A model generated the notes under the pieces. The model worked only from the letters and a program-made list of their open reading frames with translations. It searched no databases and was not told the DNA's origin. Source: Talaromyces rugulosus (taxonomy: Eukaryota > Ascomycota > Eurotiomycetes > Eurotiales > Trichocomaceae). Taken from it: 64,000 nt of DNA. The position numbers were made by a program, and so were the translations under genes. Below are positions 1-64,000 of the stretch, one piece after another (positions within the stretch are counted from its first letter, which is position 1; the number at the start of each line of letters is the position of its first letter). The stretch covers positions 5,208,001 through 5,272,000 of the forward strand of contig NC_049565.1 in NCBI RefSeq assembly GCF_013368755.1, in the 5' to 3' direction.

Positions 1-2
1 AT

Positions 3-158
3 GGAACCCTCCTACACATAAAACCTGTTCGACGCGATCAAGAGTTTGTCATGCAGGGTTTCGACAATCCATTTTACTCAGGAGCGGTGGAAGTGACAGG
101 AAATCAATATACTGGTTACGGTTATATCGATATCTTGCCTGGAGGGGGAAGTTTTTAA
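3..158 (+). CDS. C-terminal fragment of a CrtC/Diels-Alderase-like lipocalin protein (cut by window edge)
   Basis: An open frame enters from the left edge and stops with TAA at 156-158. It encodes about 51 residues. The stretch GFDNPFYSGAVEVTG followed by GYGYIDIL resembles the last strands of the two-lobed lipocalin fold shared by hydroxyneurosporene synthase (CrtC)-like proteins and fungal Diels-Alderases of polyketide/NRPS pathways. In that family, NPFYSGAVEVTG-like and GYGYxE-like segments lie close to the C-terminus, so the stop position fits. The rest of the gene lies outside the window. Whether the complete gene is intact and what it catalyses cannot be told from this piece. The family call is from remembered motif similarity only. 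Confidence 0.4.
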   Translation, partial: GTLLHIKPVRRDQEFVMQGFDNPFYSGAVEVTGNQYTGYGYIDILPGGGSF

Positions 159-624
159 GCTCGTGTTGGTAAGACAGGTTGGGGCAGGAGACATGTATCA
201 CATGTTTGATCAATAGCTGTTCAACAGGAAATCAAGGTGGTGCACCTCCATGTGGTCTGAATGTCCCCCGACATTGAGAACATTGAAGACGATTAAGCAT
301 TGGAAGTGCCGTTAATCAGTTCTTGCTTAGTAGGGATAGTAGTATAACACCGTCAACCTTTATATCCCTGATTATCTTTATTCTCGCTGATATTTATCTC
401 TGGAGGAAATTACTGTAGTTGCTTAAATATTAACCTAAAACTCCCACTTTTAATAAAATCTCCTAACAGCTTAATATATTTCCATAAGATCGATTATACT
501 TTTCCGAAAAATGGTGGAATTCAACTTTGACAGCTTAAACATAGATAATGAAAAGAAAAAATTAAAAAAAATAAGCAACCAAAATCATAATAACATAGTT
601 ACAATATGATTATAAACATGGGGA
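159..624. other. intergenic, no gene seen
   Basis: AT-rich from about 400 onward, with A runs near 550-580. No coding segment or RNA gene was recognised. Confidence 0.6.
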
Positions 625-1215
625 TTACTGGCAGCTTAGTGGCAAATAGGCTAGGTCCCTGCCCAGATCCTCTCCAAGGATTTTACCCTGGATCTCCAAG
701 GGCTCCCAGTCCTGCAACACAAACATCATCCGTGCCCATTTTGTGTTGGAAGTGTTACGCCACTGGTGATTGGTAGCACGCTGGACGGCAACGTCGCCTG
801 CTTTCATTGAGTGTACCTCGCCTGCATCTAGTAGTATATCAATCTCTCCCTCGAGAACTATGCCATAGTCGACGCTCTGCGTCCGATGCATGCCGCACTG
901 GTAGCCCGGCGCAAAGTCAACGCATCGCAGCACCGTGCCACCCGGGTTCACACGGCCCGGTCACTTCTGCATCAGGGTGTCATGGGCCTGAATGTCGGCA
1001 TCGCCGTTCATCTCCACGGGAAATCGACTCGTTGAGTAGACTACGCTGAAGGCCATCTGGTTGCCATCATATGCCTGCCATTGAAAGTCGCCGGCGGAAT
1101 GCACGATGGCCTTGGCGTCATTATTATGAGATGTGACTAACCGTCGCTGGGTAGCCAAAGGCGACAGCTGGTTGTTGCTTGAGGATGAATTTGCCAGGTT
1201 AAGAGATAAAAGCAT
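625..1215 (-). pseudogene. cupin-domain protein gene interrupted by one in-frame TGA
   Basis: Read from ATG 1215 the frame gives an N-terminal half with QRRLVTSHNNDAKAIVHS and FSVVYSTSRFPVEMNGD. It meets TGA at 961-963 and continues in the same frame with GGTVLRCVDFAPGYQCGMHRTQSVDYG-type sequence to TAA 625-627. This is the layout of small fungal cupin proteins of about 170-190 residues: N-terminal VxTH motif, then VDFAPG, MHRTQSxDYGIVLEGE, GDVxVQRxTNHxWRN and a MxFVL strand. The metal-binding cupin histidines (MHRTQS, TNHQW) are present. Homologues read through the TGA position, so one substitution (for example CGA to TGA) seems to have ended the frame in mid-protein. Cupins of this type often sit in fungal secondary-metabolite clusters. 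Alternatives are a sequencing error or an unrecognised short intron. The start is the only suitable ATG before the conserved part. Confidence 0.7.
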
Positions 1216-1623
1216 CTCTGTTTCTGATGATGTGTTGACGGGTGTTGAGTTGGCGAAGGAATACCTCAAAGGAGAAGATGTCCTGCAATTGTCATCACAT
1301 TGTACCGAACTCCCAGTGCCCCTGGAGAAAATATATAGCTCTATTCGAGATAAACCCTTCAACTTGCGCTGTCAACCTCTCCAAAGCCTCCAAGAAACGA
1401 GCATCCGATGGGGTAAAATAGTGGCGAAATCGGGCCCGATGGGGAACCGAGCGCCTTTAACCGGCGTTCTCCTAGAATCGGCATGCGGACCTCACAATTG
1501 GAGCCTAAGAGAGCGATGGCAAGGGGAATTATAGACGAACCCATTGTCTCGTAACCCTTGATTTAATGAATAGAGCCATCCAACCGTGTGTGTGTTAGAC
1601 ACAATACTATCGGATATTTCAGC

Positions 1624-2064
1624 ATGGCTTCCATTTCCAGTTCCTTGGAAACGCTCTTCAACATCAACAACGTTCCTTATGGAATTATTACATCGAACGG
1701 AGAACAAAAGAAGAGATGCGCAACTGTATTAGGTGATTTTGCAGTCGATCTGGGCGTGCTACATGCCGAGGGCATATTCCATGGTGTGCCAGGACTGGAC
1801 GGCAACCCTTTCATGCGAGTAAGCTTGATCACCCAAACCCTGACTGTGATTTTGGCGGCATTCAGGGCTCAACACACACTAAAACAGGATTACCTAAATG
1901 TTTTTGCAGCGCTACCCAAGGCCACCCACAAAGCTGTCAGAGAGAGGTTGATCCAACATCTTTCTCAGCTGGGGTTGGTATCGACTTCAAAACTGCCAGC
2001 TGGATTTATGCCCTTGTCAGAAGTGAAAAATCATTTTCCCATGGACACCCGAAATTTCACATAA
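1624..2064 (+). pseudogene. fumarylacetoacetase fragment: N-terminal domain only
   Basis: ATG 1624 opens MASISSSLETLFNINNVPYGIITS. It continues with ATVLGDFAVDLGVL and, after a likely 69-base intron (1819-1887, phase 0), DYLNVFAALPKATHKAVRERL. This matches the N-terminal SH3-like domain of fumarylacetoacetase, the last enzyme of tyrosine/phenylalanine degradation: the PFGIFST-like strand, the GD..LDL.xL strand, and LNxFxALG...xxVRxxL. The frame ends after PLSEVKNHFPM, where the catalytic domain with its metal-binding and substrate residues should begin. None of that domain was found downstream. The product would be about 123 residues against a usual 420-430, so it cannot be an active hydrolase. 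It is best read as a truncated duplicate of a catabolic gene. Confidence 0.65.
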
Positions 2065-3273
2065 AAAGGTATTGATTAAGGCTATGTATACCAATAGTGA
2101 GTCTATAAGATACGTCTAGTAAACAGTATACATGTGTATATAACAACAGCACGTGGTTTGCGGAAATACAACATCCCTTAATATACATGTACATATATAA
2201 GCACTTTTCCATGGTAAGGCAGGCAAATTCCTAGTATCCAATAAGCTGTCTTTCGAGACTTATCCCAACTTCCCAGTTGAAAGAGAAGGTTGTCGAATTA
2301 AGCGTAGGAGTGTGACTTCCTTTTAACCACATCCCCGGATAAAGCACTGTACTGCATACAGTTCTGTGTATACTTCCGACCGATGTAAAGGCTAGCAGCC
2401 CGAAACATAATGTCAGTTGTCTGATCGGAGAATCTGGTGGCGGAGCTCGCGTAGTCGTCTTCACCATGACTCAGAGCAACCAACTTCCCCGAGGTTACGT
2501 TGTGGAGCCCCAGAAACGCAAACACGGAAACCTCTGTGGAGATGGTGGAATTGTGGGGGAAGGAATCTAGAACTACTAAGCCTATGGAAAAGGCATGTTA
2601 CTTCATGCGTTGCGATGCTAAGAAATGGGTCTGTGTGGGCACGGATTTATCACATGCTTACCCACCGTCAATCTAAGCATATGGCCAATGATGTTTCTTT
2701 TTTTCACACGACCATTATCGAGTTGGGGTACAAAGTGCTGGTCTGTGTTGCTTACTAGGTGAGTTACTTTCGTTGAGACTACTCGCACATTGCTCACTTT
2801 TCCAAATTGTTGGTTTATAATAACCATACTACTACCGGTCGATAGAGTTCTTTTTTTACTACCTTGGTAGCCTTGCTTTAGGTAGCGTGGTGCTTTTTTC
2901 GCGTGTTTATTTACATGGCAGCAGTGGTGCTCCTATACCAATTCACTACGTCGAACTAACCACACACTTTAATAAGTGATGAGGCTCCTGTACTCTCTGA
3001 AAATTCTCTCCCATAAAATTATGCATGATAGATGTAGATCTAGAAAGAAAGTTAAAACCAAAGCATTAGAGAGTATGTAAAAAAATAACATACTATAAGA
3101 CCTATAAGATTGTTGGCATTTTACCATTTCGAAGGGACCAAGTTGGTAGTATTTATACTTTTTTGCTCTCAATATAATGATCGTTAGATTAGATATTATG
3201 TTGCTGATTAGAAAACATTTGGCCCCTTTATGGAAATAAAATCCCTCTGCCATGCTACTAACTTGAAATCTTG

Positions 3274-3298
3274 ATAGCGGGCATGGGAGGCCCGCTAT
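3274..3298. repeat. GC-rich hairpin
   Basis: ATAGCGGGC at 3274-3282 is exactly complementary to GCCCGCTAT at 3290-3298, leaving a 7-base loop. It lies in a GC-richer island (about 3240-3530) inside AT-rich DNA and has no nearby gene end to terminate. Confidence 0.6.
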
Positions 3299-3757
3299 TG
3301 TAGGCAACGCCCAAACGTTAGTGGCCATAAGGAGGGGGTAGTGGTTGCCACCCACTATAAGCCCCCAAATCGTCCTGCGCATATAAGCGGCTTGGGGCGA
3401 GGAAAGTGCAAGATACCTTGAAAGCCTGGATCCAATGGGGTAGAGGCACCGGCTTATAGGGGGCAATCCCTATAAGCAGGTCTAATCCACGCGAATCGCT
3501 GTCTGTCATAGCCTAGGGCTCGGTATAGACGTTAAATATGATTAAACAATAATAATAATAATAATAACTTGAAAGCTGCTTCGCAAGCACTAGCAAATAA
3601 CTTTTCTGTCCAGACAAATTATAATAGATTTCCTGTGGGGTCTACTCATGTAATTACACGGTCTAAACAGACTCTCATATAATTTCAATAGTAATTCGTT
3701 GTGTTGTCTAAACATGCCCGAGAGCGGTGCCGAGCGCGGGTTCACCCCTGAGCCCTC

Positions 3758-3781
3758 GTCACGTGATTTGCATCACGTGAC
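3758..3781. promoter_or_regulatory. paired CACGTG palindrome (candidate bHLH-type binding site)
   Basis: GTCACGTGAT (3758-3767) and ATCACGTGAC (3772-3781) form a perfect 10-base inverted repeat around TTGC. Each arm is itself centred on the palindrome TCACGTGA. E-box sites of this form are bound by fungal bHLH proteins. The next gene (rhamnosidase) starts about 630 bases downstream, so a regulatory role is possible but unproven. It could instead be part of an old mobile element. Confidence 0.4.
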
Positions 3782-4409
3782 AGCTGCTATCCGCTCGGTC
3801 GACTGCACCAGTTATCCAACATTTCCTATATTAAAATAAATAATCGACGCTAAGTGGGTCAATGATCCCGTAGGCCAACATATTCTATTTTAGAAATACG
3901 TAGGTAGTAATACCTGCTGTTTTATATGCACTAGTACTGGAGTCCCACATTTTAGTTGCCCGGCCCGCCCCTAACAACCACAGTAAATGATTAAATAATA
4001 AATCTAATATTAGCATTATAAAAATACTAGCTTTTAAAGATTAATTTATTATGGTAATCTATACTATCAGATTGGTTCTAAAATAAATCTAAAGCATTTA
4101 ATATACATAATTAATAATAATCTAATTATATTTGTGTCTCTGGCTTCAACGATTCTAATTCTCCGATTAACGCCGACCTAAATACTCGGGTTATATTAAA
4201 CCGAGCCCCATGAGAATCCGTGCGCCTGGTTGCAACCCTTAGAGTTTTGTTGCTTCACTAAGAGTGTTGGGGAAGTACAATGACTTCGAGGGACACATTA
4301 AAAGCATACCAGGGCTATAATCTTTCCCTTTGCTCATGTTAACCCCGAGATACTTCGGGGTTTGCTTCTGTTTTGCTTCTGCTTTGCTAGCTCTATTATT
4401 TCGTACATC

Positions 4410-6615
4410 ATGGTCAATTTTCCACTATTTGCTGCGATCCTGGCCGCTCTATGTTCTTCAATTGCATCTGCGGAATGCTGGAGGGACACGGAATGCGATG
4501 GGCCAGCGCAAGCAGCGTTCCCTGGCCCCTGGGAGGATGGATTCTTCGTGCCAGATACTCGGACTCTTTCTCCTGTTCGCGTCCTAGACGGTGACCTTCG
4601 TCAACTTGGAAATTGGTCGCCTGAGAACATCCCAAACTTGAGCAGTAACGGATCGTTGTACATATTTGACTGGGGACTCGAAGTTGGTGGCGTCGTAACC
4701 ATTGAATTTGTCGCCAACGGCACAGGTTCTCTTGGCATTGCGTTCTCTGAGACAAGCAACTTTACGGGATATATGTCTGACGAGTCTAATGGCGGTAGTG
4801 GACATGACGGTGCGCTGTACACCGATATCAGCACCAGCACTGGAGAGGATGGACAGACGGTGTACAAATATACAGTGCCAGATGATAAGGCTCGCGGCGG
4901 TTTTCGATATCTGAGCTTGTACACTATTACTAACTCAACTCTGGATGTCTCAGTCAGAAACATGACTGTAGAGCTACCATTCCATCCGAACTGGGGAAAT
5001 ATGCGCGCTTATGGAGGCTACTTTCACTCTAGCGATGACCTTCTAAACCGCATCTGGTACGGAGCAGCCTTTACTGTTCAGACGAACATCATGCCAACAA
5101 ACACAGCACGTGTGTTTCCATGCCTAGACTATGGTTGGGAGAATAACGCAGACCTGGATACAGATGGTCCTGGCCTGGGCGCTGGCAATAAGCGTGACAG
5201 GGCTGTATGGGCCGCTGATTTCGGAATGGCCTTGCGAAGTGGTACGGACCCCATACTATCCCTCTGTCTACTTTGAATTTGTTTTCTTACTAATCCTTTA
5301 ATGAAGCTGCAATTGCGCTCGGCGACATGAATACGTTGAAGAGATCTCTACAACTACAGTACAACGTTCAGGTAAATTCTGATATCGGACACAGATTGCC
5401 AATTCAAACTAACTTGCGAATAGCAAACGACAGGAGAACTGCCTTGGGTGCCACCACCAATCAACATTTTCGGCTCGGACACCTACCATATGGCAACACT
5501 TCTGGCCACATACGATTACATTCTTTTCAGTGGTGATACGGATTGGCTCACACAAAGATGGGATAAATTCATGCTTGGCATGTCTTTTGCTAGACAAAAG
5601 ATTGACAGTAGCGGACTAATAAACGTGACTGGAGGTAATAATTGGGGCCGCACAGCTGTCTCTACTGGACACACTACGGACGGCAACATGCTACTCTATG
5701 GGTGTTTGCTGAGGGGTGCTGAAATGAGTAGCTGGATGAACGATACAATCGGTACCCAATGGTTGGCACAAGCCGAAACCCTCAAACAGGCGATCCTAGA
5801 ACGTAATTGGGATCCTTCTGTCGGGTAAGTGTTCACTCTTTTAGAAGTTTATACGACTATCCTGACTCCCAACCAGTGCATTTTGGAACACAGAAGAAGA
5901 TCACAGCAATCATTGTCAAGATGGTAACAGTATGGCATTATATTGGAATGCTGTTGATAAGTCTCATGCGTCCAATATAAGCAACTATCTCTCTACCCAG
6001 TGGACACCGATTGGGGCTTCATGTTCTGAGCTCCCAGGAAGCATTGTCATGTATACCGAGGGGTACGAGATTAAGGGCCATCTTGCTGTTGGTCACTCAA
6101 GACGTGCGCTGGATTTGATCCGACGAAGCTGGGGCTGGAACCTGGAAAACCCATACGGAACTGAAAGCACCTTCGTGGAGGGCTACAACCTTGATGGATC
6201 CTGGCGATACCGAGATGATAGTTATAGTAAGAATGGCTCCTATACGGCCCATGCTCTTGGCTGGAGTACTGGCCCTGTGGATGCGCTGAATTCGTACATC
6301 ATTGGCTTGCGACCAAGCAGACCTGGTGGCGAGGAATGGATCCTAGAGCCTCAATTCGGCGACTTGCAATCTGCAGAGGGCGGCTTTACTACCCCACTTG
6401 GGAAGTTTTCCTCCGGCTGGATGCTGGAGCATAACGGAACCGGCTTCAGTGTTTGGCTGAACACTCCCGAGGAAACGACAGGTCAAATCACTCTGCCACA
6501 GTTCGCCGGAGCAAGGCATTATCAGGTCACTTTAGATGGACAAACCGTAGTAAATGGATCGAGTATTACCATTGATGTGGCCGGGGGGAAACACCAAATC
6601 AGTGCCAAGTATTGA
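4410..6615 (+). CDS. secreted GH78-type alpha-L-rhamnosidase
   Basis: Likely hydrolyses terminal alpha-L-rhamnose from plant glycosides or pectin side chains outside the cell. Four exons join in phase: 4410-5241, 5307-5371, 5424-5824 and 5877-6615, with introns of 65, 52 and 52 bases. They give 678 residues, the usual length for short fungal GH78 enzymes. The start is MVNFPLFAAILAALC with cleavage likely after SSIASA, a clear signal peptide. An upstream in-frame ATG at 4362 would spoil this signal. The N-terminal beta-sandwich is followed by the (alpha/alpha)6 barrel, with hallmarks PWVPPPINIFGSD, DTDW, TSTGHTTDGNMLLY-like and the acidic STFVEGYNLDGSWRY segment. A C-terminal beta domain ends in HQISAKY. 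Many N-x-S/T sites fit secretion. No lesion is seen. The family assignment is firm; substrate preference cannot be read. Confidence 0.88.
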
Positions 6616-7266
6616 GAAACAGTACAGTACACCGCAGCTGGACAAAAGCAAGGATCTAGAAAGTTTGTAGCCACATGCCGTTTCTTCTTATCTTGAACTT
6701 TGATTCCAGTTATAGGGACTCTTTTCTATATCAAAATATATCTCTAGGCATATTCCTAGGGCTCACTTGGAGGTTTTCCAATTATCATTCAAAAGAAATT
6801 GGCCCAAAATCCGCAAATGTACTACCGCATTGGAATGGCCACTTGCGTAACTAGTTCAGTAAGAATGCCGCAACATCGAAACCAATATGCCAGTTGTGGA
6901 CAGGGAGAAAAAAAAGTTGATTTTTGATCACTATTTTCTTTATATGTTTATATAACACTATATATTGTATTTTAAATCAAGAAAAAGTAGTTAATTCTTT
7001 TAATTTATAACACACTAATCTAACCGAAATATGTAAGTGATCTTGGGAAGAAATCATTTAATTCTTGGCATTAGGGTTATTTTTTACTAACAAAACTTAG
7101 GATTATTTACATGGATAAGTGTTGAACTGGGTGAGGTCTAGAGCACTAGAATGGAGCATGTTAGTGGGGAGCGGCCGGCAATGGCCTGAGGATGTAACTG
7201 GATAGTAGTATTGCTGGTTAACCACTAAGTACTCTGCTGCTTGTGTACATAAGAATCTATATATGG

Positions 7267-7286
7267 GCGCGTCCGGAAGGACGCGC
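7267..7286. repeat. hairpin, 8-base arms
   Basis: GCGCGTCC (7267-7274) and GGACGCGC (7279-7286) are exact complements around GGAA. Found only about 45 bases from a second palindrome at 7332. Confidence 0.6.
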
Positions 7287-7331
7287 AGAGTTCCCAAGGA
7301 CACTAAACCCCTTCCTTATTGGCTGCAGGAT

Positions 7332-7351
7332 CCGACTCGGTGCCGAGTCGG
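7332..7351. repeat. palindrome CCGACTCGG / CCGAGTCGG
   Basis: CCGACTCGG at 7332-7340 and CCGAGTCGG at 7343-7351 are exact complements separated by TG. The arm is the same short motif that recurs many times inside the Gypsy element at 51.9-59.7 kb, so this may be a relic of a related element. Confidence 0.55.
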
Positions 7352-8099
7352 CTTGCTGATCTATCCACACATGGATTTACAGGAGCTTTCTGACAATAAG
7401 ATCTATTTTCTTTCCACTTCTAAGTTCTAATTCTAATTAAATTTTTATATTACACTTTATTTATTTACTAATTAATAATGATTATTATCAATTACTAAGA
7501 TTAAATGGCAGTACCAGTACCACCCTTTTGCATTATGATAGGCCCATCTAAAAGCACACAAAATATGACCCTATTCTAACCTTGGTATATCAACAACGAA
7601 TAAGGGTAGTAATTTAAAATTACTCATACATACTGTGAGCACCTTAATGTTAGTGCCGTAGAATAACTACTCTGCAAAACATTGATAGCCAACGCCTTCG
7701 GGAATGCAGAGCAGGCTAGGTTGAGTGTTGTAGAGCACAGCACACTGCCTGATGTGAATAGACAGGAATATCAATAATGGATTTTCATTAACTGAGCCAT
7801 AATATGGCTCGGTTATACAGTTCCCATTTTTTCAAGTAGCGGAATCTCTCTTGCTGTATCGGTAGTCTACATAAAATGTTCGACAAAGCCAAGATGGTCA
7901 ATGTATCTAAAATTATAAATATGGAGTGAAAGCATCATGATAAGTATTTTTTTTCTTCAATTCTATGTTGAAAATAACATCCTTAGAATACAGTACACTT
8001 TATTATTAACAAATCCTTATCGCATATAGAATATGTAACTAGATAGAATGAAAGATTAATTAATGAGGGACATACTACAAGTCTCAAGGAAATATAGTT

Positions 8100-9323
8100 T
8101 TAGTTGTTTGGACCATTGAGGATCCAAGAAAGATTGAAGCGTCTCCACAAGATTGCCCTATGTGAGTCTGCTCCTCCTTTCGCATTGTAGAAGTCTGTTT
8201 CTACCAAGGCACCGATCTTTGCGTCTGCCGTCTTGGTCATGCTTGAATAGCCACCTTCGTACCCTACTCCAGATACTGAATCGTCACTAAGTTTGCGGCC
8301 ATAATCAAACTTCCCTGCGTCTGAGTCGTAGCTAATCCTGACACGCATCTGTCGTCGACTGTCTTGGCTGGCAGAGTTCATGAATATCACTCGCGCAGGC
8401 CCAGCAGATGAGGCGAGATTATATAACAGGACTGAACCTTCACAAGCTGGATCGGGTAGGCCAGTATCGGCTACGAATGTTCCAAAGTTGGTCAACGTCC
8501 CACGTGCAACAGAACGATAGTCTGCCTTTCCGGGACGGTCGTTACGATAGAGGTTCCCGTCTGGGGTTTGACAGATGGTCGCTTCTGAGCCGCCGTCGCT
8601 TAGTTGCTGCATTGACCAAGTCCGATTACCTGGTGTGCCTCTTCCGATTACGTTGCGCCGTTGAGCTGGAACAACAAGCTCTCCGGTCGTAGTCTTGATG
8701 CCAATTCCAGGGCCAACTGCGTCCCACGCCCAATTATTTGGCGTAAGAGAAAGCGTGACATCCTGCGGAGTTGACCATGTGTTCCCGTCATCAGTACTCT
8801 TAGTAAGATATAGATGACGGCGACCCCCCCACGTAGTGTCAATCTTCTTGGTACTAGTTCCGTCGGCGAGATCAGCACCATTTTGACTGTAGCCGGCTGC
8901 ATTCCATGACATAAAGAGATAAACGGTGTCACCATCAACGACTGGTGTCGGATTGCCCCAGGTTCCTGCACCGGCTCCTATAACTTCACGCAGCGATTCC
9001 CAGTCTTCTTTTGTAGCACCATTATTGGTTGTTGTCTTAGTTCGTTTGTAGACGAGGTTGATGTCGCCATAGTCCAGGTTACTCCATCGTCTGCCTTCGG
9101 AAAATGCCAGAATGCGTCCAGTGCTGGTTCTCACCACAGCTGGAATTCTGAACGAATGAAATCCCACCCCGCTTGACAGCTTATCAGGGTTGGCCATGTT
9201 GGAACTTCGAAATAGTGGGAAGGAATCCATATATGGCGTCGTATTTTTTGCTGGGTCGTCTACTATCGCAGCGGTAAGTGAAACTGCCCCGATGAAGGTA
9301 GCAATGCCTGCTAGCAACTTCAT
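8100..9323 (-). CDS. secreted GH33 exo-alpha-sialidase (possibly a KDNase)
   Basis: A single-exon gene of 407 residues. MKLLAGIATFIGAVSLTAA is a signal peptide. The six-bladed sialidase fold is shown by the FRIP motif (SFRIPAVV, Arg about 59), which begins the arginine triad. It is also shown by the acid/base region SNLDYGDINLVYKRT (Asp about 84) and the Asp-box STDDGNTWS. The family Glu lies in DPACEGSVL and the nucleophile Tyr in the YEGGYSSM region. The RRWSNLDYGDINLVYKR block resembles that of Aspergillus sialidases, which in studied cases prefer the deaminated sialic acid KDN. Substrate choice here is inference. No introns or lesions are seen. It would remove terminal nonulosonic acids from extracellular glycans. 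Confidence 0.9.
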   Translation of the reverse strand: MKLLAGIATFIGAVSLTAAIVDDPAKNTTPYMDSFPLFRSSNMANPDKLSSGVGFHSFRIPAVVRTSTGRILAFSEGRRWSNLDYGDINLVYKRTKTTTNNGATKEDWESLREVIGAGAGTWGNPTPVVDGDTVYLFMSWNAAGYSQNGADLADGTSTKKIDTTWGGRRHLYLTKSTDDGNTWSTPQDVTLSLTPNNWAWDAVGPGIGIKTTTGELVVPAQRRNVIGRGTPGNRTWSMQQLSDGGSEATICQTPDGNLYRNDRPGKADYRSVARGTLTNFGTFVADTGLPDPACEGSVLLYNLASSAGPARVIFMNSASQDSRRQMRVRISYDSDAGKFDYGRKLSDDSVSGVGYEGGYSSMTKTADAKIGALVETDFYNAKGGADSHRAILWRRFNLSWILNGPNN

Positions 9324-10353
9324 ACTGTGTGAAATTGTTTAATAGAAACAAAATATATAAGATTAGGAATTAGATGAGATTATATCCTAAAGAAGGAAGC
9401 GATAATGAATATTATGAAATTTTAATGTCGGATGAGCTTCAAAGAGCTTCAAAGCTCTTTAAGCTGTATTTCAATCTAGTGCTTGGACAAGTAGGTTTAA
9501 TTCCTTCTCATCCGAAAACTTCTACAGCTGTCATGTCCATCTGAAAGAGATGCTACGTTTCGCAAGCAACCTACCAAGAGTTAACAATACAATCCCAGCC
9601 TTAGGTACACACCAATCAGATCAACATTGCAGTTAACTCACTTCTAAATATAGATATAATTTTAGGATGATGGTAGTGTTGCTTCATATTTTCCACTCGA
9701 TTAGTTCCGATAGTCCCGCACGTGCTCGTATTCATCTACATTCGCATAGGGCATCGTATTCGGGCATCGTATTCGGGCATCGTGTTCGGGCATCGTGTTC
9801 TTAGTAGTCCCATGCCAAGCCCGCCATGTTACATGAGTGTTGATCTTACACGACTCAGGGCTAATCGAGTGTATGGAGACTTCTACGTAATGCATTATTC
9901 TCAAGTATATGATGTATATCTCTACACATTTATTATGAATTACGACGCAATTCCTCACGTCACCTTACTGTCCAAAAATTCATTGGCTTCTCGGTCATTC
10001 CACAATATAATAACAAAACTATAATATCTGTATCTAAGGTATAATCGTATAAGACTAGAATCTCTTTTTATATTATATTAAAAAATAATCCTAGTAGTTT
10101 AATAATTTTTAATAATCTTTTGAATTTATATAAATAATATATTAGACTATTAATTAGTAAAATTAAATCAATAGACTGTTTGTTGCTTTTACATTATGAT
10201 AGGCATTGATACCGAACATTATATATACACATGAAATTGAATATTCATTGACAACTATTTGACAACAGCTATAAGCATCTACATATAAATTGATAATCTA
10301 AGGCACGTTGGAAAAGTGAACCTTAGGGAATTCAAATATACAAAACATCATCT
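9324..10353. other. intergenic with a short tandem repeat
   Basis: No gene seen. Contains four 13-base tandem units at 9749-9800 and an AT-rich block at 10020-10180. Confidence 0.6.
9749..9800. repeat. 13-base tandem repeat, four copies
   Basis: The unit GGGCATCGTRTTC is repeated four times without spacers. The first two copies have A and the last two have G at the variable position. A minisatellite, not a CRISPR array. Confidence 0.85.
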
Positions 10354-11129
10354 TCACCAAAACCTGTGCGCAGCGTTAGCTTGGATTTGAATTTAAAAGA
10401 GAAGGAACGGCGTGACGCTTACCTCACAGCATCAGGGCAAATGCTCTCTCCTCCGTATGTTGTCCAGATAGACTGCTCTCGAACTGGAGTTCCAGTGTGA
10501 GCCGCATTAATCATCAAGCCATCTCGAATGAAAATTCCGACATGCGCTACACTGTTTTTGCAGTCACCGCCCTCGGCCCAAAAGAGGAGATCGCCCTCTT
10601 TAGCTTCTGATCGGGGAAGATGTTTGCCCATTGACGAGTCATATTGAGTCTGAGCTGTGCGCGGAATTTCTTTGTTCAAGGCCTTGCAGACAGAGTACTG
10701 AGTCAGGCCAGAACAGTCAAATCCACCTCCAGAAGGACCATTACATCCACCACCTCCCCAAACGTATGGGAGACCTTTCTCTTTCTCAGCGGCATCGACA
10801 ATACTAGCGCCGCTGTCGCTGCCGCTGCCTCCTCCTCCGCCGCCGCTAGGGCATTGGCTGGTCACATAGGTACTGGAACCGGTCTTCACATAGTAGTCGG
10901 TTACATAGCAGCCGTCCTCAGTTAGATCCCAGAGGACATCTTCATTGATGTTGGTCCCAGGAGCTTGACATTTAATCGAGATATCTTTACCCTTATTGTA
11001 GGTCTTCACAATCGAGTAACCAGTTCCAGGCCCCGAACGGCAGTGGACACCCTCTGCATCGATAGGATAGGCGCTGACCACAGAGATTGCGGCCGCGACG
11101 GAAACAGTGAAGAATGTAATATATAACAT
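10354..11129 (-). CDS. secreted SH3b plus NlpC/P60 peptidoglycan endopeptidase
   Basis: Two exons (11129-10423 and 10363-10354) give 238 residues. The 59-base intron at 10364-10422 leaves a tiny last exon that supplies FW and the stop. AVRFW endings are typical of fungal NlpC/P60 proteins, which supports the splice. A signal peptide (to about residue 20) precedes a bacterial-type SH3 domain (about 21-93, HCRSGPGTGYS). A Gly/Ser linker leads to the NlpC/P60 domain (about 106-238), with catalytic Cys139 in FDCSGL, His196 in VAHVGIF and a polar third residue near H213. The family cuts peptide bonds in bacterial cell-wall peptides, which fungi lack, so bacteria are the probable target. It is divergent from the SH3b-lysozyme-like gene at 12656, whose SH3 domain is close to this one. 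Bacterial origin by transfer is likely (inference). Confidence 0.88.
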
Positions 11130-12655
11130 GATGCGTTTGTATATATTTAATTAGCAAGGTCATGAACTCTTTCTCCTTTTTTTTTTCTTTTGAGTGTGTG
11201 AGCGTCGATTGGATCTGTATGACTGTATAGATGATAATGATTATGTTGGTAGTATCATGGGAGACAAATTGCTTTTATAGACGTACATATTCTTCGTTTA
11301 AGTATCTCAGTGAAGATGAATGGATGCCATCGATGTGTACGACTAGAGTCAACTGATGTTTTCAACAGGGGCAGCACGCGTTATCCTAGGACCAGCTGAA
11401 ATCTCGTATTGGAGCTCCGATTCTGTCATCGTAGTGTGCGGCCGTTTTTCTAAGCCTTGTTAAATGGTATAATGAAGAGAGCTAAAGTTCGTATCAAAAT
11501 TACAATGTGACTAGAGATACGGGTCGGTTTCATGGATAACCACATTCTCGTGTTCTGCCTTGTTGCAAGCTAAATAAATTGACCTACGTAGTAGGCATAG
11601 TGGATATTTGATAGAAGACTGGTGGCGGCCTGTTGTTACATTGGTTTTCATCCAGCCTCATTTTGCTATCGACCATGGCCTTTGCTCGTATTGAGAAACT
11701 ATCCTTTCTTTGTGAATAATCGTATTGTGATCAACTGGCCTGTTAGATAGCTAATGAAGAGAAGAGCTTTGACTAATAGGTCGGTTCCTGAGGGAATGGA
11801 ACATTACATGGATCTATTTTCTCGGGTCCTAAGACGCTTATATTTTTGAGTTGCTCTCAAAGCACGTGGTGTCGCTATTTGATCAACCATCCAGTGACGT
11901 TATACATCTTGTGCCAGGGCCATAGTGGGAATAACATTTTCATCCGAGTCAGATTGTTCCAACCATAGTGATGGACGGCGGAAAATCCCAGGTTCAATAT
12001 TACTTCTGTGGGCTTGGACTCGAAATGACAAGACCAGGCTATTGTTCGTGAATATCGTGGGCGGGAACTAAGCCACAATTACCACTGTGAAACATGAAAC
12101 AAGAAACGCCACTGTAACCCAAATATTCACATGTATCGCTGATTGGTGGCTAGAATCGCCCCTTGCCTGTATGCGGATTTGTAGCCTTATTTATGCGCAG
12201 TAACACGAGCATCCGAACCTTAATCTGCTCTCTAGTTATCATACTCTGTAATCCAATATAAGTTTCAGCCCCCCACTGCAAATCAATTTGCGGACACTTT
12301 GAATACGAACGAATAAGAGAGGCTAAATCAACAATGTGAGGGTGGAATACGATCGACGACGCTTGGCATCAACACCCTCACTCCGAACATGCTGCAGTTC
12401 AACAGCTGATACCATATCCGCATGATCGGAGATACCATATCTTGGACGTGAGGATGAGTCTCAATACGATCTTTGGGAATTATCCCCAACGAACCTTGGA
12501 AATGAAACAGTGTCCTCTATAAAAGGGAAGGCCACATCCTCCCTCCCACTTCTCAATTCGCGTAATCGTCTAATACAAAATTGAATCTTCCAAATATGCA
12601 AAAGTAATCTTCAACGCGTCTTGCATAGCTCGAACCAGTTGCTTAACCTTTGAAA
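11130..12655. promoter_or_regulatory. shared upstream region of two divergent SH3b hydrolase genes
   Basis: About 1.5 kb separates the two divergent start codons. No gene is seen inside; short frames at 11875-12078 look accidental. A TATAAAA box at 12518-12524 lies about 135 bases before the right-hand ATG. Confidence 0.5.
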
Positions 12656-13459
12656 ATGCTTGCCACCTCGCTCATTGCACTGTCCCTTGCGACAATTCTC
12701 CCCATCTCGAACGCGTATCCCGTTAAGGTTGATGGACTTCACTGTCGCTCGGGGCCTGGAACCGGTTACTCAGTTTTAAAGACCTACAATAAGGGTGAAG
12801 AGGTCTCAATCAAATGCCAGGCTCCTGGAACCGACGTTAATGGAGATGTCCTCTGGGATCTGACTAAAGACAGCTGTTACGTCGCGGATTACTACGTTAG
12901 CACTGGTACTAGTGGCTACGTCACTGATAAGTGTGGCAGCAGTGGTGGCGGTGGCAGCGATGGAAATCTTCCGGGTCTCAACTCTGTACAATCGTCCCAC
13001 GCCCGAGCCATTATCGCGGAGGCCAAACGGGAGAGTCTTGGTCACCAGGGCTGTCTAGCTGGCATTGCAACTGCTCTGACTGAGGTAGGCCTCGATCCCA
13101 CTCGTCTCTATGTGTCTCATTTTTAGTAACTATTACTAATTGGGCTACAGTCGAGCATTTTAGTTTACGCAAACAAGGCTGTCCCAGCTTCGATGAGCTA
13201 CAAATACGACGCGGTTGGCAGCGACCACGATAGCATTGGCATATTCCAACAACGCGCTATGTACTATCCCGATATCGCTGCCGACATGGATCCTGCGAAG
13301 TCCGCCGCACAGTTCTTCGCCAAGATGAAGGGGGTTAGTGGATGGAAGACCATGAATGTTGGTGACCTATGCCAGAAGGTTCAAGGATCTGCTTATCCTA
13401 CCCGATATAATCAGCATTTGTCTGCTGCTAAAGCGATCTGCTCTGCTGATAGTGATTAA
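12656..13459 (+). CDS. secreted SH3b plus lysozyme-like (lytic transglycosylase-type) cell-wall hydrolase
   Basis: Exons 12656-13084 and 13151-13459 join in phase 0 across a 66-base intron, giving 245 residues. MLATSLIALSLATILPISNA is a signal peptide. Residues about 21-97 form an SH3b domain very like that of the divergent neighbour (HCRSGPGTGYS, CQAPGT, VLWDLT, CYV.DYYV). After a Gly/Ser linker the C-terminal domain has ALTESS with Glu143 as probable catalytic acid, then DHDSIGIFQQR, DPAKSAAQFFAKM, GW and VQGSAYPTRY. This order (ALQESG, DSLGLFQQRP, DPxxAxxxF, W, VQxSAxPxxY) is that of secreted lysozyme-like proteins of actinobacteria. The intron carries an in-frame stop, so splicing is required. 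Probable target: bacterial peptidoglycan glycan strands. Confidence 0.8.
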
Positions 13460-13503
13460 GAGGGCTTTGATAGACACGCCATAATCTATTGTATTGTGTA
13501 TAT

Positions 13504-13938
13504 TTATACGTTCTGTTGATATATATAGTTGGGGAAGCGTCGCTTGTTTGACCGGCCATGCACCGGGTCTCGGTGATCGCAATGCGGAAAAATATCGTGC
13601 AACACTTCAGCATACTCAAAGGCCTGGTGAATGGTACAATCTAGCCAATCAGTGAGAGTGTATGTAGTAAAGAAACCTTCGGCACCGAAAGTCTCGCCAT
13701 TTAAGCCTCCGAAGTCAAAAAGGGCATTCCAGCCTAGGGATTGGACCACTGCTTCTGGACTGACTACATTGAAGCCTATCTTGGATGAGAAAGGACGTTG
13801 GTTTATCTTTAAACTCACCATTATCAAACTGTACCATTTTATACTCACTGGTATATAAACATTCACCCCAGAGAACTCCTTACTATCGTCTGAAATACTC
13901 AGATTCGTATATAAACCGACATCAAAATGCGCCTCCAA
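13504..13938 (-). CDS. unrecognised open frame, doubtful
   Basis: A 144-codon frame whose first codon is TTG, overlapping the 5' end of the plus-strand gene that starts at 13927. Its right half (SLGWNALFDFGGLNGETFG, then FFTTYTLTDWLDCTIHQAFEYAEVLHDIFPHC) looks protein-like in composition, with no simple repeats, but I cannot place it in a family. The first usable ATG would be at MVSLKINQRPF. It could be the remnant of a gene whose 5' part was lost, or chance. No signal or membrane segment. Confidence 0.2.
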   Translation of the reverse strand: MEAHFDVGLYTNLSISDDSKEFSGVNVYIPVSIKWYSLIMVSLKINQRPFSSKIGFNVVSPEAVVQSLGWNALFDFGGLNGETFGAEGFFTTYTLTDWLDCTIHQAFEYAEVLHDIFPHCDHRDPVHGRSNKRRFPNYIYQQNV

Positions 13939-14567
13939 TACATCCCGGACCCTCCATCAAATCTATCTGAGGAGGACCAGCAAGTCTGCGATCGTATCAG
14001 GGCCCGTCGGGGCCCAGCCGGGCTTCTCGGCATTGATCGCACACTCCCCCATGCCCCCAAGGTCGCAGATGGTATGGAATTCAAGCCAGTTCTCATTGTT
14101 CTAGCAAAGGTCCCGTGTTAGCGTATTCTTACTGCAGGCTGGAGTTCCCTCCTTGGCGCCATCCGCACCCAAACATCGCTAAGCGAGGACATCAAGGAAA
14201 TAGCCATATGTCGACCATCCGACTGAACACCGCCTGGGTCGAATGGAAACCGCACGAGGATATCCTTTGTAAAATTGAAGGCATCAGCTAGGAAATGATT
14301 GAAGTTATCAAGCAACGCAACCCGACAAGCAAGGGTCCCCTGAGCGAACGCCAATGGGCTGTCCTTCAATACGCGGATGCCATGACAGCCACTGTTCAGG
14401 TGCCACAGGAGCTATTTTATCAGCTAAGGGATGTTGGTTTTAGCTCACAGGAGATTACTGAGATTACGGCTACGGTCGCCACCTATAATTTTACTTGTCG
14501 CTTTGTGCTTGCACTGGATGTAGGCGAGGGGATTGCTGGGGCGCCGGCTTGGTTTAAAGAGTGGTGA
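13927..14567 (+). pseudogene. carboxymuconolactone-decarboxylase/AhpD-like gene with a frameshift and a stop
   Basis: ATG 13927 starts MRLQYIPDPPSNLSEEDQQ. An intron from about 14073 to 14137 (gtatgg to ctgcag) joins VADG to WSSLLGAIRTQTSLSEDIKEIAICR. Fungal members of this family have the same order: start MRLxYxPxPP, then WNxxLGAIRT, IRELAICR, NxAWxEWxHH, LSxRQWAVLxYADxMT, and a C-terminal EITATVAxYN...FLVALDVGE. Here one base is missing near 14205-14212, so NTAWVEWKPH continues only in another frame. TAG at 14289-14291 then interrupts before EMIEVIKQRN. The conserved catalytic Cys/His region of AhpD proteins is not recognisable. With two independent lesions it is almost certainly dead. Family members are often small oxidoreductase-like proteins in catabolic or secondary-metabolite loci. 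Confidence 0.75.
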
Positions 14568-14779
14568 GGATTGATTTGTTCATTCACGCATGTGAGCCCT
14601 ATTGGCTAGCAGCACGTATGGTAGGCAGTGTCTTAATTATATAATAAAAGAAGAGAAGTGTAAATAAGCTCCTTATACTAAGCTAATTAGGGTATTAGTA
14701 GAGTACTAGAGACTTAGAGCCCCTAATAGCTATAGCTGCTAATGCTAATAAAATAGAATGTAAAATAGTTTAATTATAC

Positions 14780-15111
14780 TGTGAAATGCCAGGCTTAGGA
14801 ATGCCTGATCCGGCTTGCCGCGGCCTACATATCCTCCCCAGGTTGAGTTGATATAGCACAAAAAACACATCAATTGATTATAAAGAAAGTAATTACCCTT
14901 CATACTTGCGGAATACAACTTAAGAAATCAAATTCCGTCCAGAATATATTTATACGGTTGAGTTTCTATCCTTAAGGATACAGAACCTCAAGTGGCTTGT
15001 CTTAAATTAATATAAACTATTCCTTATATCATTCTTACTTTATATTGTCTCTCTTCCTAGTAGGTTCCAACACCCTCATATATAGTCCTTCCAGACACCA
15101 CCCGCCTTACA
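14780..15111 (+). repeat. old solo LTR of the same family as the Gypsy element at 51.9 kb
   Basis: Starts TGTGAAATGCCAGGCTTAGG and ends CCACCCGCCTTACA. It matches the beginning (TGTGAAGTGCCAGGCTCGGG), the GTTGAGTTGATA block and the end (AGGTTCCAAC, CTTCCAGACACCACCC) of the 329-base LTRs. Length is about 332 bases with many C/T and G/A differences. Flanks TATAC and TGTAC look like a decayed 5-base target duplication. No internal element sequence lies on either side, so recombination between two LTRs probably removed it. Confidence 0.75.
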
Positions 15112-15515
15112 TGTACTTTATTTTACATAAAATTTAATCTATATTTTATCTAGCTTGTTAAAAAGTTATCCTCTTATTATCCTCTTATTTATATAATATA
15201 GTCCTGAAATCTTAGTTTATCTATATCTATTTAAATCATTTAGTAGAATACTACCAACAACTATTCACTCTGGTAAAGATCAGTTGATAAGTTTTAACAC
15301 CAGGTCCATGACAGTAAAGGTAGTTTTAAATCTCCCTGTAGTATATACTATATACTGTGTAAAGCTAGATCATCTAATGCTAAGGTTTTCTCTTGCTAAA
15401 AGCTTAAAACTAAAGACTAGTGATCCTTTGTGAAAATTACTGCAAAAATAAATTCTTCCTGTTTTATTCACTTATTGTGCGTGTTGGAACACATTGACAT
15501 ATCACAGTGAGTTGC
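15112..15515. other. intergenic, AT-rich, no gene
   Basis: AT-rich DNA between the solo LTR and the stop of the lipase gene. Nothing recognised. Confidence 0.6.
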
Positions 15516-16549
15516 CTACGCTCGGAAAGGCAAGCCAGGCGCTATACATCCATCCGTCCTCTCAAAATACCAATGATGATCTGAAACATCCTCCAATGAT
15601 GGTAAACCGGTGCCAGTATTCCCCTCAAAATTGACCTCGCCTTTCAATACCTCAACATCCTCCACCGAAACAGTAGCGTTGTTCGGTGATGTAATATAAT
15701 ACTCCGGACTCACGTGCACATATCCCATAGATAGTAGTGGTAATTTCGGAACTGGGTCGCTGGTATGTGTGAACCGGTAGTTGTTTCCCTGCATAGTAAT
15801 ATGCTGTGCTAATGCTGGATTTGCTACCCGTGGTGCGGCGAAGGCGTACAACGCAGCTGAAGTATGCCCCTTGCTGCGGAGATCGGTCGCTGCAAGGGTT
15901 GCCACAGCGGCACCGAGACTATGTCCTACAACGACAAGCTCAAAGTCCGGATACATACTCAGTGTTTCGTTAATGACCGCTGAAACGGGGTTCCGCACTA
16001 CCTCCCATGAACTCCAAAACCCGAGTTCTGCAAAACAGCCGTCACAGAGATTGAGTGCAATATGTGGAAAGGTGACATCGCTGATCCAATTACGAACGGA
16101 GTATGAACCGCGGAAGGATAATATAACTGCTTTGGTGGTTTTGTCTAGCGCCACGAATCCGGATGTATCGGTAATAGTAATACTGACGTAGTTTGAACAC
16201 ATTAGCTTGATATCTTATCATTATGTTACTTCTAACTTACTTAGAAAAGTCATAAACAATTGTTGCGTCCGCAGATTCAACTAGAGGGCAGTTTTCAGCC
16301 CAGCAGGTTAATTTAGAGCCGGTTTGGCCTATGTAATTTTCCTCGCAGTAGGCAGCGGCAGCATATTGGGCCCAGAACTTGAACTGCGACAATTCGTTCG
16401 CCAAGATATCTAGAATCAATGACTTTAGGTGAGGTGTAGACAAAGAAGGGCAGGGGGGAAACTTTACCCCGAGCCTGCAAGCTACTAGCAGGAACAGCGT
16501 AACCAAGTGCCATGGCCACAGAGAGAAGTATAGGAATCGTTAAATGCAT
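15516..16549 (-). CDS. secreted class 3 lipase (triacylglycerol lipase/esterase)
   Basis: Three exons (16549-16468, 16409-16241, 16182-15516) with two 58-base introns give 305 residues. MHLTIPILLSVAMALGYAVP is a signal peptide. The alpha/beta-hydrolase triad is visible: Ser172 in VVVGHSLGAA, Asp226 in HTSDPVPKLP and His286 in SDHHWYF. The oxyanion/lid region is LSFRGSYSVRNWISD, and CDGC is a conserved disulfide segment. Length and order match the Thermomyces lanuginosus/Rhizomucor lipase family (PF01764), which in ascomycetes also includes feruloyl esterases. The joins are fixed by phase: QAR joins DILANELSQF, and YDFS joins NITITDTSGF. Acts outside the cell on lipid esters or aromatic esters. 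No lesion found. Confidence 0.9.
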
Positions 16550-19500
16550 GATGATGTCTTCAGCTTGAAAAATGAAATTTTAGCAGATGAACGGATTATA
16601 AGTAACTAAACGTCTGCCTGCAGCTCCCTTTTATACCCATACCTGCCACCCGGCCGTTTCTCCGCCATGGTAGACCCGATCATCGGTTAGGCTTGTAAAT
16701 GCAATAAAGCCCGGTACCGCAGTACCAAAGGATTTGTTAATGAACGAGCTGGTGATAATGGGCCAAAGTGGATGGTTTGAAACCAATAATACATCCAGAA
16801 ATAGTAAAGGGACTTTTCAATAGGATGAGCTACCATATAAAGTTCTTTAGTATAAGAATGCGAGAGGTCATTGGCTGACTTATTCTATCAACAACGGAAT
16901 CTAGCAATGATCAACGTTAATACATGACTTGTAGAATGTTGCCTCGGCGCAAGTTCAACCCGAACATACGAAATTTTTAGGGTGTAAATTGTTATTTTTA
17001 TGCTCGGTGGGTCAGAAGAGAACGTGGGTTTGAGTTAAGGTTCTCTTGGCAGTGATTATCCCACGGCCACATTTACCTTTTTGAGATTGTCTCCCGAAAA
17101 AGTCGCCAAGAATCACATGGCTGGTACACTTGGGGTGAACATAAAGTTTGAAGAACAAGCTCGATATACCTTTGGAGCTGGCCATGCTATACAATATTTC
17201 AATCAACCAGACATCGCATTTTCGTTATTTTACATACAAAGGGTTCTAAAAAATAAGAATTTCAAAAATTTCCCTATTTTCACTACACCATATCGGCTTT
17301 AACTCGAACTCGTGTTGTTGATGTTCGGACCGGCCGTCCGTTATAGTTTAGCTCCGTGCCGATGGGATGGTTCGGCCTAGTTTTTTTTCACTATTACCTC
17401 GGGCCGGCAACTCAACTACCGTCCTGGTCTAGTGACACTCTTCTTTTGAAATTTGATTAGGGCTATTTCTAAGGTTGACCAAGAACCATAGAAATGCTAT
17501 ATAGATTATTTGGCGATAACACTAAACATGCGGGGACGTAATCTTATGAAAACCTTTGTAACATGGGGTGCACAGCCCTTTACATAGGAAACACCAAGCT
17601 TCTCCACGTGATCTGTACCCATATCACAGCCATTCATAGAAGTTTTCAGGGCGCCTGAAGATGATATAAGTGGCGATCAGTACAAGACGTGAATACAGAA
17701 ATGATATCAAATAACATGGTATTTGAATATTCTACGGCTGAACATCTTATAAAATGGAAACTCTGCGATTCATGTTGAAAATGTAGTGGGAATCACATCG
17801 GCGTACAGCCCGCTTTGTCGCTTGGTTTTATAACTAGTTCAAGATAGTGCTATGCACTGCCAAGGGGCCCCGACATGGAGACTTCGATTCTTGTCAGTAT
17901 TTTATTTGACAAAATTACAGAGGTATGCTTCCACCGCGGAACGAACCCTTGACAGCAGTGGCGCAGTCTTTAATATCGCAGCCGCTATGCAGGTGGCTGC
18001 CTCAGCTGAAACTCATGCACGGCAATTGCTTTTTATGATCAGCAAGCAATTGTCATGTATAAATAGTGCAGGGATTAGAGATGATTTCCCACTTTGGAAA
18101 GATAAGACGCAAGTCTTTAATATCTAAAACTTCCTTTATCTGAATGGCCAGGCAACAATTACTAAGACCTGTTATATACCTTTTTTCATGCCTAGTTTCT
18201 ATATTCTCCAAAAAACCTAGTGCCTCTTGTTATTTTCCTATCTGCTCTGTTACCGCGTATAATAATAGTAAGAGAAGCTGAGTATACTGCGCAAAATTTA
18301 TAGTAGTAATTTATATACACTTTATCTGTAGAATAAAGATAAATTCATTATTAAAGAACTGGTATCACTAACAATAGTTTTTTTTAGCCTAAGAATGTCA
18401 GGTATAAAATCAGCTTTTTTTAATCATATTATTTACTAATACTAATCCTTTATCATTTTCAGAACTTATAAAAATATGAGTATATTTATGTACAACTACT
18501 AAGTCTATACCTAATCTTATCAGGAATCTAGATATCTTTGAATATTTTCAACATATTAATTATACTGAAATATAAGTTAATAAATACAATTCATATATGT
18601 TAGCCGATATTAAACCAACTTAAACATACGTCAACGCGGCAAACATCAGAATTCCGGTTACTATTGATTACAATAGACCCTACAAATAGTAGATCAACAT
18701 TGATTGACATAAAGTGTCCTAGCAGTATTTTATCGAATTTAGGCACATATATCTACACAAATAATAGCTACACTTTATAGTTTAAGATACAATACAAGCT
18801 CTAGAAATAGCTATAGTCAAGATTATGGGCTAGATACTCCTATTCGTTGTGTTGTTTACCGTATTTGGCATGTTTGTAGCGGCATTCTTGATAACTGGTG
18901 AAGAAGATTGGATTTGCGATTGTGTGGAGGTAGTGTTAGACTGTTAGTCCGTCAGCGCAATTTCGATAGAGTGTTTGGGGAACCCTGATGAACCTATAGA
19001 TTAGAGTTGATATATTTTGCTAGTAGAAGCAGGGTTTGGTAGTACTGTTCGTTTATGGTTCACTGAAGAATTGTATTTGTTTTTTGTCTTTCAAAGTCGC
19101 AATAAAATGGTATTCTTCCGAAATTGGATGTTACCGTGGCATCTTGGGGACTGATGATAAGGAAGAGCCTTCCTGATATTATATAGAACGATGTATCTAA
19201 ATTTTTGTTTCTAAATAAATACTGGAATGTGAACAAGAAATTGGGTTAAACTCACCTAAATGTACGCTGTTTTTTGTAAAGTAAGCTGTATGAGAGCCAA
19301 AGTCAATGCTACACCTGATTATGTTGCTACTACCGAAACTGGGATTTGGGGGTATAAGGCGATGATGACATCCTTCAAATGTATGGCTATATTGTATATT
19401 GTAGTCCTAGGATTCCATTGTGTGACTGGGAAGATCACTATCTGGGAGGGATCGATGGCTATAAAAGCCGATGTAGATATTGCTGGGTTTGTCTACTTTA

Positions 19501-19763
19501 GCTTTGTGATCATATGAGGAAGAGGTTTGAATTACATTGTGTTTAGAGCGTGGTCAACTCTTATCTTGTAGTAGAAAGGTGTACTAGGGATGATCACTAG
19601 CTATTGTAACTGAGTGAGATAATTCTAATATGCTAAAGTAAGAGACACAAAGATTGGGGAAGCAATCATACTTCAACTAACAGTTAGGCCATCGTCACTA
19701 ATTTCACCGAACTCAGAATACTGACTTAAATATCCTTCAAATAATCTTTTGCTGGCTGGATTT
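16550..19763. other. 3.2 kb gene-poor stretch
   Basis: No gene recognised. Small frames at 17012-17302, 17852-18127 and 19260-19517 lack family features. Very AT-rich between about 18170 and 18800, consistent with an old RIP-degraded repeat, but no element can be named. Confidence 0.55.
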
Positions 19764-20072
19764 TCACGAACCTAGATAGCGGCGAAGCAATGTGTTCTTC
19801 CACATAGACAGCGATGGATTACAAGATGACAATAAGCGAACAACATCATTACTCTTATATGCAGTGGCGTAGAAGAATGGCGTCCATTTATCATTATCAT
19901 TATCGACCTTCGCGATGTCTCCCCCATTATAAAGAAGATAGTGGACAATCTTTTCGTCATTCGCCCTTGCATCTGCGATAAGAGGGCTCGAGTAATTACC
20001 TCCAGAGAGATTTATGTCGGCATTGTACTGGACCAAGAGCTTTACAATACTAATTTTTTTATATCTTTATAA
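19764..20072 (-). pseudogene. ankyrin-repeat remnant
   Basis: The minus strand reads ISIVKLLVQYNADINLSGG, then SSPLIADARANDEKIVHYLLYNGGDI and KWTPFFYATAYKSNDVVRLL. That is about two and a half ankyrin repeats (xxTPLxxAxxxxxxxxVxxLLxxGADI). No start codon fits, the frame stops soon after, and an upstream stretch (to about 20200) has only scattered similarity with a stop codon. It is the fossil of a larger ankyrin protein, a family that is expanded and often decays in fungal accessory regions. Confidence 0.6.
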
Positions 20073-20863
20073 TGGTAATGGTCTTCTGTTTATAATAATC
20101 CAATTACTTGTAGACATATCTTGTCTTGAGGATGTCCTGAATAGGCGACTTATTTGCTTGTGTGAGTAGCGCCTTCTACTTTTATCGATTGGCTGAGCGC
20201 TATTGATTCCTGTGACACACCATTCCAACTCCCTACTTTTAGCCCGCCCAGCTGAATACCAAATAGACGATGTCACCTTGTCCGTCTATTTCTCGGTGAT
20301 TAGAACACAGTACTGACATGGAACTTGCATATTGATTGCGTTGGATAGGCCGTCGGCCAAGTGCTCCGTTAGGTCTGGACCAAAATAAAGTCCCGCATGT
20401 ATAGATGCGGCGAATAGAGAGGGGGGGAAAGGGGCTAGACTGATTTCGGGCATTAAAGCCATCTTGCACAGCCCCTTGATAGTTGGGCGCGAGGACTTCT
20501 TTGTTACATGGCAAATGGGCTGTTTTTGGAGGCCAATAACGATGCGTATCGACGCAGGAATGGCGACACCGTTTCCTATTCTCCATGCTTAATTTTTTTA
20601 ATTAATAAGACACTACTACTATACCTATTTAGTAGTCAGAACGGCTTCGCATTTTAAGCGAGGGTATTAAAAACTTATTATTGATTTAATTCTACTACAA
20701 TTACCGTACAAATTACTAGCGTCCACTAGCGCAGGAGGTTGAGCAAGAAAAAGTGGGAGCAGATTAAAAACATTCAGCTACCCTCCATACGATCACTGTC
20801 AGCATATGTTCCTCGACATAGAATCAACAACCTGACGGTGCGCAGTGCACACAAATCCGAAGA
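20073..20863. other. intergenic, no gene supported
   Basis: A 115-codon minus-strand frame (20239-20586) has no recognisable domain. AT-rich at 20590-20720. Confidence 0.5.
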
Positions 20864-21913
20864 ATGTTTACAGTAAACAACTGGTTCGTTCGGTTCCTCG
20901 AGGACTATGTCTATGCCATGCGCGAGCCGCCACCACGCAAGCGGACCAAGCCCATGGAGGTGCTGTGCGTAGGAATGCCTCGCTCCGGGACAGAGTCGCT
21001 GCAGCACGCTCTCCTGACATTGGGATACGACCATACTTTCCACGGGTGGGATATCATCTATGAGCAGCCGAATTATTGCCAGCAGTGGGTAAAGCTGTGT
21101 CGCAAGAAGTAAGAACTATCCAGACCCGGCTGTGTTCTGCTCCTATTGATTACATTCTGGGCTAACCATGCCTTGATATCGTTAACACGGAAAGATGGTT
21201 TGGGCCCCTTGACGGCAACACTACGTTCACAGCTGAGGACTTTGACCCTCTTATCGGTCACTCCGTTGCCGTGACGGATGCAGCGGGCTCTGTATTTGCT
21301 GCGGAGCTCATTGGCGCATACCCAGAGGCGAAGGTCATCCTCAATTACCGCAAGGACCTGGATGCGTGGCATCACAGCGCGACGACGACTCTGATGCGTT
21401 CCAACGGTCACTGGCCACTCTTGGTACTCTCGTGTCTAAGCCGGGAGTGCTTCTGGGCTTGGCATGTTTTTGTGCGGTTTATGTGGCCAGGCTTGTTCCG
21501 CGCGCTGGATGGAAATATCGAAACAGGCATGGCGAGGAATGGGAAGTGGGTGTATCGAGGTAAGTTGATGATTACATCTAAACAGGTTCCTTTTCAGATA
21601 TTCTCCCCTCTTAATTTTAAGAGCCTGCGCTAATTACTGTATTTGTTCTGTAGAACATTGCAACATGATTCGGGGACTCGTAGGCATGGAACGGCTACTA
21701 GAGTGGACAGTTGAGGACGGATGGGAGCCATTATGTGAGTTCTTGGGCAAGCCAGTCCCTAAGGAGCCTTTCCCACATGCCAATGCGGCTGCAGGATGGG
21801 CCGGTCAGGAAATGAGAATTGGAAAAAGATATATTGTAGGTGCAGCGATAAATGTCGGGACTTTTTGTATAATTGCAGCAGGAACTTGGGCTATATATAG
21901 CCGATATTGGTAA
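20864..21913 (+). CDS. P-loop sulfotransferase-like membrane-anchored protein
   Basis: Exons 20864-21108, 21195-21559 and 21654-21913 join in phase across introns of 86 and 94 bases, giving 289 residues. The P-loop for PAPS binding is VLCVGMPRSGTESLQHAL (about residues 31-48). It is followed by GYDHTFHGWDIIYEQP, VTDAAGSVFAAELIGAYPEAKVILNYRKDLDAWHHS, and WEPLCEFLGKPVPKEPFPHAN. This is the signature of the fungal family annotated as Sulfotransfer_4 or NAD-dependent-epimerase-like. The last 25 residues (IVGAAINVGTFCIIAAGTWAIY) form a membrane anchor. The family is common near secondary-metabolite genes, but its reaction is largely untested; sulfation of a small molecule is inference. No lesion seen. 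The two splice joins are chosen because they restore K-W and R-EH in the conserved blocks. Confidence 0.82.
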
Positions 21914-22817
21914 CTATCAAGCGTTGTATGTGTACACCTTTAGGGAAAGTTAAGCTTTGATGGTTCCTGCATTGCTGCTTAATTATTAAAAGCCAGCTTA
22001 CACAATGTTCTTAATTTAGTTAAAAAGGCTATTTGGTATCGGATTTGCAGTGCGCAGTTTACTCTGGTGTGCAGTTTACCCGGGAAATACATCAAAGGTC
22101 AACATTTGATATTTGTCTTTCAGAAGGATTAATTTCTGACTGAATTGAGTTTATGGCGACGGAGACATCACGACGTACATACAGAGTACATGTTAAAATA
22201 AAATTTGGCAGTGGTGATTCGACGCGTGCATACCAGGGAACGTTCATATTGCGCTTGGACCTTCCATAGTATGTAGATCTACAACCGAAGCAGCCCTCTA
22301 TACCCATGTTCACTTACAGTATTGTGCATGATGCCTGCATATCATATGAGACATGTATCATAACCGGCGTGTAACCACCAGAGTACTAGAGATGCCATCT
22401 ACGAACAAAAACTTACGGTATTGGTACTGTTTAGTGTTGGCTTCGTCCGCTAATAGGAGCGTGTAGTTTAGCGTCAGCCTGGCCATATTTACGAAGTGCT
22501 CAGTCAGGGGATAATCTCAAGGATTAGAGGCCATTAATAGGTGCTCACATCCCTGCATTTGCCATCATTTAGAGCGGTAGGGTGTGGGGGCCGCGAGGCG
22601 TTCTTTTTCTTTGTTTCGTAAAGTTAGGCTCCTTGGGTGCATGTCACTCACTACAAGGCGGTGTCCGCCGACAGTAAACCAGCACACCGAAGACTGAACC
22701 CTCCTGTCTTCAGTCTTCACCGGGCATCATATGAGGGACCTATACTTCAACTCGTACTTCCTGGTTTTACTTGCTTTCCCACTGTCTTCCTGTCGCTAGG
22801 AATTCCGTAAACCGGCA
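21914..22817. other. intergenic; inverted repeat before the SDR gene
   Basis: No gene. GAAGACTGAA (22689-22698) and TTCAGTCTTC (22709-22718) form a perfect inverted repeat with a 10-base loop, about 100 bases before the ATG of the next gene. It could be an operator-like site or chance. Confidence 0.5.
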
Positions 22818-23890
22818 ATGACTCCCTCACTCACAAGCGTGTGGACATCGACATTTCCCCCAAAGCCAACCTTCAAGGAGGAAAATGTCCCTGACCTCAG
22901 TGGAAAGGTAAGATTAGCTCCCGGGCTTATAAAGTGTATCACGGTCACATCAGAACAACTGATAGACCGGCATTGCCCTTCCAGGTGTACTTCGTGACAG
23001 GTGCCAACTCTGGCCTCGGCAAAGAGCTGTCACGCATACTCTACTCAAAGAATGGCAAAGTCTACATCACTGCGCGTTCCGAGGAGAAGGTCAACAGAGC
23101 AATCCGAGAGATCCAAACGGCGGTGCCCAAATCCAATGGCACACTAGTTCCGCTCGTTCTCGACCTCGCAGATCTGAGTACGATCAAAGCATCGACGGAG
23201 AAGTTTCTTGCCGCTGAGTCAAGACTCCACGTCCTGTTCAACAATGCCGGATATATGGGGCCCGAGAAGGTGGTGGAAAGGACGGTGCAGGGCCATGAGA
23301 TGCACTTCGGTGTCAACTGCCTGGGACCGTTCCTCCTGACCAAACTCCTACTTCCCACTCTAGTAGCGACGACCCAGGACAAAGAAACTCCGCCGAACAC
23401 CGTCCGGGTCATTTTCCTGACCTCCTTTGCCGCTGATATCTTTGCCGAAAAGGACACTATACTCGATATGGACAACCTGGAGTTCCATATAGAGAAAGAA
23501 GCTAAATACCTATACGGAACCAGCAAGGCGGGTGACTGGATCTATGGCTTCGAGTTGTCGAAGCGATATAAGACCGAAGGCATCATTGGACTAGGCGTGA
23601 ACCCGGGGAATCTCAAGTCTGGCCTCTTCAGACATCAGAGTGCACTTTTCAGGGCCTTTACAGGATCTGTTAACTATCCTGTCATCAATGGGGCGTATAC
23701 CGAGCTTTGGGCTGGTCTCTCCCCTGAGGTGACACTTGAAAAGGCGGGGAGTCTGGTCAACCCCTTCGGACGATTCGGCCCAATTCGTCGCGACTGGGAA
23801 AAAGCGACCAAGTCTGAGACCGACGGAGGCAATGGAACGACGCGAAAGTTTTGGCAGTGGAGCGAGGAACAGGTGAGCCAGTACATTTAG
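22818..23890 (+). CDS. short-chain dehydrogenase/reductase (retinol-dehydrogenase/WWOX-like)
   Basis: Exon 22818-22907 (30 codons) joins exon 22985-23890 in phase 0 over a 77-base intron, giving 331 residues. NAD(P) binding is shown by VYFVTGANSGLGKEL (TGxxxGxG, about 35-42) and NNAGYMG. Catalysis is shown by the serine in FLTSFAAD and by Tyr207 and Lys211 (YGTSK). GVNPGNLKSGLFRH is the family's PG segment. Fungal members reduce or oxidise diverse alcohols and ketones; the substrate is not deducible. The first exon (FPPKPTFKEENVPDLSGK) is typical of the family's N-terminus and fixes the start. The next gene on the same strand is a trans-enoyl reductase, so both may belong to one pathway, now partly decayed. 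Confidence 0.88.
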
Positions 23891-24631
23891 GTGTGAAGGT
23901 AAACAATACCACTACGACGCGCGATGACAAGGAACTTCGGTTAATTATATCCAATATTATCTAAATTCGCTGCTGCATAAAGCGCACAATGAAATTAATA
24001 GCGTGATGTTCCATGTATCCTGTAGTAAGCTCCCAATATTTTTTGGTCTCTCTGTCAGTTTAGTTGTTCCGGCGTAAAAGAGAAAAAGAATGTTAAAAAA
24101 AAAAGCCTCAAAATAGCTGAGCATCCAACTTTTCATGTTCAGGGTTTCTTTTTACCTGGCCAACAATGGTGGCAGTTGGGAAACGATATTTCCCATATTT
24201 CTAGCCCCCATGGAATAAATTCCAACAATGAAGAGCTAACGAACTTGAAGAAGGTCAGCAGGGGCTGGCGGTTGACTGGTCCGCTCACTGCCTAGTGACC
24301 ATCTGAAGAGCTGGTTATTGAACTGGACCCTCAATCACAACCATAACAAGGATGACGGCGGTTCCAATCCCGTGCCCCCCCGCCTGGGATCCATCATTGT
24401 GGTTGGTTAGATACCTAGGTAGTTTCGCTACGTGGACCTGGAGAGGTATATAGGGGTAATGTAGAGCATGGTTCGTCCTTGATCAACTACCTGCCTCACT
24501 TCGCTTCGGGAATTGCGGATATACTAATATCCTGTTACCCTAGACATCTGAAAGCACCGATCGGCCGACTGAAGCATAGCGTATTATAGCACTGTAGGAA
24601 AAAAAAACGTCGCCGAGGTGTTATTTTCGAA
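23891..24631. promoter_or_regulatory. intergenic region upstream of the enoyl-reductase gene
   Basis: No gene. A TATATA element lies at 24447-24452, about 180 bases before the ATG. A C7 run and mixed sequence precede it. Confidence 0.4.
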
Positions 24632-26010
24632 ATGGCTGGAACACCACAAATGCAAACGGCCATGATCCAGTCCCAGATTGCAGAGTACCCGGGCTCGTTA
24701 CCGCTCACCGCGTCCGCAGCCGAGCAGGTTCCAGCCCTAGCATCGCCCTACCACGTCCTCGTGCGCATTCTATCTGTCGCCCTGAATCCCAATGACCATA
24801 AGATGGTGACGAATTTCCCCAGACCGGGATATGGAGCGGGCTGCGACTTCTGCGGAATCGTGGAGCGTCTGGGTAACCTTACAGGAGATAGCAAAGAAGA
24901 TACAGATCTCGATCTTGTTCGCCAGCTAGGCACGAGAGTATGCGGGACTGTGTTTCCATATGCGCCGGTCGACGCAGGTATCAACACACTCGCTTACCGC
25001 ACGGGCGCATTCGCCGAATTCGTCGCTGTCGACGCGCTGCTCCTGCTGAGGGCGCCCTCTTCGTGGACGGAGCTGCAGGGGGCAGCACTTGGGGGAGTGG
25101 GTTGGTCGACCGTTGCTCTGGCCATGTCTGCCAGGGACGCTCTGGCGCTTCCAGGACTTCCTTCAATGCCGGCGGAGAAGAAGGTCCCTATTCTGGTGTA
25201 CGGTGGCGGCACGGCCACCGGTACTATGGCAGCCCAGCTGTTGAACCTGTACGTTTTTCTTTTCTTTCTTTTCTTTTTTTTTCTTTGAACAAAGTTTCTG
25301 TCACAAACTATTCAACCTTTGTTGGCCAAGAGTTCAAAAAAAACTGCATCCCCAGACCAACCCCCCTCGGACGGTCGATGTTTTGCTGCTAACCTCAGCC
25401 CATCGGACCCTAGGTCTGGCTATGATCCGATCGTCGTGACCCAATCAGCCGCGTCTGCATCTCTGGCCATGGGGTACGGTGCAGTCAGTACGGTTCTCTC
25501 TACACGGGCACCAACTTGAGCGAGTGCCTTGACACGATCCGTGCTCTGACAGCTGACGGGCCTCCTCTGCGGCATGCCCTGGACTGCATCACCGACGCCG
25601 ACTCGGCGTCGCTCTGCTTCGGCGCACTCGCCCGCACGGGCGGTCGATACGCCTGTTTGGAAGGATTCCGCGAGGCATGGCGCACGCGCCGTGTTGTGGT
25701 GAAGGAAGTGATGGGCTATGAGATGCTGGGGCGGCCGGTGGATCTCGGGGGGCTAGAGTCGACGTACACCCGCGGGGTAATTGAGGCTGCCATAGAGATA
25801 GGGCGTCGTTGGGCTGGGGAGATGCAGCGTTTATTGGATGGGGGGTTAATCCAGGCGCACCCTATTCAGGAGATCGTTCCGGAAAAGGGCGAAGGAAGCC
25901 AAAAAGAGAGTTGGGTTGCGGCCATAACATCGGGGCTGCACATGCTGATGGCAGGTGGTATCAAGGGCCGTAAGCTTGTTGTCAGGGTTTCTTCTGTCGA
26001 GAGTGGTTAG
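24632..26010 (+). pseudogene. trans-acting enoyl reductase (LovC-like medium-chain reductase) with a +2 frameshift
   Basis: Exon 24632-25248 and an exon beginning at 25414 join (LNL to SGYDPIVV) over a 165-base intron. The protein has ALNPNDHKMV, GAGCDFCGIVE, GTRVCGTVF, GAFAEFV, ALGGVGWSTVALA and the nucleotide-binding VYGGGTATGTMAAQ. This is the order in zinc-free enoyl reductases that work in trans with highly reducing polyketide synthases (LovC type). Near 25494-25500 the frame breaks in a TC run (ttctctctac). It ends at TGA shortly after, while LSECLDTIRALTA and HALDCITDADSASLCF continue in another frame to TAG 26008. Two extra bases (one TC unit) explain this exactly and would give 403 residues. 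Either a true inactivating slip or a sequencing/assembly error. No polyketide synthase lies in the window. Confidence 0.78.
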
Positions 26011-27160
26011 AGCGTATATCCTGTCCAGGAGATGACAAGGAATTGATATAGCTAGCCACAGGCTCCACAAGTACGTCAAGAGTACACCTTAGGTACGGAG
26101 GTGCGCGTCAAAAGTCAAGGCAGAGAGGAAATTTATAGTGTATACACTAAAATATAATTTCTTTTTCACATACATAGAATTAAATGCCATTTCTATAGCA
26201 ACAATATATGTGTCATAGATATCGAATAATATACTTATAAAATTGGATAATATATTTAATTTAGCTCTTTTTGTAGATTAATTATTTACTAGTAAACTAG
26301 CTAGAAATATTAATACTAAACTAAAATATTAATTTACACACTAGGGCTTACTAGTCGATGTGACTTTTAACTCGCGTAGGGTGCAATAAGTATTCGACGA
26401 GCGCTAAAATTGATTGTTGAAGATAAAGTGGGCCGAATGGCCCGTGTGGTACATTATTGTTGTACTAGAATGTAGATTTTAACTGATTTTTGATTAATTT
26501 TTATATGATAGTTATTTTTAATAATTTAAAAAACTACTAAATAGCTACACTTGTCCTTTATAAATATGATAGTAAAAAGTACAAAAAAGAAGGACAAAAT
26601 AGTTGAAAAATTAGTTAGAAATTGATGAAATCTTTTACTTGGATATTCTATAAAATTCATAGTATTAATACTGTATACGGCGTACGCATACAAGCTGCCC
26701 GCGCATGCGTGTATTCACCCTTTTTAGCCATGGCGCTGACATGAGCCGTATAATTAGCCTATACTTGTATAAATTGGGGTCTTAATCCGTCTAGTGTTGT
26801 TGGGCTGCTGCCACCATATACAGTTTCTCCCTTTCTTGCCTGTTTTCATCCACCTGCAGAACACTCTGGCAGTCAGCACTACAACCATGGAGAATGACCT
26901 ACGGACTAATTAATCTATGTGTGAATCCAATCTAGGTGAGTCAAACGCCTCCGAGACCGATTGGCGGGTCAAATGGTAAATTTACACTGGCCTGCACCTT
27001 TGAGATTACGCTGAGACAAGTTAAGCCCTGGGGAGGATACCACCAAATTGTATTCTCACTAACACGTACACGCCTATCAATAATTGACTGGGAAGCAAAC
27101 CCTGTGTAATACTTCCATCCCTCTCGTTCTTGTAGTGACCTATGTAACAGAGCCCGAGGT
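26011..27160. other. intergenic, AT-rich
   Basis: No gene. About 26130-26680 is strongly AT-rich, in keeping with RIP or an old repeat. Confidence 0.6.
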
Positions 27161-29068
27161 TCATGATTCGCACAACCTTCCGCTCGCATCCGGATACCAG
27201 TAATCACTCCCAATGCCCGTATAAGCATAGAAAAAGTGATCAGGATCATACTTGTCTTTTATCTGAACAATCCCTTTTTCCGATATGTTGGACCGCAAGG
27301 CATACCTCGTGGACGAGATTTAGCCAGCTTACGAGGCTGCAACACCTGGTTCTGGATCCTATCTGAACGAAGTTGATTCGTGGTATAAGGGTAACTGGAA
27401 ACAGGAGTTCTATGGCGTCAACTACGATCGACTTCTCCAGTTCCAATAGCCGATCGTAGTACAAATGCCAAGGACATCACGGAAAGCCGGTAGCACCGCG
27501 TTGTCCGGATGGCCTGTGCTGCTATTGACGTGGACGCCCATGCATCCAAGCCAGAAGTACCCATCTTGATAGGTCGTCATGTTCCTGATAGTTTCCACGA
27601 GCACGGAGTTGGTGGTGGTGTTTTCGGACACCGCACGAGGAAAGAGACGGTTACTGAAAAGGATATCGCCTGGCCACGGCCCGTACGGAAGAGGCCCAAG
27701 GTCGGCGTTGAAGTGATCGTAGTAGTTCGGGGAGGTGTGTGAAGAGTATTAATACTCTATACCAAGGTCCTGGAGCTGCTTCAGATAAGAGTCAAGCAAA
27801 ATATCGATGTCGCTTGTACTAGCACCAGGGATCGTGAAGCTGATGGCGCTGAATGTAGTTGCGGTGATCTCAAACTCAACGGTGTTGCCGCCGTTCAGCC
27901 CATCTGTGTATGACGGCAGGTATGCATACCAGGCCTCGATAGCGTTCCAAAATACATCGGCATCTACATTCGAGCCGTTATATGTCAACGATGCCCCGCC
28001 AATCTCGCCATCGGGGTGAATCCTGCTCGTCATGGAAATGACAAACCCCCCAGACACCGGCTCCTCCGCCACTCATGGGCCAGTACAAGTCTGAGTACTG
28101 GTTGTTTGGTGTCGCAATGATGTGTTCTCCTTGGGCTGTTACCACCTCCCACTCCAGCACATTGTCGGCAGCCATACCATAAAGACCATTAATGAGCGAA
28201 TGGCCGCCCCCGGCCGCATAACCTCCGGCAATGCCAACGCTTGCGCATGTGCCGCCGACGACGCGATAGCCCGCATCGAATACAATCTTGTAGAGAAAAC
28301 CAGCAATGACTCCTGCACCTGCCTTCACCGCAGGTCCGGTGTAGTAATCGCTTGAGTAATTCGTTACGATTTGAGAAGTGTTTAGATAATGAGTCCAAAG
28401 TGAGAGCGATCCTTTTCCGGTGGATTTTCCCATGAAGCTAGAGAGTGGGAGAAGGTTTTAGCCCGTCTTTGCTTCCGAAAATTAATAGTAAGCAGGTCAG
28501 TGTGAAACTCCATACTTACTCATGTCCTGTATTCTTGATCACTAGACGTATATTTTCTCCTTTGCGAACTGGATGCCAGTGATGACATGATCAGCACTCG
28601 TGACATTAATCGAATAGGTAGCGTAGTTGCCCAGTTCGCAAGGCCTGTCAGTTGGCGTATAGGGATCGCACGACTGATTTTGAAATGCCACATTCATTAT
28701 GTCCGCAGGGTACAGTTCGCTGCATGCAGGGATACCATGTTAGAGCAAAAGAATCAACATCTGAGATAAAAAGCTCATGGCTAGACGACTTACTGGACTC
28801 CAGCATTGTCCCAGTCTGCTTGTAAAGCCGCACAGGCTGTTTCGTTGAAGACATGATACGGCGACGTATGGCAGACGCTTGCTAAAGGGACAGTAGCAAT
28901 TAACCTCCCGTCTACCGTCTCGTTAAGTTGTGCCCATTCAGAATCTGTTGGCCCCCCGGTATCACCGGGAATATTCCTGCACGAACTGTTCCCAGCATTG
29001 GTCACTGTGGCCAGTACTAATAGCAAGCTCCAGAACAGGTACGTCCTTACGACAGCTTCACGCCACAT
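27161..29068 (-). pseudogene. secreted FAD-linked (berberine-bridge-type) oxidoreductase, multiply broken
   Basis: ATG 29068 begins a signal peptide (MWREAVVRTYLFWSLLLVLATVTNA). Exons 29068-28794, 28719-28520 and from 28437 join over introns of 74 and 82 bases. Family marks are NTGHDFMGKSTGKGSLSLWTH (FAD-binding loop), GGYAAGGGHSLINGLYGMAADNVLEWEVV, YWPMSGGGAG, HTSPNYYDHFN, and near the end KDKYDPDHFFYAYTGIGSDYW. Lesions in reading order are as follows. One base is missing in an A run at 28553-28556. One base is extra in the G run at 28046-28051. TAA lies at 27749-27751. The segment 27263-27440 is inverted in place. Two further stop codons lie inside that inverted segment. Reading resumes after the inversion to TGA 27161. 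The intact enzyme would oxidise a secreted or vesicular substrate with covalent FAD. Confidence 0.85.
27263..27440 (+). other. 178-base inverted segment inside the FAD oxidoreductase pseudogene
   Basis: The host gene is on the minus strand, yet here its missing middle reads on the plus strand: IPFSDMLDRKAYLVDEI, stop, PAYEAATPGSGSYLNEVD, WKQEFYGVNYDRLLQ. The minus strand left of 27263 starts IKDKYDPDHFF, and right of 27440 it ends GICTTIGYWN. Flipping 27263-27440 puts the three parts in one frame (177 bases plus one completing a codon). The segment begins CTG and ends CAG, a 3-base inverted match at the ends. After inversion ACTACGATCG at 27421-27430 lies close to CGATCGTAGT at 27451-27460. 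Confidence 0.82.
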
Positions 29069-30509
29069 ATCGGAGATGTTAGGAAGGACTCGGATGAAAA
29101 CTCAAAGAAGAATAAAGGTAGAGAAACCGGGGTAACTATCTTTAGAGACAAAATCGGTACGCAAAAGAATGTCCTCTCCCCTTTTGGCGCTTTGTCATAG
29201 ATTACTATGTTTTATGTATCATCTCCCGCGAAATAATACAATTAAAAATTTTTTAGTAAATAATAACAGTGGTCTATCATTATACCTTTATTAAAATCAA
29301 AAGAAAGCATAATTATCGTATAAACAAAAGGATAAATTATGGCTTTACAACTCTGCAATATATTCTAACATTATTTTGTCCAAAATTTCTGGTCATTAAT
29401 AGCCTTGCAAAGGATCTCCGTATTACAAATATGGCATGCAAAGTATAAGTCTGTTTTTCCGTGTACTCCATTAGCAAATATATATTACTAGCGGCTTGTG
29501 GAGAGGCATTTCTTTTCGTGTACCTTCTTACGCGTACGTTTCTCTGCTGAAAGTGACTAAACCAGGCTATAAACGCCGCGGGCCCGGATGACTACATGTA
29601 GGTAGTAGGGGCCGGTTATACGGGATCGGCAGGGAGATACGTAATGTGGGCATAAATGTAATTCACTCGTTTTTATCCAGTCCGCTAACAGATCGAGGCA
29701 ATTCTGTTGGCTTATGATTGAAAATGTGGAATATTTGAGACTTTTTGATTAGATCTCTAACCCTAAAGCAATGCCACCTGCATACCCCGGTAACTAAGAG
29801 GGTCTATCCGCTTAGTAGCTTGCTGAGATGTCCCCTAGTTAAATGGCTTGCTTAGCAAGTGGTTGTGGTATTCATGCAGAGGAAAACAGGGATTAGGGTT
29901 GCATGAAGTTCGCCTAATTATTACACCTCCCTTAGTATTGCTTTTTCTTACCCTCCCCCCCCCCCCCCGCGGTATATTTTCTAATTACTATAATATCTTA
30001 ACTGAAACTTTTAACTAAATTTAGACTTCTTTTACCGATTCATAGGCTCTAGTGTGCATCTTATTAGGTAACCAACCCCGCAGCAAAGCTCACGTTTCCT
30101 CGAGACTGTGCACCTCATTGGTGAACTTTGATGTGACATAGCAATATCTACATGAAGGCAAATGTTCCTCAGAAAGAAGACCCCTGTCTTGTATGATACT
30201 TTGGAACTCTGACATGTAAGCCCCCAATTATTCCGGAAGAAGTAAGCTTCAATAAACATACGAGTTCACACCATGAAATTCCTGCCGAACCTTGAAACAT
30301 TTAGTCCTTCTTTGGTCTAGCAATTTTCTTATCTACAAACCTCGAAACATTGGACTTCACTTCTCTTACACTGTCACTGCTCCTATGTAAAGTTTTCTGG
30401 TCTGCATTTTGCAATTTATGTAAATCAGACAGCAAAGAGGACCGCGAGCCGGCACGATTCTTAAAATGACCCTTTAAGTACAAAAAGACCCGCAACAACT
30501 TGGGGGATT
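29069..30509. other. intergenic; C14 run
   Basis: No gene supported. A run of 14 C lies at 29955-29968. AT-rich around 29240-29340. Frames at 30032-30498 have no family features. Confidence 0.55.
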
Positions 30510-31848
30510 CATCTTATGTGTGGTGACAGTCCCGCTGTGCATTCTGGCGACAGTCTTGCGGTTTGTCTCCTCGATGAAAACCATGGGAGTGATTGGTACC
30601 GAAAGTTGGCTTGCTTTTGTGGCCCTAGTGTTCTTCTTGGTCTACACTTTGATGTTCTTGTACCGTAAGCCACGGTGATTGTCGTCAGGATCTGAAGACT
30701 GGCTTCTTCCTCTAAGATGGGTAAAGCTGACCCCAGCCGCTCACCACAGTTCTCACCGTCCTGAACGGCCAAGGTCTGATAGAGCTTGAGATGGGCCCCC
30801 CGTCGACGACCATTCATATTCTGAAAGTGAGTCATCATGTTGTCATGAGAGAACTGTCTGCAAGATCCCAAGATTCACCCTCGCTCCAGGTTGGATGGGC
30901 TATGTCCCCGCAATTTTGCCCTAACCAGCTGTTCGCTAAACTGAGCCTCCTTTTTTTCTATCACCGTATCTTCTGGGTTAATGAGAGGTTCTCCCACTGG
31001 TTGTGGGTTGTTGGTATCGTCCAGGTTCTCTGGACGATCTCGGCCTATCTGGCTAAGTGGATGCTATGCTGGCCCGTGGCATACACCTGGGACAAGACAT
31101 TGCCCAGAGGCAAATGCATCAACATTGGTATTCCTGGCTGCCAGTGAGACGATCAACTCCGTGATCGACTTCGTCATGCTTGCTCTTGCGATCCAAGTGA
31201 TCTCTAACCTTCAAATCAGCATGGGAGAAAAGCTCAGGATCGGTGTCCTGTTTTCATTGGGTACCTTGTATGTTCAGATTGTTGATTGAGATAGGAGGTG
31301 AGACGCTAATCTCTATAGATCTGGAATTGTTGGCTTTATTAAGATTACCGAGTCATACACGGCTGCGTGTCAGTATATACCCAGAACTCACAGGGGATAC
31401 TATCAATTTAAGGATTGAGAAATCCCTCTGATGATGTTGACCATTGCTAACACACCTGCCTCCTTCAGACACAAATATCGTTGACCCCATCTGGGACATC
31501 ACGCAGATGGCCACTAGTATTATTTGCTGCTGCGCACCATCGTTCCCTGCAGTATTCGTCGGCATTGGATTGCCCCAGCCATTGAGCTCCCTCTTGAAAT
31601 CCCTACGCTCCTCAGACGGGAAATCCTCCGCCTGTGCCGGTAATAACAGCGGAGATAGGCGTTGGGTGCCCATTGACAGTAGTCAAAGGAATCTGGCTTG
31701 GGGGGAAGCACCTACAAGGGTCTACAGAGTTGGCCGTCGATCGGATAGCAATAGATCTGAGACGGGCCCTGAAGATAGTCCTTTGCATGAGGGAAATGGT
31801 CCATCTTACATGAAAGGCATAGACGCTAGACAAAATGAGCTTGTCTGA
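30510..31848 (+). pseudogene. rhodopsin-domain integral membrane protein, broken copy
   Basis: The plus strand carries the seven-helix fungal rhodopsin-domain pattern in pieces. First is FILCVVTVPLCILATVLRFV with SWLAFVALVFFLVYTL, then a GPPSTTIHILK exon. An exon from about 30890 follows with NQLFAKLSLLFFYHRIF and WTISAYLAKWMLCWPV, then ETINSVIDFVMLALAI, GFIKITESYTAACQY, and DPIWDITQMATSIICCCAPSFPAVF with a polar tail to TGA 31846. No start codon fits the first helix. One extra base near 31123-31130 breaks the frame (CINIG to FLAASETIN). The donor after YYQFKD is missing and a stop follows. It is a paralogue of the intact gene at 41817. Proteins of this family are fungal membrane proteins of unclear role, often near metabolite genes. 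Confidence 0.75.
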
Positions 31849-33145
31849 CAGTATCGAGGATTACTGGAAACTATGGTTATGCTAGAATAGCCAACTACAA
31901 GCGAACAAGCAGCAGCTTCTGAGAGAAGAAAGTAAGGCTCAGTTAATGGTACTTAGAGTCTTTCTGCTGCAGCTTGCGCAATTTCTTTGTTACCATGCTC
32001 CCCGAAAAATGCAGTGGCGTCAGGTATTCGCTAAGACTGTTGAACAGTTTTTAATATCTTCTAAGTATAGATAGCAAGAAATCGTGAACTTCACAATACC
32101 ACCTTTTTTCAATACATCTACCAGATGATGGGAGATGAACGGAGAAACCGTATCTAAATGTCTATGAATAATCTCGAATCCTTGAAACTGTCCCTAACTA
32201 ATCAGAAACAATGAATCTTCTATATCTCATACAATTGGGCTAACACCGGACTATGCACTTTCATTAACGGGTAAAATGAATGTACTATTTAAATTAGGTT
32301 ATTATTATTCTATTATCATTAATTGCATTCCACCTCCCCCGTTGCCACCACTTTTTATCTTGCTGCTAGGCCTGTCACCCATACTAAGGCTCCTAGGACT
32401 AGTCCCGGTAAGGATTACCAGTATGACGTCAATTTTGCTGCGGTGGTTGTGGTATTACAGAGCGTAAAATTACAGGATGTCCTAATTGTATTTCTAACTT
32501 GTATAATTATTACTGAGATTTGAATTCAATGTGGAGCGCGCTTCTGAGAAGAAGTGGCAAACTCAGTGTCCGATTACGTTAATTAGTTGGCTCAAAATAC
32601 TATTCATCTTCATCAAAGCGGCGTTAACCTCATGGATAAGGTCTGTGGTTGCAACCAGACGGACTTATAAGTTTAAACCATCATAAGCGATCGGAATCCG
32701 AACCATAGTTAGACTTGGCGCTGGATCTCCGGTCGCATATTCGGATATTCGGAACCTGCTGCGGCTTTCCAGCATACCTGGTTATTCCGCTGTCTCAAAC
32801 CCGGACCTAACCATGATCGACAGTGTAGACACATCGTTAGAGAGGAAGAGTTAGGGAAGAAAAGCATTGTTGAGAGTAGTATAACAATATTGTTATATGT
32901 CCATTTAACTGAAGAAAGACCAATATTGTAGAATATAAATTAACATGCTCCTACCTATAGTACCTAAGCATGCATCAACATAATGTACTTCATTGATTCA
33001 GTTAATAGCTAGCGCTAAGTAGCCTTTACCAGCATGCATCGACCCGTGATTGTTTTGACACGTCTATAATAGGGGTTGCTCACTATTAGATATAGATGAC
33101 GTTCATCTCATTGACCCAATCAATCTCTTCTCTAATTTGAGCCTT
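31849..33145. other. intergenic, no gene
   Basis: Mixed composition. Short frames near 32276-32523 are unremarkable. Confidence 0.55.
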
Positions 33146-34055
33146 AGTCTCCCACCTGGGGACTTCCCCGTGCTCTAGTCGACATTCAAAACCCCCCCTG
33201 ATTGTGGAGAAAACAGTTACCAAGGAACCGGTCGGCTTCACGGCCTGCGAGCACTCATCCCAGGTGGTGACTCAGGTATTGGAAGGGCCACTGCCATTGC
33301 GTATGCCCGAGAAGGCACCAAGGTTGCGATTAACTACATGCCGGAGGAGTCAGATGCACAGGAACTTGTTGACGTGCTGGAACCTAAGGGTCTTACAGTC
33401 GAGAGGATCCCCGGCAATCTACTCAACGAGACATTCTATGCTAAACTAGTCCACGAAGCTCACATGTGTCTTGGAGGCCTCGACATTCTTGTCAGTCAGG
33501 CTAGGTAGGTACCTACTTGGAGTTCCGTGGTCCGTCGAGAGAAAAGCTAACAAATCGATAAGCTTCTCAGGTTACCTTGATAGCCCAAACTATCAACCCA
33601 TTTCTAACCAGTCAACGGCTCAGCTTGAGCAAGTATTCCGCACCAACGTCTTCGCCGGCATCTTTCTGACTCGTGCGGTTGTGCCTCTTCTTCCCCGAGG
33701 TGGGAGTATCATATTTACCACGTCTGATATGGCAGCCGAACCCATACCCAACGGGGTTGTCTATGGCGCGAGCAAGGAGCTGTAGCACACACACATGGTA
33801 CGGGGCCTTTCACTGCAGCTCTTGGACAAGGCTATTCGGGTTAATGGCGTGGCACCCGGTATTACCTACACGCCTTTCATGGTAGCCTCTGGCCACACGA
33901 CGGAGACGATGGACATTGCAGCCAACGCGGTCCCTTTTGGCCGTATGGAACAGCCAGTCCAACTAGCACCAATGTATGTAGATCTGGCGGACCTAACGTC
34001 GACATTTGTGAGCGGAGAGATCTTTACGGCTGCAGGAGCATCACCTGGAATGTGA
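33146..34055 (+). pseudogene. short-chain dehydrogenase (YghA/glucose-ribitol dehydrogenase type) with two stops
   Basis: The frame gives CGENSYQGTGRL, then LIPGGDSGIGRATAIAYAREG, NYMPEESDAQELVDVLE, GGLDILV and, after a probable 58-base intron at 33505-33562, LDSPNYQPISNQSTAQLEQVFRTNVFAGIFLTRAVVPLLP. It continues with IIFTTSDMA, VYGASKEL, MVRGLSLQL, INGV-like RVNGVAPG and a tail to TGA 34053. This is the SDR group of bacterial YghA and fungal homologues with the PDxGExSYxGxGRL leader. TAG at 33176-33178 cuts the leader. TAG at 33783-33785 lies just after the catalytic YxxSK. TGG in the TGG(D)SGIG motif reads PGG here. No start codon was found. Non-functional as it stands. Confidence 0.8.
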
Positions 34056-34958
34056 AGTTAGAGGATGAAACCATGTTTTGTAGGGGAAGAGGCTCTATCC
34101 TAGATACTAATAAATTTATTACAAAATTTTAATTTATTCTCCATAACAATATCGAATCTATTAGTCGGCCATTTTTTGTAGTTGAGAATATCACTATTTT
34201 TATTGAAATAATGTGTTTAAAGATAAAATATATTATTCTATATATATAATTATATAACAATATTAATTTTCACTAAGTAATTATTATTTTTTAGAAAATT
34301 ATATCTCGGTGGTTTGGATGGGATCAGTGGTGTGTATTATGTGTGTGGGATCTCGCTACACGAGATCCACAAGGAAACTATCTGCGGGTGGATAATCTGG
34401 TGCCTGAGGCACCAAGATTATACTTGTTGTCAAAACGTATCAACCATTCTTTACCGGTGCGGTGTTCGTTGGTAATATTCTGCCGATAGGGACGTAGAGA
34501 CGTTAGTATACTAGGTGGATTAAGAGTCAAGACTATAACTTGTGAACAAGATGATAGCTAAAATATAACTTGTTAATAAGCTAGATAAAATATAGATCCA
34601 ATTTAATATAAAATAAAATATAATTCAACTAAATATATCTTAGTAAACAAGTGTCTTTATATAGTAAATCTTAATCATAGCTGTCAGAGCTCCTGCGTAG
34701 ATAATAGATAGTTATAATCTTTTATTATGTCTATTATACTGATCTTTATAATTAATCTAATAGTTACATATCCTAGTTCTGAGATACTGTAATCTAAGGG
34801 TGTTCTGTGACGTGCCTTTTCCAAAGATGTTGATTTCTATCTAGGGGTGCGATTCTCTAAAACAACAAGCATGGGAAAGGAATCTAACTACCAGGACCTG
34901 CGGGAAGGTTTTATCTTGTGTGCTTAGGTAACCAGCTTGACCCCTTATAGCCCCGGGG

Positions 34959-35063
34959 TGAGGCTATCCCCAGATCTGGCACCGCGGGTTAGGGTTGATG
35001 CCCTTCCTGCCTGAGGCCTCCCATCCGGCCACGAGGCCGCTCCTACCCTTGGGGATAGCCTCA
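34959..35063. repeat. GC-rich unit with perfect 14-base inverted ends
   Basis: TGAGGCTATCCCCA (34959-34972) is the exact complement of TGGGGATAGCCTCA (35050-35063). The 77 bases between are GC-rich, in AT-rich surroundings. It could be a tiny foldback element or a transcribed hairpin. Confidence 0.6.
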
Positions 35064-35274
35064 GGTTCAGCCGTCACAATTACTTCTATTGATTAGCTGT
35101 CTATATAAACCAAGGAACTCTATATGTAAGTAATTAGAACAGTGTGCTTCTAATATATCAATAATATCAATTCCATATATATAAATTTGACCCAATAAGA
35201 TCTTACCTGCCAAATTATTAATCCTGCTAAGCACTAGACCTGTACAGTTAACATATTCAATAAACAAGGGGCCA

Positions 35275-35475
35275 CTACAAGCGAGCGGCCATGCCCACCT
35301 CCACCTAGAGATGCGCTCTGTATTAATTTCAAGCTATAATTTCTAACTTCATATGATAATTACACTTATTGATTATAACGACCAGCGTGGCTCCCAATAG
35401 CAACCAACACACTATACTAGTAAGCATCTTCTTGCTATACTCACGATTTTCAGTATCCTAACCAAAATACGTAAA
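35275..35475. repeat. diverged dispersed repeat, copy 1
   Basis: Shares word order with about 50118-50275. Shared words include GCGAG..GGCCA, CCACC, CGCG.TCT.TATTA...TTCAA, AATTTCTAAC, ATAATTA and CTAACCAAAATAC. Similarity is partial with many transitions. Probably an old, RIP-mutated transposon end of unknown type. Confidence 0.4.
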
Positions 35476-35846
35476 TGGGCGGCATTGTCACCCAATAGAT
35501 TTCAGGGTTAGGTGTAACACCCCGGTACAGAGGAGATGAAGTTGGTGTTGTGTCAACCGTCTCCGATCGGGCTTTGCGGGTAGAGACCTGGATATTACTC
35601 TATGGTGGTTGATCTTGCAAGAATCGTCTGGCAGTACTCGATAAGGAATGTCGATGGTGTCTGCTTTGGAGTATGCCATGTAAGAGGCCTGTGATTGGTG
35701 AGTGGTGCAATCTTTCTGTAAAAACTAACCAAACAATAAAAGATATTTTTGTTCATAAACTGGTAATATTATCTTCCCAAAACTCAATACACAATCTAGC
35801 CTGTGTGAAAATAGCAACGATAGATAATACACAAGGTTCCAGACTA

Positions 35847-37618
35847 TTATACTTCAATTGCAAGACGGATTCTGACAGGCCAATTCTGCTGCGCAATAGT
35901 AAAGTGACTGCGATGATCCCATTCGGCATCCGGGTGTTCCAATTCAAAGTCAAAATCTCGAAGAACCGTGGCAGTGATCTTCCCTATTTCCGCAAATGCG
36001 AACTGTTTTCCTGGACAGCCATTATATCCAATACCGAAAGTAATTAGATACTTCTCATACTCTGTTGCTTCGGCACGGAACCACCTTTCGGGACGAAACA
36101 CGTCGGCGTCATGTCCAAAATAACGTGAGTCCCTCTGGATTATAAAAGGGTTCACAGATAGAATAGTCTATTAAAGATCAGTTAGATATAATTTCCACAG
36201 GCTGACCTTGAGCTTACTCCTGGTTCGAAGAAATTATCACCAAGTTTTAAACCATCTTCTGGGACTACACGAGGCAGACCAAACGGAACTGGAGCAAAGT
36301 ATCTCAATGATTCTTTGATCTGATATTTTATCAGCCCATATAATAGAAAAAGAATATTTCATGTATGTAACGATGGAAGACACTCACACAAGCTTGAAGA
36401 TATTGCAACTGTTTTGCCTCTTCATGTTTGACGATAGAAGAAAGTTTCCCCGCCAATCGAGCTTCCTTCAGTTCCTCTTTGAGCTTTGACATGCATGCAG
36501 GGTTTTTAAGGACAAAATAGAAAAAGCTTTCCAATGCTCCAGTCATTGTCTCGGATCCAGCAATCGTGGTCATGCCTGACACAGCTAGTATTTCTCTCTC
36601 TTCCATTCGAGTGGGCCATTTCTTGTGGTTAGCAACCCATTGGGATACCATGTCAACGTTGGAAGACTTGTCGTCCTTTCTTTCCTGAACGGCTGCTGAA
36701 ACAGTGTGGAAAATATGCGCGTGAGGCTTAAGTCCAAAGTATCCTGCGAGTGGGCTGTGAAGTATAAATGGGTGAAGCCAATACATGTAACCCATAATGG
36801 CTTGATAAATCATCAAAAACCGCATGCTACCAATTGAATTATCAATATCCGCGCCTTCGCGAACGAATCCGAAATTCTTTGAAAACGTAAGTTCGCCTAT
36901 TATATCAAACGCAACGTAGTTGAGCCAGTGATCAAAGTGGATCGCATTTCCGGTTTTTGATAAGCGCATGAGCTGTTGCTGCAATTCCTGGATGCACTTG
37001 TCGACCCGACCTTCAGATTGAATCAAGTAGGATAGTGTATAACTACTGGCCGTGATGGACGAGCGTTCACGATGTCGCTTTGGATCACACTCAGACATGG
37101 GTGTTTGGTGAAACTTGTCTGGAACTGCCAGGGCCTGGTACCAGTTGGCCTGAATCAAGTTAGCTATATTCAACAAATGGTGTTGAATTGCGTATTTTTC
37201 TTTTTCTTTTTTTTCTTTTTTGCGAATTAGAATGGCTGACCTTGCGATGTGGCGGTGCGAGAATTGCCTTGATAGAATCAGGATGACTACAGGAAACTTC
37301 CTGATGACTTATTCGCACAAAGTCACCTATAGGTATGTAAGCCATGATTTCCATATGTTTAGTGTCAAGTTGAGACGATAAACTACCGTGTTTTTTGTGC
37401 TCCCGGAGCACAGCATATTCAATGTCTCCTTTTGCAACATGCCATATCTGCCATATAGCCGATACAGACGCTAGAAGCGGGCCTTTAAATTGAGATATCC
37501 CTGAGAAATATCGACGCCTCATAAGCATTACAAAAATTACAGCGATTATTGTAAAATATATCGACACGGCCTCTTGACGGCCGTAGGATAGGACATCGCC
37601 CAAAAAGGTAGAGTCCAT
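35847..37618 (-). CDS. cytochrome P450 monooxygenase
   Basis: Five exons (37618-37387, 37326-37241, 37149-36388, 36319-36218, 36167-35847) join in phase to 500 residues, with introns of 60, 91, 68 and 50 bases. The N-terminal membrane anchor is SIYFTIIAVIFVMLM. Then come SISQFKGP-like proline region, HQEVSCSHPDSIKAI and WYQALAVPDKF. The I-helix is MTTIAGSETMTGAL, with AGSETM in place of the usual AGxxTT. ExxR is in IKESLRY, PERW in DVFRPERWF, and the heme loop is FGIGYNGCPGKQFA with Cys445. The pattern suits the ascomycete P450 group that hydroxylates polyketide or terpenoid intermediates, but the substrate is unknown. It is the left-most intact gene of the 35.8-49.6 kb group. The start at MDSTFLGDVL gives a normal length; upstream in-frame ATGs would add an atypical leader. 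Confidence 0.9.
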
Positions 37619-38738
37619 ATTGATGTCGTACGAAAAGCAAAAAGATGACATGAATTTTGATGTGGTCAACGTCAAATCGGTATGTACACGGGTTTTACTG
37701 TTAACACTGGGAGAAAGAATGAATAATTTGGATGGACACCAAAGTCTGGTGTTACTATAACATTGAAAAGCATGGGTGGGTCGTCCGGCAAGTAGATTGT
37801 AGTCTTGGTGAAATTCATTTTCAATATTGAAAATTACATTTCGGTCATAAAACAATCTTTGCGTGAATGTGGCTAGCTGGCAATGTAATTCTACCAGATA
37901 GTCTAGCAGTAAATAATAGTATCAGTCTGGTCTCTAGCCAACAAGTACGTATCCGTCGATCTTACAGATATTATTATGATCACCATTGGCTCAATCGAGC
38001 TACTAGTCACTTCGTAAAAGGAAATGTTGATCTCTGACAAGGTGGTACGGGCGGATCACCCGAAAAACTGCATTTTCGACACTATGCGCCTATTCGGTCC
38101 AATGACGTACTGCATATCAATATTTTGGCCCTGTTTTTCGGCCCCATGCATATTCCAAACTAGGGAATCGATGCATGTGGCGAAATCTTACACATGTCAG
38201 CAAAGACTGATGTGATAGAATGCGAACTCCACCGTTCGTCCTTTACACTACATGATTATTGGGGGCCGCCAGCTCAGAGTATCTATGTAATAAATATTAC
38301 CCACAAAGTGCATGTGAATAAAGGTAACTCGACCGAGTCTAGCCCGCCAAGGTTATCCGGCACTTGAAGGCTGATAGATCATAGTATGGGCAATAGTCCG
38401 AGTCTATGGCAACTGCTTGTTAGAACTTACACCGCACTTCAGAATTCCAAGTGTCGGATGGGTTGTAACTTACGCCCTTCCGTAGTGGGACGTGGATTCT
38501 CGGCAAAAAGAGAATGGTGGGAATCCAGTTATCATGGTCATTTAATGTATAACTATTTATGGCAGGTTGTAACGAGCGAATTTATGCAAGTTCAGAATAG
38601 CAGCCCGGAACTGCGTAAGAGGTGTAAGATTGGAAGCGTTATTGTTACCTATTCTTGTATGTTACTCGGTATTACAGATGTATTCATTTCTTGGTTTGCA
38701 CTACTCCACACTCATGTAAAGGCGATTTTAGGTGATTC
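37619..38738. other. intergenic, upstream of the P450 gene
   Basis: No gene supported. A plus-strand frame at 38386-38880 partly runs antisense to the GMC gene and has no domain. Confidence 0.55.
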
Positions 38739-40664
38739 CTATGCAACCACGCCTTTGATCAGGTCCGCACCTTTCTCAGCCGTGGCGTACACGCTTGTTT
38801 GGATATTTCCACGCGGTATCAGTGGGAAGATACTGGCATCGCAAACCCGGACATTCTTAGTGCCATACACCTTCAGCTGATCGTCGACGACACCCCCGAG
38901 TTCTCGAGGTAGCATGGAGCAGGTGCTGGCCGGGTGATAGGTCGAGACCAGGGTATCACGCACGAGTTTCTTGGCCTCGTCTAGGTTATGGACGTGAACA
39001 TTGGGTGGGACTCGGCGGCCATCCTTTTTGAGGAGCGAGGCTAGGGGCTCGGTCTTGGCAATCGTCTCGACGAAGAGTAAGTGGCGTGCTAGGATCTCCA
39101 AATCGAGTTCATTGGAGAGATAATTGGGATCAATCATCGGCTTTTCTGATGGATCGGCCGATCGGATATGAATCGACCCACGAGAGAACGGGTGAGAAAG
39201 AGATGCGGCAATAGCTGTGTAATGACCGTCTTCTTTCATGCCAAACCAGTCTGTTGGCTTCGGCCCCGCGTGTGGACAGAGCTGCACGGCCGGTGAGAAG
39301 TATTGAATCGTGGAGTCTTTTCTATCTTCCACAATAGAGCGGAGAAGCTCATACTGCTTCTCCAAGCCCGGGTGTGAGTCTTTCTTGATGTGCAGGTTTG
39401 CATCTAGTATGCGGTCTAATTCTGGCCGCTCACCTTCTGCTGCGAATTCGCCCAGAGGGACGTAGGCTGACGTGATACAGCTTGATGTGAGCGGGCCGGA
39501 ATTGGTAGTCTGGTATAGTTGAATCAAACTGTCCAGTACTCCCGGCTCTTTTATGTACTCTATGGTGGGAATGCCATCAAGAACTTCATAACTGATGCTG
39601 GCAATAGCGTGGTCTTGCATGTTCTCTCCTACGTATGGATTGTCGACGACTGGTGCGATGCCAAGGGCCACGAGTCGTTTCGCATCCCCAATGCCAGACA
39701 GCTCTAGAAGTTGGGGCGACTGGATAGCGCCCGCGCAGACAATTACTTCTTTATTGGCACGCACTGTAAGATGATTTCCATCGGCGTTCTTGAACTGCAC
39801 GCCCGTGGCAGTGTCTTTGTCGAATAAGATTTTTTCAGCGAGGGCGTTCGTAATGAGCCTGAGATTAGGACGCTTGGCCACATCAGCACTATAGTAGGCA
39901 GTGCCGGCATGGTTTCGAGATTTCGTCTTTGGATGGACGGAGCATGGGTTAATATAGGCACCTGTCATATCCCCGGACGCTGGATCGCCTGTAGCCGCGA
40001 GACCAAGGTTGCGAAAAGTCTCGGGCCAAGCCTTTTGCAAAGGTGAATAAAAATCGTCTTCGGCGAAAGAGACTTGCACCGGACCTGTGGTACCCTGAAG
40101 GGTCTTGTCTAGATAAGCCAAGGACAGGTCTCGAGTTGTTTTGTCCGAGGGCTCCCCCAATGTATGGAATTTCCGGTAATAATGGCTCATCGTCTTCCAT
40201 CCCCAATCTTTGTTGCCCAACTTCTCCCACGCATCGATGCCAGCCTTGGATGGATACACGATCATACCATACTGGATGGCCGATGATCCGCCAACCACCT
40301 TTCCACGTGGATGACCGACAATTCGCCCATTCAGATGTTCCTGTTTGGGTTAGCATGAATGATTTCTACAGGTATCTGATATAAAACAGAAACGAAGAAT
40401 ATGATGTATCAACCCATCAATCGTATGACTTACTTGAGGCTCGGAAAGGAAACTCCAATCATATTCGGGTTGGTCATACAGAGCAGCCATCAAACCTGGC
40501 GTGTTGATCTTGGGATCATCAGGCCGGTGGCTGCCAGCTTCAATCACCAACACAGTTCTGTCTGCATATTCAGAGAGCCGGTTTGCAATGACACACCCTG
40601 CTGTCCCACCACCAAGAATGATGTAGTCGTAGGCATCCGAGTCGCCGGTAGTTTGAGAGGCCAT
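38739..40664 (-). CDS. GMC-family FAD oxidoreductase (alcohol oxidase/dehydrogenase)
   Basis: Exons 40664-40434 and 40340-38739 join in phase 0 (SEPQ to EHLNGR) over a 93-base intron, giving 610 residues. The FAD motif YDYIILGGGTAGCVIANRLSE starts at about residue 12. HPRGKVVGGSSAIQYGM is the GMC signature 1 region, and AGAIQSPQLLELSGIG is signature 2. The active-site pair is His546 (YHPASTCSM) with Asn589 (GNIQTSVYATAEKGA). There is no signal peptide, so it is probably intracellular, like GMC enzymes in metabolite clusters that oxidise benzylic or polyketide alcohols. Aryl-alcohol oxidase-type chemistry would suit a pathway with an aryl aldehyde made by the reductase at 46282 (inference). 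No lesion seen. Confidence 0.92.
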
Positions 40665-41816
40665 TTTTCCGTCTAATATCTCTACAATCGAATCTCAAAG
40701 AGAATTGGTATTGCTGATAAAACAGGTAGACAGCTACTTTTCGTCTCACCGTAAGCCGTAAGCTTTACGAGCTCGAACTGGGCAGAGGACGGTGGTTATT
40801 GATCCCTCGATTAGCTCCCCACATCTCACGTGGCCCTGGCGGCCTTGTGTCCCGTGGAGAATCGGAGGATATGGACAAAGAATTGCCAACTAATGGCCCC
40901 CAAGGAGCCTAAGCGCTAGTACTGGGCCCTGTCACTAAGTATGTACGTTGTACTACTATTGATCAAGGATAGTCGGACGGAGAAAAGAGGAGGATGATCG
41001 GCATTTTGACCGAATCCACGTTCTGTTATTTTATCGATACACTATCAAGTTTCTCTAGTGGGGTATATAGAGTCTATGCGCGTGTGGGATCACTTGTACG
41101 GAGTACACTCTATTTGCCCTTATCATATAACTTTATAGGGATGAATGGAATGGATGGAGGGAGGGGATGGTGCGGGGGATGCAGAAAAATGCAGCTCATA
41201 TGTGACACAACCGGCTATTACGCAATGATTTCCAAGGCTAGCCTGATTAATCAGTCCTTCAATAACCTACTTCGCTGCTACGTATCTATCTACGTACTAA
41301 TCTGTCTCACCCGACGCTCCCGCTTTAACGGTAGGGCGTGCATTAGTCTATGCAGGCCTCATGAATTCTGATCTTGTCAACTGACTCGGAGTAAATACTC
41401 AGCTAGCATTCCTTCATGGGCATTAAACGCACTGCGCAAATAATGGCAGCCCACTAATTAAATGTTCAATGCGCATATGTTAGCCGCAGGTCTGGGTTAC
41501 GATGAATAACCAGAAAGTCACATTAGTAATGACAATGGCTCTTCCACTAGTTAATGCACGACGTATGCAACTATGTAAACTTCATTACCGACACGAACAG
41601 TGCAAATCCTACCCTTTATTGGGATCCTTGTAAGATAGTGGTGAATGGTGATTTGCTTATGCCCTAGCACAGCCTATTGATCACTAACATGTGGCTCGTG
41701 GGGGCTTTACCTGCATCAAGTTGTCAGATAAGCGTTGGTTATTTATTCTTGGAATATGTAAGACACTGTTCTTCAATCTTACACATCGTGGTGGACTCCA
41801 AGCAGTTCAGTTCAGC
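40665..41816. promoter_or_regulatory. shared upstream region of the GMC and rhodopsin-domain genes
   Basis: About 1.15 kb between two divergent start codons, with no gene inside. Likely holds both promoters. A clear shared operator was not recognised. Confidence 0.4.
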
Positions 41817-43011
41817 ATGACTTTTTCATTGGAGAACCAGCGACAAAAATCGACTGTCGCTGTCGCCGTGGTATTCTGTGTACTCCCAACAATCTCATAC
41901 GGCTTACGGCTATGGAGTCGACGCATCCAAAAAGTGCTTTTGAATCCGAGTGATTATTGCGCCCTTGGAGCGCTGGTGAGCAAATTCGTTGCGCTGCGCT
42001 GTATCTTAAGTCTAATGACGAATGTCGAATATAGGTGTGCTGCTGGGCCATTTGCGGTCTCGCCATAGTCAATATCACTCATGGAGGCGTTGGTCTTCAT
42101 GCGAAGGAGGTTCCTCTATCTGCAGTTAAGGTGTTTATGGCCTCATTATATTCAATCGAGGTACTATGGGCCGTTGCCGAGGGCTTGATCAAAACATCCA
42201 TGTGCCTTTTATACATGGGAATCTTTCCCATGAGGTCTTTCCACATCGGCCTATACATTGCCATTGGAATCTGCAATACATTTGCGCTGATGGTCATTCT
42301 ATCCACTACTTTTATCTGTCTTCCCGTTAAGATGAGCTTCGATCCTACCGTGCAAGGCCACTGTGGCAATCGAAATGCTCTTTGGCTAATAATCGGCATA
42401 CTCAACATCCTGACCGATGTGTTGGTTGTTATACTGCCCATACCAGTTGTTTGGGGACTCCAGATCCCCCAAAAAAAGCGCATTGCACTTGTCGGAATTT
42501 TCAGTTTAGGATCATTGTAAGTAGCACTACCCTCGATCCAAATATAAACGCCAAATCATCCCCTAACCAGTCTTGTTATTCCAACAGCGTCTGTATTGTC
42601 AGTATGATACGACTGCAGTATCTTATGAAGGTTGATTTTACCGGCGATATTACCTATACCGTCGTCAACGCCGTTATATGGAGTTTGCTGGAACCTACCC
42701 TAGCGGTAACCGTCGGATGCATGCCGACATTCGGTCCGTTAATTCGCAGTTATATCAAGTCCTGGGGGAAAGGAAGCTCGAGTAATCATTTGAACCCAAG
42801 CAATGTATACCAAAGCAGTGCTACTGGACGGTTTCACCGGCTGCACGTCGGAAACTATCCAGAGATTCCGCTCAATTCTAGCGTGGCTAGTCCCGGGTCA
42901 TCTATTCCACCCCGAAAAGACTGCCTGGACGACTTGACAGACACGCAGCATGGGAATCTGGGTGAGAACAAGATAAAGGTACAGACAGAGTGGGAGGTTA
43001 CCAGCTCCTAA
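41817..43011 (+). CDS. rhodopsin-domain integral membrane protein
   Basis: Exons 41817-41975, 42035-42516 and 42588-43011 join in phase over introns of 59 and 71 bases, giving 354 residues. About seven hydrophobic helices are visible: VAVAVVFCVLPTISYGL, CCWAICGLAIVNI, VLWAVAEGLIKTSMCLLYM, LYIAIGICNTFALMVIL, LIIGILNILTDVLVVILPIPVVW, IALVGIFSLGSLVCIVS and AVIWSLLEPTLAVTVGCMP. The DxxVxxLPIPVVWxLQxPxxKK segment and the ExxxxxxxxCMPxxxP end are typical of the fungal rhodopsin domain (PF20684). The polar tail is cytosolic. Its function is not established; such genes recur in metabolite clusters. It is intact, whereas the paralogue at 30510-31848 is broken. Placed between the divergent GMC gene and PABA synthase. 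Confidence 0.85.
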
Positions 43012-43691
43012 GTCAACACGAATTACCTAAATGAAGCGATTTTTTTTGTGAGAGCTTTATTGCATTACATATTCCATATTTCATAATTTCCGTAACTATT
43101 AGCAGAAGACCTCATGCTTCTTCCTCACTCTAGCTGAGTATTCTCTAACATAACCCCGAGAGTTAGTTGCATGAGTCAGGTTATCACAAGCTTAGACGGC
43201 AGAAGTCCGTTCAATGTTGCATATCCAGTCCGACTATTGATAAGGGGCGATCAGCTCGTTCTAATAATGTGGTACCGTATGGTTGGAACCGCTGGTAATT
43301 ATGGACAGTACTCATTACATACGGTCTTGACCGTTACTTGAAAAACTCTAAAGATCGTTAATTTTGGTCGGGAACTGATCATCGATAGCCCATAAAGGCC
43401 AAAATACCAGGAACCCCACTAGTTAAGGGGCCCCTTTTTGGTACAGTGGTAATTTTGAGGTTGACACAAAGTCTAAGACCAAGACTAAATCGCGATCAAA
43501 GAGTGATGTTTTTGTAACCACACTGCTCTTCCCACCTTATAAAAACTAAGTAGAACTATTTTGTCTTTTCACAGATGTGCCTTGGAATATTTTCATTATA
43601 GAACCATACACAAGCCATACAAACCCTTCGACGGGAAGCTGCAACTGTCAAACCAAATCGCTTTTTGCTGTCGAAGACATACGTTGCAATC
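43012..43691. promoter_or_regulatory. upstream region of PABA synthase
   Basis: 680 bases without a gene. Holds an octamer-like GGGGCCCC stretch near 43428 and T-rich leader sequence before ATG 43692. Confidence 0.35.
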
Positions 43692-46073
43692 ATGTCGTTC
43701 AAACCGAGGATCCTATTTATCGATGCCTATGACTCCTTTTCCAATAATATTATAGCCCTCATTGAGGAAACGCTGCACGTCCTCGTAACTAAGATCACCA
43801 TTGACTCCCCCCTTCCTTCAAATCTGCGGGAGTCGTTCGCTTCTCTGATAATCGGACCTGGCCCAGGCAGTCCATACGTGCCCTCTGATATTGGCTGCAT
43901 TAAAGACGTCTGGAACCTCCCAGATGACAAACTCGTTCCTGTTCTCGGTGTTTGTCTTGGCTTTCAGAGTTTGGTTGTGAATTTTGGGGGCATTGTGAGA
44001 CGGCTACCATATCCTCGCCATGGAATCGAGACAGAAATACGTACTTGCAATGGGTCTATCTTTGAACGAATCGAAACATTTTCATCGGTGCAATATCACT
44101 CTCTCTACGGATCTCTAGACGATACGCAGGGGTCCCCGGAAGAGAAGGATCTCTGGAGTCCTCGCCATACATGCATGAGCCTAGTCCCGCTCGCTTGGGA
44201 CATTGATCATTCTTATTCCTGTGCTCCTCCTACGCCCGAGGACTCTAGGGCAGAGTGTGGGATCCTCAACCCGTCGCACATTCTGATGTCGGTTAAACAT
44301 ACCACAAAGCCCTTTTACGGCATTCAATTTCACCCAGAGTCGGTCTGCTCAAGCGAAAAGGCTAGTCTTGTTGTCTCCAACTGGTGGGAGCTTGCGAAAC
44401 GGTGGAACCAGGAACACCGCAAGATTGATATAAACATGGAACCTGCCAATACCAGCCAGTTTAGTACTCGATCCATCAACGTCGGAACCTTGAATATACA
44501 CTCGATACGTCAGCAACTTCTTCACGATTTCGGCGATGAAATAGTCATTCTGGACTCGGAGATGAGCCAGGATTCTCCCATGGGAAATTATAGCATCATT
44601 GGATTCATCTATACAGACACACTGAAGATCTCGTACAACACAGGTCGTGAGCATGTATATGTACAAAAGGGATCGCAAACCACAGCACAAAGCCTGAGTA
44701 GCTATGGAGGCAGTGTTTTCCCCTTTCTCAAGGAGTTCATGGAGAGTAGACGGCAATTACATGACAAAGGTGACTCTCCATTCTGGGGCGGTCTCATGGG
44801 ATACATCAGTTATGAAGCATGTCTGGAGACATTGGACATTCCATCGGCGACAAAGCCTAATCGCCCAGAGATCCAGTTCGCATTTGTCGAGCGCAGCATT
44901 GTAATCAACCACGCTGCGCGAAGTCTCCACGTTCAAAGTATCAAACCAAATGACCACGAGTGGGTTGATGTCGCAATCACCACGTTAACACGCCTCGCCC
45001 GATCCGAACCTTTTTCTTTGGATGAAATCAGCAAAGGTGCATCATCAAAAATGCAATCAGAGATCTCCACAACGCTTTCAGATGTAAAAAGTCACAAAAC
45101 TTCGACATCTTCGTCTCCACCTACTCCAGTAGAAACATTGTTTACAGCACAGCCCCAGTCAAAATTCACACTGCCTACTGAGCAAGAGTACCGAGATAAA
45201 ATTCGAAAGTGTCATGCTGAGATTAGGCAAGGCAATTCATACGAATTGTGCCTAACTGGCCAAACAACTATCAACATGCCCGGGCCCTCTACCTCTTCCT
45301 GGTCGCAATATCTCCGCCTACGCGCCGTAAATCCGGCTCCCTTTGGTGCATACGTGAGAATTGGCCCTATTACAATAATGTCTTCTTCGCCTGAGAGATT
45401 TCTTTCCTGGACGAGACCCAACGCGCACGATGAATCCATCTGTCAGTTTCGACCCATCAAAGGCACTGTGAAGAAGCGACAGGTCAACCCTGATGGGAGT
45501 CTTGGTTTTGTTGATCGATTAATCGCGACAAAATTCCTATCGACGCCAAAGGAACGCGCAGAGAACTTGATGATTGTCGATCTTATCCGCCATGACCTCT
45601 CTGGTGTTGTTGGCTCTGGTAATGTGCGCACGACTTCATTGATGCAGGTTGAGGAGTATGAGACGGTATACCAATTAGTAACAGTGATCGAGGGCACGCT
45701 GAGACCAACTTATATCGAGCCAGCTTACCGACCTCAGAAGTCCGGTATCGACGTCCTGGGGGCCAGCCTTCCTCCTGGCAGCATGACCGGGGCCCCCAAG
45801 AAAAGATCCTGCGAATTGCTGCAACAGATCGAAGACACACCGCGATCCATTTATTCTGGCGTGCTAGGTTATATGGATGTGGGAGGTGGTGGCGACTTTT
45901 CGGTCGTCATCCGGACTGTATACCGTTGGGATGATGAGATAGGCGATGATGATAGCCAGACATGGAGAATCGGCGCTGGCGGCGCAATCACTGACCTGAG
46001 CGACGAATTGGGCGAGTGGGATGAAATGCATACTAAGCTCGATGCTGTCCTTCGGTCATTTAGACAATCGTGA
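43692..46073 (+). CDS. pabaA: bifunctional 4-amino-4-deoxychorismate (PABA) synthase
   Basis: A single-exon gene of 793 residues from MSFKPRILFIDAYDSFS. An earlier in-frame ATG at 43665 adds nine residues. The N-terminal glutamine amidotransferase has the oxyanion GPGPGSP, nucleophile Cys88 in GVCLGFQS, and His214/Glu216 in QFHPESV. From about residue 260 the chorismate-binding domain follows, with WGGLMGYISYE, FRPIKGTVKK (Lys590), ERAENLMIVDLIRHDL and PPGSMTGAPKKRS. The PIKGT lysine marks aminodeoxychorismate synthase, since anthranilate synthase has PIAGT, so the product is 4-amino-4-deoxychorismate for p-aminobenzoate. Fungal enzymes of this fused form normally serve folate synthesis. Its place between a rhodopsin-domain gene and an adenylation-reductase gene suggests a second copy that feeds a PABA-derived metabolite, but a sole housekeeping copy cannot be excluded from one window. 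Confidence 0.95.
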   Translation: MSFKPRILFIDAYDSFSNNIIALIEETLHVLVTKITIDSPLPSNLRESFASLIIGPGPGSPYVPSDIGCIKDVWNLPDDKLVPVLGVCLGFQSLVVNFGGIVRRLPYPRHGIETEIRTCNGSIFERIETFSSVQYHSLYGSLDDTQGSPEEKDLWSPRHTCMSLVPLAWDIDHSYSCAPPTPEDSRAECGILNPSHILMSVKHTTKPFYGIQFHPESVCSSEKASLVVSNWWELAKRWNQEHRKIDINMEPANTSQFSTRSINVGTLNIHSIRQQLLHDFGDEIVILDSEMSQDSPMGNYSIIGFIYTDTLKISYNTGREHVYVQKGSQTTAQSLSSYGGSVFPFLKEFMESRRQLHDKGDSPFWGGLMGYISYEACLETLDIPSATKPNRPEIQFAFVERSIVINHAARSLHVQSIKPNDHEWVDVAITTLTRLARSEPFSLDEISKGASSKMQSEISTTLSDVKSHKTSTSSSPPTPVETLFTAQPQSKFTLPTEQEYRDKIRKCHAEIRQGNSYELCLTGQTTINMPGPSTSSWSQYLRLRAVNPAPFGAYVRIGPITIMSSSPERFLSWTRPNAHDESICQFRPIKGTVKKRQVNPDGSLGFVDRLIATKFLSTPKERAENLMIVDLIRHDLSGVVGSGNVRTTSLMQVEEYETVYQLVTVIEGTLRPTYIEPAYRPQKSGIDVLGASLPPGSMTGAPKKRSCELLQQIEDTPRSIYSGVLGYMDVGGGGDFSVVIRTVYRWDDEIGDDDSQTWRIGAGGAITDLSDELGEWDEMHTKLDAVLRSFRQS

Positions 46074-46281
46074 TCTATAGCATTTTGTTTGGACCGCCGT
46101 GTTAGTGGAAATTATTCTAGTACCCCCTATCATTTAAGTCTGATCCGTTTTGGCTCACGTCTTAAGATTAATTTTTTTTTTTTTTTTTTCTAAAAAAAAC
46201 GGATATTTATATAAAGAAATCATGCATACACGCGGTTTGAACGTATTACCGTCTCATCTTGCAACGTTGAAGCTGATCATA
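46074..46281. terminator. 208-base tail-to-tail spacer with T18 / A8 run
   Basis: PABA synthase (+) and the adenylation-reductase gene (-) converge here. T18 at 46172-46189 followed by C and TA8 can serve both 3' ends. No canonical signal was tested. Confidence 0.35.
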
Positions 46282-49200
46282 TCACTTGCTTTCAAATTCT
46301 CTGTAGCCCCTGGCATATATCTGCTGCATCCATGATTTTGTCCATTTTGCCATACAAGAAGGTTGAATGGCCCCTAGCTTTGCTAGTGTTGGACTTTCCT
46401 CGACTGTCTGCATCGTATCCAAAATAGAACATGCGCGATCAGAAGCTGTATTCTCTTTCCCTAACCACTTGTAAAACCCGATGAGCTTGACGGCTGGGAC
46501 TTGTGTTACAGCAAGTGAATCCACTTGGTTGAGAATGCTGGACTCAGACGACTGTAGTTTTTGCAACCATTCATGATAAGGTACTACTTTTATAGAGCTG
46601 TCATCGACAAGAGTTGAACCTCCAGTATGGGGGCCAGAGTTTGATGAGAATGAACACAGAAGCTCGACTACCTCGGGAACAAGCGTCGACCATTGATTCG
46701 CCGATGGATTGGATACATGGTAAACACGAGCGCCACTGTTTGGCTCCTTTGGAGAATTCTTGTTACCTGTAAAGAGTAACTCTAGAATCACGTTGGCGAG
46801 AATGTCCACTGGCACCCAATCAACTTCACCTCGCCCAAGGTCCGTGTTTCTCAACGCAGGAAATTGGGCCGGAATCACGCCTAGGTGCTGTGAGCTGATT
46901 ACTAGACTCGGAAGCCACTCATTGATATTCCAAACTCCCGGACCCTGGATTGGCCCTGCGACTTGACCCAGTCGGGCAATGGATATATCTAGTTCGAGCT
47001 TCTTGGAGGCGTCGTCGAGCAATATCTCGGCCACCCATTTAGATTGTCCATAGCCGTTCAGGCTAGTGACGGCCGGGTCACCGATTATCTTTTCCGGTAT
47101 AAACGTGTCTGGATAACCTTGGACAGCACTGCTAGACGAGAGGAATAAGATGGTTGGCGAGTGTCTGGCACTGGCAGCGAAGGAGGACAGATGCACAATG
47201 CCGTCCAAATGAGCCTCAAATGACCCGAGGTGAAAATTGAAGTCAACCGGCCATGCACAGTGAACAACCTTTGTAACTTGAGCCTGCAATTGGGCAAACA
47301 CGGTATAATCCAATCCAAATTTCCCATTGCTAGTGGTGACATCTCCAGTGTGAAACGTAACTCGAGCGGCCGGAAACTCGGCTGTTAAGTGGCGATCAAA
47401 ATTATTTTTCACTTGCCGGTCTCGAGCATCCATTGAACGATTGAGACAGTATATGTGTGCCACTGTCTTCTCTTTCACAAGTGCATTGAGGAAATACGAG
47501 CCGATTGTCCCCGTAGATCCCGTTAACAGCACCACATGGCTGGTTCCCTGGGGGGAGCCAGGGGAGCGAGGCTGTATCTGTATTCCATCCAGCTGCCTTC
47601 GGTATCCTGAAATTGCGTCGAGCATAGAATTCTCGTGTTTATGAAGTGCCAATTCACCGACGACTAGAATGGAGGCAAGGTCATTGATAATAGGATGACT
47701 GTAAACCGTGCTAATACTGATGTTGCACACACGTTGCAGGTTTCGCACCAGCTCTATGGCCAAAACGGAGTCCAAGCCTTGGTGGAACAGATTTTCTTGT
47801 CTATCTATTTTCCCCACACGAAGAATCGCACACAATTCTTTCTCGATGGACAAAGCTACGAAGTTCTTGTCATGCAATGCAATGGCCGTGGCCATTTCAG
47901 AAATGGGCTGAGCAGTAGCTCCTTGACTAGCCAGTTTGTAGATTTGACGGATTTCGTCCCCGTACGAGTCTATTGTTGATTTCCGAATGACAGTTCCCTT
48001 TGGAGTCATCTGGATTGGTTTTTCTGGATGCGCGAAGAGAATGCAAGCCTTTGAAACGCGGGCAAATGAAGGAACGGCAGCATTTGCAGCGCTAATCGTG
48101 AGCCAAAGGCGTTCAATAACCGCATCACTGCCTTCAGCCGGAATTAACTCGGTGTTATTGAGTTCCACCAAGAGAATCGTGTGGACTTGTTCAGCGCCAA
48201 TAAGAATGCAGGATTTGACTATCGGGTCGGTTGCCACAGCTTCTTCGAATCCAAGAGGGTTGACCTTCTCACCATTCAATAAGACCAGGATATTGTCTTT
48301 CCGCTCACAGTAGGCCCATAAACCAGGCTTATGTGGATGCGGAGTCCATAGATCCTTGGTCCTATACTTGTCGGCGTCCTTAAAAATAGCAAAACAGCCC
48401 GACTCGTATTCTACAGAAGGCGTCCGTTTCAACACAAACTCGTACATTGAGTCCGAATGATGTTCCATTACTGAGCCGCCCCGCTCGTCCCATTGAATAT
48501 ATTTCCAGTCCGACCATGCACGATCTGTGGGAGCGATCTGCCGGGCATGACCAAATTCTGTGGCGCCATATATGGGAAACATATACACCTTTTCAGCCAC
48601 AGCATCTCCCAGTCTCTTCGGCAGGTCGCCGCCTGAATAGGCAAGCGTATCCAGTTGCGAGGTGATATGGTTAAGTAAATCAGTGTCTTTGCTGATTTCT
48701 TCGACTGTTGACGGGGCTAATATGGTAGCATTGACCCGTGTATATCGCAATACCTCTGCAACTCCCTTGGCGGTGGGTGGAGCGTTGGTCAATGGGATGA
48801 CCAGGTTGGTTCGAGCAAACGAAACACTAATCAAGCCAAAGAATACCCCTATAGCGTGGAATAACGGCATTGGTAAAAAGATTCGCTTGCCGTGCATTCG
48901 CAACATCTGATTTTCATATCCCTCTGGTGGCACGTTGTGGATGATGTTCGCAAAGGCAGTGACAAGAGCGTGTGGCGCGATGATTGGCTTGGGTAGACCA
49001 GTTGAGCCAGACGTATGCATGACAACAAAGGGCTGGTCCTTGGCATTGTCATATGCTTTATCGTAAGGAAAGTGTGCATGTTGTTTGTCAAGCAGCTCTT
49101 CGATTGATGGTGGCTCTAACACAGTAATCGGGTATACGGAGTCAACTTCTCCCAAAATCGCAGGATGCGGCGCCGGGGAAATTACAGTGGTGCAGTTTGT

Positions 49201-49596
49201 AAGCTTGAATAGATTGACATTGGCATCGACATTATTTCGAGGGGATATCAGTAATAACTATCTGTTGGTGTCAGAAATCCATGTCATTGCCATGGTGTTC
49301 GGCTGTGGGCTTTCTACCTTGTACCCTGTTTTGATTGCAGCAACAACCATGACCGGATAGCGCAAGTCATTGGGGCCAATATACGTTAGGGTGCCAAATT
49401 CCTGACTTGTTCCGAGAGCATTCTTAATCCAGTTGGCAGCGCCATTCACTGCGTTGGCGAATTCTTTAAATGTGGTCTCTCGGAATCCATCCGCGTATGT
49501 AGTGTTTGATCTGGGAAACGCAATCCAAGGAGTTTCTGGGTTAGTCTTGGCGATGCCGTCGATGACATTCGGTAGCAGTTGTTGATTTGATGTCAT
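46282..49596 (-). CDS. NRPS-like carboxylic acid reductase (adenylation-thiolation-reductase)
   Basis: Exons 49596-49318 and 49257-46282 join in phase 0 (AAIKTGYK to LLLISPRNN) over a 60-base intron, giving 1084 residues. The adenylation domain (about 1-500) has VVMHTSGSTGLPKP near 175, PIYGATEFGH, YRTKDLW and LVLLNGEKVNPLGFE. The carrier domain has LFHQGLDSVLAIEL with Ser590 as phosphopantetheine site. The NAD(P)H reductase domain (from about 665) has LLTGSTGTIGSYF and GYGQSKWVAE (Tyr-x-x-x-Lys). Enzymes with this A-T-R order activate a carboxylic acid with ATP, tether it as thioester and release the aldehyde. Fungal relatives act on aryl or amino acids. Next to PABA synthase, an aminobenzoate-type acid is a plausible substrate (inference). 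The start is the first ATG before the conserved N-terminus. Confidence 0.93.
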
Positions 49597-51639
49597 TTTG
49601 ATGGTGTCAACGCTATTCTGAGGTAGAGTCTGCAATCAAAGGCTAGCAAGATATTAATCTGTCCCTAGAAATGGGGACCGAGTATTCAGCTCAATAGTTC
49701 TTAGTCCGAAGAGTGGGGCAGTTATAACCCCTCCTCTCGATGTTGGGGGATGAGTTCATGGCAAGTAGCATTCCAAAAATCATCTCGAGCTGACATGATG
49801 TAGTTCCTTTCAAACTGCTGTCCCGAAAAATCAATAACTCGCAGCCTAGATTACACTTGTGTAGAGACGCCACATACTTTTCACCCAAATAGATTAAGTG
49901 GCGCGAGTGTTACGAAACCAACAATATACACGCTTTAACAATGATAGGAAAGATATTGAGTAGAGATTAGAACAGCAAGGTCCTATAGTTTATAAAAATA
50001 TAATAAAACTATTAAATTAATATAAGACTAACTAAATTATATAATGAATATATATTGTGGTGGAAGATGTGAAGAGGAGTGTCCTTAACGTAATCGGTAA
50101 GCGGGATGGCCATGTAAGCGAGTTGGCCACTTCCACCCAAAAACGCGTTCTATATTATCTTCAAAGCTCAATTTCTAACCCAAAATAATAATTATATACA
50201 AAAAATTAATTACCAATACAATTAGAGCATTAAGGCCTTCTATACCTAACCAAAATACCTGAGTGTAGTGAACTGTACTACAATCACAAACTCTATTTTA
50301 GGGTTATTTTTGCTAGTTAAATCTAGGGTTAGTGTTATAGACTACAATCATGAACTTTTATAGACTATAATCAGGTTTTGTCGTCTGATCGCCCTTAAAA
50401 TTAGACTAGTTATTTTTATACTATTAAATTGCTTGTTATCGAAAAATAAGTAATATTCAAGTTATTATACTGCTGTTGTGGTTAATTGAAAAGGACAGGT
50501 TTTTTAGATTATTTTGATTGAGGTGCGACAGGCGCTAGTAGCCAGGATATATCGCTTGCGCGCCATAACAGATTATCAGGGGTTCTAACATATTAGGACA
50601 TAGTTATATATAATTATATATTATCCATACTACAGATTACTATTACTATTATAGATAGTATTAGTATTTATTATATTTACTAGAGCAATTTATTATTATT
50701 ATCATATATAACACATTTTTCAAGTAACTAGAGAAGTTTCTTATTATGGTATGCCGGGAGTGTTACCATACTATATGGCCTAGCTAGATTGAAATATATT
50801 TACATCGCGCGCATTGTTATATATCTACCACCATACGTGTTATATTGGCTGATGATGTTCGTACATGGCCTAACATCGTGTATAACCCGATTGAGTTGAA
50901 TATCCCAGCCATCTAGACCACAGCGATCCAACAGTTGATCACGCCTGTTAATGGATATCAATGTTAATTGAGTTCCTATTCGTGCTAATACATATGCACT
51001 ATCATCAATGGATAATGCCCATACTAGTAAGGGCATTTAATTTTGTTAGTAATTACTAGCGCCGTATTAGACAAATAGGAGTAGGGACATTTTTGTTATT
51101 ACCCATACTCTCCATACCCATAATTCAGTAGGGGTAGCAGTTCAAATTTGGACTAGAAATATTTGATACCACTATCAAGACAGTATATTAGTTTAAACAT
51201 ATTTAAGCGATTAGTTTGGTTATTATGAGTTATTAAAAATTATTAGGGTTATTTTTTAATATAGTTAGGATTCAAGAATGTTATACCCAGTTAGAATAGC
51301 ATTTATTACCTAATACAGTTAAGTGACATTTTAGAATTAATTTAATATTAGGGTTAATTTAATCATCACGTCCTATCCAGAAATACCACTATTCATGATT
51401 GATAATCACATAGCAACACCTATTATAAAGTAAATATTTATATACTAGCCTGAGTATTGGATTATAATTTATAGATTATGTCATCAGGTGATATTTAATA
51501 AGTAATTAGCCTACTATTTCTATTAACCAATATATTAGGCTGAGTAATATAATAAATATATATTATTATTTAGCTAGAAATATTTCAACACATTTCCTCA
51601 CTATATTTAGAAGGCTAAACATATTTATATCCTCTATCA
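49597..51639. other. 2 kb AT-rich, probably RIP-degraded DNA
   Basis: No gene. Contains a second copy of the dispersed repeat (about 50118-50275) and long TA-rich tracts, e.g. 50590-50720 and 51180-51560. Confidence 0.6.
50118..50275. repeat. diverged dispersed repeat, copy 2
   Basis: Partial match to 35275-35475 (see there). Same orientation. Confidence 0.4.
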
Positions 51640-51919
51640 CACCATTGCCTATATTGATTTATTAGATAATCTCTATTATCTTATATATCAGTGCGATTAT
51701 CCTGGGTGTTGGTAGATTAGAGAAACTACCAAGCAGATCTGACGGTATTGCTGTGAATAGCATACATAGATGAATCCTTAGATATGTAGTTGACCCAATA
51801 AATAGGCTATCTATATGCCTAAGCCTAATTAGCCATAGTATGTCGTTTACAGTTAGTAATTTATGCCTTATAGGTCTGGGTCTCAGCAGTTTACTATAAT
51901 AATTTCTGTTGATGGCATC

Positions 51920-51924
51920 CCAGC
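51920..51924. repeat. target-site duplication, left copy (CCAGC)
   Basis: Identical to 59709-59713 directly outside the two LTRs. Confidence 0.9.
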
Positions 51925-52253
51925 TGTGAAGTGCCAGGCTCGGGGATGCCGATCCGGCTTACAAAGGCCTGCATATCCTCCGCGGGTTGAGTTGATACAT
52001 CACAAAGGATGCATCTACCCCTCATGCTCGGTGAATATAACCCTGTTAGGAAGTAGGATCTCATCTAGATCAGGCTTATAAGCTTGAGACCCCATCCCCC
52101 AGGATGAAGGGGCTCAAGCGGTTTATTCTATATCAATATAACCCATATCTATTTACTTTATATACTGCCTCGACTCCTAGTAGGAACCCCCTCAGAGCCC
52201 AGTAGGTTCCAACTCCCTCATATATAAGTCTTCCAGACACCACCCACTTTACA
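51925..52253 (+). repeat. 5' LTR
   Basis: TGTGAAGTGCCAGGC to CCACCCACTTTACA, 329 bases. Has a TATATAAG box near 52231 and the same sequence as 59380-59708 by eye. Confidence 0.95.
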
Positions 52254-52295
52254 TTATAAACCGCTTCCACGAGGATCCGAATCGACTCCGAGACG

Positions 52296-53438
52296 ATGGT
52301 GACTACACGAGGCATGACTTCTCCAACACCGGATGAACCGGGAACTGTTCCAGTTCCTAACCCGGGATTTGTACACGAGGAGGAAGAGGCTCAGGACTAT
52401 ACCAGTACTGAACCGGCGCAGGATGCGATTTCTGAAGAATTACCTCCACAAGCTGTTTCACAGGTCAACATGACCATGGAGATGCTGCAGGCCCTTATAT
52501 AAGGACTCAGAACCACTGGACCGTCGCACGCGACTACCAGCGAACGTCGTGACACCAAGGTTCCAGACCCCAAGCGCTTCGCTTCAAAATCAATCAAGGA
52601 ATTCGAGGAATGGATTGAGGACGTGGAAAACAACATCTCAAGTCGTTCCCGGTCCTACCCCGACGAAGCAAGTAAAGTCCAATATGCTGCCGCTTGGCTT
52701 GATGGAGACCACCGCATCCAATGGAGAGAGAAGAAAAATTCGATTAACTTGCAATCTTTTACCTTTGACGATTTCCGAACCTGGTTGGAGGACCAGATTG
52801 AATCCCCCCAGAACCGAGGAATCAACAGCGCTATGGCTTTATTAAGCCTAACATAGTCAAATGGACAAGACCCTGAGGCTTTTTATTCCAAATTCTCGAT
52901 TCTCTACGAGAAAGCGAGAGAAGGAAGTGGCGGGCCTCCACCGGCCGAAGACCTCTTCAAATATCGAATCTTCCTGGCAAAGCTGTTGCCAAAGATCTGT
53001 TTGGATATCACGAGAATGGGTACGCTCCCAGCGAAGCTTCCGGACCTAATTACTACCGCTCAACGATTGTATCAAATCGAGAAGCAAGAGTGGAGATTGG
53101 AAAGGAAAGCCGAAAATGAGAATAACAATCGCTCCGGAGGCCAAGGTCCGACTCGGAACCAAGAAGGTTCCGACTCGAAGCCGACTCGAAAGCGAAAATA
53201 TAGATCAGATCACAACGACCGAGAGAAATCTCAGAAGAAGCAGAAATCCTTCTCAAAGAACAAGGACAAGTCGACAGTGATCTGCTATCGTTGTAATCGT
53301 ACTGGCCATTATGCCATCGAGTGCAAAGCTACCAAAACCGCTGAAGGGAATCCAATTTCATCCCCGAAGCTAAATGCTACCCATACAAAAAAGGAAAAGG
53401 AGACTGAGAAACAGTCTGACAAAGAGCAAACCCAATGA
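52296..53438 (+). pseudogene. retrotransposon gag, interrupted by stop codons
   Basis: Starts at ATG 52296 (MVTTRGMTSPTPDEPG), 43 bases after the LTR. Capsid-like helices (KEFEEWIEDVENN, WLDGDHRIQW, FRTWLEDQIESP, AFYSKFSILYEKA) lead to a basic linker and one zinc knuckle, CYRCNRTGHYAIEC (CX2CX4HX4C), at about 53283-53324. The frame is broken by TAA at 52500-52502 and TAG at 52854-52856. It ends at TGA 53436-53438, after which protease continues in the same frame. Neighbouring residues suggest these were CAA, CAG and CGA codons, i.e. C-to-T changes. It would form the particle shell of the element. Confidence 0.85.
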
Positions 53439-56400
53439 GGACTGCCCGTGGTTGCCAGTTTGAGGAAGGAGGAAGACTTGAAGAACTTCGCTATGCCAAT
53501 TCATATAAGATTGAACCTTCCCGAAGCAAGATCCGAGGTGACCGCCATGCTCGACACTGGAGCAGACGAGAATTTTATATTATATAGGTTCCTACTCGAA
53601 GCCGGCTGGGAGCTGACTCGGAACCTAGAACAACCTGTCAAATTCGTTGACGGGCAGGTCACTACTTGCTTCGCTATCCTCAACCTTGACACCACGGTTA
53701 TTGACACAAAGGGGAGAGAAAAGAACTATCCCCTATGGTTCTATGTAATCAACATGACCGGATTTGAAGCCATCCTAGGGAAGACCTGGCTTTGGGACGA
53801 AGATCCTATGATCCTTACCTGGCGCGGGCAAAAGTGGCAATTTTGAAAAAGTAAAGAATTGTCCATTAAGATTAAAATTGAGACGCTTTGACGCTTTGGA
53901 CTGCTGGCAAGAACAGCGACCACGTTTTTTCTATCTGCAGAAGCAGTCGAACCAGAAGAAGGAAAACTTCTGGATATTTATAACGAGTATACCGATGTAT
54001 TCTCAGAAAAGGAGGTGGTAACTCTGCCTCCTGAGAATGTCAATCATGAGATTATGTTGCAACCAGGTGTAAAGGGCCCTCCTTATGGACCCCTTTATCC
54101 ATGCTCGGCGAAAGAACTGGAACACCTGTGCACATACCTAGAAGAGATGCAGCAGAAGGGTTGGATCCGAGAATCAACAAGCCCAGTTGGTGCACCTATT
54201 TTATTTGTAAAGAAAGCAGACGGCTCTTTACGCGTCTGTGTGGATTACCGCGGTCTTAATGAGATTACAGTCAAAAACCGTTATCCCTTATTAAGGATAG
54301 ATGAGATGCTGGACCGATTGATGGGATCCAAACGCTTTACTAAGATTGATCTCCGGGATGCATATCACCGGATAAGAATTAAGCGCGGAGACGAGTGGAA
54401 AATGGCTTTCCGAACTCGGTATGGGCACTATGAGTATTTAGTTATGCCATTTGGGTTGACTAATGCCCCCGCGACCTTTCAATCTTATATTCATGATGCC
54501 TTGAAAGGCCTTATTGATGATTTTGTAATCGTTTACCTTGATGATATCCTGATTTATTCATAATCAGAAGAAGAACATGTGAAGTATGTTAAACAGGTTC
54601 TGCAGAGGCTCAGAGACTACTGGCTATATGCAAAAGCTTCAAAGTGTAGTTTCCATCAGCAGAGGGTAAAATTCCTAGGCTATGTCATTGACGAGCAAGG
54701 AACCTCGATGGACACTGAACGAACTGAAGTTATTTGGAACTGGCCTGAACCAAAGTCTGCAAAGGAGATCCAAGTTTTCCTGGGCTTTACTGGGTTCTTT
54801 AGAAAATTTATAAGAAGCTTTTTAACCATAACAGCACCGCTGTCTGAGATGCTTAAAGGAGATCCTAAAATGGGGACTTGTGGGTTCAAACTGACTCCGG
54901 AAGCAAAGAAGGCTTTTGAAGAGCTTCGTGACGCTTTCAAAAGTCCTTTGGTGGTAAGACACTTTGACCCAGAGAAGAGAATTAAGATTATTATGGATGC
55001 CTCGAAGGTTGGAAGAGGAGCCATACTTCTGCAACCAGGCTCCGATACGGATCCTATTAGGACCTGGGTCGGCTCCGACTCGGAACTGATTAGAAACCGA
55101 GTATACTGGCATCCAGTTGCTTTCTTAAGCCAAAAGTACAGCGAGACAGAACGTCGTTGGCTGGTGCATGACCAGGAATTGGGAGCAATTGTATTTGCTT
55201 TCCAGAAATGGTGTCACTACCTTGAAGGTAGCAAGCACTCCATCAGGGTGCAGACAGACCATAATAATTTAACTTACTTCTTCACTGCGAAGAAGTTGAA
55301 TGCAAAGCAGGCCAGATGGGCTCAGCTTCTAGCGGCTTATGATTTCGAGATTGAATATAAGCCTGGGGTAAAGAACCCTTCAGACGCTCCATCCCAACGC
55401 CCGGACTTTTTTGAAGACGGGGAGGGAGAAGAAGATGTCGGATTATTACTGACTTTGCAACACAAATTGAAATTGAACGCATTGGAGTCCGGCATAAGGC
55501 TGGCAAGCTTGATATCTCTAGAGGATAGTCCCAGTAGGGCAAGCTTATCCCGAGGGGAGAGCCCCAGTACGGATTTGCGTATAGACGGTCAGGTTTCCGG
55601 AGCCTGCCGTTGCCAGAGAAGACTTGCACTTGGAGCAATGCAAGCCGAGGACGTTTTTGGCTCTTTGACGCCGTCAACTGCGGACCTAGTACGGAAGCTG
55701 CAGGAAGGGGACGCCTTTTCTCAGCGGAAGATGGTTCCGGCGGACGGGATTTCCAAATCCAAATTAACGGACTCGCCTAGGAACCGAGTCGAAGACGACT
55801 CGAAGGCAACTAGGAACCTACCTAGGAACCGAGTCGGAAACGACTCGAAGGCAACTAGGAACCGAGTCGGGGACTCGAAGGCGGCTTGGAGTACTAAGAA
55901 CGGTCTCCTACATTACCACGAGAGGGTATATGTGCCAGAGGATATGGCTCTGCGGAGTGAACTCATGAAGTTGCATCATGACCACCCATATGCAGGTCAT
56001 TTCGGCGTCGCAAGAACTCTTGACTTAATAAGTCGAAAGTATTATTGGCCCAGGATGGACCAAGACATAGACGAGTACGTTCGTACTTGTGAGATATGTC
56101 AGCTTGCAAAGGTGCGAAGGCACCGACCTTATGGTCAATTGCAATCATTACCGGTCCCCTCAGGACCGAGTAAAAGCTTGTCTATGGACTTCGTCACAGA
56201 CCTGCCTCCGAGCAGACTTCAGAAAGAAGTTTATGACTCTATATTGGTCGTTGTCGACCGCTTCACTAAGCTGGGCACCTATATTCCTTGTAAGAAGAGT
56301 ATTAATGCTGAAGAACTTGCAGATATAATAACCGAGAGAGTTTTCAACATCTACGGCTACCCGGATAGCATCGTTACTGACCGAGGATCGCTTTTCACTA

Positions 56401-57248
56401 GCGGATTCTGGTCCGAACTGATGTATCAGTTCGGAATCAAGCGACGATTGAGCACTGCTTTTCACCCACAGACGGACGGCCAGACGGAGAGATTGAACCA
56501 GGTTATGGAACACTATCTGCGCTGCTATACGAACCAGCGACAGGATGACTGGGCGCAGCATTTGTCAGCAGCTCAGTTCGCTTATAATAACTCGAAACAT
56601 GCAAGCACTAGGACGACCCCACTTAGGGGCCTAGTCGGCTTCGACCCGAAGCCTCCCTTTGATAACCATGTTGAACCTTCCACGGTTCAATCGACGCAAG
56701 AGCGCGTCGAGAAATTAAAAGAAATCAGGGAGCAGGTGAAGCTTCATCTTGAAGAAGCAACCCAGGTGCAAGCCACCTATTACAATAAACGTCACCAACT
56801 AAAAGAGTACGCTGTGGGTGACCGGGTGCTGTTATCCATGAAAAACCTCAAATCCTTTAGGCCAAACAAGAAGCTTGACTTCCCATATGAAGGAAGCTTT
56901 GAGGTTATCGAAAGGATAGGAAAGCAAGCTTACCGGCTCCGGCTACCGGCGAATTGGCGTCGAATTCACCCTGTTTTCCATGTCTCCTTATTAGAACCGT
57001 ATTATCCACGGAGAGGAGAAGAAAGTGAACGGGAACCACAAGCGATTATTGTGGATGACGAAGAAGAATGGGAAATCGAAGCCATCGTCAACCATCGCAC
57101 CTACCGCGGACGAACCAAGTACTTGGTAAAATGGCTTGGATATCCTTCTTATGAGAACAAATGGTTGGATAAAGAAGACCTCGGCAATGCAAAGGAACTC
57201 CTTGAGGAATATCACCAGTCGGCAGCCTACAAAGCAAAAAGAAGATAG
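53439..57248 (+). pseudogene. retrotransposon pol: protease, RT, RNase H, integrase, chromodomain
   Basis: Same frame as gag. Protease: AMLDTGADENF (about 53540). Reverse transcriptase from 54015: [47 protein letters not shown]. RNase H: VHDQELGAIVFA and TDHNNLTYF. Integrase: HHCC finger (HHDHPYAGH, CEICQ), then DFVTDL, VTDRGSLF and FHPQTDGQTERLNQ for the DDE triad. Chromodomain at about 57060-57230: EIEAIVNHR, YLVKWLGY, ENKWLDKEDL. Stops at TGA 53844-53846, TGA 53889-53891 and TAA 54561-54563 fall within protease-RT, the last directly after YLDDILIYS. From 54579 on it is open for 889 codons. A linker at about 55770-55890 repeats NRVG/DSKATRN three times. Confidence 0.92.
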
Positions 57249-57682
57249 ACCCTTTTCCTAAGAACAGGTTTTTTGGTCTTCATCACTTTGGGGCCTCCTA
57301 CCCGAAGCCGACTAGGAGCCACAAAGGCTCCGACTCGGAACCGTCCTAGTATATAAATATGACCTCCTCACCTCCACTACACCCCTTGGCACCACCAACA
57401 AGGATTACTACTTGGCCATGAGAGGGAGCCGGCTGTGCTCCGGAATCACTCTTCCTGTTTTCCCACCGGGTTTCAGGTTTAACGAGGATTCTACGAGGAA
57501 ATCGCACGACGAGAAAGAAGATTTCATTATTCAAAAAAACAAAAGAAAACCAACCACCAAGACTAAACTACTGTCCCGAAGGACCACCCCACGCAGGAGG
57601 ACTCCACAAAACACCGCCATGGCGGCGGGCGGCAGGGGAAGCAGGAGCAGCAGGGACAGCGGCAGGCGCAATGCCAAAATAT

Positions 57683-59000
57683 TCATTCTATTACCATCAG
57701 TACTAGACTAGGCAAAAGCCCCATTGAAAGCAAACGCCAAAAAGGGATTACACTTACTTGCCGATTCAAGATTTGAAGAATCTGGCCCATGGTGCCTTCA
57801 ATCCGGTCAAGGCGGGCTTCCAATGCTGCGACTCGGTCCGACTCGGACGGTCCCAGCGAGCGAATCCGCGATTGAGAGGGTGACGAGGATGGCTCCCTAC
57901 GGAGCGTCCCCTCGACAACCCGAACCCAATCGGCGGCTGCCCGGATGGCCTCTGGAGACACGCCCAAGCGGAACATTGCTTGCACAATGCGGAATGAGGC
58001 CAACTGCGAGTCTGGTATAGAATCGCATTTTACTCCCAAACAGGAACAGCGACAACACTTTTCCGTTGGCAGACGCCGCACGCAGAAATTCTGGTGGCGG
58101 CCCACCAGTTTTGCACAACGCAAACAGGGGTGGCTCTGCCAAAGTACTAAGCGTTCATCCGCCACAGGGACGGCACCAAAGTACGCAGGAGGGACCCTCG
58201 CCAATCGAGCTGACTCCTGACTAGTCAACCGATGTAGACCGCGTGCTCCGAGCGCACACAAAGGAGCCCCAGATTGAGGGTCATAGTATCCCGAAAAGTC
58301 TGGCTGGTCGCCAGACAGAAGGACATCAGGGATACCCGGGGCAGAAGCCACCGGCACAGGCGTCTCAGAGGCGGCCTGTGTATGACGAGGAGTCTCATCG
58401 GCATCCTCCACCATGTTTTCAGCCAAGGGAGCCGAAGTGGCATCCCCGGCAGGGCCAGACTCAAGGCGATCGGTCATGTCGGCATCGGGCTCAAGGGACG
58501 ACAAGTCCGAATCTTCCTAAAAATTGGATATACCTATTAGTATCTACTACATATACTATCCACCTAGGCCCCGAGACGGAGCCTACTAGGAGGGGGAAAC
58601 CAAGGTCGATTTGAGAAAGCCTATATCGAACTACTTACAACAGCGAGGAGTGCGTCAAGCTCCTCGGTGGTGACGGCAGGGGGAGTAAAAACATTCTCCT
58701 ATTATTCAAACCTGTTAGCCAATGATCTAATAACTGCTGGATGACTATTACGAGAAGTCCCAGAGACAACTGCGGTAACTCGGGATACCAAAGCACTATG
58801 CCATTCCACTAGGAACCGACTCGAAGCCGACTAGGAGCCTCTCAAGGAAGCACTTACCAGAGCAGGGCGGCGAGCACCGCGGCCACGACGAGTAGAGCCC
58901 GAGGGCCCACGACGGGTTGGGGTTTTCTACAAGAACGTCAGGATAGGTCAACATGCACCTGAACTGGGAGACGAACGGGCTTGGGGGCGCGGGGGGCCAT
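57683..59000 (-). CDS. spliced antisense gene inside the Gypsy element (Cys-rich, coiled-coil protein)
   Basis: On the strand opposite gag-pol, four exons all join in phase 0: 59000-58959 (MAPRAPKPVRLPVQ), 58926-58858 (KTPTRRGPSGSTRRGRGARRPAL), 58698-58639 (ENVFTPPAVTTEELDALLAV) and 58516-57683. The three introns (32, 159 and 122 bases) have GT-AG ends, the middle and last with GTAAGT donors. The 32-base one is unusually short. The predicted 334-residue protein has a basic Arg-rich N-terminus and an acidic middle. A Cys cluster follows (HPCLRCAKLVGRHQNFCVRR, then CCRCSCLGVKC), plausibly zinc-binding, then a coiled coil (VAALEARLDRIEGTMGQILQIL). I recognise no family. Unlike gag-pol it has no stop codon, which argues for selection or recent gain. 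A nucleic-acid-binding accessory or antisense regulator of the element is possible (inference). Confidence 0.6.
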
Positions 59001-59366
59001 TGCTGGCAGAGGCAGAAGCAGAACAGGACGAAGAAAAAAGCTTGATTCTAAGAACTACCATGATTTAAGATTAGCAAAATGTCCGTGATAGCTTACAACT
59101 CGAAACCAATCGACAGGGGAATCAACAAGGGGCACATACCAAGGTGTTGCTGCGCGTGGATAAGGAACATCCCATGTTTATTTTTGGAGTTCCCATATGT
59201 CAACACACGCGTGGGTGGACCCACCCACTGCTGCACCAAACCGCCTTCCGAATCAGGAAACCGTGATGCCCTTTGTTTTGATTGGCCGGCTGCCGCAGCA
59301 ACCACCGCGTCAGACATGAGGTTATTCCCAACCTACGGATACAAGGTCTCGAGGACGATCCCTTCC

Positions 59367-59379
59367 AGGAGGGATGGAT
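59367..59379 (+). other. polypurine tract before the 3' LTR
   Basis: Purine-rich AGGAGGGATGGAT directly precedes the TG of the LTR, the expected plus-strand primer site. Confidence 0.7.
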
Positions 59380-59708
59380 TGTGAAGTGCCAGGCTCGGGG
59401 ATGCCGATCCGGCTTACAAAGGCCTGCATATCCTCCGCGGGTTGAGTTGATACATCACAAAGGATGCATCTACCCCTCATGCTCGGTGAATATAACCCTG
59501 TTAGGAAGTAGGATCTCATCTAGATCAGGCTTATAAGCTTGAGACCCCATCCCCCAGGATGAAGGGGCTCAAGCGGTTTATTCTATATCAATATAACCCA
59601 TATCTATTTACTTTATATACTGCCTCGACTCCTAGTAGGAACCCCCTCAGAGCCCAGTAGGTTCCAACTCCCTCATATATAAGTCTTCCAGACACCACCC
59701 ACTTTACA
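59380..59708 (+). repeat. 3' LTR
   Basis: 329 bases, read as identical to the 5' LTR, followed at once by CCAGC. Confidence 0.95.
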
Positions 59709-59713
59709 CCAGC
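59709..59713. repeat. target-site duplication, right copy (CCAGC)
   Basis: Matches 51920-51924. Reading the helicase remnant across the insertion site with one copy removed keeps the frame. Confidence 0.9.
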
Positions 59714-62670
59714 CATAGTACAGCTTACTGAGCAATCTCTGTAGAATACAGCCAAGCAGGCGATGAAGTAGGTGATTATATAGTATAAGTGAGAGATTGA
59801 AGAGGCTAAGAAGACATATATCCAGGCCTATAAGCTATACAAGGTGAATCTGTGGGTGGAACATATGGAATAAGCTATATATTTGTTGGACAAGCACCAG
59901 ATGATATTATAGGCGATATTAAACTAGCCAGATCCTAAGAAAAAGTCTATATTAGCCTAGATCAAAAAACAATTCACCTGGATCATCATAGTGGCCCAGC
60001 AGACCATATTAACACAGTTAAATATGTTCAGTAAGTACGAGATGCACTAGAAATAGATGGATTAGATGTCTAATGCCCTATTCCAGACACAAATAGAACC
60101 CAGCACTATGGAGAAATACCTAGAGGTGTGGCAGCGTATAATCTGATATATTATACGAAGTATACAGCAGCAGGCCATCTAGTTTCAGTTAATAATAGAT
60201 TAGCAGATAGCTATAGAGCAGATGATCAAGACTATTATAGAGAAAGATAATAAGTCTATAGCCAGCAAGGACCCAATCAAGGAAATATAGGACCCAGCTG
60301 ATTAACTATTAAGTCCCATAGATCAGGCTATATTATAGTGGTGTATCAGCATATTAGATTATTAATTAGATAGTAAAGCCAAGCATAAATACTATAGTAG
60401 CATCATTAGTAGATTGGCTATCATAGGTATCAAGGAGCAGGGTAGATAGGAGAATACGTTGACATTCACTCCCTAATTATCTGGGATAATCAAGATTGCA
60501 CAGATATTGGTAGTCTAGCAGGTATAGGAAGAGACGGTTAAGACTAAGGATTGTTCTAATCCATTACAGGCTATAGTAATGCGGTTTATAACCACCATAG
60601 AGGCTATGCTGATAAAGTGGATGTTGGATGCCTAGATATATGGATTAAAGATCCAGTATAACATCATCACTAAAGGATTGATAGTGTGATAGGATAATAA
60701 AATTATATACCAGTATTACTGGTTTATTATAGATTAGTTCTAAGAGATAGTGTATAGATTGATTAACTAGATGTAGGAGCATTTGATGCAGAAGATAATG
60801 TTATTAATACTAGAGAAGGCTAAGTAGTTATCTTCCATCATATAAGACACTATAGAGGACCATGTGGCTAAGAACCAGTCTCAATAGTATTACACCTAGG
60901 ATCCCTGTAATTAGTGGGTGTTAGATAATCAGTAGTAGTTATATCACTGGATTTAGAATATTCCCTGGTTATACCAGGAATAGATTCAGCTAGATAGGTA
61001 ATGGCGAGAGAGGCAGGTATAGCAGTAGATGTAGGCTATTAGACAGGATAAGGAATAGATATTGGTATTAAAGTATTGGACAGGCAGTGGCTCTAGACAG
61101 AGATCTAAGATGTTGAGTATCTAATATTAGAATATTAAGTTTGGCAGTATCCGCAATCAATTTATTAAGAAAGGATTGATATTATTTATAATGTTATATT
61201 ATAAAGGGTATAGTATTAGTAGATAGCCAAAGATTATTTATTAATATATACTATAGCTGGTGGGCAAGTTATTTATATATTTCTAGTAGTTAATCATACT
61301 ATTTTAGTGGTATATTAAAACTATGGTATATAGGTATTCTGAGTAGAGTAGATTTATATGGCTATTGTAGGAGGTGAATAGCTGGACATAGATGTTAGAC
61401 TGTATGAAATAGGCTATGCAGTGGAAGAGTAAGATAGATATAGAGGAGTAGTTGAATATTAGCATGTGCTGATAGATTATAATTATGATCATATAGTGAT
61501 ATTTAGGGCCTACAGCTGGGTTTAAGATTGATGATAATGAGGAGAAGGCTACTAAGAATAAAGATGGATGTTAATAGATAGTGGAAGACGCAGTAATTGA
61601 CGTGTAGGCTGGGTATAGCAGTTATATTGCTAAGGGGATATATGTCTGGGAGATGCATCAAGCAGCTAGGATATTAGTGGTAATGTAGAAGTAGTTCTGG
61701 TAGGCTAGTAAGTAATAGTACTAGTTTTTAGGATTTCTATTGATGTGGGGAGCTGGGGGGAAGTATAGATAGCGGGTTATTAAGTAGAACTAGGTATAGT
61801 AGGTGGCTTATTGATAGATAATGTGGTAGGTGGCCATTCAGCCATTATTAATCTGTATTAAAGGATCTATAGTATAGTTTTAGAACATATAGATGGCTGT
61901 TATTAAGATTATTATAGGCAGTGTGCTGTAGATATTAATGGTGATAGATACTGGTAGAGATAAAAGTATAATATTTATAGTGTTAGCAGTGTGGGAGTAG
62001 ACTAATATATTGATTATAGTAGTATCTATAATGTTGTTGTGGCAGGACATATAGCGGGAGTGTGAGTAGACTAGGATATTATATATATTATAGAATTTCT
62101 ATTAACTGCTTAAGACTATATGTATTGTATTAGTGATGTTTAAGTTGGCTGTTAATAAAGGATTTTAATTATATTTGGGTTGATTGTAGGACTGGAACTG
62201 ATTAAACTAGATTATAATTAATAAGTGCTACACGATATTGGATAGCTGGATAGATTTTTAACCTAAGATACAGGAGTTATTCTAGTTAATGACTATAGAT
62301 ATCCTTATGGTTATATTGACAGTGATGTTGTCAGCAGTTGATAAGGTCTGGTTATTATAGATATTGTAGTTAATATCTATAGTGGTGCAATAGTACTATA
62401 GTCTATATATGATATAGACAAATATTGTATACCATATAGAGCTAATAAAGCCAGATGAAATAGTATAAATGGCATTTATTCAATAGCAGAAGGCCTAATA
62501 ACATCCTTAGAAAAAGAAGATGATCATTTATTGTAAGTTAATAGAGGATATCAACATATTAATAGCAATATTAGGGATGTTAATATACTATAGATAAATA
62601 GCTAAGGCAGCTAAGCAGTAGGCATTATAGATATTTAGTAAGATAGCTGGTAGGGTCATAATTATAGCGA

Positions 62671-63593
62671 TGTAAAGTGGGTGGTGTCTGAAAGACTTAT
62701 ATATGAGGGAGTTGGAACCTACTAGGCTCCGAGGGGGTTCCTACTAGGAGTCGAGGCAGTATATAAAGTAAATAGAGATGGGTTATATTAATATAGAATA
62801 AACCGCTTAAGCCCCTTTATCCTGGGAGATGGGGTCTCAAGCTTATAAGCCTGATCTAGATGAGATCCTACTTCCTAACAGGGTTATATTTACCAAGCAT
62901 GAGGGGTAGATGCATCCTTTGTAATATATCAACTCAACCCACAGAGGATATACAGGCCTTTATAAGCTGGATCGGCATCCCCAAGCCTGGCACTTCATAA
63001 TCCATCCCTCCTGGAAGGGATCGTCCTCGAGACCTTATATCTATAGGTTAGGAATAACCTCATGTCTGACACAGTGGTTGCTATAACAACTGGCTAATCA
63101 AAATAAAAGGCATCACGGTTTCCTGATTTAGAAGGCGATTTAATGCAGCAGTAGATAGGTCCACCTATACGTGTGTTAACATATGAAAACTCCAAAAATA
63201 AATATAGGATATTCCTTATCCACACACAGCAACACCTTGGTATATGCCCCTTATTGATTTCCCTATTAATTAATTTCAAGTTATAAGCTATCACAGATAT
63301 TTTACTAATCTTAAATCATAATAGTTCTTAGAATCAAGCTTTTTTCTTCATTCTATTCTACTTCTACCTCTGCCAACAATAGCTCCCTATACCCCCAAGC
63401 CTATTCATCTCCCAGTTCAGGTGTATATTGACCTATCCTGACATTTTTATAGAAAACCCTAACTTATTATAGGCCTTTAGACTTTACTTATCATAGCCGC
63501 GGTGCTTACCGCCTTACTTTGATAAGTACTTTTTTAAAAAGCTCCTAGTCAGCTTTAAATTAGTTCCTAGTCGAATGGTATAGTGCTTTAGTG
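62671..63593 (-). mobile_element. inverted, RIP-mutated fragment of the same Gypsy family (LTR plus 3' internal part)
   Basis: 62671-62999 is an LTR of exactly 329 bases in reverse orientation. It differs from the intact LTR by scattered C/T and G/A changes (for example CTTCATA where CTTCACA is expected, CTTATAAGCC, TATATTTACC). 63000-63593 continues as the reverse complement of about 59379-58790, including the four-Cys/finger antisense region and the MAPRAPK exon position. It then breaks off (around GCTTTAGTGTC). The mix of transitions on both strands is typical of RIP. The other LTR and gag-pol are absent. It interrupts the helicase remnant in its C-terminal lobe. Confidence 0.85.
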
Positions 63594-64000
63594 TCAATCG
63601 GTTCAACAACTCGTCACCAAGATGTGAATCGGGGTGGGTATTCTGCTAACAGAAGACAAGATGAGAACGTTGTGTAAGGCAATCCTAGGATAAGTAGAGT
63701 ACTATCGCAATGATAGGCTGCAAAGTATGTTGAAGAGTAATAGTAATATGCTATTTGCTTGAGAGAATAAAACACAATGAGCTAGATACATGATGGTAAA
63801 TGAGTGTCCTTATATAGCTGATCCTAAACATAGCGAGCATAGTCGATGCTCTGTTGGCTATGTTGTTGACATATCCAAACATAGTCTGGCTATGTTTGGC
63901 TATGTTCCCTGCATAGTCACGTGCCATGGTGCACTTCCACTGACATGGTGCATGCGCACCGCTGGGGTGCATCCGCACCGGGTGTACTCGCACAGGGTAG
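63594..64000 (-). repeat. possible end of another LTR element, minus orientation, running out of the window
   Basis: Read on the minus strand, GCTATATAAGGACACTCATT (TATA box) is followed by CTCTCAAGCAAATAGC and ATTACTCTTCAACA at about 63724, an LTR-like R-U5 layout with a CA end. The last 130 bases carry repeated words (GGCTATGTT three times, GTGCAT/CGCACCG several times). No coding sequence. A Copia-type LTR is a guess. Confidence 0.35.

Follow-up and report, generated by a model that had tools for sequence, protein, structure and literature searches.

A subtelomeric locus of Talaromyces rugulosus with a putative pairing of an accessory PABA synthase and a carboxylate reductase

Introduction

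Bacteria can use a spare aminodeoxychorismate synthase to feed a secondary metabolite, as in the chloramphenicol cluster. An extra aminodeoxychorismate synthase is also described for the bacterial dnacin B1 cluster (PMC7570522). Fungal carboxylate reductases of the adenylation-thiolation-reductase (A-T-R) architecture are a separate group of described systems: five residues are essential in NcCAR, and no specificity code is deducible for the fungal enzymes, which accept many acids (PMC5826065). According to PMC9605436, 84 fungal reductases fall into seven clades, and those of clade VI act on aryl acids and accompany a non-reducing polyketide synthase. The same source describes the known FUB8 enzyme as reducing trans-2-hexenoate, and PnlA, which has the fungal A-T-R architecture, as converting 4-amino-2-chlorobenzoate (22.6%) and 3,4-diaminobenzoate in traces.

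Here we describe a Talaromyces rugulosus locus that resembles both kinds of system in part. Like the two bacterial clusters, it has an extra aminodeoxychorismate (PABA) synthase as a putative supplier, but the locus is fungal and the partner of the synthase is a carboxylate reductase; no genes for p-aminophenylalanine, as in those bacterial clusters, were noticed by eye in the frame listings. The reductase has the domain order of NcCAR, AtCAR, StbB and PnlA and, unlike the clade VI reductases of PMC9605436, has no non-reducing polyketide synthase beside it. Among the matches listed in a survey by title of the open-access literature, none described a fungal cluster of a PABA synthase and a reductase. 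An earlier note on this DNA had proposed a five-gene cluster leading from chorismate through p-aminobenzoate to an aryl aldehyde or alcohol. Our best reading is narrower, namely a variant of the fungal carboxylate-reductase clusters that has a PABA synthase as partner.

Results

Five intact genes near a contig end

The window, by which we mean the whole analysed stretch of 64,000 nucleotides, comprises bases 5,208,001-5,272,000 of contig C5 (5,343,016 bases) in a genome of 35.8 Mb in six contigs. It lies near a chromosome end, 71-135 kb from the end of that contig. Five adjacent genes (Table 1) each gave a single open frame after splicing, with GT..AG introns of 50-93 nt, and the Pfam family names agreed with the earlier assignments for all five, so that the description of these genes as intact stands. 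The two core genes, those of the PABA synthase and the reductase, converge tail to tail and are separated by 208 bp. In the spliced translation of the GMC oxidoreductase, the catalytic His and Asn were present at the positions previously given. The textbook haem-binding motif of P450s carries Arg at a position where the window P450 has Asn (36009-36038).

Table 1. Genes and other features of the window (positions counted from its first base)
Feature	Position	Strand	Description
Sialidase-like frame	8103-9323		open, with Pfam match
NlpC/P60 peptidase	10419-11129		10422-11129 open, with Pfam match; secreted-looking, mostly bacterial kind
Frame resembling the peptidase	12650-13126		resembles N-terminal half of the NlpC/P60 peptidase (by eye)
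Short-chain dehydrogenase	22934-23887		open, with Pfam match
Short-chain dehydrogenase frame	33179-34052		in-frame TAG at 33783; frame change possibly an intron
Cytochrome P450	35847-37651	-	five exons, 511 aa; Pfam p450 185.8 bits; KESLR and FGIGYNGCPG motifs
GMC oxidoreductase	38739-40664	-	exons 40434-40664 and 38739-40340, 610 aa; Pfam GMC_oxred_N and GMC_oxred_C; His546/Asn589
Fung_rhodopsin-domain membrane protein	41817-43011	+	three exons, 354 aa; Pfam Fung_rhodopsin 202.3 bits
PABA (aminodeoxychorismate) synthase	43692-46073	+	core gene; no intron, 793 aa; Pfam GATase, Anth_synt_I_N, Chorismate_bind
A-T-R carboxylate reductase (NRPS-like)	46282-49596	-	core gene; exons 49318-49596 and 46282-49257, 1084 aa
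LTR retrotransposon	51925-59679		two identical 300-nt repeats (51925-52224, 59380-59679); between them, matches to reverse transcriptase, RNase H, integrase and chromodomain
AT-rich stretch	60001-63000		strong GC skew, 0.37 to 0.42; between inverted arms 58784-59708 and 62671-63595 (86%)

A spot check did not establish the companion claim that most other metabolic genes in the window are broken: the second dehydrogenase frame is interrupted by a TAG, but three further frames with a Pfam match, those of the sialidase-like protein, the peptidase and the first dehydrogenase, are open. On the other side of the five genes, 2.3 kb beyond the reductase, lies the LTR retrotransposon, which is probably a recent insertion because its 300-nt repeats are identical; the AT-rich stretch looks like an older, point-mutated element. 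Large frames that look by eye like those of an NRPS (locus L050, C5:5198260-5202829) lie 5 to 10 kb to the left of the window and include a thioester-reductase match at C5:5201881-5202555, and there is a ketoacyl synthase at C5:5190768.

Three PABA synthases in the genome, one of them in the window

We compared the window PABA synthase with the folate aminodeoxychorismate synthase represented by the curated fungal model TIGR01823. As in that enzyme, the amidotransferase and chorismate-binding halves are fused, and the score of 578.7 bits exceeds the cut-off of 442.55. Amidotransferases use Cys, His and Glu as catalytic residues, and a lysine in the PIKGT motif distinguishes aminodeoxychorismate synthase from anthranilate synthase, which has alanine there. 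The window protein carries the amidotransferase motifs GVCLG at 86 and QFHPES at 212, and Lys590 in PIKGT, just as had been claimed, with K at this column in each of the 123 sequences aligned. The motifs and the curated model thus support the prediction that the enzyme makes aminodeoxychorismate.

A second PABA synthase had been named as something to look for, since a single copy would have spoken against a cluster. Searching the genome for the chorismate-binding family gave four matches: one is an anthranilate-synthase-like frame on C6, which reads PIAGT, and the other three are fused PABA synthases, of which C2, C3 and the window have one each (837.4, 680.2 and 578.7 bits with TIGR01823, all above the cut-off and the window copy lowest). 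With three copies in the genome, the single-copy objection falls away and the window enzyme can be spare. The C2 copy is likely the folate PABA synthase, because the frames around it look by eye like housekeeping genes (glucosamine-phosphate acetyltransferase, aspartate aminotransferase and fumarase). BLASTP identities of the window copy are 36% with the C2 copy and 41% with the C3 copy; the corresponding figures from the genome search are 41% to C2 and 35-61% to pieces of C3. In the region of the C3 copy, a second accessory PABA synthase (C3:2420500-2440000), an arylamine N-acetyltransferase (PF00797, C3:2426175-2427031) is encoded some 1.5 kb away from the synthase. At least three P450 matches are also nearby, and ketoacyl-synthase genes flank the region at a greater distance; this locus may be another PABA-derived cluster.

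The earlier note had placed the aminodeoxychorismate lyase outside the window, and this proved correct: none of the 13 genome matches to the aminotransferase class IV family falls within it. Among the eight of these loci that were read, we chose by eye a candidate on C2 (L015), whose best solved relative is the yeast aminodeoxychorismate lyase 4k6n (Abz2-like; E 1.7e-13). Given this resemblance, an enzyme encoded elsewhere in the genome could probably complete PABA.

In the protein search with the window PABA synthase (best 120 of 1694 relatives), the closest was P0121 (88%, source lgn), from a contig of 6,736 bases. It was followed by six sequences at 58-63%, from Penicillium canariense, P. 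canescens, Aspergillus tanneri and three lgn proteins, and then by a JGI protein at 50%; below 50% came unnamed metagenome proteins and named ones, mostly from lichen-forming fungi. In a tree rooted on the C2 copy, the window copy grouped with P0121 (support 1.0); the groups of seven, eight and nine sequences that enclose this pair had supports of 0.841, 1.0 and 0.996, and deeper nodes on its path had supports from 0.026 to 0.995. Judged from these comparisons, the window PABA synthase is deeply diverged and belongs to a well-supported separate clade with few Eurotiales members.

An intact A-T-R reductase with few close relatives

The earlier identification of the reductase as an intact A-T-R enzyme was borne out. 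Its Pfam domains follow the order AMP-binding, AMP-binding_C_3, PP-binding and NAD_binding_4, that is, adenylation, carrier and reductase domains, and it retains the five NcCAR-essential residues, which were placed by motif rather than by alignment to NcCAR, as His227, Glu423, Ser590, Tyr829 and Lys833.

Among the best 120 of 621 relatives of the reductase, only two were close: P0001 (84%), on a JGI contig of 25,552 bases, and P0002 (83%), from lgn, on a contig of 6,736 bases. Identity then drops to 37%, and no named relative in this set exceeds that value; some of those at 37-33% carry the name FUB8. The nearest paralogue in the same genome is 36% identical. The adenylation motif columns were tabulated for 118 relatives besides the three close sequences. 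Of these 118, 112 have Ala two positions past the essential His, where the window enzyme has Ile229; not one has Ile. None of the solved structures compared aligned well enough for a substrate to be named from the adenylation pocket. By analogy, the A-T-R family appears to tolerate an amino substituent para to the carboxyl group, because PnlA converts 4-amino-2-chlorobenzoate and traces of 3,4-diaminobenzoate; in the part of PMC9605436 consulted, we found no report of 4-aminobenzoate as a PnlA substrate.

The core pair seems to be kept in one other genome

The closest PABA synthase, P0121, and the reductase P0002 both come from lgn, and each lies on a contig of exactly 6,736 bases. As source and size are the same, we take the two contigs to be one; this length suffices for the 5.9-kb pair. 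The equal contig sizes therefore suggest that the pairing seems to be kept in one other genome. For the remaining close reductase, P0001, no JGI PABA synthase on a 25,552-base contig was among the best 120 of 1694 matches; its partner may be absent, too short for the length filter or subsumed in a different 90% cluster. P. canariense, P. canescens and A. tanneri, whose PABA synthases are 58-62% identical to the window copy, are not named among the best 120 of 621 reductase relatives, and the PABA synthase clade thus seems to be used without the window-type reductase as well.

Membership of the flanking genes

Of the wider proposal of a five-gene cluster, the core was supported, since the PABA synthase and the reductase appear to be a true pair. 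Membership of the GMC oxidoreductase is doubtful. Among the matches listed, the best relative of this oxidoreductase (best 120 of 3914) was UA08_01057 of Talaromyces atroroseus, at 91% identity, and this species had no row in the best 120 of 621 reductase or the best 120 of 1694 PABA synthase relatives. The GMC gene hence occurs where a close reductase or PABA synthase was not seen. The P450 may be a member and is a candidate by adjacency. Genome-wide exon matches numbered at least 143 for the rhodopsin domain (150 of 177 candidates scored), 40 for GMC (43 of 43) and at least 106 for P450 (92 of 312, the window P450 itself not among them); the rhodopsin-domain gene, from so common a family, is probably not diagnostic of a cluster.

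Other signs of a larger unit were sought in the window. It contains none of the 77 ketoacyl synthase matches of the genome (78 of 78 candidates scored), the nearest of which starts 16.5 kb to its left, some 63 kb away from the reductase; there is therefore no neighbouring polyketide synthase to provide an aryl acid. Scoring 146 of 397 candidates for a Fungal_trans regulator gave no match within the window. Across four non-overlapping promoter regions the longest shared word was 13 nt (41394 and 43130), matched or exceeded in 50 of 300 shuffles. An apparent excess of 9- and 10-mers common to the five promoters was dropped, as the GMC and rhodopsin promoter stretches overlap. By Pfam, none of the five genes encodes an enzyme for condensation or ester formation.

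Discussion

We tentatively favour, at somewhat less than even confidence, a two-gene accessory core that would supply PABA and turn an aminobenzoate into the aldehyde, with tailoring optional; a pathway of all five genes is probably too wide. The diverged window PABA synthase would, from its motifs and the curated model, convert chorismate and glutamine to 4-amino-4-deoxychorismate, from which the Abz2-like lyase on C2, a single genome match, would release p-aminobenzoate. The reductase, to go by its motifs and position, would then adenylate an aryl acid, for which p-aminobenzoate or one of its derivatives is the most economical choice, load it on the carrier domain as a thioester and release it as the aldehyde with NADPH. 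The adjacent P450 and GMC enzymes might modify the product. The substrate of the reductase, its product and any part for the P450 or GMC enzyme are what we infer here, and an oxidase next to the reductase could undo its work, which counts against the pathway. The fuller proposal, in which a dedicated PABA synthase directly feeds the carboxylate reductase so that p-aminobenzaldehyde-derived, perhaps N-oxidised, metabolites arise from chorismate instead of a polyketide, is more doubtful.

The PABA synthase and reductase could also form a unit in which the substrate of the reductase is a different acid, whether fatty, aryl-aliphatic or amino acid-derived, and PABA is joined to the product independently, for instance through an amide or ester bond. 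The broad acid range of fungal reductases and their lack of a deducible code (PMC5826065) would allow this, as would the isolation of the window reductase, which beyond P0001 and P0002 has no close relatives and, at 37-33%, some named FUB8. We nevertheless regard it as rather unlikely, as the window offers no second, polyketide-type gene to make such an acid and the five genes include no condensation enzyme and none that forms esters. That there is no pathway, and that genes with roles of their own lie together by chance in a gene-rich subtelomeric region, is in our view unlikely: the size of the rhodopsin-domain, GMC and P450 families, the 91% GMC relative in T. atroroseus and the lack of a significant shared promoter word all speak for it, but it leaves the equal contigs of P0121 and P0002 unexplained.

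In fungal clusters, a duplicated target enzyme is a known pattern, and the window PABA synthase might accordingly be a self-resistance or back-up folate enzyme against a product that hits PABA synthesis. For the abyssomicins, inhibition of the chorismate and folate pathway is described (PMC6100094). At 36% identity to the C2 copy and in a separate, well-supported clade, however, the window enzyme is further diverged than expected of a recent target duplicate, and we consider this explanation very improbable. Compared with the folate enzyme, the window protein shares the fused halves and the PIKGT lysine but is one of three copies, has the lowest score and stands in its own clade.

If the accessory core does supply the reductase, the locus would represent a shikimate-fed way to fungal aryl aldehydes, as opposed to the clade VI systems, in which the acid comes from the polyketide synthase next door (PMC9605436). 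It would also tie an accessory clade of PABA synthases, found in a small number of Aspergillus and Penicillium species and, probably, in Talaromyces, to secondary metabolism.
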